The position numbers were made by a program, and so were the translations under genes. Below are positions 1 to 64,000 of a DNA stretch of 64,000 nucleotides, piece after piece. The DNA is from Brachyhypopomus gauderio (Eukaryota > Chordata > Actinopteri > Gymnotiformes > Hypopomidae), in contig NC_135223.1 in assembly GCF_052324685.1 (NCBI RefSeq), positions 11,225,766 through 11,289,765 on the forward strand, read 5' to 3'. Each line of letters opens with the position of its first letter. Positions within the stretch are counted from its first letter, which is position 1. Below the pieces are notes generated by a model. That model worked only from the letters and a program-made list of their open reading frames with translations. It ran no database searches and was not told the DNA's origin.

Positions 1-3000
1 TGCTCCAAGGATGACTTCATCTACTGCTGCGGGACATGCCACTACCGCTTCTGCTGCCCAGATCGCTCGCGCAGACTCGACCAGAACAGCTGCCATAACT
101 ACAAATCGCCCGTGTGGGCAAACACCCCTCCGCCTGGCACAAAACCCCCCCACCACCTCCCCGACCCTGACCTCAGCCGCATCGAACAGAGCAACAACAC
201 CGTGTATGTCATCGGCGGAGTGATCTCGTTCACGGTCGCAGTGGCGGTCGCCATCAAGGTGGCATTTCACAAGGCGTCTCGGCAACCTCGCAACCGGGAG
301 CTCAACATGCCCAGGTGAGGAGAAGCAGTTTCGATCTCAGTGTTTGGTTCCGGAGGTTGCCTTTACCTTACCCTCAGCCTCTGGTTTCTGATGTCTCCTT
401 CTCATGGCCGGTTGGTGCTGGCAGGGCTTTGGTGGACATGCTACGTCACCAGTCCAGCCCCGTGCAGCAGGGGGAGCGAAACAACAGTGTGGCCATCGGC
501 ACAGGGGGAGGAGGAGAGGGGACCCTGGGCAGACCTCCCAAAAACCTCTACCCTACGCTGCAGAGCAAAGACAACAGACGTAAGTGCAGACCCATCCTCT
601 TACAATAGAATTCCATGAGAGACCATCTTACCATCACTGTTCATATGTGATTATGTCCAGCCTTCACACGCTAGAGAAAAACAAAACTAAAAAGTACTCA
701 ATCTTGGGCTAAGGCTGAGAAATTCCCTTGAATGTATCCATAAATGAGTGGAACAGTATTTACTTTGAGCCGAATGACAGTAGTCCCGCATTAATGTATT
801 ACCACAAATTCTTCCCTCTGGAAAAGTAGTTCCATCTGTGAAAGAATTAATTATACAGATTTACAGCCTAATTTACAAATATATTTGACTGAGGAACTCA
901 TAAAAGTATTCACCAAAAACATGTGCTTTGAGATTGAGATTAGGTTGAAAAACACTGGAGTGTTCATTTAACGAAACCAGTTAGGATCCTTTTTTCAGTG
1001 ACTTGAAAAAATACAGCATACAGTGTATCCCCCTCACTTCACCCCTTCACTGCATCACACTCCTGCAGTGGAGGAACTGCCCAAATCCTGCCTTACACAC
1101 ACATCTACTCCTGTCCCTCCTGCCTTACACACACATCTACTCCTGTCCCTCCTGCCTTACACACATATCTACTCCTGTCCCTCCTGCCTTACACACACAT
1201 CTACTCCTGTCCCTCCTGCCTTACACACACATCTACTCCTGTCCCTCCTCCCTTACACACATATCTACTCCTGTCCCTCCTGCCTTACACACACATCTAC
1301 TCCTGTCCCTCCTGCCTTACACACACATCTACTCCTGTCCCTCCTCCCTTACACACATATCTACTCCTGTCCCTCCTGCCTTACACACACATCTACTCCT
1401 GTCCCTCCTGCCTTACACACACATCTACTCCTGTCCCTCCTGCCTTACACACACATCTACTCCTGTCCCTCCTGCCTTACACACATATCTACTCCTGTCC
1501 CTCCTGCCTTACACACACATCTACTCCTGTCCCTCCTGCCTTACACACATATCTACTCCTGTCCCTCCTGCCTTACACACACATCTACTCCTGTCCCTCC
1601 TCCCTTACACACATATCTACTCCTGTCCCTCCTGCCTTACACACACATCTACTCCTGTCCCTCCTGCCTTACACACACATCTACTCCTGTCCCTCCTGCC
1701 TTACACACACATCTACTCCTGTCCCTCCTGCCTTACACACACATCTACTCCTGTCCCTCCTGCCTTACACACATATCTACTCCTGTCCCTCCTGCCTTAC
1801 ACACACATCTACTCCTGTCCCTCCTGCCTTACACACATATCTACTCCTGTCCCTCCTGCCTTACACACACATCTACTCCTGTCCCTCCTGCCTTACACAC
1901 ATATCTACTCCTGTCCCTCCTGCCTTACACACACATCTACTCCTGTCCCTCCTGCCTTACACACACATCTACTCCTGTCCCTCCTGCCTTACACACATAT
2001 CTACTCCTGTCCCTCCTGCCTTACACACACATCTACTCCTGTCCCTCCTGCCTTACACACACATCTACTCCTGTCCCTCCTCCCTTACACACATATCTAC
2101 TCCTGTACCTCCTGCCTTACACACACATCTACTCCTGTCCCTCCTGCCTTACACACACATCTACTCCTGTCCCTCCTGCCTTACACACACACATCTACTC
2201 CTGTCCCTCCTGCCTTACACACACATCTACTCCTGTCCCTCCTGCCTTACACACACATCTACTCCTGTCCCTCCTGCCTTACACACACACATCTACTCCT
2301 GTCCCTCCTGCCTTACACACACATCTACTCCTGTCCCTCCTGCCTTACACACACATCTACTCCTGTCCCTCCTGCCTTACACACACACATCTACTCCTGT
2401 CCCTCCTGCCTTACACACACATCTTGTTTTGTTCTTTTCCCAGTAGGGAATCTGCAGCATAACCTGATTCACACTTCAGGTTCCAGTCCTAAACACACTG
2501 CCACCATTGGTGAGGCATCTCAATTCTTTTCCTTTTTTATTTTTTATAGTTGTGCAACAAAGGAAAGGTTTATTTTATCTGCAGGCTATTTCTATAGAGA
2601 ATGCTATTAAATTAAAATGTCTGTGTATAATTACATAAATAATATAATGTATTATTATAAGGTATTATTATATTAACAAATTGAATTGCTCTTACACAGG
2701 AAATTATAATTCTGTATGTATTATTTGTCTATATTTTATGTATGAATGTGTTTTACTCTGCATCTGCCTGTGCTTATATACACGCATGTTTTTGTCAACA
2801 GAACGCGCCCCGCGTATGAACAACATGCAGATGACCGGAGGCGGGACACTGAAACCCAGTAAGCACACCAACGCCATGAAAGCCCAGCCCTCCTTCCACC
2901 AATCCCTGCACAACCTGGCGCACCTCCCACCATCTTACGAGGCCGCCATGAAGCCCGAGATCAACCGATACTCTTCCCTCAAGCGCCTGGGTGAGTCTGC

Positions 3001-4712
3001 AGGAGAGTCCTCGCTGCTCCCGCGGCTAGACACAACGTTTTCAGCTTCTATGCACCGATGACATAGAGCCACATGTGTCCTACAAGTGGTGACAGGGGCA
3101 GGGGCATCACTGGGGGGGTCAGTGGCAGGCTGAGAAGAGGCATGAACCCCATTTAAGAGCACCGGTAGTGTCTCTGTGCACACAGGTCCTGAGTGAGAGT
3201 CAGAGTGGCTTCCTTTCACATCACCATACAGCTGACCACATTTACACCTTACACACGTTAATCAATAAACACGTAAATCAAACAGAAAATGAAAAAAAAA
3301 ATTTGCCTTTTTCGTTTTGTTGATTTTGTTGAGGTCTTTTATTTAGCGGACTATATTATAAACATTTACAAATTGATGTAGGGGGTAAAGTCTGTGATGT
3401 TATGAAATCAATGTATTTGATTTAAAAAATTCAGGTTAAAAAGTTGCAGAAACCATACAGAATTCTTCACCCAGGAAAGAGGAGAGGGGAGTGAGACAGC
3501 CAGATGAGAGAGGAGTGAGACAGGCAGACAGACGAGAGAGGGGTGAGACAGGGAGGCAGCCTCAGTCCAGCACTATTCATAATTTCCATAAATGTGTTAG
3601 TGATGCTGTTTGAAGGGTCTGTATCCTCCGGACTCTCCCTAAAAAACAAGGAAGTTAAATTGCTGCTCTATGAAGGTGACTTGGTGCTGCTGTAACTCAC
3701 CGTGCATGGACCACAGCAGCACCTGGACCTGCTGGAGAATTCTGCCAGAACTGGGCCCTTCTTCCAAATGAAGCCCAGACGTCAGGAGCACAGACACCAG
3801 TTCACTCTAGGCAGCGTGGCCTTAAAGCACACGATGCAGTGCAGTACATTCACCTCGGTCTCATCATTACTGCATCAGGGAGTTTCAGCTAGGCAGTGAA
3901 TGCCCTAAAGGAAAAAAGCTCACAGAGCTTTATATGCAATAAAGAGGATATTCTCCAACAGTGATATAACAACACATTTTAATTTGGTCCAAATTATTTG
4001 ATAGTGTAATACGACCTATTGTGCTGTTTGGAAGTGAGATATGGGGTCCACTCAGTCACCACAGTTACACCAGATGGGACAAGCATCCTGTAGAAAGCAT
4101 GTAGAATTCTCCTAAATGATTCTTAAAACTCCAGTTCTGCAGGGCAGAATTAGGCTGATTTCCATTTTCAATACACATACAAAGAAGATCCCTATGTGTC
4201 TGGAAGCATCTAAAGGCCAGTCCCAGAGGAACACTGCGTTTTAAGGAGACCCAAGAGCTGAAACATAACCAGAGTCCTCCTAATCAGCTGGTTCTGAGGT
4301 TCACTAACCACTAACTGCTTTACCACCAAACATGAAACTAAATCAGATTATAAAATAAAGAAAATGTACTATTTGGGATATGAAACTAAAACATAGAGCA
4401 GGGTCCTTACTGCCAGATATACAAAGCAGAGACAGATCCTAAATAAGTACAGGCCCAGTGACCACAGTCCTGCTATAGAACAGACAGACCTGGCTGTCCA
4501 ATGAGGAGAGATGCACTTTCTCCTGTACTGTGAACATTTTTTAAAAAACATGACAATTTCACATTAAATATACAATACATACTCCAAAATTTCAATAATA
4601 TGACTAAAGTAAAAATTATTCTTGGAGCAGGGCACATATAAACCCTCAGAGCAAAATATGTGACAATATGTCATCGCATGTGAGGCAGTCTGTGACTTCC
4701 CATCTTCTCAAC

Positions 4713-4766
<54 letters not shown>

Positions 4767-4952
4767 TATATTGTTATTATTGTTGTTGTGGATGATAGTG
4801 CTTTATTATTATTGCTAATGCTACAATTTTTTTGTGAGGTAACAATGGAAACATTTTCAGTGCTTTGGCAATATTGTATTTGATACAGTCATGCTGATAA
4901 AGCCATCTTGACCTGACTTGAGAAAGAGGGAGACAGAGACAGAGAGGGAGAT

Positions 4953-4992
<40 letters not shown>

Positions 4993-7900
4993 GGACATTC
5001 TGAGGGCAATAAATTCTGGCAAATATAATCATAAATGGCTAACACTGTGTTTTAAGGCATACACTCACTGGCCACTTTATTAGGTACACCTTGCTAGTAC
5101 TGGGTTGGACCCCCTTTTGCCTTCAGAACTGCTTTAATCCTTTGTGGCATAGATTCAATAGGGTACTGGAAATATTCCTCAGAGAGTCTAGTCCATATTG
5201 ACATGATAGCATCACGCAGTTGCTGCAAATTTGTCGGCTGCACATTCATGATGCGAGTCTCCTGTTACACTACATCCCAAAGGTGTTCTATTGGATTGAG
5301 ATCTGGTGACTGTGGAGGCCATTCGAGTACAGTGACCTCATTGTCATGTTCAAGAAATCAGTCTCAGATGATTCGCACTTTATGACATGGCACGTTATCT
5401 TGCTGGAAGTAGACATCAGAAGATGGGTACACTGTGGTCATAAAAGGAGGTACATGGTCAGCAACAATACTCAGATAGGCTGTGGCGTTGACACAATGCT
5501 CAATTGGAACTAATGGGCCCAAAGTGTGTCAGGAAAATATCCCCCACACCGTTGCACCACCACCAGCAGCCTGAAACGTTGATACAAAGCAGGATGGATC
5601 CATGCTTTCATGTTGTTTTCACCAAATTCTGACCCTACCATCCAAATGTTGCAGCAGAAATCGAGACTCATCAAACCAGGCAACGTTTTTCCAATCTTCT
5701 ATTGATCAATTTTGGTGAGCCTGCGTGAATTGTAGCCTCTGTTTCCTGTTCTTAGCTGACAGGAGTGACACCCGGTGTGGTCTTCTGCTGCTGTAACCCA
5801 TCCTCCTCAAGGTTCGACATGTTGTGCATTCTGAGATGCTCTTCTGCATGCCTCAGTTGTAACGAGTGGTTATTTGAGTTACTGTTGCTATTCTATCAGC
5901 TCGAACTAGTTTACCCATTCTCCTTTGACCTCTGGCATCAACAAAGCATTTGCTGGATATTTTCTCTTTTCGGACCATTCTCTGTAAACCCTAGAGGTGG
6001 TTGTGCATGAATATCCCAGTAGATCAGCAGTTTCTGAAATACTCAGACAAGCCCGTCTGGCACCAACAACCATGCCACGTTCAAAGTCACTTAAATCACC
6101 GTTCTTCCCCAGTCTGATGCTCGATTTGAACTGCAGCAGATTGTCTTGGCCATGTCTACATGCCTAAATGCATTGAGTTGCTGCCACATGATTGGTTGAT
6201 TGATTGATATATTTGCGTTATTGAGCAGTTGAACAGGTGTACCTAACAAAGTGGTCGGTGAGTGTACAGCTGAGGTGACTATTTTATATATATGAATATT
6301 GTTTCAACCTGAAGTATCTGTACCTCAGCTGAAGCCGACAGATGGTCTTTCATCACTCGCAGAGAAATCGCTAGCGTTAAAGTAACACCTACAGTGTTAA
6401 ACTGGTCTCCGATGTGCAATGTGTAGTAATATGGCTTTCACTGCGCCGTGTTAATGTAACACTGGTGCTGTGTGCAGTATCTGTGTGCTGAGGAAGTCTG
6501 CAGGCACTGTTTCCTATATTGGTTCCTTAGTTGGAGAACATTTCAGTGGCTTTATATGGGCTTCTTCATAAACAAAACTCACCCCAATGTCCGCCACTGT
6601 TATGTTTCAATGAAGGGATTGTTCGTTTCGTCTAACAAGGCGGCTGTTTGAGACGAAAACACCTCTGCTTGCCCTTATGGTGTTTTGGATGAGCACGATT
6701 GTGAAGTGTAGAGTTCTCATTTGCTCATTCTGTCTGTCAGGTTCATGTTTTGAACTGTCTGGTATTATGACTGTTAACCATTGCAGCTGCTTCTCTGTGG
6801 TTAAACTGAAGTAGGTAGCAACAAATGTAGAAATATGATCCGTTAACTATGAGAAAAAATGTAATACTCTCAAAAGGAATAAGAAAAAGATTTGCCCAAC
6901 AGTACCTGGCACAGAAAATGGAGGAGATTAGTCAGCTGTCTGACTGATTTAGTAATAAATAAGGGAAAATAACAAAGGGAATAAGACAAATGGCATTTAT
7001 TGTACAAGCCTTTTTGCAGTCTCTACCTGAATAGGTATTTTATCATATTTCATTCGATGTTCTTCTCCCTCTTCAACAGAAAAGGGAGGTCTGGAAGAAT
7101 ATTCCGGATACTGCACGACTAAACGGAGACCCAACAATGCCCCTCCCGCCTTCCACTCTTCTCAGCACCACTTGCCTTGGGGTGGTGACTACACCCTGGG
7201 TGGACGAGGCACGCTCCCCACCCATGCCACCCGCCCACGGATACCCCACCCACAGTCCGCCCCCAGCCACACTCCCAACCCCTATCCTCTTGAGCCAAAA
7301 GAATCAAAGCACAACCAGAACTACGACACGCTTTCCAAGCCGCCTCGCCGAGTCAAGTCCACGGACCAGCTCCTTGCCCTTGCAGATGGTAACACTCTGT
7401 CCAGGCTCTCTAAGAACCAGCAGCACCAGTACTACAAAGCTATGAATGCTGCGGCGGCGAAAAACTCCAATACCCAGAACACCCTGCGCAAGTCTAAGGA
7501 GAGGTTGCTGATGTCACCAGATCACCTAGAGGAGGAGGTGGGAGTGGTCGGAGTTGAGTACGGAGGGGGTGGGAGTGGCATGGCAGGTATGGGCGAGTAC
7601 ACAGGGGGAGGGGGCGGTGGTGGGGGTGGGGGCATGGTGCCAACCTTGCCTCGCATGGGCCACCAGAAGGCTCAGTCACAACAGAATGTCTGCGCCACCC
7701 CTTCACTTGACCGTCACCACATGATCAAGATGAACTCACACCCGACCTCAGGCCGGGAGCAAGAGCGAACCCCGGCCACCATGACTGGCCATAAGGGAAG
7801 TGGCGGTGTCGGAGGCGTGGGGTGGAGTGAAATGCAGGGAACAGGGGTCGTCATGGGAACAGGAACGCTGAGCGGACACAGTGCCAGGAGGCTGGCGTTT

Positions 7901-8029
7901 GCGGCTAAGAGGCAAAACACCATCGAGCAGCTACACTTTATCCCTGGAGGAGGGGGAGGTGGGAGTGGGAGTGGAGTGGCTGGAAACCAGGGGGTTAGGA
8001 CAGGGAGCAAGAACGAAGTGACTGTGTGA
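1..8029 (+). CDS. shisa7: shisa7-like receptor auxiliary subunit, 3' part (5' end outside window)
   Basis: Single-pass type I membrane protein of the Shisa6/7/8/9 (CKAMP) group, whose members modulate AMPA or GABA-A receptors at synapses. Coding segments by splice sites and phase: 1-314, 425-579, 2444-2509, 2802-2990 and 7080-8029. The visible joins are phase 2 then phase 1, and they give 557 residues plus stop. Visible features are the end of the Cys-rich Shisa domain (CCGTCHYRFCC, then RRLDQNSCHNY), a transmembrane helix near residues 68-89, RALVDML just after it, and the conserved NLAHLPPSYEAAM...RYSSLKRL block at 2911-2988. The last exon has a long Gly-rich stretch, the IEQLHFIPG element and C-terminal EVTV, a PDZ ligand typical of this group. 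Shisa6 is the closest alternative. The linked ZNF865 and ZNF581 homologs argue for Shisa7. The signal peptide and first exon(s) lie left of the window. Confidence 0.85.
1089..2423. repeat. 32-bp minisatellite, about 42 copies, in shisa7 intron
   Basis: A 32-bp unit (TGCCTTACACACACATCT followed by ACTCCTGTCCCTCC) is repeated head-to-tail about 42 times. Variants are ACACATAT for ACACACAT, CCTCCC for CCTGCC, and CA-extended copies near the right end. The array lies between the exons ending at 579 and starting at 2444, and its last unit ends about 20 bp before that acceptor. Because 32 is not a multiple of three and the unit has no stop in these frames, it creates very long spurious open frames. 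Confidence 0.97.
3540..4552 (+). mobile_element. Degenerate L1-like LINE reverse-transcriptase fragment
   Basis: Lies in the last shisa7 intron (2991-7079). Translation across frameshifts and stops recovers a non-LTR reverse transcriptase: GVRQGGSLSPALF at 3540, then a block ending LLYEGDLVLL near 3660-3694, where YADD is the expected active site. Next come PRRQEHRHQFTLGS (about 3778) and SEIWGPLS (about 4032), and finally RQTWLSNEERC near 4480-4510. These resemble the RT and C-terminal region of L1-clade fish elements. The changed catalytic motif, many stops and missing 5' part make it a dead, truncated copy. No poly(A) tail or target duplication was identified. Confidence 0.75.
4710..4765. 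repeat. (CA)n microsatellite
   Basis: CA dinucleotide tract of about 55 bp with one AAA interruption, within the last shisa7 intron. Confidence 0.95.
4956..4989. repeat. (GA)n microsatellite
   Basis: Pure AG repeat of about 34 bp just left of the Tc1-like element, preceded by an imperfect purine-rich stretch from about 4921. Confidence 0.95.
5062..6264 (-). mobile_element. Complete-length Tc1/mariner-like element with dead transposase
   Basis: Both ends match as inverted repeats: CACTCACTGGCCACTTTATT on the left and, reverse-complemented, GTGGTCGGTGAGTG on the right. The ends are flanked by TA at 5060-5061 and 6265-6266, the target duplication of this superfamily. The length is 1203 bp. The transposase reads on the minus strand (for example GKNGDLSDF, SISETADLLGYS and VYREWSEK near 5970-6110) but is broken by stops and frameshifts. 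The catalytic region is degraded: the expected QDNAPCH reads as a frame-broken remnant. It should be immobile. It lies in the last shisa7 intron. Confidence 0.9.
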
Positions 8030-8042
8030 GGCTGGAGGGGGT

Positions 8043-8043
<1 letters not shown>

Positions 8044-8105
<62 letters not shown>
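8044..8105. repeat. (GA)n microsatellite just after the shisa7 stop
   Basis: Uninterrupted GA repeat of about 60 bp beginning 15 bp downstream of the shisa7 stop codon, in the presumed 3' UTR. ATTAAA at 8481-8486 and AATAAA at 8949-8954 are candidate polyadenylation signals for this gene. Confidence 0.95.
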
Positions 8106-8106
<1 letters not shown>

Positions 8107-11100
8107 AAAGGGAATGAAGGATGTGGAAAAGCTTGAGGGTGTGAGGGCTGGGTAGAGTATTGGAAGATCTGAGGGAGAAAAAGAAAGAGAAAGGGAGTGA
8201 AGCAATGAGGAGTGTAAAAGGAGTGGGAGGATGGTAGGAGGAGAGGGAAGGAGGAGAGCACACATACACAGAGCAGATGAAGAGGTACAGAGAGAGCAAG
8301 GAGATGAAAGGAAGAATAACAGATGGACGAGTGGAGGGAACCACAGGCAAAACAGAAGCTGTAAATACAGAGAGAAGACAACGGTCTTGAAGATAGATTT
8401 GAAGCTTAAAAATTGTTGTTTTTTTCTCTTTGTAAAATTTCAGCCATAATTGCAGTATAATTCTGTATGATAGCCACCTCATTAAACATTGATGTAAACA
8501 AATGAATATCATACATGAAGAGACTCAGTAACCTGGTGAGGAAGCAGAAATTAATGTCACTGTGTCATGTTTTTACTGGATATTTAAAAATCATGACATT
8601 TAATGCCACAATAGAGCCATATGTTTGAGTAATGTCCAATGGAACATTCATCAAAACAAAAAAGAAAAAAAAAACAAACAAACCAAAAAAGGGGGCGGAA
8701 CGAACGCTGCTGGAAGAGTGTGGGCCACGTGTTTACCTTAGAAGATCCTTCGGACCAGAGATCACTTACTCCACTTAAGACTTAGTCAGTCCTGCTACTG
8801 ACTGACACATTTGAAACTCTCTATAATACGTGCTGTGGGTACAGTGGGTTAGAGGTTAAAAGTCCATATCTATATAACAATCTGGGAATAAGAGGTTGCT
8901 CATATTTGGAAAACATTCGTCACAATTTAAAATAAGTAAAAAATACAAAATAAATGTGAAAGAATCTGCAATCTGCCCAGAGATTAAAGGAACCCTGGAT
9001 TACATTGCTAATAGGAAAACCATAGGATTATTGCCTTTGTCATACACTATAAACTCTTCATCTCATTTTTTGCCAGATTTGTTCATGGACATAATTTATG
9101 AGGACTGCTCTGTTGAAATTAGCTTTGTTGGGATATCGATAAAAATCACTGAATTTTCAAATTCAGTGTTCAGTAAGATAGATAATGGTTATTTTTTTCC
9201 CTTCAATCTAAACATCCCAAGGAAGCATTTGGGCAACCGGTCTTGTCCTTAAAAGCCATTTTGATTGGGCAGAACAGCCCAGCCCAGAGGGACAAAAACA
9301 AGAGATATGTCTGACAATCATCAACCTTCTCCACCTGAGATGAACTCCTTAATGATCAGTGGCACTTTGTACGGATTCTGAGCCAACATTTTCTTCAGTG
9401 TCCAAGTGCAGGGATTTGACAAGAACATTTTGCATAAGCTAAAGGATGTTGGCCATGAATGCAAAAGAATACTAAAGCAGATTTCTGTAAGGCTGTGCAC
9501 ATAGCCTACATGTTTCGTTGTAAGCTCTATGTATCCTGTATGTATTGCCGAAAAGTTCTTAACTGTGTGAAGCCTCAAACTGTTATAAATGTGGCTTAGG
9601 CAAGGAGAACAGCAGGAAGAGTCAAAGCACTCACGTAAATTTTTATGGAGGTAAGAGGTTTAATAAGCAGTCATTTACATTAATAATAGGGAGCACAGTA
9701 CACAACAATGTCATAATAGCTCAGGTGTGCACAGGCACTTAGGTGAGCTTACAGACAAATTTGTCGGGCTGATGTTGGAATCTCCCTAAAGCCATGTCTT
9801 AGCACTTCTACAGCAACGACTGAACAAGGGCAGAGGACAGGTTGGCTCACACAGCTGTCATTTCAGATCTGCTGACATCCAGAAATGGACAAGAGAATCA
9901 TACCCAATATCATAATTAATAATATGTATCAATATTAAGGGCTATACTACATGTGTGTCGGTGGTACATTGCCTACCTACAGTTTATTAATTATTATTTG
10001 AATGGTAATGACAACACAGAAGACAGTAACACATTAATGTATATAGACTGAAATATTAAACCTATGGTAGAAGCAAAAAGAAACTTTTACAGTAATGATT
10101 AAGTCAGCCTAGCCAGGATAGGTTAGCCTATGCGCCAATTTAGTACTTATCAGTTCATTCTGTTTTATTGACAGGAAAGATTTGTTTATTTCCCTTTCTT
10201 TCTTATTTTTTTATTTTTACATTTTTTTACAGTTTACTGCAAATGCCGATAAACATTTCAAAACTAGCATAGTCAGTTTCAAATGTAATTATGTCACTCA
10301 GTACAAAAGGTTTGGACTATTCTGCCTACTACTCTGAAAGGGTATGAATGAGGGAAATAATTAATGGTGACAGTAGGTTACATTAATTTTTGACAGGAAA
10401 AAATGTATTTTGATGAATTACAAACAAAACCTATAGACAATCTTCCTACAGACTCTTATACATAAGTGTTTGTTATTGTCATTACTATGACAGTTAATAT
10501 TATGGTTATTGGTGATATTTATTCTTGCTGTTATGATTACTGATTATCTTCACATTATGATGGTGATATTTTTTCTTCTGTGGTTATAGTGTTAACTTGT
10601 TTTTAGATATCTATCTTTCTCATTAAATTATTTGAGAACTATCAGTACAAAATACAAGCACAAAAGGCACTCATTCTTTACTAATTCTCAGTGCATCCTG
10701 ATGAGTGCATTTAGACATTCCTTAGTGTGATGTCATAGTGTAACCATCATCAAGAAGCTTGCCAGTGTCATTGTTGCAATGACATCAACAAGGGGTTGAT
10801 ATGATGTCATAGTGTGTATGTAAATTAATAATAGGTTGATTTAATACAATTTCAGCTGTTTGAATGTTTATTTCAGGGAATATTAGAATAGCTAAATTAA
10901 TTTAGCATTTTTGTCTTAAAAGGTCTGTAGCAATGTCCGTTCAGTTTTGTACCCACAAGCCATAACTATAAGTTTTTATGAAATGTTTCAATTAAAAGTA
11001 CAAAGAATAAGAAACCATCAGTTGTGCTAATGTAGGCCAACAATTTATTTTGGCTAGTACAATCAAATAATATTCAATGTATGCTATGAAGGGGAACCCC

Positions 11101-11705
11101 TCTGTAAAAATTCACTAAGGAAAGGCTCTGCATCACAAATAACCCCAATTCTAATAAATCATATTCAATATATGCTATAAAGGCTACACTCTGAAGGGAC
11201 ATCCCTTTGTCAGGAGTCATCAAGGAAATGTTCTTCCTCACACATAACCCATATCACTAAAATTGTGATCTCTCAATTAAGATACATGCCTTTTTAAGCA
11301 GTATGGAAATCACTGGAATTAGAACCTGCTGACTGAAGACAAAGAACCCCATATATTTATTCATGCAGTAACCCTGTGCAGGCCCACAACCTTTATAAAC
11401 TTTTAAAGGCACTGTAAATGTATTTAACATACATTTAAAGAGTTTATGATAGAGAGATTCTGATGGAATATGTCGAATGTAGAACCAGAAAGGATGTTTG
11501 GTCACTTAAGCTTTTATCTGCAAAAATGTCCAAATATCACACTTGTTTTATTAAGTGCTTTGTTTCATGTATCCCTAATAGATAACAAATATAAGGCAAA
11601 TATACAATTGTGATAATTCCTCCTTTGTAAAATAAAGTCAACTGATGAAAATGTTTTATGAGCCTTATAAACACACCCATATTAATAGTTAATTTAAACA
11701 GAAAC

Positions 11706-11788
<83 letters not shown>

Positions 11789-12180
11789 ATATATATATAT
11801 ATATACATTTCTTTATTGACTGTATAAAATGTATTAAATATATACAACACACACACTGAAGTACTGATTCTGAAGCTAGGAGGTGAAACACTAAACTGAC
11901 TTCAAGAAATTCATAATCACTTAAGCATTTTGTTTGGTTGCACGCACGCGCGCACACACACACGCCATGTATTCCACTCCACCATATTGTCTTTATTCGC
12001 TGTCCACCTAGACAGAAACAGTGCCAAGAACGAGGCAGCCATTTTGATGCGGACATGGATTTTTCAATTTGAGCTGTCAAGGTGTAATAAAATGGCCACT
12101 GTCTGCTCACATCTCACAGCGATAAAGTACGCCAAGTCTTAGCATAAACAGTCATCGCAAATCTGAAAAATGACTTGCGA
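8106..12180. other. shisa7 3' UTR and intergenic spacer
   Basis: AT-rich DNA with no gene I can support. The 118-residue open frame at 8896-9252 is unlike any family I recognise. A short perfect inverted repeat sits at 9147-9168 (CACTGAATTT, 2-nt gap, complement). A local imperfect duplication occupies about 11065-11250, with AT(A)TTCAATxTATGCTAT appearing twice. TGATGTCATAGTGT occurs near 10728 and again near 10801. A compound TA/GA/TA microsatellite lies at 11706-11805. Confidence 0.6.
11706..11805. repeat. Compound (TA)n(GA)n(TA)n microsatellite
   Basis: About 50 bp of TA, then about 27 bp of GA, then about 22 bp of TA, in the spacer between shisa7 and znf865. The palindromic TA blocks flanking a GA block could extrude as a cruciform. 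Confidence 0.95.
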
Positions 12181-13330
12181 GGACAATCCTACAACTCATT
12201 TAGTTTTCACACGACGCACATTCTAATACGTTAGCTGGACAGCTAACTACGCTAGCTAGCCAGCTACACCAAATAGCAACGTAGCTACTCCACTAGCTGC
12301 ACCGAAACATGGAACGCAAATTCCACAGTAATTGCTCAATGGGAATCGGTTCGGCGAATAACAACACCGATCAAATATTCTTTTTGTTAAAAAAATATTT
12401 TTATGTATTTCAAAAGTTTATCGTCAGACATCAAACTGACCATAAGCAAATTACGCAGATACACTAACCGGAAGTGTTCCAAAGGCCGGAAACGACCGAT
12501 GTAAAGTGTCCACACGTCATTCGTTCCTTTCTAAAAACCAACATAGACAGTCCAAAATATTTTAGCCGACACAAAAAAAAATTTATGCATCGGTTGAAAT
12601 AAGGTTTTGTACAGTTTAAAATAGGACAAATATATGCTACCCAGACTTAGCAATTAATATAATGGACAAAAGGTGTTGAGTGGACGCAGCAGGGTTGCAG
12701 TGAAAATAAGGTTTTCTTGCTAGCTAGCTTGCTAACGATTCGAAAACAGCAAGCAGAACAAGGGGCATATGAGCAAGAGGGACAGGGAGGGAGAGTAACA
12801 GGCCTCGTTCAACTCTTGCCCAGTCTAAAAGATGGATGCATAGGTAAAAAGGCCTGTTTTATTGTTTCGACTTTGATTTCATTATAATGCATTTGCTATC
12901 AAAGTTTTAACGACGTGTTGCTCCTATATTATCAGGCTTGCAGATGTTAGGTCGAGCATCATGTAGCTACTGATGACATAGCAAGCAAGCTATGTTCATA
13001 CGCTATCTGAATATATGTTATTAGCCAGCTGTTTTGCATGCTAGCGACGCGTTAAATATAGCCCCATATTTTAGTGTCGCGTATCTGTAATTTCTTTTAT
13101 TGCATTTGGTAGCGGAACCGTCATGTTTCCTAGCGTTCGTTTTTATGCCTCTGACGGTTTCCACCGCTACCTGGACCGTGTCCAAATGGACATTTTGGTT
13201 TAGTGGCACGCAGTGCTATCAGCAGATGTGATAATTTCTCCAGATTCACTTCTCCCTCTGACGCCTCGCGCGCTCCACTCGCGCGCATCATGTTCCGTTA
13301 GCTCGCGGCTAGTAGAGATGTGTGAGGAGG
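12180..13330 (+). promoter_or_regulatory. Putative CpG-richer promoter region of znf865
   Basis: CpG frequency is visibly higher here than in the flanks. It holds an ETS-type site, ACCGGAAGTG, at 12467-12476, and GC-rich sequence with many CpGs at 13100-13320. It lies upstream of an untranslated exon (14068-14180) whose splice sites fit the znf865 coding exon. No TATA box stands out. The exact start site cannot be placed from sequence, and a divergent transcript cannot be excluded. Confidence 0.4.
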
Positions 13331-13827
13331 GAGAATTAATGTACAAGAACGTCTACAACTTTTGGACATCTTTTTACTTATTGTTCTTCCTTACGTAATT
13401 TAGTTTGGCTAAAACAGGGTTTTCATCTCTCCATATTAGACAATAGGTTATGATGTGACGTTCGTTAAATGGATGAATCAAAACGCACTAAGATAACGGT
13501 TATCAGTGTCACCGACATAGGAGTCCGTTTTTTTAAAAGACAAATTTAAGTAACACATTTTCAAATGCTTTACGTTATAGGTCGCTTGGGTAGACATATA
13601 CAAATATATAATATGCGATGAATAAACATTTAGGTTTAGATTTTAGCGTTTTTATATTAAAAGTTTGCAGTTCGATCTTAAAATATATTTTTACATATTT
13701 GTTATATGTTTTGTATTTAAAACCAAAAGTATAGGTTGCACCGTAATAGAATAAGAAGTATACATTACATAGTAAACTACTATGTAATAAAGTATAGCCG
13801 CAATTTGAAAACTAATTTTTATAGACA

Positions 13828-13842
13828 CGCCCCCCCCCCCCC
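13828..13842. repeat. Poly-C tract
   Basis: Run of about 15 C residues (GGGGG-rich on the other strand) in the presumed first intron of znf865. Confidence 0.9.
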
Positions 13843-14067
13843 CATGGATTTTTTTTCTTTTTTTTTCACAAATATGGTATTATAGTTTATTAATATTTAC
13901 TTATATAACTGTTCTAGTGTCATTAACCATAGTAAATGATTAACAGCTGGTTTTACAAAGTCACTGTTTACATATGTTTTTATTAGAGTGCTTGGAGTGT
14001 TGTAAGAAACACATTAGCATGTGTGAAATACGGTCATTTCACATATTTCTTCTTTTCTGTCTCACAG

Positions 14068-14180
14068 TAAGAAGAGGAGTGGCATGGAGAAACTTCCCAT
14101 GCCTATAAGCGTAAAGGAGGATATTTATTTTGACATTGAAAAGATGACATTTGTTGATGATATTTGCTGAAACATGGAAA
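14068..14180 (+). other. Candidate 5' untranslated exon of znf865, with small uORF
   Basis: Bounded by a good acceptor (TTTTCTGTCTCACAG at 14067) and a GTGAGT donor at 14181. Joining it to the exon starting at 14815 (after TTTCCTTTACAG) leaves the znf865 start at 14925 as the first long frame. The exon contains a 28-codon upstream frame (ATG 14084, stop 14168-14170) and a second ATG at 14174 that would read into the next exon and stop at 14877-14879. Both are upstream of the main start, so they may damp its translation. Confidence 0.45.
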
Positions 14181-14924
14181 GTGAGTTGGTTGTCACATGG
14201 CCTAAATGGATTAAAAATTAACAGTTACTGACTGTAATGAGCCCAACACATGGCACTTGGAATAATTAATCCAACTTTGTCTAGGAAGACCATAAACTCA
14301 ACAATGTAACCAAGCAAGTGAAAACCAGTGAACTAGGTTTTGTCTGAGAAAGAGTAAAACATGGCACATAAAAGTGCCTCTCTCAAAATGTGAACATGAA
14401 ACAGTACATGTATTTTCCCACTGATGTTGCATAAAAGACAACTTTTAAGATACTGACATTGAAGAGGAACTGACCAATATGCAATTCAAGGAAAACATTG
14501 ACAAACCTTTGTAAAATAAACGTGAAACAAATTTTCTTAATCGGAGACATTGATCTAGGTAACCATGAAGCTCTGAGCCACAGACCCTTTAAAGACTCAT
14601 AAATCAAACATAACCTTTGAATTGTGTGTTTCAGAACTGGAATATCACAGACCATATAGAAAAAGCTATTGTGCCCCTCAGCTTGTGCTTTGCACAATTG
14701 ACTCTAAACTCGGAGCAGCTGGTGGTTGTCATCTAAAAACAAATCAGTCTAAAGCAGGCCGTATGCAAGGGTGGACTGAAGCAGGTTAGAGAAGCAGGAG
14801 TGTTTCCTTTACAGGTAGCACTTGTCATTGTCACACCTCGTCTGGCAATTTCGGCACAATTGATATTGCTGCTCCTTGAGCAGAAGGTGTTGCAACTGCA
14901 CACCCATGTTTCAATGACTGGGAA

Positions 14925-17900
14925 ATGTTCCAGTTTGGAAAATACAATGTGGACATCATAGAGATGCTGAGTGGACACCAAGCCCATCAGTTCAAAGGTC
15001 TTGGATTGGAGCGACAACTACAACACCAGCAGCAAGTGCAGCTTCACCAGCACCAGTTGCAGCAGCAGCAACAACAACAAGTCGAAACCTCTGGGGCTAT
15101 TTTATCTGGACTTGGATTGGGCCCACTCCAAGGATCTAGAACCAGTGCCTTTTCTGATTCGGCATCAATCTTTGCAAAAATGAGTGCTCCTCCCCCACCA
15201 CTACAGCAGCAGTCACTGTCTTCATCCTCACAGGGTTCAAGGAAGTCAAGCAAAATGTCTGGGAGCAGTAGCAGCGGAGGAAGTCACGTGAGTGGCTACC
15301 CTCAGTTTCTGCGCTCATTTCATCCAACTGAGGCGGCCCTAGCACAAGAACAGTTGCACCCAGGAGTTGGACGATTCGATCATTTTGCAGGCAGCAGTGG
15401 AGGTGGAGGAGGTTCAGGAGGAATTGGGGGGCTAGTGTCATCTGTTCCACCACCACCTCCCCCATTACATCCAGGCCTTTCTGTCCCTCAAGCTTCCCCA
15501 GGACCATCCTCTTCTTCCCCATCTCCTTCAAGTTCAGTTTCCAGTTCTAACAACCCTCCTAGCAGTAGTACAGTAACTTCCCTAGGTCACCAATTGGCAG
15601 GCCCTCCATCTGATGCGAGAAGCTTGCATCAGCAGTTCAGCTGCATGCTAGCTGCTAATCAGTATTTTCTCTCCGGAGTGCCAGCTAATTCCAGCTTGGA
15701 ACAGTTTTTGGTCCAGCAAGGCAGCCACAACCACCTTGGCCTTGGTCTGAGTCAAACCGGGGGTGACTCGAGTTCTGGCCTTGCTCCACCACCTGCCCTC
15801 CACTCCTCACACGCACACAGCCACTCGGGCAGCTTGCCACAGCCACAACAGCCTCCACCACAACAGCAGCAGCTGCCGCCTCATGCTCTGTCTCACCCGC
15901 ATCCACATCCGCATCACCCTCTTCATTCCACATCTCAGCCTTCCTCATTAGGCAGTTTTGACTTTCAAGGTATCCCCGTCCTTTCCTCAAACCAGCTAGC
16001 CTCTTTGATGCAACAGGAAGCTGGTTTACCTCTTCCTTTGCCTCTGCACCTCTCCATCTCCAAGGATGACGGGAAAGGAGACGGTGCAGGTGGAAGTGGA
16101 GGAGGCAGGAGAAAGAAAGCTATGGCTGGCTATTTGCCTCAACGGAAATCGGACAACAACAGCACCAATAGCAGCAGCAGTAACAGTCATGGCTCTGCAA
16201 ATCCTAATCCCAGCAGCAGTAGCACCACAGGCGGTCTCAGCCAAGATAACCCATCCAGCCTTGGTGGAGGTGGGTCCGTTGGTATGTCGGGCATTGGTAG
16301 AGATCCTCCTCCCCACTTAACTTCTTCATCTTCCACCTCAGTTGTGTCATCATCTTCCTCCTCCGCTCCCTCATCTACTTCTGCGTCAGTATTGGTGACA
16401 AACAGTTCTAAAACTGACAACCATGGCTCAATGCCCCCTCCCTCATCACAGCCTGAAACGGAGCCACTTTACCATTGTGGAGAGTGTGGCAAAACTTTCA
16501 CACACCTGTCCAGTCTGCGCAGGCATTTGCGCTGTCATGAGATTACCACAGCAGGTACTGCAGGCACAAGAAGCAACATTGTAAATCCTGTTCTGCACCC
16601 AGCAGATGCCGGTGTTCCCCACTCAACCCAAGAAACTTCAGCTTCGTCATCGTGCCACAGTCCCGACAAAACTTTTCAGTGCTCAGACTGTGGCAAGGGA
16701 TTCAAGAAAAAGGGACACCTTCTTCAACATGGGGTCATTCACTCTGGTGCACGCCCATATGCCTGCAGCACATGCAGTCGTGCGTTTAACCGACGTGAGT
16801 CCCTTACCCGTCATGAAAAGATTCACGAGGAAAAACCTTTCCGTTGTCCGGCTTGTGGCCGCTGCTTCCGTGAGAGCACTTCACTGCTCAACCATGCAGC
16901 CTCGGGTACCTGTGGCAAGTCAGGAAGAGGACCCAGACCGAAGACCGACAACAACAGCTCTGTAGTTGGTGGCAAGAGCAATAAAACAGGGGCTTCCAGT
17001 GATGGAATGGTAACTAGTGCAGTGGGTGAGTAACACACCAATTTTTTTCAGGATTGAACTAGTGCATAGATCATATGTAGTTTCTAGAATATATGTATGA
17101 ACATGCAGTATATAGTGCTTACTGGCTAGAGAGGCCTTTCAGTATGCAATATTAATACTGTTTAATTTAAAACTGTTTAATTATGCAGTGTCTTACCGGA
17201 GTGATGGTTACAACGAGAACTACAAAGACCAGCGCCCCCAAAGCAACCTGTACTCTGGATCGTCCTCGTGTGGTGGAGGCATAGGAGGGTCAGCACTTAG
17301 AAAGGCACCATTAGCCCCTACTCTGCACCCACACCCACCAGCCCATCATCATCATCACCATCAGCCACATCTACCCCTGTCCTCACTGCTGGATGACTCT
17401 GAAGATGATGTCACAAGCTCTGTCAATAACGCTATTTCTGCTATCACTGCTGCAGCAGCGAACTGCATGAGTGGGGACCTTAACAGCAGCGGAGGTCGAG
17501 GAGATGACAGGAGGGATATCATTGGAGGACTCCTTGGCGGCCTTGGTCTAGGTCCTCTAGGCTCACCTGGAGGTCCATCTTCAACATCTGCAATGGATAA
17601 GTCCTATAGGGGTGGTGCAAACCAAGACACAATGGCTTCCAGCCAACAACCAAATCAGCAGACACCAGGTGGAAAGCCTAAGCGCCCTCGAAAACCTCGT
17701 AAAAAGAAGGAACCTGGTGCAGCAGGTGCAGAAGCTCCAAAAAGAAGACACTCCTCTCAGAGAGCAGGTATTGGAGACGTTAGGCCGTATTTGTGCAGCA
17801 TTTGTGGTCGAGGATTTGCGAGAAGAGAAACTTTAAGAAGGCATGACCGCATCCACACTGGAGAAAAGCCTCACCATTGTACAGTATGTGGCAAATACTT

Positions 17901-19554
17901 TAGAGAGGCATTTCACCTCAGTAAACACCACACCGTGCATTCTGGTGAGAAGAACTACAAATGTGTTCTTTGTGGAAAGGACTTTGGATATGCCCAGAGC
18001 CTTAAAAGACACGGAAAGCTTCACCAGAAAGGAGAACTGGAAGAAGTACCAACAACACCTGGAGGAGAAAACCTTAACAGTTATCCAGCCCCTGGTGGAA
18101 GCATGATTCAAAGTGGTCAAGGTAACTCTTCATCATTCTACTCATACCCACAAGATGTCAAACCCCAAGGCCCAAATCCTCCGCCTCCTCCCAGACTCTA
18201 CACATGTGCTATATGTTGGAAGTCCTTCCGCCATCACTTCCATCTTACAGCACATCATCAAACAGTGCATGAGGGAGGTGGTGACAAGCTGTTTTCTTGT
18301 GAAGTATGTGGAAAGGCTTTTGCATATTCTAACAGCCTAACAAGACACAGGCTGTCTCAGCATGGCCTAACACGTACTGGTCAAGGAGGACCTCAAGGGA
18401 GCAGTAGTGTCACTGGAGAAGAAAGCAGCGTTGGTGGCTCAACAGTATCCGAGAGTGAAGCTGCCACAAATGCTTTGCTCCAGCTTGCGCCAGCTGGTGG
18501 AGGCCCAGGTGACCAGCAATCTCACAGTGGAGTTCTTCACAGTCACCAGGCGGTTCCATCCCAGCCTCAAGCTGGGTACTCGCCCCTGTTCTATGTACCT
18601 GAGGCCAGTACATCCCTCCCCTCTTCTTCTAATACCGCTCCTTACTCCCAGCCTCTACCTTCAAGTTCCTCTGTAACATCCCTCAATCATCAGCACACAG
18701 GAGTGAAAGGAGAGCCCATGTATCAGAGACATACTCTCAACCCAAACCTACCCGTTCATTCACTTTTACTGCCTCCACCTGAACATCAACACCACCCTCA
18801 CCATCCAGCCGATGTCCAACCACACCACCACCACAGCTTCCACAGCGAGGAAGAGCTGAGGCGCCGTAAGAAAAAAAAAAAAAGACGGGACAGGAGAGAG
18901 AAGATAGGCTACGAATGGAACCCGACCGCAAAAATGGACGGGGAACGGATGGATCTCTCAGTTGGAGAAAGGAAGAAAAATGAAAGGAGGAAACTTCAGA
19001 GGAGAAGAAGAAGAGCAATTCGCCGAAGGCAACGTAAATTTAGGAAAAAAATGGGTATGCTAATTAGGATTAGGCGAGGAGGCGGAGGAAGCAGTGTTGT
19101 ATGTGAACTGGGTCCTCCAGCAGGACTAGAGCTATACAGTCTGTTTTCTTTACAAGTCCCTCTCAAACGATTCCCATGTCCCTTCTGTTTTCTGACAGCA
19201 TTTTCACGAAGAGCAGCACTTATGGTCCACATAGCAGCTAGGCACTGTCCCAGAGTCATTTACCCTCCAGATCGGCTGAGGTGTCCAGTTTGTGGGAAAC
19301 AGTCTCGCAGATTCCTCTCGGCCCTCATTCACAGGAGCTCCCATTTATCCAATCGAGCATTTTCTTGCAAACTCTGTCCCTCTCGTTTCTGGAATTCAGC
19401 GCTCCTCTCAAGACACAAGAGAACTTGTCAAGGAAAACTGTCAGAATTGAGACAAAGGAGAGCACTTTGTTTGAAGTTGACAACAGGAAAAATGTTCAAG
19501 AGAGGGGAGGGCAAAGGGAATATCTCAACCCTGCAAATAGAATACAGTCACTGA
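14925..19554 (+). CDS. znf865: ZNF865-like C2H2 zinc-finger protein (two coding exons)
   Basis: Probable nuclear DNA-binding regulator. Exons 14925-17025 and 17189-19554 join in phase 1 across a 163-bp intron with a GTGAGT donor and TTATGCAG acceptor, giving 1488 residues. Exon 1 encodes a long Gln/Ser/Pro/Gly-rich region. It has one finger near residue 514 and three at about 583-662; the fourth of these ends in Cys, a C2HC variant. Exon 2 has three fingers from about residue 897 (RRETLRRHDRIHTGEKPHHC, then REAFHLSKHH), two more near 18200-18360, and three atypical ones near 19170-19430 after a Lys/Arg-rich stretch. The finger order and the FNRRESLTRH, RRETLRRH and FHLSKHH motifs match human ZNF865, which is shorter in its linkers but has more C-terminal fingers. 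An in-frame stop at 14877-14879 supports the chosen ATG. Intron retention would give a 702-residue form. Confidence 0.85.
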
Positions 19555-22400
19555 GTGCCCTTCATTAAACACAAAGACTAATGTGTGGTAGAAAGAGGGA
19601 TATTGAATTTTGCATGACAAGAATTGAGACTAATCTGACTTGATTATCAGGCCCTCAGAAAGTCTTTTGAGTGCTGTTTGAGTTGATTCTTTTCTCTTTC
19701 ACAGATTTCTCTCACAAAATGAACTTACAAATTAAACCTCAAGCAAACTTAGAAATGCATTGCAAATATCTTTTATAAAGATATCAACCTCCCTCTCTTA
19801 TTTACCCCATCCAGTCTTCAAAATGATCCTATACCCTTGTGTGCATTAAAGAAACCCTTGGCTGACATTAGGTGAATTTATAGTAATGTTACTAATACAG
19901 TACTTTCCCCTAACAGTAATGCTTACTGTAAGTCAGCAGATGCTCTGTAGAATTATTATGTCTCTGGTATGTATAATGTGTAGTTGATGTTCACTTAGAG
20001 CAAGTGTGGGGATGTGAGCTCTTTAGTATAAAAATGCATTAGTAGCATAAGGAGAAAAGAACGATCCTATAAGGAAGATCAGTGTTTTGTTTAAATCCAT
20101 GCATGTTGAACACTGGTCTTAATGTGTTGGATGAGTGTTGAGATTGTGGACTTTTATCAGAAGGTTACATGGTGAATACAATTGGAATTGTATAAAATGA
20201 AATTGGGGGAAAAAATATCCCAGAATAAGCTTTACTCTGCATCTTCATCTCCATGCTAGTGATTTTAGCAACTGATCAAGAAGAGAAGTGATCAGAAGAG
20301 ATGTATCATCAGGCTTGTGCAATGTCTGTCTTGACGTTTTGCAATGAAAACTAGCATGAAGGAAGAAGAAACAGCACTTAAATTGGAAGAGGCTTTCCTA
20401 GATAATCAGTAATGAGAAATATATTCAACCCTGCTCTTTAGAAGTTGTTTGCATGCAGAGTAAAGATCCCTGACTTAACAGACCTGGCAAGAGTGTTCTG
20501 AACATCAGACTCCTAGAGGGAGATGAGCTTTACAAAGCACATTTGGGTTGGAACTCTACTCTGCAAGCGGTGACTCTTCAGGATCACATTTGGAGATACC
20601 CAAATAAATAGAATTCCAGACTCGAATTTCGGTAGAAGGCGATAAGGCCTCTTCATATTGTCATTTCACCTGTTAGCACAGTGAAGCTTTTATATATAGA
20701 GTCTAAGTTAGAAATAGAAAGCAACAAGTGTACTGTAATGTAAATTGTGTCAATATTTTATTATTGTTATGATTTTTTTAAACAAAGGTCAAATATGTTT
20801 TTATCATAGCTACACTGCAGGTAGTAGAGAAAGATAGTGAAAGTCACTTTAGATCTGATCTTGATTAATGTATTAATGTGTCTGACACAGTCTGTCAACT
20901 TGCCAACTATGAACGTGTCCCTTAAACCTTTCTCACGGTTTCTTATGTAGAGATGACATACTACTCATAGCTCATGTTTTCTTTCTTGAGAATAAGTAAT
21001 AAGTATGTTTCTATCACTTTATTTACCTATGATAAACTGGTTGTTGATGATACCCAAGCATTTAATAAAATTGTACAAGCGTATGCCTTTGTTTATTCCC
21101 CCATTGCAATTCAGATGCAGAAATGGTGTTTTCACAAAATGAATTGCTATTGCCTTTGATTTTGTTAATTGCACATAAGCCAGGTTATATCCTCATTATA
21201 CTAAGCATTAACTAAATTAGATAAATGTACCACAATTAGTTAAAGGGAGAGCGAGTGCTTCCAAACAGGAACCCAAGGGAGTTCATATTTGTAGTGATGA
21301 TGTGCCTGATGTTTGCCTCAATACCTTTTGCTCATTTTTGATTGAGTATGGATGGTGAAAATGCAGGATAGATCTGTTCCAATTTTCTACCAACAGTACA
21401 AGACATACATGTCAGACAATTCATCTACCAGAGCATCCATTCATGATATATATACATTATAACACTGAAATAAATACCTTTGGATGCTCTCTAGTATTGC
21501 AGTCTACAACTAACACACTTAAAGCTGTAGTAGTACATATTTTCTGGTGCAGTGGTAACTTGTTTAAATGCAACCGTGAACCTGAATAATATTTAAGGCT
21601 GCATTTTTTTTGTTTTACCACAGGGCGGCAGCAGGGGATTTCGCACCTTCTCTTTGCAGTTACATTAGTGGAAATTCAGTCTGCATGGCTACTTTTGTAA
21701 TTTTGATGCGGTGTTGTTTACGTAAACATTTCTTCTGTTGATTAGTCCCCCAAATACAAGTTAATTCAGGAGAGAACGGATTAAATTTAATCTTTTTTTT
21801 CTTTGAGTTGGAATATGGCCCTTGTCAACCGTGAGAGGTATAATATGACTGTCACATGGATTTAACACACAGGGTGATAGAGGGTGGGGGAAAGTTGAAT
21901 GTGCTTGTCGTGAACATGCAAAGAGAGTATAAATGTGTCTGTCTGCCTGTGGCGAGAAAGACATTCATCATTTGGTAGATGTAATTGACAGGTGCAATCT
22001 GTACAATTTGTACTCTGTGATTCTTGTGAAAAAACAAGTCAGAGAAGGGGTGTTATTCCACGGAATCAGTCCAAGTATAGCACGAATAGCACCTTTTACT
22101 CGTTACCTATTAAATTACTCTAGATATTGTTCCTATAAGCAGAACTGCTTATGTTATAACCTTTATATTTTATAGTAAAAATTCCATTTTACCATAAGGA
22201 TTACGTTTCAGGTTTTGCAAGTATTCACAGCGTATAAGGATTTAAGTATATAAATGACGAAATGTTTACTTCCAATTTAACGCATTAATAGATTTTTGTC
22301 TTACACCTAAGGACTTCCAGTTCAACTCTGGGAAAGCCTCCATTTAAATTTACTTGGGAGACACACGCCACCATTTCTGCTACCCAGGTGCTATGTGGTC
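19555..22400. other. znf865 3' UTR and intergenic spacer
   Basis: AT-rich, no supported gene. Candidate polyadenylation signals are AATAAA at 20603-20608, near 21064 and near 21468, with ATTAAA at 19563. No transposon ends or tandem arrays stand out. Confidence 0.5.
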
Positions 22401-22550
22401 TCACGCGGCTGTAGCGAGAGGGGATATATGGGTGGGACTTCACACTGTATTTTAACCAATGCACGGATCCGAGGGGCGGTGGCCTTATTTCACTTAGCCA
22501 ATTGCTACGAGGTCGACGTCAGGCCCGGTAGCTCCTGCGCGTGCTATGGC

Positions 22551-22556
22551 CACGTG
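22551..22556. promoter_or_regulatory. Canonical E-box beside TATA box, dbp promoter candidate
   Basis: CACGTG ends four bases before TATAAA at 22560-22565. DBP-family genes are classic CLOCK:BMAL1 targets through CACGTG elements, so this arrangement fits a circadian core promoter. CCAAT-type sequences lie nearby (around 22456 and 22498). Confidence 0.55.
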
Positions 22557-22559
22557 CTT

Positions 22560-22565
22560 TATAAA
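22560..22565 (+). promoter_or_regulatory. TATA box
   Basis: TATAAA within CTTTATAAAGCGC, in a locally GC-rich region 1.3 kb upstream of the dbp start codon. The start site would be near 22590. The long leader to 23897 may be spliced or may reflect a second start site near 23100. Confidence 0.5.
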
Positions 22566-23018
22566 GCGCTCCTGTGTTTTTAAGAGACAACACAACGTGC
22601 AGAGGCCTACTCTTGTCAACCCAAAACAGCCAGGCGCTCACGTTTTCAAGGGATTACCATCGAAGTGAAAAGTGCGCGCGATTGCAGCATTTTTTTTATT
22701 TAACGAATCCACGAAGACATTTTACGTGCCACTTTTAATTATTGCATATCCCACATAGTTACAGTTTAGATTTTTCGAGATCATTAAGAAAATATATCAT
22801 ACGCATGATCCCAGCCGATGCCATATTGATATCAAATGATCATTATCTACATTATTTTACACTCTGCACTGATATTAACGTGCGGTAAATTATTGATTAA
22901 ATGGTTTTTGATCAGTTATGCGCGCCCAGCGAGTCCTCACTGCCACGAGGAGGTGTGGTATTAATATTAATCAGATAAGATCCACTGTACCAGCTCGAGC
23001 CTTCACTCGCGAGAGAGG

Positions 23019-23030
23019 TGACGTCACGTG
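23019..23030. promoter_or_regulatory. CRE overlapping E-box (TGACGTCACGTG)
   Basis: A full palindromic CRE (TGACGTCA, 23019-23026) shares two bases with a CACGTG (23025-23030). A further CACGTG lies at 23066-23071 and a CCAAT at about 23148. This is a strong candidate for combined cAMP and clock input to dbp. Confidence 0.55.
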
Positions 23031-23896
23031 ACTCGCCCGGGTTCGTTCCAGCTGAGCGAGGAGCTCACGTGCTCCGGCACATACAGACAGGAGCGCGCGG
23101 AGGAGGGGGTTCACCGTGATGGGGGCAAAAAACACGGGAACGTCCAACCAATCGCACTGCGCAGCTGCAGCCGTCTCGTGTACAGTTTTCGCGTTTTGTT
23201 TTTCGTTTGTTATTTTTGGGACGATGTCGTTTTCTTTATTAAGTTCACGCGTGTCGGTGCTGTAATTTTCCTCACCTCGTCGGAATCCTCGTTCGTTGTT
23301 TTCCTGTGACTAACTTTTTTTCTTTTCTGCAATTTTTGCAACCCCTGACATACTCTATCTGACAGGCTATTCGGTCTACTGACGTACGTCGCCGAATTAT
23401 TTCCATTTTCAAAGTTTGCGCTGAAGAAAACACAAATATCTGCAACTTCGGAGTAAGTGGAAGTCATTTTACCCCGTGGACTACCGCCTAATGCATACAG
23501 AATGACACTCTGTATCTGAGGTCCTGCACGTCGGGAAGCTTGAAGGTAATTCTGCTGTTGCGAGTCCCCAGTATGTCGACAGCGCTCTTCACGCAGCCTG
23601 TGTTCGGCTATAGTAGGCTATGAAAATCAATGGCACTCTTTAGCTTTAATATGGCCGAGCGTTCCTATATATTAGGCCATGTATGAACTTATGTGAAAAT
23701 CTGTTGCTAATGTCGGCTGATTTTGGTAAATTCGTTTTTTTACATGTAATCTGCTAGCGATACAGTCCGTAATCTATTTTGAACTTGCATTGCAGTTGTT
23801 CTCACCGTTATGCGTCATGTGATTTATTGACGTGTGTTCATTGAGTAGTAGGGAACTCGTCAAACATTCAGCGCTCGCCACAAGTTCGGACGCTGG

Positions 23897-25536
23897 ATGA
23901 TGGCCGGCCCGCTTTCACAACTCCTTCCCCCGGACCTGCCCACTGCCGGAGCTAGCCCGCAGTTCGGGGCCACTAGCCAGGCAGGCGGCTCGCTGAGCGG
24001 TGGACACGTGAACTCCGTGGCTAACCTTAAATCCCTGTTGCAGTTCCCAATGAAGGCTGACCAGCGCTTCAAAGGCTGCTGTGAAATGAAGGGTGAGGAC
24101 GCCCGTCGGCTTCACCGCTGCTTTGCAACATGAGACGTGACGTACGACGAGCCACTGTCTAACAGAAGAGTCAGTTGAAGCTTAGCAGAGCTGTGGTTTA
24201 TGCTCCCTGTCCAAGACTAGTACTAGTAGTGTCATGCCTTGGGGTTTTTGTCTCATGGTCTGTCACTTGAAGGCCATTTGGAGCATTTGGCTGACCCTTT
24301 TTCTTCTTACTTGATAAAATAAAAATGAAACTAAATATAAAGCAAACAGACTTGTATAATTATCCTGCATATTAAGTAGTTATTCAACCTGAATAGGTAT
24401 TCACAGGAAAAAAAACAAAAAAAACCTCAGGGTAGACAGCTAAATATTGCTCTATGAAAATAATGCAGAGCATTTCATTACATGGTGTGTTGCAAACAGA
24501 GTTGTAATGGGGCATTGGGGTATTTCAGATGGGTATGAACATGGGTGTGGAATGCTGCAGCTGAACGGGGTTTGTAGTGAGGATATGTTCAGGCCTCACA
24601 CCTCAACACAGACACCTCGGTTAACACGGAGATGTCTGGAAACCACATTTAAGCTGGTGGGAAGTGACACAGACATCTTGTAAATTAGTGAAATGCATGA
24701 GATTTTTCGCTATTCCCACAAAAGGCTCAGTACACGGACTTACCTTGTTGCTAAAATGCAAATATTTTTTAAAAGATATTCAAGATCTTCATAATAAGCC
24801 CAGAAGAGCCATGGACTACATTCACACATTTAAATGCATACAACTGTAGATCACATATCTGATGAAGTAAAGCTCTGTACTTTATAGAGACATACAGCTA
24901 TTATAGTGTAAAAGATAATTACTGGTGTCCTATAGTGAGAAACTCATGTTGCTTCTCAGGAGAAACCTGATTTCAGTTACTTTCTGTTCAGGTATTATAG
25001 CAACCTACTCCAAGCTCAGAGTTTGTCGGCTATTACGACTTACAAATGCATCAAATGAGCGTGAGAGCCATGTGATAGACATCCATGTACATAGCTGTCT
25101 AAATGGCCGATTGGTTGGTTAGATCTCGGCTCATTACACAAGGCTCATTCCAGTTTATGGATTGGTGAATGTTAAAGTTTTAAAAGCAGCATTAAATGTC
25201 CCTGATTGAAATTGTGCATTTGGAAACAGTGGAATATTTATGTAGGCTCAGCGTGACAAGGGTTCCTGGTTCCTGTCACTCCATGTGCAGAGCAGGGAGA
25301 TCTTTAGGGCCAGGATTGGGAAGCATTGCTGTAAATAACTGATTTGGCAAAAAAGTGTGTGAACCATATGGAATGAGTTTCTGCATTCATTGCTCGTTAA
25401 AATGTCATTTGTTCATCATAATAGTCATAATCAACAAAAACAATCATGCTAAAACACACATATGGTTTTGCAGAGCAATTTGAGTTTAGAAAGAAAGAAA
25501 ATATATATATATATATATATCTAAACTGCATATTGC

Positions 25537-25597
<61 letters not shown>

Positions 25598-26671
25598 GTT
25601 TGCTTATCAGATCCTCAACAAATTTCTGAAGAATCTTGCTTATGCTTATGAGTGGATACAAAAGCCTTTGTGAAAGCTTGGACGTCCAGCAGTCCACAGT
25701 CTGGCAGATAGTTTACAAATGGAAGAAATTCGGCACTGTTGCTGCTCTCCCTAGGAATGCATGACCTACAGAGATGAGTGCAAGGGCATGCTGTAGATCC
25801 CTGAGACAAGAGAATAAACCCCAGGGTGCCAGCAAAGGACCTGCAGGCATCTTGTGCGCTTAGTAATGTCTGTGTTCATATGTGTAACGCTACAAATGCA
25901 CAGACCAAGAGTGGGGTGTATAACTAGGAAACCACAGAGGAAACTACTCATCTCCAGCAACAAAAAATATTGTTCAGTGTCTCAAGTTTGCTAAATGCCT
26001 CCTGGGTGCAGCACTGGAAAAATGCGCTAGTGCCTTTTGGTACATGTGTATAGAGAAACAGCAAAATGTTGCATATCAACACCAGAGTCTCATTTCTGCT
26101 GTGGAGTGAGGGGGACAGAGTAGGGCCTAGACTGCCACGCAACATCAGTAATCCAGAACACAGTCAAAATCAACAACACACTTAATCAAATGGAAGGAAT
26201 GGCAGTTTGTGTCCATGCCTAAAACAAGGGTCCTAACTCGGTCCATTTGAATTGCTCAGACATGAGCTGAAGAAGACTGTAGAGAAACCCCCGAAATCTG
26301 CTTAAGCCGCAAAAGCTTTGTTTTTTCTGAGTGCTGCACTGGACTGATGAGATACTACAGAAGGCGTTTTGCTGGGGTTGCTGCCAATGAAGAAGGTTTG
26401 GCTCTTCATCCTATTTATGACAGTGAATGTTTCAGCCATTTTGTTGAGTGAAAGATTGACACTGCCAGGTGCTGTTTGTTACATTTTAATGACTTATATG
26501 ATGAACAGATCACAATTTAGGAGCCGTTCATGCAGACATACATATTATTCGGAAGGGTACGCAAACCTTCTCTCACAATGGTATGTACAATGAAGTGTTG
26601 CTGTGTACAGTGAGAAAAGTTTTAGAACCATTATTTTTTTGCGTGTTGTGAAGTAAATGTGGAGAACTACT

Positions 26672-26709
<38 letters not shown>

Positions 26710-29700
26710 GGTACTGTTGTGGTAGAAAGTATCTGAATGTTATCTGGAGTTATAGTGCTGTTTACAGATAGTAAAAGGTAGAAGAAGGTACAGATAGGGG
26801 TACTTTGCATTTAAATCTTGTGCATTCGGAAAGAAGAAATGTTTCCCTTTGTTAATGACTCATGTACACAACTGGTACTGCACATACATCAAACATACAT
26901 CATTATTGACTAAAATACTAATGCTAAAATACATCAGTAAATCTGTAGTGAGCTGGAACGTTTACCAAAAAAGGGTGTTGAACCTGAACATATCTCTCTA
27001 CATGTCTGTAGTAGTTGTGTCCCTGTACACGGCCCCATCTTTTAAGATCACAGAATCCATAGAAAATGTAGTAAGAAGTGACAGCAGGTAGGGTCATAGT
27101 TGCAATTTGAGACTAAAGACTAAAAGGACATGTGCTTCCACTTAGTGTGTCTGCTTGATTGTTTAGCTTTTTTTAGCATCCGATTCCCCGAGTGAACTAC
27201 AGCTGCTAGTGTCCATCCATTCGTTTCAGTAGTACTGATTACATCTTTTCACATCGTTAGCCCTACTTATCCACAGACTGTGACTGAGGATTTCACACAG
27301 TATTGATATAATAATTTGCCACGATGCAGATTGGATGAACCTGAGGGCTAACGTGGTTCTCTCTGACTCAGATAAGGACAGGCTGGATGAAGACGAAGAC
27401 CCTGGAGGACGCTGCTCCACCCGCAGTAGGACAGCCAGCGGGCTGGCCCCCGACAGCAGCGGCACGGGTGTACCTGGCTTCCCCGGTGCAAACAGCAGTG
27501 GCTTCCTGGGCCCCTCGGCGTGGGAGCGCTCTCTGCAGTGTGACGGCAGCCTCTTCCAGCTGCAGTACATGGACCTGGAGGAGTTCCTGACTGAGAACAG
27601 CATGGGTGGAGTCAGTGGAGTGGGCGGGGCCTCCAGCTCCTCCGCCGCCGCCCAAGTCCCTTCGCAGAGCTCCCAGTCCGCCGTCCCCAACCAGAGCGCC
27701 CAGTGCCCCAACACCTCTCCCCCGTCCTGCTCCTCCTCCTCACCGGTGTCGGCTCACGGCACCTCCTCGCCCACGCTGCTCGGCCTGGACGTGCACTCCT
27801 CGCAGAGCATGATGGGAGCTGCCGGCTCATTACACGGTGAGGTTGGTCATTGGTCAGAGGTTTGATAGGCCACATTGAGTGTACTAAACATACTCAATCA
27901 GGTTTCTTGTTGACTGGTGTGAATGTCAAGAGTGGTGAGACTTTAGCTCTGAGTTATAAATGAGAGCTAGTGTGTTTTTATTGTTCCTGTGGGATCCGCC
28001 AGTGGTTTCAATTCAGCTGGTAAGTATGGACACGCTTAGGAGAAAATGAGATGGCAAAATGGCATCAAAGAAATGAACTTATTTAAGGCCCAGTGTTGAT
28101 ACACTGGGCCTTACAGGACTAATGGTTTCATTTGGATTTTATCAGTTTCTCAGGCTGCTTCCCTCAAATGATTTAGTTCTTGGGTTACCTGTGATCTTTC
28201 CCCGATATTCAAATATACAGGAAATGGCAATAATGGGAGATACTGTGGTTCCATATACAGTGATTCTCAGTATGAATATGCTATTGGGACTGGATATTAC
28301 ATTGGTCTGCTCTGTCTGTAAGGGGATGTTCCTTATCACTGGATGGGAATGAACTGTCCAGCAGAGAAACAAGGTACCAGAATGATATATGGCCAGCAAA
28401 TGGCCATCTGGGTTCCATTGCACATGGGAATCGCAGTGGATGTGTGTCTGCGTATGACATCAGTGAGAACTGTAGCGAACCTGAAGGGTTTAAACCACAT
28501 GAGCTTTTTAATGGTGAGGATGAGGGTGCACCTAAATCGTATGTATCCGTGTCTTTTTCCAGCCGCAGGCTTTGGAATGTTAAGGGTTTTCAGGGTTTTC
28601 ATGCACAGGTATTTGTGATTGCTTAGCTAGAGTGTCTGATTGTATTTCTGTAATACTGTAAACCTTACGTGGATTTTACATGTATTTCGTTATTTTACCC
28701 CGATCACTCCAAGTGGATGCCTGAATTATGACCATTTTGAAACTGAGCCCCTGGCTTGAATGGGTCCATGCAGTCACTATGAGAAGCACAATAACCTTAC
28801 AGCAACCTGAACCATCCTGAAAGGATCAATTCATAAGACTTTGTAGAATGGGTGTGTGTGTGGGTGTGTGTGTAAGGCTCTTGTTTATCCTGTGTGTTAT
28901 AAAGCAGTTAAGATTGGGTTGGGTTTGGAATGCAATGTACAGTACGTACACTGCTATCAGTCTTACAGGCTGACAGTGGGCCAGAGCCAGAGATAAAGAG
29001 AAAAAGAAAGAGACCGTGAGGGGAAAATGGCAACGAACAAAAGAGATGTAATAGCAACAGAGAGAATAGTACGGCAAGCCAGTGGAGACAATGAAAAGAA
29101 GGCTACATGTTGTATGTGTGTTTGTGTGTGTATGTGCATGTGTGTCTAGGCACGAGTGTGTTTGTAGTCCTGTCTTTTTAAAATTTCCTCTTTTCACACA
29201 CTCGGTCCGTGTGCAGGAGCTCCATCACGTGTCGAGGACAAGTGGAGCAGAGTGAGGGAAAGGGGGCGGGGAGAGGGCGTGGAGGGGGCGGGGAGGGGGC
29301 GGGACACAGCAGGAGTGGGGGCTGGAGGTCTGTGCGCATGTGCACGATCACTGGAGCGTAAAGGAGACAAATTGAGAAGCAGCATCTTGTGAATTACTGT
29401 TCTTCTTATTAAATGTTTGTTAACCTTTTTAGAGATTACATGTAGTGTAGATTAATTCTTCCCAGCCCTATCTTTTCAATCTGCGGTTTTGTGCTCTGGC
29501 ATTCAAATCAGTTTTGTCCTTTTCATCTTTTAGATATTTTTAATTATTTATTGTTTCCACAGTTCCTTTTGGATGAATGACCTACTGATACTAGATCTAA
29601 AAGACGATCACACAAAGTAGCAGCGTGGTTATAATGGTAGTGAATCAATTTAAACAATATAATCAAGATGCCAGTACAGTTTAAGACATCTGTGGGCCCT

Positions 29701-32196
29701 TGCAAATAAATGAGGTTTAATTAAAGCATAATAGATCCTTTTGCTACCATCTAAGTGCTAATGTTAGAGTATGCTTGTTGTGGGTGTAGGTGTGTGGGTG
29801 AGAGAGAGGGTGAGAGGGACAAATATTTGAGTGTGTATTTACAGTGTTAATGTGTGAGGCCTGTTCTTATTGTAAGACAAGATTTTTACCACAGATATTT
29901 GAAAAATTACCACAGATATTCGAAGATATGCATATCAGCTAATAGTGGATGTGTTCTGTGCCATTCTGTAAAGTCTGATATGAAGAGGTGGAGTTATGTA
30001 AGTTTTACCCTCTAGCAGGTTGATTTTTTCATTGTTCATCCAGCAGTTGTTGAATAGAAAATCCCTGGAGAGGTCTGGAAACATTTCAGTAAGGCCTTTG
30101 CACTCAGAGCTCAGTTATCGTTTCTGGATTTGTGTAGGTTTCTTGCTGTTCCCTTTTCATGTGAAATTTAAATATGAAGTCTTAAGATATTTTTGTAGCA
30201 TATGTAGAGCAGCAGTTATTGTATAATTGAAGTTATGGGCTTCATATTTTGCCGTTTTTTACCAGTTGGTTCCCCCTGGTGGGACTTTGGAGAACTGCAA
30301 CGATAAACTTGAGCAACTGGTTCACAGAGAGAAATGACATTTTAGAGGGGGACACTATTTTTTGGGTGCGTGAGGGATGTGAAGCAGTCTGATCTACTGG
30401 ATCAGGCTGTAAACATCTTTAGCTTCACAGGAAACTCACAAAACGATCATAGACGTGCAGCATCTGAGGAGCAAGTGTCTCTGACCCGCGTGCTCCCTCC
30501 TCCCCTCCTCAGGCACTCCTCAGGGCGGCCTGGAGCCGACGCCCTCGCCCTCCTCCACCTCCTGCCCGCCGCTCGCCGCCCCGCCCGGACCCGCCGGCGC
30601 CGACATGCTGGCGGCCTTCGACCCCGACCCCCCCGACGTGGCCCTGCCGAGCGTCCCGGGCCGGGAAGCATTCGACCCACGACGCCTCCGCTTTGGCGAC
30701 GGCGAGCTCCGACCGCAGCCAATGGTGAAAAAGGCCCGCAAGACACTGGTGCCCGAAAGCCTGAAGGTACTTGCACTCCGAGCAGTGAGTGAGCCCTGAC
30801 ACCTCAGCACCGTGACTCTCACCTCCACCACACACAGCTGTGGTGGTGTGCAAGCGTGCCTGCGTTAACCGCAAATAAAGTTCATATTTATTTTACAAAT
30901 TCCCAGCTAACCACTGCCATTCTGTGTTTTTGTTAGCTCGCTAAGCTATAATTACAGCACACAAGTCCCGGCGGGTTTGAGTAAGCCATCCTCTCAGATT
31001 CACCTACTGTTTAAGCAGTACTGCTGCGCAGACACGGCTGGGTGATTTACTTCCCGTGATATGTTGATTCTGTTAACTCTGCTGTGAAAGGTGGAACATT
31101 CACCCTGTGTGCAGAGTGTCGTTACAGAGGTGTGTGTTAGGTCACCAGTCACCTTGTTGCTGCGTGTCACCTTATCTTTGCATTTCAGGACACTGAACGC
31201 ACACTGAATGCACCTCGCATTCGTCCTGAAAAACAGCTGGATTGAAAAGTAGTTTTCCCAGTGATTCTTATTCATATTATGAAACTGATGAAACTTCTAT
31301 TATACTGACACCTAGTGGTCTGGATGTTTAAACATGGCCACCTCCAGTTGGTCCTCCGCTCTCGGGAGCATAAACTGGGAACTACAAAGGAAATGAGATT
31401 CTTCATCTCATGTGAGCTGCACTTTATAGAAAAAAATGCTAAACTAATAAACAATCACCTTTTTAAACAGTGTTTGTTACTCTATGGTGGTCAAATGGCA
31501 TATTGCTCCTTTAGAGCATCAGCTCTGGAAACGTAATACCCTGTGTTAGTCAGCGTGAGGGTCCCGGCCCCATGGCTGTGGGGCTTTTGAAGTGGAGCCG
31601 TGTGATGGATCTGGGTGGCGGGGGGGGCGGGGGACCCTCCTCTGGTCTGGCGGTATGGTGTGTTACTGTGGCTCACCGCGCCTCCAAACCACAGCAGAGC
31701 TCTGAGGAGATGTGGCTTTAACACTCTTTTTTCTAGCTGTGAGCTTTCTAACTGCGACTCTTCGCCTACTGCTGTACTGTAAAATACCTCAGATCGAGGA
31801 GCTTAGCGCCTGTTGAAAACACCTCAAGGTGAAGAGCTTAGTGCAGGTTAAAGTTTCTACGTCACGTATTCCTGTCAGCAACTGCAGCCACCTCCATAAT
31901 CTTTCTCTTCTCTTCTTTGTGTCAGCGTCTCTTCCTCCATACGCACGTCTCTCACCGTCCGTCTCTCTCTCTCCCTCCAGGATGAGAAATACTGGAGCCG
32001 GCGCTCCAAGAACAACGAAGCGGCGAAGCGCTCGCGGGACGCCCGGCGGATGAAGGAGAACCAGATCTCGGTGCGCGCCGCCTTCCTGGAGCGGGAGAAC
32101 GCCGCGCTGCGTCAGGAGGTGGCCGACATGCGCAAGGAGCTCGGACGCTGCCGAAACATCCTGCACAAGTACGAGAGTCGCCACGGCGACCCGTGA
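23897..32196 (+). CDS. dbp: DBP-type PAR bZIP transcription factor
   Basis: Clock-output transcription factor that binds D-box (TTAYGTAA) sites as a dimer in the nucleus. Four coding exons: 23897-24092, 27372-27836, 30513-30766 and 31981-32196. Phases (1, 1, 0) agree and give 376 residues. Visible parts are an N-terminal NLKSLLQFP element (as RSLLENP in relatives), a transactivation block at about 109-143 with [14 protein letters not shown], the PAR segment [17 protein letters not shown]...KKARK at about 274-305, and the basic region [21 protein letters not shown] leucine zipper and a HGDP C-terminus follow. The basic region is DBP-like, while the zipper end ([16 protein letters not shown]) and the YMDLEEFL block resemble HLF. 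Linkage to shisa7/znf865/znf581 favours DBP. Exon 2 could instead begin at 27330 in the same phase. A second ATG follows the first directly. Confidence 0.88.
24005..24010. promoter_or_regulatory. E-box inside dbp coding exon 1
   Basis: CACGTG within the sequence encoding residues 37-38 of dbp. It adds to the three E-boxes upstream. Confidence 0.4.
25536..25596. repeat. (GATA)n microsatellite
   Basis: About 15 tandem ATAG units, preceded by a TA tract at 25500-25520, in dbp intron 1. Confidence 0.95.
25608..26110 (+). mobile_element. Decayed Tc1-like transposase relic
   Basis: Frame-shifted translation recovers [18 protein letters not shown] followed by a stop and PTEMSARA (about 25709-25780), the second helix-turn-helix region of Tc1-type transposases. 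[15 protein letters not shown] lies near 25931-25975 and matches the segment that usually precedes the catalytic core. Stops and shifts are frequent and no inverted repeats were found. It is a different lineage from the copies at 5.1 and 36.0 kb. Confidence 0.65.
26674..26709. repeat. (GT)n microsatellite
   Basis: GT repeat of about 36 bp in dbp intron 1. Confidence 0.95.
28084..28113. repeat. Perfect 13-bp hairpin in dbp intron 2
   Basis: TAAGGCCCAGTGT at 28084-28096 is followed by TGAT and then its exact reverse complement at 28101-28113. It lies 250 bp inside intron 2. No family was recognised. Confidence 0.85.
29226..29302. promoter_or_regulatory. E-box plus GC-box / G-run cluster in dbp intron 2
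   Basis: CACGTG at 29226-29231 is followed within 35 bp by several GGGGCGGGG-type boxes and G-runs (29258-29302). An intronic E-box is known for mammalian Dbp. The G-runs could bind Sp/KLF factors or form a quadruplex on the + strand. Confidence 0.45.
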
Positions 32197-32307
32197 GGAA
32201 GAGGAGGCCGCGAGGAGGAAGGGGTTGGGGGGTGGGGGGGGAGGACGTGCAGGCAGCCAGACGCACAGAAGGACGATCTTCACGAGCCCATACACTTGGA
32301 GAGAGAT

Positions 32308-32374
<67 letters not shown>

Positions 32375-35300
32375 TAAACGAGAGAAGGGAACAGAGAGAG
32401 GAACGCAGGGACATGGACGCAAAGGCCTGTTTTTACCTCCCAGAGTGAACGAGACCATTTCAGCTCCTGATAAGAAATCAAATGTTGGCTTGAGGTGACA
32501 TGTTTTTGATAATGGAGAAAATTGTATATTTTTATATGAAAAGACCTGATATTTTCTATATTAAAGGCAGGGCCGTTAGAGAAATAGAGGCATCGCGTAT
32601 AAGTACGGCAGGAACCTAGAGTTGTATTAAACTGGTATGTGAAATGCCATCAGCACTTACTGGGGGCTGGAGATTCAGGGAGAGGTGGAATACTGGAGCT
32701 AGGAGTTTGGATTTGAGGAATCTTGGAGGAGAGGAAAAATGTGGAGAATAAGAGGAGATAAAAAAGGATTTGTTGAAGCACTTAATTTGTCATTTAGCTG
32801 TGTATACAGTAAAAGGAGGCCAAGCCAGAGAACTTGAAGAGAGTTCCCACAGGGAGAAGCAGGACCAGGTTTCTGTTCATTTTCAGGAGGGCAGGCTTTT
32901 GAATTCTAACTAGTTTGTGGTCAGTAGTTCCAAAAGGGAGGGAGTGGTTTTGAATTTTGGCTTTTTTATGTAGTAGTTGTAATGGGGGAAGGAGAGAGAG
33001 AACAAGATGGATTATGATATTTAAGATTTGCTCTTTCATGCATGAGCCACTTTCCTTATTTCTTTCAATCATGGTTGTGTTTCGTGCTGACGTTCAGATG
33101 AGTCTTGGTTGCACATGTGCTCACGTCCCTTTCCTTCCTGGTACTGGGACACGGGCATCTTGTTTCAGCCTCTCTCTCACAAAGCTTAACACTACAGTAG
33201 ACATCCAGGCTGTTCCTGCAGTCACCATAGCTGGGGGCACCAGTATTTAAACCCCTGGTGTACTTGAACCCTCTGCAGAAACTTGTGCAAAGCATTTATC
33301 TACTACATCATTACAACCCAGAATTACCCTTACCTGGTTGTATAGGATTTACTGTCTGTATTGTACACAGGTATATGACGTATTTTTAAAAACAGGTTTG
33401 CATGTGGACATTTTAGAATGCTTTCACAGGTGTTCCCGGACTTCCTGTACCCATTTGACTGGGATGCTGCTGGGGTTTGTGACTGACTAGTTAGTCCTGC
33501 AGCCCCAGTGGCTAATGAGTCTCAGTGATGCCCAGCCGTTCCAGTGCTGGCCTCCCCGTTCTGGCGAGGCCTGGTGCATAGCACTCGACATCGGACGCCT
33601 CTAATCTTTTCACTTCTGCTCCACGTGTTTCTTTCTTCAAAAAGCATTTTTAGATATTTAAATTCTTATTGATCTATGATGTTAGTGCTAGTACTTTTAA
33701 TATTATAACACTTTTGTTCTTGCTTTGACTGTTTTTCTTTCTAAAGCTTCTATGAGGTGATAGTGTGAGAGAACACAGCTTGCTTGTGCAGATTTCAGGA
33801 CACTTCCTCTTTGAGAGCTCTCACCTGACAGCACCAGCTGGACAGGAAGTGTTGCCATGGAAGCCAGGTGGATTTGTGCTAAAGAACCTTTGAGAAAAAT
33901 ACACAATGATCTGTTGCCAGTGGTGACCAGAAACTATGGAGGAACTGAACCACATTTTTTAAATTACTGTTTCCAGATGACCATACAAATACGCTTACAC
34001 ATTCCACTCATTGTTTAACTTCTTTTATTTTGGTTTTTATTTGTTTGTTTGTTTTGTGCGGGGTTTTTTTTTTTTTTGGTGGATCTAGGTGTTTGAGCAC
34101 TGCGATATTTTTGCTCAGTGCCAACTGATTTCTCACTAATGACAATACAATCCCCAGCTGGATTTTGGGTAATGTAGTTCTTATTTTCCACCCTTTCACT
34201 GTAAGGATGGTTATCAGCATCTTGTATTGTGACTCCTTTTCTCTGAATTCCAACTACCCTAATAAATCAGTGACCACACTGCTCCTAGCCAAAATGTTGG
34301 AGGGGAATATAGTCCTTTATCTGAAAACACAAATGAAAAATGTATTATTTACCAAACGTAAAATCTGTTTGATTTATTTGTCTAGGTGTATCATATTTGC
34401 CACATACATAAATGTCCATTATGATAAATGTAACAAAATTTCGTCTTGCGTCATGTGCCTTGTCTCATGCTAAAACTCTCACCTCTCACTGATTTCACTG
34501 AATGGTGATCAGTTGTTCTCTACAAACCAAAATGTGCATTTTAACACATTTAACATATTATTGAATGTATTTCACATTCATTTAGCCAATCAATGCGATT
34601 ACAGAACTTAAGTCAGAGAATACACACCCCAAGGTGTGTATTGATCTGCTGGTGGTGTAATGCTTAGACTTACTGTTAGAACTGGGGAGAATATTCAATG
34701 CCATTTTATCCCAACAAGCTGTGTTTCTGTTTTACTTTTGGAAGCAACTGTCCTGTAGCAGCACCTGTAACTGATAAGAATCACAGTAAGGGTATTCGGG
34801 TCTTTTGCATGCCAGTTATTCCTTTCAACGTTGTTGTGACGGAGGATTTCAACGACAGACCCATTTCTAGGTTTTGTCAGTTAGGTTTAGTTTGATGTTT
34901 AGCACAAACATCAGTGGTGCGATGAGGATAGCGACATTCTTCTGTGCAGATTTAAGGGCATTTACTGGCATGGAGGGAAGGTCTTGGTGACCCGATGATG
35001 CAATCAACCAAGAACCTCCCGCTCTTGTGCTCTCACTGTGATCGTGTAATCGTTCTTGGCATCTTGACTAATTTTCTTCCTTGTGCGTGAGGACAAAGGG
35101 CACGTGCATCGCTCTGTCAGAAGACCCAACACATCTCCGCTCATTTAAAGCTTCTTAATTACACCCAATAATACTGGAGATGGGCATTTTCAGGCAATAT
35201 TTTTTATAGCTCGTGTCAGTTTTATAATGGCCAGTGACTGTATCATTTCATCTGTGTGTTTTCTGACCTTCTTCATTTAGACAGCTGAGTAAGGCAATGT

Positions 35301-35940
35301 GACATATGTGTCACCTCATATTTATACACCACTGAAACAGGAAGTGGATGACTGAGTTCCTAAAGGCTCACGTGGTAAATCTGTATCTGTGTGAGGTCTG
35401 TAAGTGTGAAGCTACTGATATTACATCCTTTTCTTTATATAATTCTCATTCTTTTATTTTGCTATCAGTGTTACCTAAATTTGGTCTTTCTTATTATTCC
35501 TCCATTATTATTGTATTTTGAAGACAAGTTCAAACTGATAAACAACAATGACCTTTTCATGATCTTTTTCATCATTTTTGCTAAATTCCAGTAATTCCAG
35601 AGAGCAGTGTTTTCCCCTTAGCTTGGTCATTTGTCATACATAACCCAGGGGAGACATAGCTGGACAGATAGCAATACTTTCTAATGGGCAGGGGCCAAAT
35701 TCACAATCACAGACTGCAAATAAACTACATAAGTGACATAATGACATTTACATTGGGCAGTAAAGCTGCATTTCTCCAAAATCACAACCATTTTCAACAT
35801 TAACCATATTCAAATTAAAACATTTGAATTAAAAATGTGTCTCTCATGTAATTTAATCTACTGTGGGGGAATGACTAGTGACTAAGGTGATTATTGTAGA
35901 GGTGCTCTGTCACACAGCAAAATAGATTTAACAATAAAGG
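32197..35940. other. dbp 3' UTR and intergenic spacer
   Basis: The 3' UTR starts with a G-rich stretch (about 32220-32245) and a TA microsatellite (32309-32362). ATTAAA occurs near 32562 and AATAAA at 34261-34266 as possible 3' ends. A 10-bp stem with CCAA loop (AATACACACC and complement) is at 34619-34642. More CACGTG sites lie at 33622, 35101 and 35369. No gene seen. Confidence 0.5.
32309..32362. repeat. (TA)n microsatellite in dbp 3' UTR
   Basis: About 52 bp of TA flanked by GAGA motifs, 113 bp after the stop codon. It would form an AU-rich hairpin in the mRNA. Confidence 0.95.
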
Positions 35941-35958
35941 ATATTACAAGCAAATATA

Positions 35959-36617
35959 CACTCACTGGCCACTTTTTTAGGTACACCTGTCCAACTAATC
36001 ATTAACGCAAATATGGAATCAGCCAATCACATGGCAACTACTCAATGCATTTAGGCATGTAGACCTTTCCAAGACGATCTGCTGCAGTTCAAACTGAACA
36101 GCAGAATGGGGAAGAACGGTGATTTAAGTGACTTTGAACATGGCATGGTTGATGGTGCCAGACGGGCTTGTCTGAGTATTTCAGAAACTGCTGATCTACT
36201 GGGATATTCATGCACAACCATCTCTAGTGTTTACAGAGAATGGTCTGAAAAAGAGAAAATATCCAGTGAGCGGCGGTTCTGTGGACGCTAATGCTTTGTT
36301 GATGCCAGAGGTCAGAGGAGAATGCCCAGACTGGTTCGAGCTGATGGAGCGGCAACAGTAACTCAAATAAACAGTCATTACAACCGAGGCCCATTTGGGC
36401 CCATTAGTACCAATTCGACATTGTGTCAACGCCACAGCCTACCTTAGAATTGTTGCTAACCATGTCCATCCCTTTATGACCACAGTGTACCCATCTTCTG
36501 ATGGCTACTTCCAGCAGGATAAGGCGCTATGTCATAAAGTGTGAATCATCTCAGACTGGTTTCTTGAACACGGCAATGAGTTCACTGTACTCGAATGGCC
36601 TCCACTGTCACCAGATT
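35959..36617 (+). mobile_element. Internally deleted, truncated Tc1/mariner-like copy
   Basis: Begins with CACTCACTGGCCAC after TA at 35957-35958, the same terminus as the 5062-6264 element but in opposite orientation. The N-terminal transposase reads well: GKNGDLSDFEHGMVDGARRA, then SISETADLLGYSCTTIS and VYREWSEKEKISSERRF. After about 36387 it jumps to the catalytic-domain region, a central deletion of roughly 300 bp. Similarity ends near 36617 with no right inverted repeat. It is non-functional. Confidence 0.85.
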
Positions 36618-37329
36618 CAGAAAGAGAGGGGAAGAGTCTGTGGGTGTCTCGGAGGGTGTGACGTTCATCTAAAAGAGTGAGAAAGAAGACCATGAAGCTT
36701 GTCAACACTGTTTAGGAGATTGTTAAACTGTGCACCTACATGTATGTGACTACATCATGCTAACCAGAGCAAGGACTTCACTCCCTTATTACTAATTATG
36801 TGATGATGTACATGATCACCGAATCAAAAAAGCCCCGAAAGTAACATGAGAAGCCTTCACCAGTTGTCTATGTCCTTGTTTGTTAGAGACATTTTCTTGT
36901 TTGTTTATTATTGTCTGACACCATACAGGATGTGAGCCGGCAGTGTGTTTGTGTGTGTGATCTGCACGGCCTCTAGGCAGACCAGTAGTCAGGATGGGCG
37001 GAGTTTAGGTTTGTGGGTGAAGAGTCTCTTTGCATGTGTGTGTGCATGTATGTGTGTATGTGCTCAATTGTGTGTGACAATGTGTGGTGACTGCTCCTGC
37101 AGCATTAAGAGAATTGGGTGAAAGGTCCTTTTCAGAGGGAGGGAATTTTTACCCAGAGTTCAAAACACGAACCAGATGTGTGTGTGGCTGCTTGCACCCT
37201 CTGCTCCACTCCGCCCTCACAGTCGACCCATCACCCCCCCCACTACTCCCCCCCCCCCCCACCCCCCATATCTTTATAGCCTCCTCTTCTCATGTGCACC
37301 CTCATACACTCCCCAGTGAGCAGCAGGGA
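36618..37329. other. Spacer upstream of the sushi-domain gene
   Basis: Contains short GT/TGTA-rich stretches (about 37035-37085) and an almost pure C tract (37228-37267) 60 bp before the start codon. The promoter of the next gene should lie here, but no clear TATA box is visible. Confidence 0.45.
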
Positions 37330-37401
37330 ATGATGAAAAGCCATCTTCTGCTCGTACTTCTGCTGTGTGTGTGCTGCCTGTCCCAGCCACCAGGTGAGTG
37401 T

Positions 37402-37438
<37 letters not shown>

Positions 37439-40400
37439 CAAAAGAGGAAATGTGAAAACTAAAATGAAAGTGTGCCTTTTTAAATTCTTTGCTCTACATT
37501 TAATTTTAAACTAAATCTTTTTTGTTATTCATGGTATGTTCTTGGTATGACATGTCAGTTCTCTCAATGGTATCTTCTTTCTCTCTCTTCTACAAAAAAC
37601 AACAGTGCATGGCATTTGCAGGCTTTATTTCTTATATCCTTTGAACTGCTCTCTGCAGTTTGATGTCAGATATGAGTCTCAGATAAAACAGAGTAGAACA
37701 TAGTGGAGCATGGTGTATTTGTGTCTGTGAGACTGTTCACACAACAGCATGTCTGGACTCTCTCTCCCCTTTTGCATGCAGTGATTAGTGATTAGGAAGA
37801 GGCCCTCCATCATTAGCACGACTGGAATTTCCTCTAAATCCCTTTCTTCTCATTTTCAGTCACTCACTCACCCAGCTACACAATAAGCTACTGAAGTCTA
37901 CATGTAATTCACTACAACTGTAATTCACTATAAACTCTTAGTCTTACGTAGCCATGGTGGACCACCTCCGCATCCAAATCCAATTGTAAACCACATTGGA
38001 CCAGATACATTCTGATGGTAACGGTACTATGTCACATAAAATGTGCGATAAAGTGTATAATTCCTAAAGTCAGCATGGTGCAACTTACCTGCGCTAACTT
38101 CACCTGTGTCCTAGGTGAAAGCCAATGAAAACTGACATGTAAATGAGGTCATGTAAATTTAAGACCTCCGTCACGAGACGATTAACGGTCAACTGGTATG
38201 CTGAAATCTGCCAGCCGCATAAAGTATCTAGCTAATCTGCATTTGTACATTTCACCAAGAGGGGAATTGAATGATTACTCTGAGGAGATGACTTCAGTAA
38301 GTCTTCTAAATATCGGCAGAGCAACGTTTTTTCTCTCAGCCTTTTTGTTTTTTTTCCTCTGCAACACCTAAATTTGTATTTCTTATGGCAAACATTCGTG
38401 GTAATCTGACAAAATCCTTGAAATCATGCTCATGCCAAACAGCCCATGTCTTTGCAGAGTTATATTGATGATTTGCATATGTGACCAAATATCTTTAGAG
38501 GTTACGCACTGATTACTTATCGCCACATTTATAGGCGGACAAGTTCAGGTTAAAATGTTTTTGCGGAGTGGCGTTCTTTTATGAATCGCTAATGTCATAT
38601 GCAAATAAGGACACAACGAATCGCTAATGTAATATGCAAATGAGGACACAACGAATCGCTAATGTAATATGCAAATAAAAAGCATATATCGCACAACCTA
38701 CATTCATGTATAAGAAAACGTGTTACCACGGCGCTATTTTCTGTTAACATCAGAGCTTAAATCTGGTGGTAGGTTTTATTTATTTGGCCCTTATTACTCT
38801 TCCACTAGCCAATGTTTAATACATCTTATAGGATTCTTAAAATACTGTTTTTTAATCGTTGCTATGTTCGTGTGGTACCGCAGTGATGAGTGGTGGCTCA
38901 GCCCGAAATGAACGCTTACCGCTTGGTAGTATATGATGTTTAAAGAATACGACCTGAGACCCAAGCTCCTGCCAATAACATTAATTGATTTATTCCTAGC
39001 GAAAGTGAAATCTAATTCAAATCCTACTACAAAAAAGCAATAAAATGATAATACAATTTGTGTCTGTAAGTGTAATTGTGCCATTTTCTGGCACTAAGCT
39101 CAAATATATATGTCTTAATTTTGTATATTTTGTATCAAGTGATTAAATCCACCAATTTTGGTTGTGTATCAATACATCCTGCAGCAGATGTGACCGAACA
39201 GTGCCCAGAGAGGATTCTGGGTAATGAGAGAAGGCGAATATGTTCTAAGAAGTGCCTGCAGGATGAAGACTGTGCTAGCAAGCGTCAGTGTGTGTGTGAC
39301 GGACAGTGTGGACTCAGCTGTGTGGCCCCAGGTCAGACTCCTAACACTTCACAAGATCAGCTCAGTACTTAGTGCGTAAGCTCACAAGCAATGCTGCAAA
39401 GTATTTTTATTAACTGTCAAGAAATTAACAATTATTCAAAGCTCTCAACTTAAAAATGCATTGCTATCCACCTTGTATAACGTGTCATAATATGTATAAT
39501 ATGTATAATAGTGATATAAAGACACGTAAATAATATAATGTGTTATGTTTCACAAAAACATAAATGTGTGTTTCATGAAGTCCTTATGCAAGCGGAGAGT
39601 TAATGACTATTGTGATGCTCTGTACACTTAACGAGGGCTTCCTGCAAACAGGCCGGCCATGCCCATGGCCTCTTCCTCCAGTGCGGCATGCGGAGGTCAC
39701 ACTCCTCACACCCTCCCCTGTGTTTTCTGCTCTCCTGGAGGTGCGTTGTCATCCAGGCTACACCACGGCCAACGGTTTCAGCACCACCATACGTCGTTGC
39801 CAGGGCGACCGACAGTGGAGCGGAGATGAACCTGTGTGCACCGGTAGGCTGAGCTATAAGGCGGATGTCCCGTAGTGAAAACAGCCCTCGGTAAAACATG
39901 CTGTAGTTTTCATCGAATTGGCAGAGTCAGTCGAGGAGGGCATCAGGTTACTCAGCACATGAAGCGAACCATTTGTTGGTGTGGTACTGTCAGACAGCAG
40001 TGGTGGCAGTGCGAATCAGAAGGAGGTCTTGCACTGTCCCCAAACACATCACTGTGTGTGAGTTAGAGAAAATACATAGAGCAATAACATCAATAACATA
40101 TACTTGACATAAAACCAGCTCCTATTCCACTACTCCATCAAGATAAAAGAGAAAATATGCACTTTACTACATATTGCATAAATGTATGTATAAATGTAAC
40201 GTAAATGTAAATAAATAATTTATTTATATAGACTGAAGACGAATTATATTCAAATGTGTAATTTATAAAGCTCTCACAGTACATTTCTAAACATGACAGA
40301 CTGAAACAAGCTGATTTTTCGGAAAAAAAAATCCCCTCCCTCATTCTCTCTCTGTCCCCCCCATACACACACATGAAGAGAGAAAACACAAACATAGATG

Positions 40401-41245
40401 TACGTTGCTTTGCAGAAGACTTAAAGTACAAGAGTCTAGTGAGAACTCTGTAAGCATTTTGCCTTCATCTGGGTCACAGCACACAGACTGATCCCCTGAA
40501 GAGGCTCTTTCAGGGCTGCAAGGTCAAAACCAAGGCCCCAGATCTTCAGAAATCAGGCCCAAAACAACTGAGCTTCTGGCTAGAGATTCTGTACTCTCAC
40601 CCCTACTGTAAAACACACACACACACACACACACTCACACTCACACACATACAAGATGAGAGACATTTCCAGGAATAAAACAGTTCCAGAGATGGGTTGT
40701 AGGCGTTTCAAGAGGAATCCTACAACAACACCTGCAGCTCAGTGATACTGACAGAGCAGATAACACACACGCACAAACGCACAAACTGAGACACACACAC
40801 ACTCACTGTAAATGTGTTAGATTTCCTCTCTGTTCACCAGCCTCACCAGTAAGTCACCCACACACATCAGAAATTATCAGATATGAGTCAATTGAATGTG
40901 TGAACAGATCATTCCAGATGGATCTCTGTGAAGCTTTAGTGTCTAACTGAAGCTGTACGTTCAGCCTATTCATCTGCCCTCACTTCCACCTACCCACCAA
41001 CCCACTCATTCATCCATCTGCCCACTGGTCCTAACCAGCCCTGCTGCACGCTTCACCATAGACATGCCTGTATAGATGCCTGGATAGATGCCTGTATAGA
41101 TGCCTGGATAGTTGCTTATATAGATGCCTGGATAGATGCCCGGCACTCAGGAATCAAGAACATTTTGTTTCCTGTTGAAATCTATTCAAAGTCTATCATA
41201 ACTCTTTCAGCTCTTGCCATTTCTACTGCTCTCTCTCCCCATGTG

Positions 41246-41295
<50 letters not shown>

Positions 41296-41616
41296 GTGGT
41301 TTTCCGGCAGCAGAGCCGGTGGTTGAGCCTGAGATTCACTGCCCCATGCCCATCGATGGGCTGCTGTCGGTGCAGGGTAGTGCAGGAGCAGATGCCCTTG
41401 TGCACTACCGCTGTGGCCCTGGGTGAGGGGGCAGGGACACACTCTGAGCAGCACACACACCACCTCGGTACGGAGGCTTCAGTTATTGTTGTTTTCTCTA
41501 TGCTTTTCTCATTCCTCCCACCCCTCATCCCTTGCAGATCTGTGCTGGTTGGACACAGTGAAAATTTCTGTCATGAGAACCAGACGTGGCGTTACCCTCA
41601 CCCCATCTGTCAACGT

Positions 41617-41697
<81 letters not shown>

Positions 41698-43025
41698 CCT
41701 CTATAATATTTATGTGGGACTATAGAGATCCATACAGAAGTGATTATAGTGAAGAAGAATCAGAACATGAAACGCACACATACATGTGGATTAGATAAAC
41801 TGAAGTGTCAGAAACACTCTGTGTGTGAGTGTGTGTGTTTATCAAAGGGTGTAAATGAGTGTACATTTGCAAGTCCTTCTGCTTCAAAGTAAAGAGAGAA
41901 CTGCTCGAGCCTGAGCAGAAAGTGAGAACTGAAGAGTGTGTGGGGGTGTGTGTAGGAGGGTAGGATAAAGCAGCGAGAGTATTTGGATGTGTATATGTAA
42001 AAATGCAGAGGTGTCAGGGGTGAGAGACTGGGGTTTGGAATGCGTTTGTGCTTGCTATACTGCCCTCTATTGGATCAATCTGGACCTACACGTTGTCGTG
42101 GGCTTTGTTTTTCTACAGTTAAAGCTGTGTGTGCCATCTGCGGGTTATTAGGAGGCACTACACCTTTTGTGGTGGTTCATTTTACACGTGGCCTTGGGTC
42201 AAAATGTAGAGCATAGATCGTAATTTCTAGTTGTGCCTTTATCCAGTCTTGCTTATTTATATGTATGTATGTATTTTTTGTGAGACTATTTTAACTTAGT
42301 GAAATCCTTTTGACCTACTAAATGCCTCTTTAAAACACAGATAGGCATCCATATCTGTTCCGTAGGTGTGTTTTGTCCATCACCAGTGGAGGTCGATCAT
42401 GGTTACCTGGTGGCCGTCCAGAAGTCTGAATATAATGTGAATGATACCATCTATTACCTTTGCAAGAAGACCTTCCTATTGGATGGGCCAAACCAAGCTA
42501 CTTGTCAATCAAATGGCACATGGAGCACAATGCCCTCCTGCCGAGGTGAGAGAGGGAGGGAGTTTATCGAATAAATGCTGCATTAATTATTGGCTTTGTT
42601 CATTTATAATTACAATCAGTTGCATTTCTATTAAACCATCAAATGTCTTTGTCTTACTCACTAATACTCTGCTTGCTACTCAGCCCGCTGTCCAATCCCA
42701 GCTCAGCGCAGCAGAGTGATAGTGGGCGGGGTTAAGCGCTGGCCCTATGATCTGACAGATGGTATGGTAACTCATGGGGAGAAAGTAACATTCTTCTGTA
42801 AACATCCGGAAAAGCAATGCAGTTTCACGGCCACGCAGACTTGTTATGATGGACAGCTCAGTGCACCCACCTGCTACCTTGGTTAGTCAAATGTACACAA
42901 ACATACAGATAAAAAAGTTCCATAATCCCTTTTCTTCCACTCTCCATAATTCTCTCATTCTCTTCTTATTCTCTCTCTCCCCATCCCCTCTGTCTTTTCC
43001 TTTCTTCTCTTTCTCTCTCTCTGTT

Positions 43026-43068
<43 letters not shown>

Positions 43069-43153
43069 AGACCCCACCTGGTTTCAGTATAAACTGTACC
43101 CTCACCGACTGGTGTCTGAGATTGTTTCATGTGACCCTGCTGTACTGGCGTAA
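37330..43153 (+). CDS. Secreted WAP-like/sushi protein with APOH-like C-terminal domain
   Basis: Eight coding exons: 37330-37393, 39185-39331, 39652-39843, 41296-41422, 41538-41614, 42366-42545, 42684-42881 and 43071-43153. Phases agree throughout and give 355 residues. The signal peptide is MMKSHLLLVLLLCVCCLSQP. Exon 2 encodes an eight-cysteine module (C-x12-C-x3-C-x5-C-x5-CVC-x3-C-x3-C) like a WAP four-disulfide core, but with CVC where WAP has CC. Then come a sushi domain in exon 3, one split over exons 4-5, and one in exon 6. Exons 7-8 match domain V of beta-2-glycoprotein I (ITHGEKVTFFCK-like core, KQCSF, then an aromatic/basic tail ending in Cys). APOH has four sushi domains before domain V and no WAP module. 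AATAAA at 43645-43650 may end the transcript. I do not recognise a named ortholog. NAGNAG acceptor at exon 2. Confidence 0.8.
37394..37439. repeat. (GT)n microsatellite at exon 1 donor
   Basis: GT repeat that begins at the 5' splice site of the sushi-domain gene's first intron. Confidence 0.9.
38583..38680. repeat. Three 35-bp repeats each carrying an octamer (ATGCAAAT)
   Basis: Unit GAATCGCTAATGTAATATGCAAAT plus GAGGACACAAC is present three times, with the third copy diverging after the octamer. Octamers are at 38599-38606, 38634-38641 and 38669-38676, exactly 35 bp apart. A reverse octamer (ATTTGCAT) is at 38471-38478. This is in intron 1 of the sushi-domain gene and could be a POU/Oct-bound element. 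Confidence 0.8.
41082..41140. repeat. Short imperfect array of 12-13 bp GATAGATGCCTG units
   Basis: Four to five diverged copies of TAGATGCCTGGA in intron 3 of the sushi-domain gene. Confidence 0.75.
41247..41294. repeat. (CT)n microsatellite forming an exon 4 acceptor tract
   Basis: CT repeat of about 46 bp running directly into the AG at 41294-41295 of the sushi-domain gene, so it serves as the polypyrimidine tract. Confidence 0.95.
41616..41694. repeat. (GT)n microsatellite at exon 5 donor
   Basis: About 78 bp of GT starting inside the donor GTAAGTGTGTG of the sushi-domain gene. Confidence 0.95.
43028..43068. repeat. (CT)n microsatellite forming the last acceptor tract
   Basis: CT repeat of about 38 bp running into TTTAG at 43070, the acceptor of the last sushi-gene exon. 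Confidence 0.95.
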
Positions 43154-44270
43154 CCACTGTACCTGAGTAAAATTGGTCTCGCTCTTACTCATCCCACAGC
43201 AGCACACTGGATCCAGACGTCTCACCTCAGTTTAATCTCACATGACACCTAACAGTTTTAGTACAGGTCATCCAAAGGACGTGGGAAATATGATTAATTT
43301 TACTGCCAGAACTACTTTCTATACATGACTACAGTTGATAGAAATTATTAATAATGCAATATTAATATATTTCACTGTATGCAAATTTGGACTCTGCTTA
43401 GCTCACAATTTGGGTGTTAACAGGACATAATTCATACCATTCAGACTAAGAATTTCATTTGAGAAAAAAGCATAAATGGATATTGCATTCACCATATAGC
43501 GTATTATATAAGTCAGTCATTCAGTTTAGCACCTGATTCACTTTATATTGCCTTGGACAGGGTTATCTTAAAACTGAATGGGTTGTTGCCTATTTGTGTT
43601 ATTATTTTATTTTAAACAGTAAATATTTTACTAGTTTGAAGATTAATAAATAAAACTATTGATAGAAGACACTGAGTTAAGGTAACTCAAAAATCTGAGG
43701 TGATTGTAGTTTTCAGTTTTTCTTTCTGCTTTGTTGCTATTTTAAAAATCTGTTATAAATGAATTCCTGCACTTATCTGATGAGCTTCTGGAGGTCCACA
43801 GACACGACGGAGATCTGGACAGACCTGTGTAAGTTCCGACATATTTATTCTTCATTATTAGTTTTAGGGTATGGCAGAAGGGACTAGCATTGCAGTCAGA
43901 CGCGCGTGGACAGACAGACCATCAGGCGAACTGGTACAGATATATCTGGTGCAAGGATGCACGTGTATTGAGTAAAGTTATGTTTATGACAAATCAAGCA
44001 ATTTCGCTTGAAATGTGTTTTTATTTTGATGGAATAGCTTCACAATAAAGAAGCAGTTGGAAAATTATTGTCATTATTTTTAATTGCATATTAATAAGCG
44101 CTATTTAACTGATAATATTAATAATGAAAAGCCATATTGATTCTTTTCTGTATAAAACTGATATACATTTTGTTAGAAATGACATTTTCCGAAGTTTAAA
44201 TCATTTATTAACCAGCACATCTTTACCGTCGTGTCGGACGGACAAAACTGCGACACCATAACAGCCGCTC
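43154..44270. other. 3' UTR of the sushi gene and spacer
   Basis: AATAAA at 43645-43650 is the best polyadenylation candidate. No other gene or repeat is recognised up to the GC-rich region at 44.3 kb. Confidence 0.5.
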
Positions 44271-44400
44271 CCCTCTCCCCCACTTTCTCCGCCCAGTCAT
44301 TCATTCATATTTGGTCTTCCGGAAGTACGAGGGTCGGGTTAGCCAGTGCCTGCGCGAGCTGACTCGTGGGGTGAGAACAGTTTCATATTCAATATTTCAG
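44271..44400 (+). promoter_or_regulatory. Putative promoter and first untranslated exon of znf581
   Basis: GC-rich block with a palindromic ETS site CTTCCGGAAGT at 44316-44326, a hallmark of housekeeping TATA-less promoters. A GTGAGA donor follows at about 44370. The next candidate exons of this transcript are 48280-48410 and the coding exon. The spacer between them (44400-48279) is AT-rich with no supported gene apart from the hAT-like element and a 43-bp duplication. Confidence 0.4.
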
Positions 44401-47281
44401 AAAAACAAAGTGTTGCGAGGTGGTTTCAGCTGTATATCGAGACATACAAGAGTATCGATTGAATAACAGCATTTCACGAAAACTGTTACCTTAAGAAAGT
44501 TTTAAAATATGGTATACGAGCGAACAGTCTGCGCACTGTCACCGGCTCGAACCGTCGGTAGGCAGAAAATGGCCGGTCGCAGGTTCGAGCGCGGAGTCCG
44601 TATCAACAGTGTGAGATGATACAAAAGTATCCCGTCATTTGAACCTTTCTTCACGTGTCGCTCTCTAGAGAACGAAACGCACGCAAGGGCGCAGGTTCGA
44701 GTGGCTTTGTCGGTTCACAACATCAAAGCGTGGTAGGCTAAATGGTTTCACCTCCGTTTTTTTTTAATCGGACCTCCTACTCGGCGTAATGGCGTCCGTG
44801 TGTGTGTCGCCGTCTCCGTAGGACGAGGTTGAGGGTCGGCGGACTGGGGCTTCACGTCGAACCCTGTCGGGGTCGTGGACGTGTTTCGCTTGTGAAGAGA
44901 ATAAAAAAGTAAAAGTATGACTGTTATAGTTTTATCATATAAAAGCTCGTCATTTGAACCCACGTTAGGCGGTGTTGCATACAGTAGCTAGTTGCCACCT
45001 GGGGTAGATGTCATCAATAAGCAACACTGTAGAAAATTAAGTTGCAACTTCCAAGTTTAGTGCTCCATGATGTTGGCGTTACTGGCAACACGTTCAGTTC
45101 TCATTTCAGTCTCGGGATTATAAATGCTGTATGTGCAGGATAATTTAATACGGGTGAAAGCTAATAATTTAACGGCCCGGCTTAAAATAAAGGAAGTTTT
45201 AATGTACAGCAATATGATTATTTGGTTGTTTTAGATTTGGCCATTTAAACACACACTAGAGACTCTGTCAGTAAATATATAACATCCATTATGTATTATT
45301 ATAGTCTATGCAAGAGTCAACTTTTTAATTGAACCTGAATTTTGGTAGCGCTCAAGATATGCAATTTTCAATTGTATACTTCAACCTATGCTGAAATTAC
45401 GATACATTATAAAATAAATGATGGGGCTACATTGATAAAGCTATGAATTTGTAATAGTATACTAGAGGCCATCATTTCACATCAGTAGAATAGTTTGATG
45501 AACTGCAACACCAGATATTCTCAGCATTCTCTGTCAGGAAAGTGTATGGCAGTGTAATTGTGATTGTGTAATGCACACTGCGTACACAGCAATAGACAAT
45601 GCATACACAATATTGACTATTTTCAACATGTATTGGGTTTTTTTGGGGCTAGAAAGAGTAGTAGTAGGTTAATCTGCAAATATCCCCAGTGTAAGACTAA
45701 TAAGGAATAATATATTATGTTACCACAAATCTTATTCTGCTACTTCTAAGCAACTCAAATTTTTGCGTCTTTATATTCGTAATGTTTCATGTTGGGCATG
45801 ACGTGTAAATCATCCATTTAAATAACAAATTCCTTTGTGACATGATTTGACAGCTTGAGGATAACTGTCAAACAGAAAAAAAGATCTTAATCACTAGGGT
45901 GAGATGCCTATTATGATGGTCAAAAGTCTCTCCCTTGGACAACAGAAGGAGATGCACAAATGGCCAACGATATGCACTTTTGTGATTAGGATAGACATTT
46001 CAAGTATGAAATGTGCTGGGGACCACTAGACTGGTTAGATCACTGGGTCTCAGATCGTGTTGTCACTACAATGGGAGGCTGCAGAGAGATTTCAGAGGTC
46101 ATTTTCGGGCTTTGTTTTTGCTTTTGTTAAGCACTTATTTAGAAGCAAGTAGAAGTGTACATTTGTAATGGGTGTTTTTGTACTATTTGCATTTAGAGGC
46201 TTCCTTTAGCTTCAGTGATTTTATAATCAAGAGTCACTAGCCAATTCTAAATTGTTTTAACATTTAACTAAATACAATATTATGTAATTTCCATGACACT
46301 GCAATTACTGTGGTAAAAACTTGCATATTTTTACCATGAAGATGCATTAGCATCATATTAGTCTAAGTCTGTCCATTTTTCATTTTGTCAGACCATATGC
46401 AGCCTTTGTTTGGTTTGTCCTGGTGTTACAGATTAAATAGGCAATGGGACGATAAAAAAAAAAAGCATGTGATGAGACCTAGTAATATTTCAATTATCAT
46501 TCACTGCTGACAGTTCTTGAGAAAACAACGCCCTCAAACAGTCAAGAAGTGGGCACTGACCAACAAAGTTGGAAAGGTTGTTTTCAAAGCATAATGTATT
46601 ACATATTCAATGTATTAAATGTTATGCGTTATTATTTTCTGAGCAAAGGAACACATTATATTATTTTCACAATGCTTTCAAAATACCCTGTCAAACGAAG
46701 CACAGAAATACTAGGCATGAAATAAAAATGAGGAAGGTAAGTGGAATGGAAAAGAGAACAGGCACACTACTGTTATTGGCATTAAAATGCTGTTATTCCC
46801 ATGGCATGATGGTTCTGGTGGCATGATGAAACTCGGCATCATAACCCAGATGCTTCACAAACCTATAAAAGTTTTCTAAAATTACCCCCCCCCCCTTATG
46901 AGCATTGAAAGGAAAGCCTAGGTTTTGTAAAAGAAAAAGAAACCACTGTACATTTTACTATAAACACTTCAAATTTGTTATTGGGGTTTTAGATTATGGA
47001 AAAATATATAGTAGGCCCTAATGGCAAATAATTAAATATTAATGGGGTGTGAAAGTTGCCCTTTGTGTAAAGATTTTAATTATGTGTATATTACTACTTG
47101 TGAATATTTAGAAATGTCCACTACTTATCCATGTAAATGCATGAATAAAACAGCAGTACTTGGTTGCAGGTTAATACGTTTACAGCTTCACCATACTGTC
47201 AGAAATGAATATTGAGTGAAACTATTACTATAATGAAGTGAGCGTTTTATGTTAATATTAGGAAGAATCAATACTTTATAC

Positions 47282-47539
47282 CAGGGGTACTCAACTGGCG
47301 GACCGCGGTCCGGATCCGGACCCGAACGCAGTCTTGTCTGGACCCAATCTCATTCCTGATTAACTGGATACGGACCAAAAAAAAAACCGGAGCATTTACA
47401 ACAACTTACATTCGCCACCAACCATCACCCCCCCCACCCCCGCTCAACAACTTACGTTCGCCACCCCCGCCGCACCGGACCTCAGGTCACAGGTATCTGC
47501 CAAAATTGGACCGCGGACAAATTTAGTTGAGTACCCCTG
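47282..47539. mobile_element. hAT-type MITE with 8-bp target duplication
   Basis: 258-bp element with inverted ends CAGGGGTACTCAACT and AGTTGAGTACCCCTG (perfect over 15 bp). It is flanked by CTTTATAC at both 47274-47281 and 47540-47547. An 8-bp duplication and CAGGG-type ends define hAT-superfamily insertions. There is no coding capacity. Interior GGACCGCGG motifs near both ends extend the terminal symmetry, and a partial internal duplication (ACAACTTAC-TTCGCCACC) is visible. It lies in the presumed znf581 leader intron. Confidence 0.93.
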
Positions 47540-47883
47540 CTTTATACTCTTATGTTATCGAGCATCCTGACAAACCTAAATCTAAACAAATCCTGTAGGG
47601 AACATTTCCAATGTCGAAGCCCATATTTTTTGGTATTATGATTGATACATTTTATATTCTGAAGCCATCGTTACATTCCTACCTGATTTGAATAAAAAAA
47701 AAATATGATGAACTGTGATATCCATGTGATATCCATCATGTTTTCTTGACATAACAAGTACACCTCAACACAAAGTATACCACTTGAGGTTGGGCATCTT
47801 AATGAGGACTTTATATCCCTACAATGCCACATTTATCTGTGACATGGACTTAAAGAGAACATAATTGTCCATGCTATCTGGAA

Positions 47884-47972
47884 AGAAAGAATAACCATGT
47901 TCCTCTCTGTCATGCGGTGATCTGTTAGGAAGAATAACCCTGTTCCTCTCTGTCAGGTGGTGATCTGTTAGG
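47884..47972. repeat. 43-bp tandem duplication
   Basis: Two copies of a unit containing AAGAATAACC, TGTTCCTCTCTGTCA and GGTGATCTGTTAGG, differing at a few bases, upstream of znf581. Confidence 0.85.
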
Positions 47973-48279
47973 TCACACATGCAGATTTTGGCACTTAGTG
48001 TTTTCCTTCAAGCGTGTTCAGCTGTTTTATGATGTACAAATTGCAGCTTGAAAAGATGTTGCTGATTGCTTCAGATGTCTTGGAGGAAGCAAATGTTAGC
48101 TTCGGCCTCCCAAGTTGGCAGCTGTCACAAGATAGTGGGAGACCTAGATATCTTGGGAATAAAATATATTTGCGAGGACTTATGTGGATAAGGCTACTTT
48201 TTATCTGTATGTTTTTTTCTGATGAAACTAGAAGATAATAGAAGTACTTAATAAAAATTGCTATGTACTTTTCCCCCAG

Positions 48280-48410
48280 ATTAATGCCCTTGGCCAATGG
48301 CTGTGACGGTGACATGGATGGAGACCCATTGCTCCATCAGATCGGGAAATGGTTCTGTTTGCATAGTCTGTCCAGGAGGCTTTGGAAGAACACTTTTAGT
48401 GATATCTCAG
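48280..48410 (+). other. Candidate leader exon of znf581 with upstream frame
   Basis: Bounded by TTTTCCCCCAG and a GTAGTA donor. ATG at 48284 opens a frame that ends in phase 1. If joined to the exon starting at 48466 (after CTCTTCCAG) it continues to a TGA at 48642-48644, overlapping the znf581 start out of frame. Its product (about 102 residues) resembles nothing I know. Confidence 0.35.
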
Positions 48411-48633
48411 GTAGTAATAAACTGACTGTTTCCAAAAGTACTGAGTGACATTAGCACTCTTCCAGGTCAGCTATCAACTGAAGTTACCATACTCATGGTT
48501 CAAACATCAGAGGAGATCAGAGGACCTTCTTCTATCAAGCAATTCAGAAGGCTGATCTTGACTCATTCAGAGACAGTCAGAACTCTGGTGGTTTTAAGAG
48601 GATTTATAATTGGAATTAAATCAGAGGATCTTA

Positions 48634-51261
48634 ATGGAATTTGAGCCTAATGACAAAATACCCCCAGTGAATCCTTCCATCTCAGGAGTATCCCAGGTAT
48701 CCCAGAGTCAGGTAAGCATTTATAGTTTAGAAGGTTACAGCAAGAACGGGTCATCAAGACAAAATTCTGATACAATTTCAGATGATTTCCATACTCAATC
48801 AAATGTTAAAAATGCCGTCATCACTCCAGAAACCAAAATGAGCAATGTACAAATATCTTCAAAATTGACGTCCAACATCATGCCTGACAACATTTTAATG
48901 GAGATGAATGAACCAATAACCAAAGTCATAAATCTCAATTCCAACTTCTTATCAAGTGATTTACCAGACATGGCAGTACAAAGACAATCCTCTTTACAAA
49001 GCAATTCTCCTAGTATCAAAAAATCTGATGAAGGTTTCAGTCCCATTACCAAAGAGGAGTTGAAGGTACAAGATGTTGCAAAAGTTATTGACTCTGATAA
49101 TATAATTCTTGGAATAATGAAAAACTGTGAGACACTTGAAAAGACTGAAGACTGTGTAAACAAAAAAATAACAGAATGCAGTCAATATCATAACAATGCT
49201 CACTGTAAAGCAGAAATCCCTTTTCACAAAAGACACGAAGAACTTGATGTGATGTCTAAGACTGTGACAAGTACCGAAGAACTCACAGAGCAACAAGAGG
49301 TGTTTGAAGCACTGGATTTAAGCTTGCCAAAAAAGAAGGCCAGGGATAACAAAGAAAAATGCAAGTGGATTCTCGATTCTGGATATGAGGGTTCCTTACT
49401 TATGGAGGTAGATGAGATTGAGGATGATTCTCAACATGTAGAAGTGGAGCAAGATGAGGACGTTGAGGAGTGCTGGTGTCCTTTAAGGAATGAAAATGAT
49501 TTGAACAATTTCTACATGGAAAATTGGCAGGAGCACCCTTCTGTTTCACATGCAGCCATACCATCTACACCCTGTGCCAGCTTTTTGTCCCCTGATGCAA
49601 ATGATATGCTCCTTATAGATGACCAAGGCATTCCCTACACACTTACCCCAGATGGTCAAAAAGTTCCCCAGATAGATCTTTCCGAAGTGCCAAAAGCTTC
49701 CTCCGAGCAGATACGCTCTGAATCTGTACAGTCTGATATTGAGTCATCTGGGGCTGTCCAAGATTCTGACAATTACCATGAGTTATTTCTTCCAAACCCA
49801 CCTTTAAACTCATCTCCTGGTCCTTCAACAGAAACCTCAGAAGATACCTTAAGGGTGGAAAAGAAATCTTCTCAAGACTCTGCTGTTCAAGCTAGGCCAG
49901 CAGCCTTACCGGCTGTGTCTAGCTTGCCTTCTGTTCCTATACAGATTGTGGCTAGTAACACTGGATCAAACACTCCCATCCTCCTCCTTCCTCAATCTCA
50001 GCTTCAGACCCTTTCGTCATCAGCATCTAATGCTAATCCAGGAATTATGGCTCTGTCGTTGCCTTTTGCTCTTGCTCAGAATCCACAGTCCTCACCAGTC
50101 TTTCTTGTTCTTTCAACTCCTCAAGTGTCCTGTGGAATTCAATCTTCCTCATTATCAGGGCAGTTCACTCAGATTTCCTCTGCATCCACTGTTGCACTTT
50201 CCACGCCTTCAGGTTCTCTTAGCCTTAAACCAGAACCAGTCTCCTGTACTACTACTACTACTACTACTACTACTGCTACTACTAACCTCTCAGGACAAAA
50301 TAAGCCCTGTAAACTTTCTTCGTCTGTCCCTACCTCACCCACTGCATCCTCCAGCACCTCCTCAGTGACCTCTACAAGTCCCACTAAGCAACAGAGAACC
50401 AAAATCTGTTCCGATACCCCCAGTTCTTTTCGGGAAGCACTGCTTCGATTAGCGGTTTCTGCTGAACAAAAAGATGAAAACCAACCTGAATGCACTGATG
50501 CGCCTTCAGCCCTTACCCCGTCGTCCTGTAGTGAAGCAACCCAGTCACATTCTCCCTCAACAACTAATGGTCTAGAGGAACATAGCAACGCTGAACAAGT
50601 GTCGTCACCAACCTCGGATCCAGCTTCTTTCTCAGTGGACCAAACGGACTCTTTATTAAGCCCCGTCTCTAACGAAGACTTTCTACCACAGTCATCCACT
50701 TCCCCTCCTCCAACATCACCCATATTTCCTACCAACCATCCGACAAACCAGGATACGCAGGCATTAGGCCCACGTCGCATTCTTTACTGCCAGTACTGTC
50801 CAAGGGTTTTCTACTACCTCTCAGACCTTGAACGCCACTCCATCACCCACTCTCAAAACAAGCCACACGTGTGCCAGCTGTGTGGAAAGGCCTTTAAACG
50901 CTCAAGCCATCTGGAGCGACATAAGCATATCCACACAGGCCAGCGGAACTTTGTTTGCCAGCTTTGCCCAAGGCGTTTCCGAGAGGCCGCAGAGCTAACG
51001 AGGCACCAGCGGGTACACACAGGCGAGAAACCTTTCCAGTGTCTCTTGTGCCACATGCGGTTTGCTGAGCGCAACACCCTACGGCGACACACTAAGCGCA
51101 AACACCAGGGTCAGCAGCAGGAGGCAATGAACATGAAGGTAAAACCAGAAACTGAAGGGGTCTCCATTGTGGGTATGCAGGGGCAACAGGAAGAGAATGC
51201 AGAGTGGTATAGCTCAACAGTGACTGAGATGGAATCTGACAATGATACAGGAGGAGAATGA
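48634..51261 (+). CDS. znf581: ZNF580/ZNF581-like zinc-finger protein
   Basis: Single coding exon; 875 residues from the ATG at 48634. An in-frame stop lies 27 bases upstream (48607-48609), so this is the first possible ATG in frame. Four C2H2 fingers occupy about residues 716-825: [51 protein letters not shown] and [16 protein letters not shown]. They match human ZNF581 finger by finger, and the upstream [16 protein letters not shown] (about 327-342) matches its LLIDTQGVPYT element. ZNF580 shares both features. Human ZNF580 and ZNF581 are only about 170-200 residues, so the acidic, Ser/Thr/Pro-rich N-terminus here is far longer. [12 protein letters not shown] (about 225) resembles a CtBP-binding PxDLS motif beside a basic cluster. 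A coding ACT repeat at 50248-50286 gives a Thr run. It is likely a nuclear transcription regulator. Confidence 0.85.
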
Positions 51262-53870
51262 AAGTAAAAAAAAAAAAAAAGGCGCTTTTAAATATATTTT
51301 AGAGTGTGAACTTGTGGAAAGCTTGCTTTATAATTTTTTTTTACATCCAAATTCTTTTCCATGCTGCTTTTACCAAGGTAATTTTCATTCCACTACAGTA
51401 AATACACCTTTAGCATTTATCACTAGACGAGGCAATATTGTGTCTTTGTTAATGTGTTGTTTTAAAGGTATTGTGTTCAACATTTACCTTATTACTTTTT
51501 AAATGTTTATTTTACCCTGATACTTATTTGGCTGTCTTAATTACATGAATGCAAATACCATTTGAACAATTTGGCTGTGATAAGGGTCACTGTTCTGACA
51601 ATGCTGGATAGCGCTTTACCTGTGATACTGCAAACGTTCTCATCCGTGCTTGGTCTCTAAATAATGTATAATGTAATGATGATTCACTAGACATGTTTTA
51701 GATGTATACAGGGGTTTCTATTTTATTTCAAGCTGTGAGTAAATTGCACAGCTTTGTTTTATTACCCTTGTGCCTTGAATTACTATGTCATTTTTTTTAA
51801 AGAAATAAATTATTAGCCTTTTGGTCAGACAAAAGAAATCATGTGCACCATGGAAAAGAACATTAATTTGATTCAAGTAATAGGAATCATTTTAGTGTAG
51901 CATGTGCTCTAAGGTGACTTTTACTGCTTTCAATTTGCTGCTGTGTAATTGAACTGGAAAGATTCTCTGTATCACTGATATTACTGTATGCGGTGTTCAC
52001 AAAATCATGGTGGTATCCTTTTTTTGCCTGGTTATTTTAAGTTATGTATGATATGTTACATTACGTTACACTTATATAAATAGTATGAATGACCCTGAAA
52101 TTGTAGTTTACGTTAGAAGCAATCTTTGATCTGTACATAGACATAGTATTTGATCTCTGGATTTAATTTTTATTTGTATTGCTTAAACTTGAGTGCGACT
52201 CAAATAATTGTACATCTGCAGAGTATATAAATATATATATATATATTGTGTAATATATTAATATATTCCCTGTAAATAACAAAAGATCATCCTGGGTGTA
52301 ATCGCCTAGGCTTAATTTGACACTCACTATAGCTTGTATTTCAGATTTAATTAAGAATCGGAGTATTTGCACACTGCAATGGAAACCTGCTTGCTGACCC
52401 TTGTCCTTTACTCCACTGGTTCCCGTGGTCAATTATCCAGGCAATTTAGTCCGCTTGGGCCCCACTGGACCGCAAATATCGGAAGCTTAAGGAGCTTAAG
52501 CTGGGCTGCTCCCTAATATCACCTAAATGGCTCTATTTGGTTTGCACCCTTGTGCTGTTCTCATTTTATATTCAAATGGATTCAGATCAGTTTTATTTAC
52601 TGAACTCATTTCACAGTAGGCTTCCCACAGAGCTGTTACCCAAGGATTTTATTTATTTATTTATTTTTAACACAGTGTAATGATGTGTCATTGTCACAGG
52701 AGAGAGTGTCCTCAGCGTTTTAAAAAGAATGACCAAATTTGCACCCTGTAAATTACACAGAAAACTACACATTAAATGGCATGTCATGTGCCTACTCATC
52801 AGTTATTTTACACACACACAGTGACTACTACCCATGAAGTTTGCCATACTCTGTGTCACACTGATGTTTAAATAAAATGCCTCAAAATAAAATAGTTATA
52901 GATAATTTGATCTTAAATTTGTTTTTGTTCATATTTGTTAGTGTAATGTGTTATATTATTGTTGCTCTGATCAGCTCATGAACATAAGTGAACTTTTAAA
53001 AATGTTGTCATTATTAATGATATACTATTAAGATAGACTTTAACACTATTAATAACTATTAAAATCTTTTTCAATTGATTTGAACTGATTTTTCATTTGT
53101 CAGTAATATCTGAGGTTAGTAATCTGTTATCTGAAATGGTGTTTGACAAGACAAGGATTCATTTACACTCTTTGACCTCTATGTGTATGTGCACGTACAG
53201 GTGCATGTGCACACATGAGTGACACCCCAGATGTGCCTTTGGTCTGTGTTCCATTTGGCATCATCATCAAAGGGTTTGGGGACAACCTCACATAGACCTG
53301 AGAGGCCATGTAAGAGAGAACTTACATTTGTTTTCTTTTATTGTGGCATTTCATGCTTGATCTAACATTTTGCCTTTTGTACAAGCACTACATAAGACAT
53401 TTCGCTCACTCTGTTCAGTCAATGACAAAAACATAGGTACATGTAAGACCAAGGGCAGCATCAAATATTTTATACCTGTTTACTTTTCTGTACACAGCAT
53501 TCAAATGTTATCTTTACTTCTCAGCTAGTGAGTCTAGTCCCTATGGTAAGGGCTCATTGCCAATTTCTGAGGTCTAGTCTGTCCTTGTATGCCTGTTAAC
53601 GACCTTGCTGTAGTGTGCACAGGCTGTTATTGCGCAGTCTTGCCAGTGGAGGGCAGACTCACTCTAGATATAAAACAATCTTCATACGGTACCTCAGCCA
53701 CGTATGTATTATGTATGATGGTGCTTTTGGAACTTACTCATTTCACTTGGAAAAGTGAGGAAATAAAATTTGTGGCGTTTTAAAACCAGTCACAGTCCTG
53801 TATATTCTAATACCTTTTACTGTTCATATAAATGTCTAGATATCCTTTAATATATATTTATCACATCTGA
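51262..53870. other. znf581 3' UTR and spacer
   Basis: AT-rich. AATAAA at 51804-51809 and 52871-52876 are candidate 3' ends. A short TA-rich stretch is at 52228-52250. No further gene is supported; the 64-codon frame at 53589-53783 has no recognisable features. Confidence 0.5.
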
Positions 53871-54387
53871 CTGAAAAAGTGGTTACATTTGGTTGAAGTA
53901 CTGTACTGGAGAAAGAGAGAGCCCCACACCATGGGAGCGGTGGAATCTGCAGAGGGTGTGTACGAGAGAGAGGCTGGAAGGAGTGTAACAGGTGCTAATC
54001 AGAAAGGGAGCCGTGGATAAGGGAGTGAGTGAGATTACATCACTTTTCCTTCAATAGTCCTTAGCAGTGTCATGGTGTGTTTATGTGACTCATCGTCATG
54101 CATTGCAGAGGACAATGCAGGGTGCACCCCCACCCCCAGCACTCAGACCAAAAGGAGACAGAATCCTGATTAATGTGCATGTGCAGTATCATTTTAGATG
54201 ATCACGTTGTGTAGTACATTATGCTTGGTCCAGTCAGGAAGTGGTCTCTTACTGGACATTGTTATTTTGTCTATGCACAGATACTGCTGTGACTGCAACA
54301 TCTACTACTTTTGGTTACAAGCACTATATATGCAATCTGTATAAAATAATTAGAATTGAACAGCCCATACACTCTTGCCTCCCTACC

Positions 54388-54424
<37 letters not shown>

Positions 54425-55412
54425 TCTCTCTCACACACACACTGACCTGCTGATACAGCAGCACACACCAACATGTCAGTCAAACTGGCTGAACAGGTGG
54501 TGGTGTAATGACCACCCCTGCCCAACCCCCCCTAACACACAGGCAAACACTCACACACACACACATACACACGCAGGATTGATCCACGGCATGGCTCTCC
54601 ACTCTAGATGTGAATGAAATCAATTTGGCTCAAACAGCTATCGCAATGTATGCATTTGACAAGTAAGCAGCATACGCAGGCATTCACAATCCCTGAGAGG
54701 AACCTGCCTGTGATTGCTGAGACCAAACGCAGGTTACACGTCAGAAATACAGCTGGGCTTGCGTGACATGATGGGGGTGTGACACACACTGCTTCATTGT
54801 ACTGCCTGCAGTCATGGTGGCTGTGTGTTAAGCCCACTGTCACCCCTTATGTGTTTGGCAAGCTTGTGCTCTGCTGTGGTGTGTACACTCCACAATATAT
54901 ATTATGCTCCTTATCTGTGTTATATAATTCAACAGACATACCAATTTTTACAGAAATACAGGTCCTTTGAAACTGATTCCAATGATAGTCAGACTGAGAG
55001 AAAAAGTGATGGAGGCCTTAAAGTCACCAATCCTTAGCATCAATCAGTCAGCAGACAAGTGTGTGTGTGTGTGTGTGAGAGTGTGTGTTTATGTGTGTGT
55101 GCTTATCCTAGGGTTTCTGAGGGAGTGTGGAGGAGGGGGTTGGGGGTGGGGGCCAGGGTGCTCGTTTGACAGCCCAACACAGTTGGCACAGCCCTGCTCA
55201 GAGTGGGGGCAGAGAGAGGGGGAGACAGTGTGGACAGGGTGAGTTTCCTGAGACAGCAGCGGGCTCGGGGCTCCTTGTCTCCAAAGACACCAACATTCTT
55301 TTCGGAACACCCAGAACAAACTTGAAGAAGGGAACAGAAGCGAGTCAGGCATGAGCTCTCCTGCAACTAAATGCATTTGAATTCTTGCCTTCCTACACCA
55401 CGTCCTCTGGTT

Positions 55413-55470
<58 letters not shown>

Positions 55471-56046
55471 TCTCTCTCTTTCTCTCTCTCTCTTTCTCTC
55501 TCTCGTGGAAACAGCCGGAACACACCACCACTCCACCACTCCCCTGGCCTAAGGGTACAGAGTCTACTTTTGTGAGTATTCCTTTCAACCACTCTCTTTT
55601 TTTATCATAGTATTGAGAGGTCACGGACGCATGCGTACCGCATACGGACGATAAAGAAACGTATAATTGCAGTAGGACGTTTCTGTGATCTTCATTTAAT
55701 GTAATTTCGGAGAAGGTGTCTCCTGGGCAGTGCCATTTTAATCAGTATCACAGAGAGATGTACAGTGTGGTAATTGAAAGTCGGAACTGGGCTGTGCTTT
55801 GTAAATAAAGTTAATCATTCTGTGTGTTTGTGCAGCGGCGGCAGTAAGCCAGGCCTCCATATGAATGCTCTCTCATCTACGAGATCTGCCCGTTTTATCC
55901 ACAGCTGCTCAAGCTGAAGTTCCTCCATTAGGGAGTCTTGGAGGAGGGAATATGTCCTGTTTAATGAAGCAGCTCTTTTTAATCTGTCACTCTGTGTCTG
56001 TGTTAGCAGTAGTCGCCAGCATCAGTTCTCTCTTTCTTTTTTCTTT

Positions 56047-56083
<37 letters not shown>

Positions 56084-56333
56084 GTCTCCTTTCATCTCTC
56101 TCAGCAGTTCTAACGTATTTGACCATCACTTGCCAATGTGTTCAAGGTGTATTCTGCCGTGTCAGGTTTTTGATTGACAGGCCCCTCTCCCGCTCTGGTT
56201 TTAACCCTTTACTGCCTCCCCGCTGTCTTTCAGGGGCAGAGGAAGGTACCAAAGCCTGTTCCATCTCACCTGATCCTCAGGGGGGAAGAACCACTGCGTG
56301 TCCCTCTGTCCCTCCCTTTTCCATCCACGCACC
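53871..56333. other. Upstream region and leader of the myocardin-like gene
   Basis: Holds CT microsatellites at 54391-54432, 55409-55503 and 56050-56082, a CA tract near 54550-54572, and a G-rich run (55128-55160) with quadruplex potential. The coding exon is preceded by a good acceptor (CCGCTGTCTTTCAG at about 56234), so at least one untranslated exon must lie upstream. I could not place the promoter. Confidence 0.45.
55409..55503. repeat. (CT)n microsatellite
   Basis: About 95 bp of CT with a few TTT and CCC interruptions, upstream of the myocardin-like coding region. Confidence 0.95.
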
Positions 56334-59300
56334 ATGACCTTGCTGGCCTCAGAGAGGTCGCTGCTCATCCGGAGCAAATTCCGCTCAGGTAAGGGCTGGG
56401 GAATCCGAGCTGGACCCACAATCCTGTCTGAGCTTGGCTGTGTGCAGCTTCCCGGGTTGGATACAGGTGGTTGTGTGCAGTGCTGATAATGGCTGCTGGG
56501 TATTCTTTGTTTTCTCCTTGCTGGGTTGGTTTTGGCAGGAGCAGGAGGCACAAGTGTGTTGATGAAGAAGGACATGTCGATATATAGGATCAGAAGTGTA
56601 GCTGTGACAAAATAAATGTGTAAATAAATGTGCAAAATAAAAGTGAAAATTCTCATTAAAAATCTCATTTGTAGTACATTATGAAAACTGGAACAGTAGC
56701 CTCTCTAAACTGTAGCCCCGGAATGGCTAAGCTTAGTAATTATGAAGTATAAAAGATACAAATTGACTGATTTAAAACCTCTTTTGAAGCAAAGAGTATC
56801 CCTGTTAGGTACAGACTTTATTTATAGTTTGCATTTATAGTTTCTTTAAAAAATGATTCAAAGTCATAAATAATTGTAGGTGCATCCAGCCTTAAAGCTG
56901 CATCCCAAACAAAATCCATACGGATTTTAATGTTATTATTATCCAGAGCAGTTTTGAACAGGATTTAGTCCAGATTACTGCTCATAAAGATGTCCATTTC
57001 AGATTAAATGTGCTGGAATTCACTAGCTCATGAAGTGCCTGGATTACTGGTGTGAGATGCCCTCAGATAAATGCTGCTTTTACACCATCTCACATTTATG
57101 TCCTTCCCAGCTTGAGGCAGAGTTTGAGGCCTAATTGTCAACCCTTTGATGAGTTGAAGCAGGTGTTGTAGAGCAGATGAAGCAGTATCCTGCCATGGCT
57201 CTCCAGGGTTGAGAGTGGTGAAGCCCAAACCGCAGTTCTGTAATGATCCGGGGCTTACTGTGACTATCACGGAGTCGTCGCAACACTGTGTTCTGCTGTG
57301 TTCTGCTGTGTTCTGCTGTGTTCTGCTGTGCCATCCTCTGTGTGTTCCCTTATTATGCATTGAAGAGGGATAGTTGCTAAGTTTCCTCATTGAAGGACAT
57401 GTAGGTAGAGGTTAGCCTGCCTTTGTCACTCTGCCCTGTGCTTGGAACTCCTTCAGAAGCACTGCCCTCTCCGTGGTTTGCCTCATAAATGACATGCTGC
57501 TCACAGACGCCTCCTGCTGGGCACACTGGCACCCCTGTCCATCATATACTTATTAAACATAAGGTCCCTGTGTCTCCCCCCTCACTGACCTCCACATGGT
57601 CGCCTGAGTCAGATAAGTCTGCATACCAAAGGGACAAAAGGAGATACGTTTCAATGAGAGGGAACGAGAGCCTTCTGACTGTGGGTCACTGGTTTGTGTC
57701 TCTGACACAGAGGGAAAGCTTGCCTTAAATGAACTGGCATGAACCCAGGCACTGTACAGTACTGGCTTTTAGTCTATTCGATAACTAATTACAAACAGCT
57801 TAATATGTAGAAAGAACATTCAGTTGAAAAAGAAGAAAAGCACCAGGAATAGTGAATAGTGGTGGTGAACACAGGTTTGGAAGCCTTTATTTCTAGATCA
57901 TTGGAGAAAAAACGCAAACTACAATGTTCTGGATTTTTGGTAAAAGTGGGCTTATTTCAAACATAGACCACTTATGTGAGCTACTAACTTCTAACCAATT
58001 TACCCCAGAGATATGATGAGATGTAATGTACTGGCTTATATCTCTGTGCATGCTGTGCAACCAATCGGTATTTGGCTTCACTGGTTTCACCGAGAAATTG
58101 TATCACATCCAGACATCACTGCCAAGTTTATAACAGCTGGACTTTTAAGGCTGGTCTTGACTTCAGGTTAAGTCTTGTTTTACTGCTTGTAATAACTGAG
58201 TATGACTAATGGTGATGGTAAAAATATGTAGCGCTTCAATAATTAGGAAACAGAACTGGTAGCATGAAGTACTCTTCTCTGTGATTGTCTTTTAGTTCTG
58301 TATCAGTTCCTGCTTCTGTCACTGACCTTTGACACCTTGCTGACCTTTGGTCTGATGACTCATGAGCAAGATGGCAGCATTTGTACTGGCTGGCTGCTGA
58401 TTCCCAGAGTGTTTTTTCTTCCCCACTCAGACACATTTGACTAGCCTAAATTCACCCTTTCATGGTGCTTCTTGTACCAACAAATGGTGGCTTATACCAT
58501 CCTCATGGGTTGTGGTATTACAGCGAGGGCATATTGTCCCGTGGTGAGGACACAGCTCAGTGTGTGGGTGCACACACCAAACAAACAAAAATTAAGCAGT
58601 TGCAATCCAGTTGAGGTATGGAGAGGTGTGTGATCATAAGACCTGAGCAGGAGGTGTGTGAGCATGTTGGTTGCTGCCCATGTTAACAGGTCACTAGCAT
58701 CCCTCCTGAAAAATTCAGGCTTCTTATGTTTTGTCTGATAACGTTTTCATCTTTCCATCCTGTGTTTTGACTGATGATGCCCTCTCTTTTCCATCTTGTC
58801 TTTTGTCTGATAATGTCCTCTCCTTTACATACTATGTTTTGTCTGATAACGTCCTCTCCTTTACATCCTGTGTTTTGTCTGATAATGTCCTCTCCTTTAC
58901 ATCCGGTGTTTTGTCTGATAACGTCCTCTCCTTTACATCCTATGTTTTGTCTGATAATGTCCTCTCCTTTACATCCTGTGTTTTGTCTGATAACTTCCTC
59001 TCCTTTACATTCTGTGTTTTGTCTGATAACGTCCTCTCCTTTACATCGTGTTCAGCTATCAAAATGCAGCACAGCGTTCCTCTTTGTAATCAGCATCAGT
59101 GAGATGGCCTCAATTACCTAGGCAACATCAAAGAAAACAGCAACTATACTCTCTACTGAGCTTATGATCTAGTGCTCAGTTATACACATCAGCTTTTTTG
59201 TACATAGGCTGACTTTTTGTCGATAAGCAACAGAATGGCACAGTTGTTCAGGGGAAAAAGATCATCTCGATCATTCTGTTTTATGAGTTTTCTTGCTTGA

Positions 59301-59625
59301 CACTTTTCTAAGCGTCTCCCTGGAGTGCTGGAAACCATAGATACTTGCTTTGCTTGCATTTTGCTTTTCTAATAGGCTCGAACGCTTTATAGTTGTGAAG
59401 GCGACTTCCTCACAACCTAAAGCCAAAAAACACCAGCATCTACGTTACATTTTGCAGTAAATTGCTGTTTTCGCTAACTGCCCACGCCACGTTATATTCC
59501 AGGAAAAAGCTTCAGTTTTGGATTGAAAACAGGGAACACTGATTTGAAAAGCCTGTGGATCTTGAATGTTTGTTTTCCACAGTAAAGTGACAAGAGGAAG
59601 AAATTACTTAGCACAACTGACGGGG

Positions 59626-59690
<65 letters not shown>

Positions 59691-62600
59691 GGGAGAGAGA
59701 GAGACAGCTGAAGGGGGGTGGGGAATGACCAGAATAGACACACTGAGGGATAAATAGTTCCACCCTCCATAGCTTCTCTTCACCTGCCCTCCCCAGTAAC
59801 TGTGTGTGTGTACGTGTGTGCACACACATGTGCACACATTCATGCATGTGGATGAGTGTGGATGTGTATGTGTAGAAAGATTTGTGGTATGGATGTGATA
59901 AAATAAGCACGTGTGTAATTGTATGGGGGGGGGGGGTGTTGGGGCTGGAGGGAGCAGAGTGCGTATGGTGTGCTGGTCGACTTTTTTACGATCACGAAGT
60001 GCACTTGGTGTAGTCGTAAAACACGGCACCAGTCGTATGGTGTGACCTCATGCTACACTGCCCACTGTCTTGGATCAGGGAGAGTTTTTCCCATAAATGA
60101 CAAGTGCACAAAATACATTTCAGGAATGTGCTTTCTAAAACAAACTTTACAAATTTGTTCAATATTTGAAATTCCGAATAATTTTTTTTGAAAAAACTAA
60201 GAAAATCCATTACCATTTCTTTGTGCAAATGGCCTCTTTTCTTTTGTTCAGTTCTGCAGTTGAGAATACAGAACCGCAGACAGCAGAAGGAGCTGTGTGA
60301 TGATGCAGGTGAGTGCACGTTCATCCGTGTGTGTTGTGCTCATTACCTTACCAGAATTCTGCCAAAGATGGACAAGCAGATAAGCCATCTCATTCTCAAT
60401 GTTTTGTTCTGTTGTAAGGACAAACGCTCTCAATCGAGTGTCTCTAGCGTTTCTCCCTTCCATCATTCCAGCGTTGCTCTGTGTCCTTGACTCCCTTCTC
60501 TAACTCCTCCCATTACCTCCCTCTAACTCCTCCCATTACCTCGCTCTAACTCCTCCCATTACCTCTCTCTAACTCCTCCCATTTCTGTTGTGGTCAGCAG
60601 GAGCGAAGGCCTCCGGTCCTGACCTGGCAGGGGAGAAGGAAGCGCACGGCGGAGTGGTGAGTGCTGTTGATACCGAGAGTGTCTGCTTTAGCAAAAGGCA
60701 AAGCATTCTGGGAAATTTCTTCCCAGTACATGTAGATCGCATGTTAGGTTTGTGCATCTGGTATTGTTTTTTTAATAGTGGTTTTTGCTGAGTGAACCCG
60801 TGGTTAAATGGTGCACAGCTGGAAACAAGGCATTTAAATATATATTTCTTGCAGTCGTACATGATAGTACAGTAGGTATTCTCAAAACATTTAGGGCAAA
60901 TGTCTGTAAATACTGTTACATATATATACACTTTACACATATATACTAAATACTGTGTCATAACTGATGTTGCTATTTTCTGTTACTTTCCACTAATGAC
61001 TAAAAATGTCACATCTGATTTAAAATTAAACTGTAATTCATGAAGATGTATATTAATGGCACAAACACATACTTAGCTAATAAAAATGGTCACAGGCTCA
61101 AATAGCTGAAGGGAGATACTGTAGTACTGAAGTACTGAAAGCAGAGGGTTCCAAGCAGTTCCACACAGTAGAAATATACTTGTGGCTCTTCGTAATGACA
61201 ACCTTTGTCTTTATAAGATGTCTCTGTGTTCACTTCCTCCGCTTATGAAGACGTGGCTAAGAGAGAGTTTGTTAGACAGTAGGAGTGTGTGTTCTGAAGA
61301 GGTGTGCTGGTGTTGATGGCTGCACTGACTGGGCTGTTTCCTGATGCAGCATCAGACAGTGGATGGCGCCACTCTGAAGTCGCCTCCTAGTGGTCTGACT
61401 GCTGAAACTGCACAAGGTGATTCATCGTCAAAGAGGGGTTGGGAGTGGTTCTGTCAGTCAGGTATAACGGTGCCCGTCCTCTCCTGAGCATAAATCTGCA
61501 GGGGGCCATTTGACTATGTTTCTGGTGGGTTACCATTTTAACCTTGAAGTTGCTATGAAAGTCCCTCAACCAACAGTACATGTTGAGTGATACTCTAATA
61601 AGAGCAAAAATAAATTACAGGGGGTCAACCCATCTGACTTTTTTCCCTTTTCTAAAGTGACTGAGCTAAGCTGTGTTTGTCTTTCTTGCCTTTTCACAGA
61701 CAGGGCTAGTGGGGGTCCTCAGAAACAGAAGAAAGCTCGTTTGGTCGAAGATCTGAGCGAGAAGATCCAGAGACGACCTGGACCCCTTGAGCTTCTCCAG
61801 AAACACATCCTACCATTGGAGAATAGTGAGTGGAACTACTAATGTGTTCAAGAACACAACAGGAGTCTTCTAGGTCCTTCTAGATCCTCCTAGGTCTAGC
61901 AGTGGAGATTTTCAGGATTGTCAATGCTTGAAGTGAAATTCCAGGTTTAATGTAACCTAGGAAGTACTCTGTTACTCTAGACATCATATTATAAATTATA
62001 ATTTTAAATTATTATTAATTATATTATAAATGTCTTTGGGCATTCGTTATTTGTTAACGGACACCTCAGCAAATGCCAGACATTGGATGCTATAACAGTA
62101 ACCTATAATATTAAACTACACTGGTTCAAATTTTCCTTCAACACAAAACTCAACACGGACAGACTTGGCTCCCTCTGTTCGTTCTCAAGTCTTGTTTCCT
62201 GTACATTAGCTTCAGATGTCTTTGAAGATGACGTCTCCTCATGTTCCTCTGCATCTCCCGAGCAACTCGGGCTTCACCAATCGCCAGGCTCCTCCTCCTC
62301 ACCTGGGCTGGCCAATCACCAGTCACTAAGTGATGGATCACCTGGTGCCACGCCCAACAATGGCAACCCCAGTAGCGTACAGGTATGTTGCAGAACTTTA
62401 ACAGAATCAGCATGAAAATGAAATCAACTACATTTTCCCAGCATGCAATTATACTCCCATGACTCATTTGAATATGTGCTGCCTCCCCCCCAAACGCAGT
62501 CTAGTCTAGCACTGCTCCCCGCAACCGAGGGTCTCAGTCAGTCTGTCACTATGACAGTGGTGGGGTCAAGCTCCATGGCAACGACTGGGAAAGGCAAAGG

Positions 62601-63854
62601 CATGTACATCTCCTCTCAGACCACGCCCGTGCTACCCAAGGTATAATCACACTGGGCTTAATGTCACGACGCACTTCCCCTTTTAAAGCACTGAAAATGT
62701 TTGAAAACAATTATACAAATATAGCTTTTTATGTTAGTTTTGATCATTTCATAAAAAATGCTTAATTTATGAGATAAACAAAATAATTTAGCTGCTTTGT
62801 GGCAACAATATTTAAAATTTAGCTTGCAGCAATAAAAAGTCAATAATATAAATTAGTATTAGTTATTGAGCTTACAGTTTTAAATGATTTTAACTGAATT
62901 TATGTTAATTTATGAAAGTTCTATTTACTCCACTATTAGTACATCATCTCTGGTTTTATTAAACAAAATAAGTCTCAACTTAAACCTGAAATCAAAGGTT
63001 TATTATGCAGTTTTGATTACAGCCATATGTACTTGGTTAGTAGGAACATACAATCCTACTGGGAGGACTGTAGGACAATCCTGCTGTCAGAAGTCATTTT
63101 TTCAACTGATGAACTTGTGGTGCTGTTATAATGTGTTTTTCATTGTTTTGATCAGGTCCTCCTCCCTCATTTCTCCTGTTATGTTTTGTCTGTTCCCCGG
63201 TTCTGTCTCTCAGGTAGCTCATTCCATCCTGGGCGGGTCTTTAGCCTCGCCCCGCCCTCCACGCCCGCGCAAGCCACGCGACTGCAAGCCGAAGATGAGG
63301 AAGCTGAAGTACCACCAGTACATTCCCCCAGACCAAAGGGGCGGGGCTGCAGGGGCTTCTGGGAACAATTCTCAAAAGAACAGCAGTCAGACTCCACCCG
63401 TCGACCCCGCCTACTCCCATCTCTTACATCAGCAGCAGGTTTTCCTGCAACTGCAAATCTTAAACCAGCAACAGCAGGTCACTGTGGCAACCAGGTACAT
63501 TAACCTGAAAACATCACCAGCAATCCCCAGTTTAACAACATCACATTTACAATGGAGTAGTCAATAGTTAAAAAAACAGTGTTTCTTGCACAATATTAAA
63601 CTGGGGAGCAACTTTAAATCATTTTTCATCAGTCTGTATTGTAAAAAGTGCAAACATTGTCACATTACACATAAGAGCAACAGTTCTTATTAACATGGCC
63701 ATTGTGCAGCAGCAAGAGCCAATTAGTGAGGTGTTCCGGAGCGGTGCCACAAACCAGCCCTCAGCCTGTTCCCCCAGCAACAAACCCCACCCCCTTGGAA
63801 ACAAACCCCACCCACAAGATAGAATTACTTCCTCCGAACCTCGACGACCTCACG
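56334..63854 (+). CDS. Myocardin/MRTF-family SRF coactivator, 5' part (3' end outside window)
   Basis: Nuclear coactivator family for SRF. Coding exons: 56334-56388, 60252-60308, 60601-60656, 61350-61416 (tentative), 61700-61825, 62210-62382, 62500-62640, 63214-63494 and 63710-63854. Phases agree and give 367 codons. MTLLASERSLLIRSKFRS is almost the MYOCD N-terminus. VLQLRIQNRRQQKEL is a degenerate RPEL1, and EKIQRRPGPLELLQKHILP (about 99-117) a good RPEL3. An acidic SPEQ segment, KPKMRKLKYHQYIPPDQRG (basic box, about 250) and LQLQILNQQQQ (Gln-rich box) follow. LLPPNLDDLT opens the SAP domain at the last donor (63855). RPEL2 is not seen. The leucine zipper and transactivation domain lie beyond the window. 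It could be myocd itself; linkage suggests a separate paralog. NAGNAG acceptors at exons 3 and 9. Confidence 0.83.
57281..57330. repeat. 10-bp tandem repeat TTCTGCTGTG
   Basis: Four perfect copies in the first coding intron of the myocardin-like gene. Confidence 0.9.
58728..59050. repeat. 36-bp minisatellite, nine copies
   Basis: Unit TGTTTTGTCTGATAACGTCC plus TCTCCTTTACATCCTG. The first copies are more diverged. Being a multiple of three, it keeps two frames open (spurious 115- and 123-codon frames). It lies in an intron of the myocardin-like gene. Confidence 0.93.
59630..59703. repeat. (GA)n microsatellite
   Basis: About 74 bp of GA with two GGG interruptions, in the same intron, followed by short GT stretches (59802-59825) and a G run (59926-59936). 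Confidence 0.95.
60497..60582. repeat. 22-bp tandem repeat before an exon acceptor
   Basis: Four copies of TCTAACTCCTCCCATTACCTC ending 18 bp before the acceptor of the exon at 60601. It supplies a pyrimidine-rich tract. Confidence 0.9.
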
Positions 63855-63867
63855 GTAAGAGTCTTTT

Positions 63868-64000
63868 TAAGCTGTTCCTAACTGAATGAACAGGTAGCTG
63901 TTCCTAACCGAATGAACAGGTAGCTGTTCCTAACCGAATGAACAGGTAGCTGTTCCTAACCGAATGAACAGGTAGCTGTTCCTAACCGAATGAACAGGTA
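63868..64000. repeat. 26-bp minisatellite at window end
   Basis: Unit GCTGTTCCTAACCGAATGAA plus CAGGTA, about five copies, continuing past the right edge. The first copy lies 15 bp after the donor of the SAP-domain exon, and each copy contains CAGGTA, a donor-like sequence. Confidence 0.95.

Follow-up and report, generated by a model that had tools for sequence, protein, structure and literature searches.

A probable fish orthologue of MAMSTR in Brachyhypopomus gauderio: a separate, intact fourth myocardin-family gene

The stretch of 64,000 nucleotides of Brachyhypopomus gauderio DNA analyzed here, hereafter the window, ends within an intact gene of the myocardin family. Nine coding exons on the forward strand span 56334 to 63854 with AG/GT borders, in-phase joins and no stop; these two positions, given as the limits of the gene in the original prediction, coincide exactly with the start codon and with the last base of exon 9. 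Beyond the window, exons 10-14 (64201-66312 in window numbering) encode the SAP domain and the stop codon. In total it comprises 14 exons and an uninterrupted frame of 739 aa. Cardiac Myocd likewise has 14 exons, according to PMC9900090.

Coding exon 1 (56334..56388, + strand) contains the start codon and encodes MTLLASERSLLIRSKFRS, the first part of the MEF2-binding motif (MBM). Its counterpart in B. gauderio myocd reads MTLLGSEHSVLIRNKFRS and ends at the same point. Over aa 1-27 the two proteins are identical at 21 of 27 positions, a likeness by which the N-terminal MEF2-activating motif appears to be present in the window gene. According to PMC9900090, aa 1-27 of cardiac MYOCD contain the complete MEF2-binding motif, and PMC3362810 describes this motif as common to MASTR and MYOCD. 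Exon 2 (60252..60308, +) encodes the end of the MBM followed by the first half of RPEL1 (VLQLRIQNRRQQKEL); it runs from phase 1 to phase 1 and matches myocd, with borders set by eye. Exon 3 (60601..60656, +; 56 bp, phase 1 to 0) occupies the position of the RPEL1b exon and has the same size and phase in myocd and mrtfa1, where the exon reads LKSPA.FHEQ. Exon 4 (61350..61416, +; 67 bp, phase 0 to 1) occupies the RPEL2 position and contains no RPxxxEL pattern; the myocd counterpart measures 70 bp and that of mrtfa1 76 bp. Both exons are still in frame and both have lost their motifs.

RPEL3 (RPGPLEL), in contrast to these, is intact in exon 5 (61700..61825, +) and supplies the one RPxxxEL of the protein, at aa 104. 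Its Pfam score of 21.5 bits falls just below the RPEL cut-off of 23, and when the genome was scanned for RPEL it was not one of the 21 matches. Against the MAL/MRTF-A chain 3tpm, the RPEL3 stretch alone yields an E-value of 3.6e-7; with the whole sequence as query, the N-terminal part matches MAL/MRTF-A PDB chains at E 1.7e-8 (3tpm). An acidic/Ser-rich linker (exon 6, 62210..62382, +) and a Ser/Thr-rich linker (exon 7, 62500..62640, +) lead to exon 8 (63214..63494, +), which carries both the basic box KPKMRKLKYHQYIPPDQ and the Gln-rich box HQQQVFLQLQILNQQQQ. PMC3362810 and PMC9900090 assign SRF binding by MYOCD to its basic and Gln-rich domains. Exon 9 (63710..63854, +) ends in LPPNLDDLT, directly ahead of the SAP domain, and the intron separating NLD..(K/T) from V(S/A)(D/E)L is common to the window gene, myocd, mrtfb1 and mrtfa2. 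The SAP domain itself is clear (PF02037, 46.8 bits, E 2e-12; 2.8e-11 against the MKL1 SAP chain 2kvu). The MYOCD-like N-terminus, RPEL3, basic and Gln-rich boxes that had been read from the window are confirmed. By eye, a leucine zipper like that of myocd is not evident, and a short EELSVELEMRERI stretch occupies its position.

The lost RPEL1b and RPEL2 motifs could be taken as signs of a decaying copy, i.e. a pseudogene. With 14 exons of canonical border, 739 aa read without a stop and an intact basic box, RPEL3 and SAP, we regard this as next to negligible; the window gene is a separate, intact member of the family.

With the cardiac isoform of MYOCD the window gene shares the N-terminal exon, the phases of exons 1-5 and the RPEL3, basic, Gln-rich and SAP parts, whereas its RPEL1b and RPEL2 exons are more eroded, the long zipper is not apparent by eye and the genomic neighbours differ. 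RPEL3, both boxes and SAP are also found in MRTFA/MRTFB (MKL1/MKL2). Unlike these, the window gene has no intact RPEL1-RPEL2 set and is therefore no typical actin sensor, and its SAP begins with VSELRQQL where theirs reads VAELK.EL.

Searches of the B. gauderio genome located five other family loci, one myocd, two mrtfa-type and two mrtfb-type, all distinct from the window gene. The prediction of an additional family member depended on another myocd existing in this species, and a separate myocd was indeed found. The best genome match of the window SAP is myocd (71% over 34 aa), compared with 44-59% over 32-68 aa for the four mrtf-type loci; within the SAP helices alone, myocd is only slightly ahead of mrtfa2 (73.5% over 34 aa vs 70% over 30). 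In the within-genome tree the window gene and myocd stand together against the four mrtf-type genes (UFBoot 91). The family tree, containing all five paralogues, the window gene and a PDB MRTF-A row, was computed from few, hand-picked columns (126), with mrtfb2 lacking the RPEL3 block and the PDB row lacking the basic and Q blocks. It gives the window gene a long branch (0.405) and misplaces the PDB MRTF-A row, which does not fall with the mrtfa pair.

This grouping, together with the MTLL N-terminal exon and myocd-like SAP common to both genes and the single other myocd-type locus found in the genome, speaks for a rival reading in which the window gene arose from myocd by the teleost-specific (3R) duplication and then diverged and changed its place. 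On the other hand, the window gene is identical to myocd in 86 of the 126 columns, far below the 110 of 126 seen for the 3R pair mrtfa1/mrtfa2, and its shisa and dbp neighbours do not pair with the myocd block. The window shisa pairs with C6:1.405 at a support of only 56 and the window dbp pairs within C6:1.37-1.41 Mb at 94, while the shisa next to myocd (C3:20.02) pairs with C6:34.34 at 81. A 3R myocd copy is very improbable.

The neighbourhood itself was described in the original prediction as shisa7-, dbp- and zinc-finger-like genes at 32 kb. The shisa7-, dbp-like and zinc-finger frames do lie nearby, but the distance was wrong: the dbp bZIP exon is 24 kb upstream of the window gene, the end of the shisa7-like gene about 48 kb away and the nearer zinc-finger frame 5 kb away. 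The shisa7-like gene has two Shisa_N domains in tandem; positions 1..318 (+) encode the greater part of the second one together with the transmembrane part, in an exon that starts upstream of the window. An open frame at 7031..8029 (+), which ends in EVTV and has no Pfam match, was assigned by eye as its putative C-terminal exon. The dbp bZIP exon (open frame 31900..32196, +; PF07716, 2.6e-18) has its partner copy at C6:1371093. The frames previously named znf865- and znf581-like are C2H2 zinc-finger genes, and comparison of the frame at 17116-19551 with the PDB gave general C2H2 matches and no specific name.

A Shisa_N gene occurs 25-170 kb from each of the six myocardin-family loci. In a tree of 13 of the 19 Shisa_N matches, from which the weaker or more distant ones were left out (C1:31.5, C14, C50, two on C5 and C3:9.86), eight Shisa copies fall into the pairs that four ohnolog groups would produce; support for this is modest. 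Shisa and PAR-bZIP copies, the latter compared for the six strongest of 13 matches, pair as 3R duplicates, C13 with C6:1.37-1.41 Mb. Furthermore, a DIL gene of the rasip1/radil type lies 285 kb downstream of the window gene. It is identical to two other rasip1/radil-type loci at 25 and 28 of 47 positions, while those two share 34 of 47 with one another; the label rasip1 is thus by exclusion, from three loci compared among 15 DIL matches. Because of the five other loci, the Shisa pairing, dbp and the rasip1-type DIL gene, the proposal that the window gene is a 2R ohnolog is well supported; it belongs to the shisa7/dbp arm of a paralogon that appears in fourfold form inside this single genome.

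Genome searches yielded no 3R copy of mamstr among the best candidates, and tblastn against the 40 kb where it was expected (C6:1325001-1365000) gave nothing at E <= 1. The C-terminal half had three weak matches, on C17, C11 and C16 (E 1.6-6.2), which were treated as chance. No relatives were found among 31 pattern stretches in viral contigs or among 113 in the further genome contigs scanned.

It had also been proposed that SHISA7 and DBP on 19q13 have no such neighbour in human and that the gene is missing in mammals. Both statements fail, as human chromosome 19 carries the known muscle gene MAMSTR (MASTR) adjoining FUT2 (PMC7744576), whose position is 19q13.33, and MAMSTR has already been described as a myocardin-family member, 'a fourth MRTF' (PMC8806183). 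PMC10468967 names human MAMSTR together with RASIP1, FUT2, NTN5 and SPHK2 as reported targets of one variant. Like MAMSTR, the window gene combines a SAP domain with the N-terminal MEF2 motif, is linked to dbp and a putative rasip1-type gene and appears to have a similar C-terminus, the comparison being with an approximate human sequence. This approximate query found its best match among four fish genes in the window gene, in separate stretches of 94.0, 71.6 and 38.9 bits, ahead of myocd (66.2), mrtfa2 (57.0) and mrtfb1 (48.1). The maximum of 100 shuffles was 45.1, above the N-terminal 38.9-bit stretch. Three of the five paralogues entered as joined fragments without C-termini, so the comparison favours the window gene and serves as a lead only.

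The retained basic and Gln-rich boxes, set against the description of mammalian MASTR as lacking SRF binding (PMC8806183), might indicate a fourth ohnolog that was lost from mammals, the view first taken of this gene, and is distinct from MAMSTR. However, MAMSTR occupies the expected place on human chromosome 19 with FUT2 (19q13.33), RASIP1 and DBP, no other mamstr-like gene appeared among the best candidates of the genome searches, and the approximate MAMSTR sequence fits the window gene best. We consider such a loss very improbable. Synteny, together with the approximate comparator, makes orthology to MAMSTR the most likely reading. On this reading mammals have not lost the gene, and synteny inside a single genome identifies MAMSTR as the family's fourth 2R member. 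Among the matches listed, with subscription journals mostly outside their scope, no published title concerned the domains of fish mamstr or the myocardin family as a 2R quartet, which is weak evidence of absence.

Most probably, the window gene is the fish MAMSTR (MASTR) orthologue, fourth 2R ohnolog on the shisa7/dbp/rasip1 arm, and would encode a partner-dependent, mostly nuclear coactivator. The protein most likely acts on transcription through its partners. Its N-terminal motif would dock on MEF2 and its basic and Gln-rich boxes on SRF, the SAP domain may help target choice and the C-terminal end would provide activation. With the actin-binding motifs of RPEL1b and RPEL2 gone, most G-actin control would have been removed.

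Unlike mammalian MAMSTR/MASTR, the fish gene retains RPEL3, the KLKYHQYIPPDQ basic box and the Gln-rich box; it still has the parts thought to let family proteins bind the muscle regulator SRF. In the approximate human MAMSTR sequence the basic box reads differently from KLKYHQYIPPDQ. Fish MAMSTR could represent a surviving intermediate that coactivates with both MEF2 and SRF and keeps the ancestral SRF boxes, mammalian MASTR having become dedicated to MEF2 later by losing them; we hold the chances of this to be even. It would suggest a route from an SRF cofactor to a skeletal-muscle MEF2 cofactor. A difference in mechanism, not in identity, is also conceivable, though the less probable case: the gene may be a mamstr that acts through MEF2 alone, the mode reported for mammals, with boxes that no longer serve SRF. 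Against this, four of the five paralogues read carry KLKYHQYIPPDQ unchanged and mrtfa2 departs from it at a single residue, and this conservation suggests that constraint on the basic box has been kept.

The myocardin-family gene at 56334-63854 of the window (C13:11225766-11289765) is real: nine exons with canonical borders join in frame in the window sequence, and five further exons and a stop on the same contig beyond the window complete a protein of 739 aa. Its domains run from a MYOCD-type N-terminus through half of RPEL1, RPEL3 and a basic box (KLKYHQYIPPDQ, aa 255), followed by a Gln-rich box, then LPPNLDDLT and a SAP domain scoring 46.8 bits, to a long C-terminus that contains the stretches SIDDILE and DWLE. 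RPEL3 (RPGPLEL at aa 104) is the sole RPxxxEL of the protein and scores 21.5 bits, slightly below the Pfam cut-off of 23. A 26-bp tandem repeat (window 63870-64000) lies in the intron directly 5' of the SAP exon and runs beyond the window end.

The first 367 aa had 17 matches in the genome (797 Mb, 840 contigs), of which eight lie in the window gene and nine in five other loci. The C-terminal half had 12: four in the window gene, one in the SAP domain of each of these five loci, and three weak ones. By their motifs, we take the five loci to be myocd (C3:19.84 Mb, its N-terminal exon being located in stretch L046), two mrtfa-type (C3:21.78 and C6:18.27) and two mrtfb-type genes (C3:22.22 and C6:32.48). 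The separate myocd, mrtfa- and mrtfb-type genes for which the original prediction had suggested looking are thus present, and the window gene is a sixth family member rather than the species' only myocd-like gene.

Exons 1-5 of the window gene correspond in order and phase to the N-terminal, RPEL1a, RPEL1b, RPEL2 and RPEL3 exons of myocd. With the myocd and mrtfa1 borders and sizes taken by eye from the sequence, the RPEL1b exon measures 56 bp in all three genes, and the RPEL2 exon 67 bp in the window gene, against 70 for myocd and 76 for mrtfa1. The RPEL1b and RPEL2 motifs themselves are both lost in the window gene; judged from this correspondence, the actin-binding repeats seem to have decayed in place with the reading frame preserved. 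The position of the intron 5' of the SAP domain is common to the window gene, myocd, mrtfb1 and mrtfa2.

Over 126 chosen columns the window gene is identical to myocd at 86, to mrtfa2 at 81, to mrtfb1 at 78 and to mrtfa1 at 77, while 61 of the 92 columns that mrtfb2 has are identical; mrtfa1 and mrtfa2 share 110 of 126. The tree of these columns groups the window gene, on a long branch (0.405), with myocd against the mrtf genes (UFBoot 91). Its resolution is limited, as it places the PDB MRTF-A row in neither the mrtfa nor the mrtfb pair of the fish (support 54). For the SAP domain myocd is the best genome match, with mrtfa2 almost equally close over the helices alone (73.5% vs 70%). An MTLL exon is common to the window gene and myocd, and 21 of aa 1-27 are identical in this comparison with myocd only.

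Shisa_N domains (19 matches in the genome) occur near all six family loci. The nearest exons found lie 56 kb from the window gene, 170 kb from myocd, 57 and 62 kb from mrtfa1 and mrtfa2, and ~25 and ~75 kb from mrtfb1 and mrtfb2. A simple uniform model gives a chance of 0.0095 for a Shisa_N within 200 kb of a random site; this is a per-site value, and because the six loci are non-independent, multiplying it across them would not yield a proper P value. In a tree of 51 aa including 13 of the 19 matches, the window copy pairs with C6:1.405 (support 56), C3:20.02 with C6:34.34 (81), C3:21.84 with C6:18.20 (44) and C3:22.19 with C6:32.56 (84), the pattern that four ohnologs should show if 3R had doubled each of them. 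The window dbp exon likewise pairs with C6:1.371 (87% identity, support 94), and a search of 40 kb of this C6 counterpart region turned up no mamstr match. The duplicate mrtfa, mrtfb, shisa and dbp loci suggest that the genome is that of a teleost. On the same contig, 285 kb downstream of the window gene, a DIL gene (C13:11577713) stands apart from two mutually more similar loci of the rasip1/radil type and is taken by exclusion to be rasip1. A radil-type DIL gene (C3:19562243) lies ~270 kb from myocd, a spacing comparable to that between the rasip1-type gene and the window gene, and the two are perhaps another ohnolog pair of the same paralogon.

In human, DBP presumably lies in the same chromosome 19 stretch as MAMSTR (MASTR). 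A presumed human MAMSTR sequence, serving as a lead only, had its best match in the window gene, ahead of myocd, mrtfa2 and mrtfb1. It also matched the C-terminus (71.6 bits), where the fish comparators are fragments without C-termini. The original prediction held that human 19q13 carries no such gene; to the contrary, published sources place MAMSTR beside FUT2 on chromosome 19 (PMC7744576) and FUT2 at 19q13.33 (PMC7590248). In a further source, a single variant has as its targets MAMSTR, RASIP1, NTN5, SEC1P, IZUMO1, FAM83E, SPHK2 and FUT2 (PMC10468967). Genomic place and sequence together make orthology to the known MAMSTR much the likeliest reading of the window gene. The proposed 2R ohnolog is present, and its supposed loss in mammals most likely falls away. 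PMC5167519 has the myocardin paralogues splitting in the vertebrate stem line, with MASTR as the skeletal-muscle member.

According to PMC9900090 and PMC3362810, a MEF2-binding motif lies within MYOCD aa 1-27 and SRF is bound by the basic and Gln-rich domains. By sequence, the window protein contains both this N-terminal motif and the two boxes, and it is predicted to be a nuclear coactivator of MEF2 and SRF targets in muscle under little actin control. It may instead act via MEF2 only, and what merits a test in this gene is its retained SRF-type boxes.

The first exon of the shisa7-like gene (C13:11224899 to 11226083; window 1-318 and, in the adjoining stretch L014, 9134-10000) encodes a tandem pair of Shisa_N domains that lie 438 bp apart within a single frame of 394 aa. 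Their 51-aa copies agree at 46 positions by eye, and this degree of difference makes a mere assembly doubling seem unlikely. The same gene contains a 32-bp minisatellite (window 1086-2424; 41.7 copies, 96%) with all three forward frames open. Between dbp and the zinc-finger gene, window 37000-43100 holds WAP-domain exons (5.3e-7) and, by eye, sushi-like frames. Downstream of the window gene, two stretches contain open frames that look alike by eye (L010 ~192-891 and L012 ~81-678), on opposite strands and ~20 kb apart, which suggests an inverted repeat.
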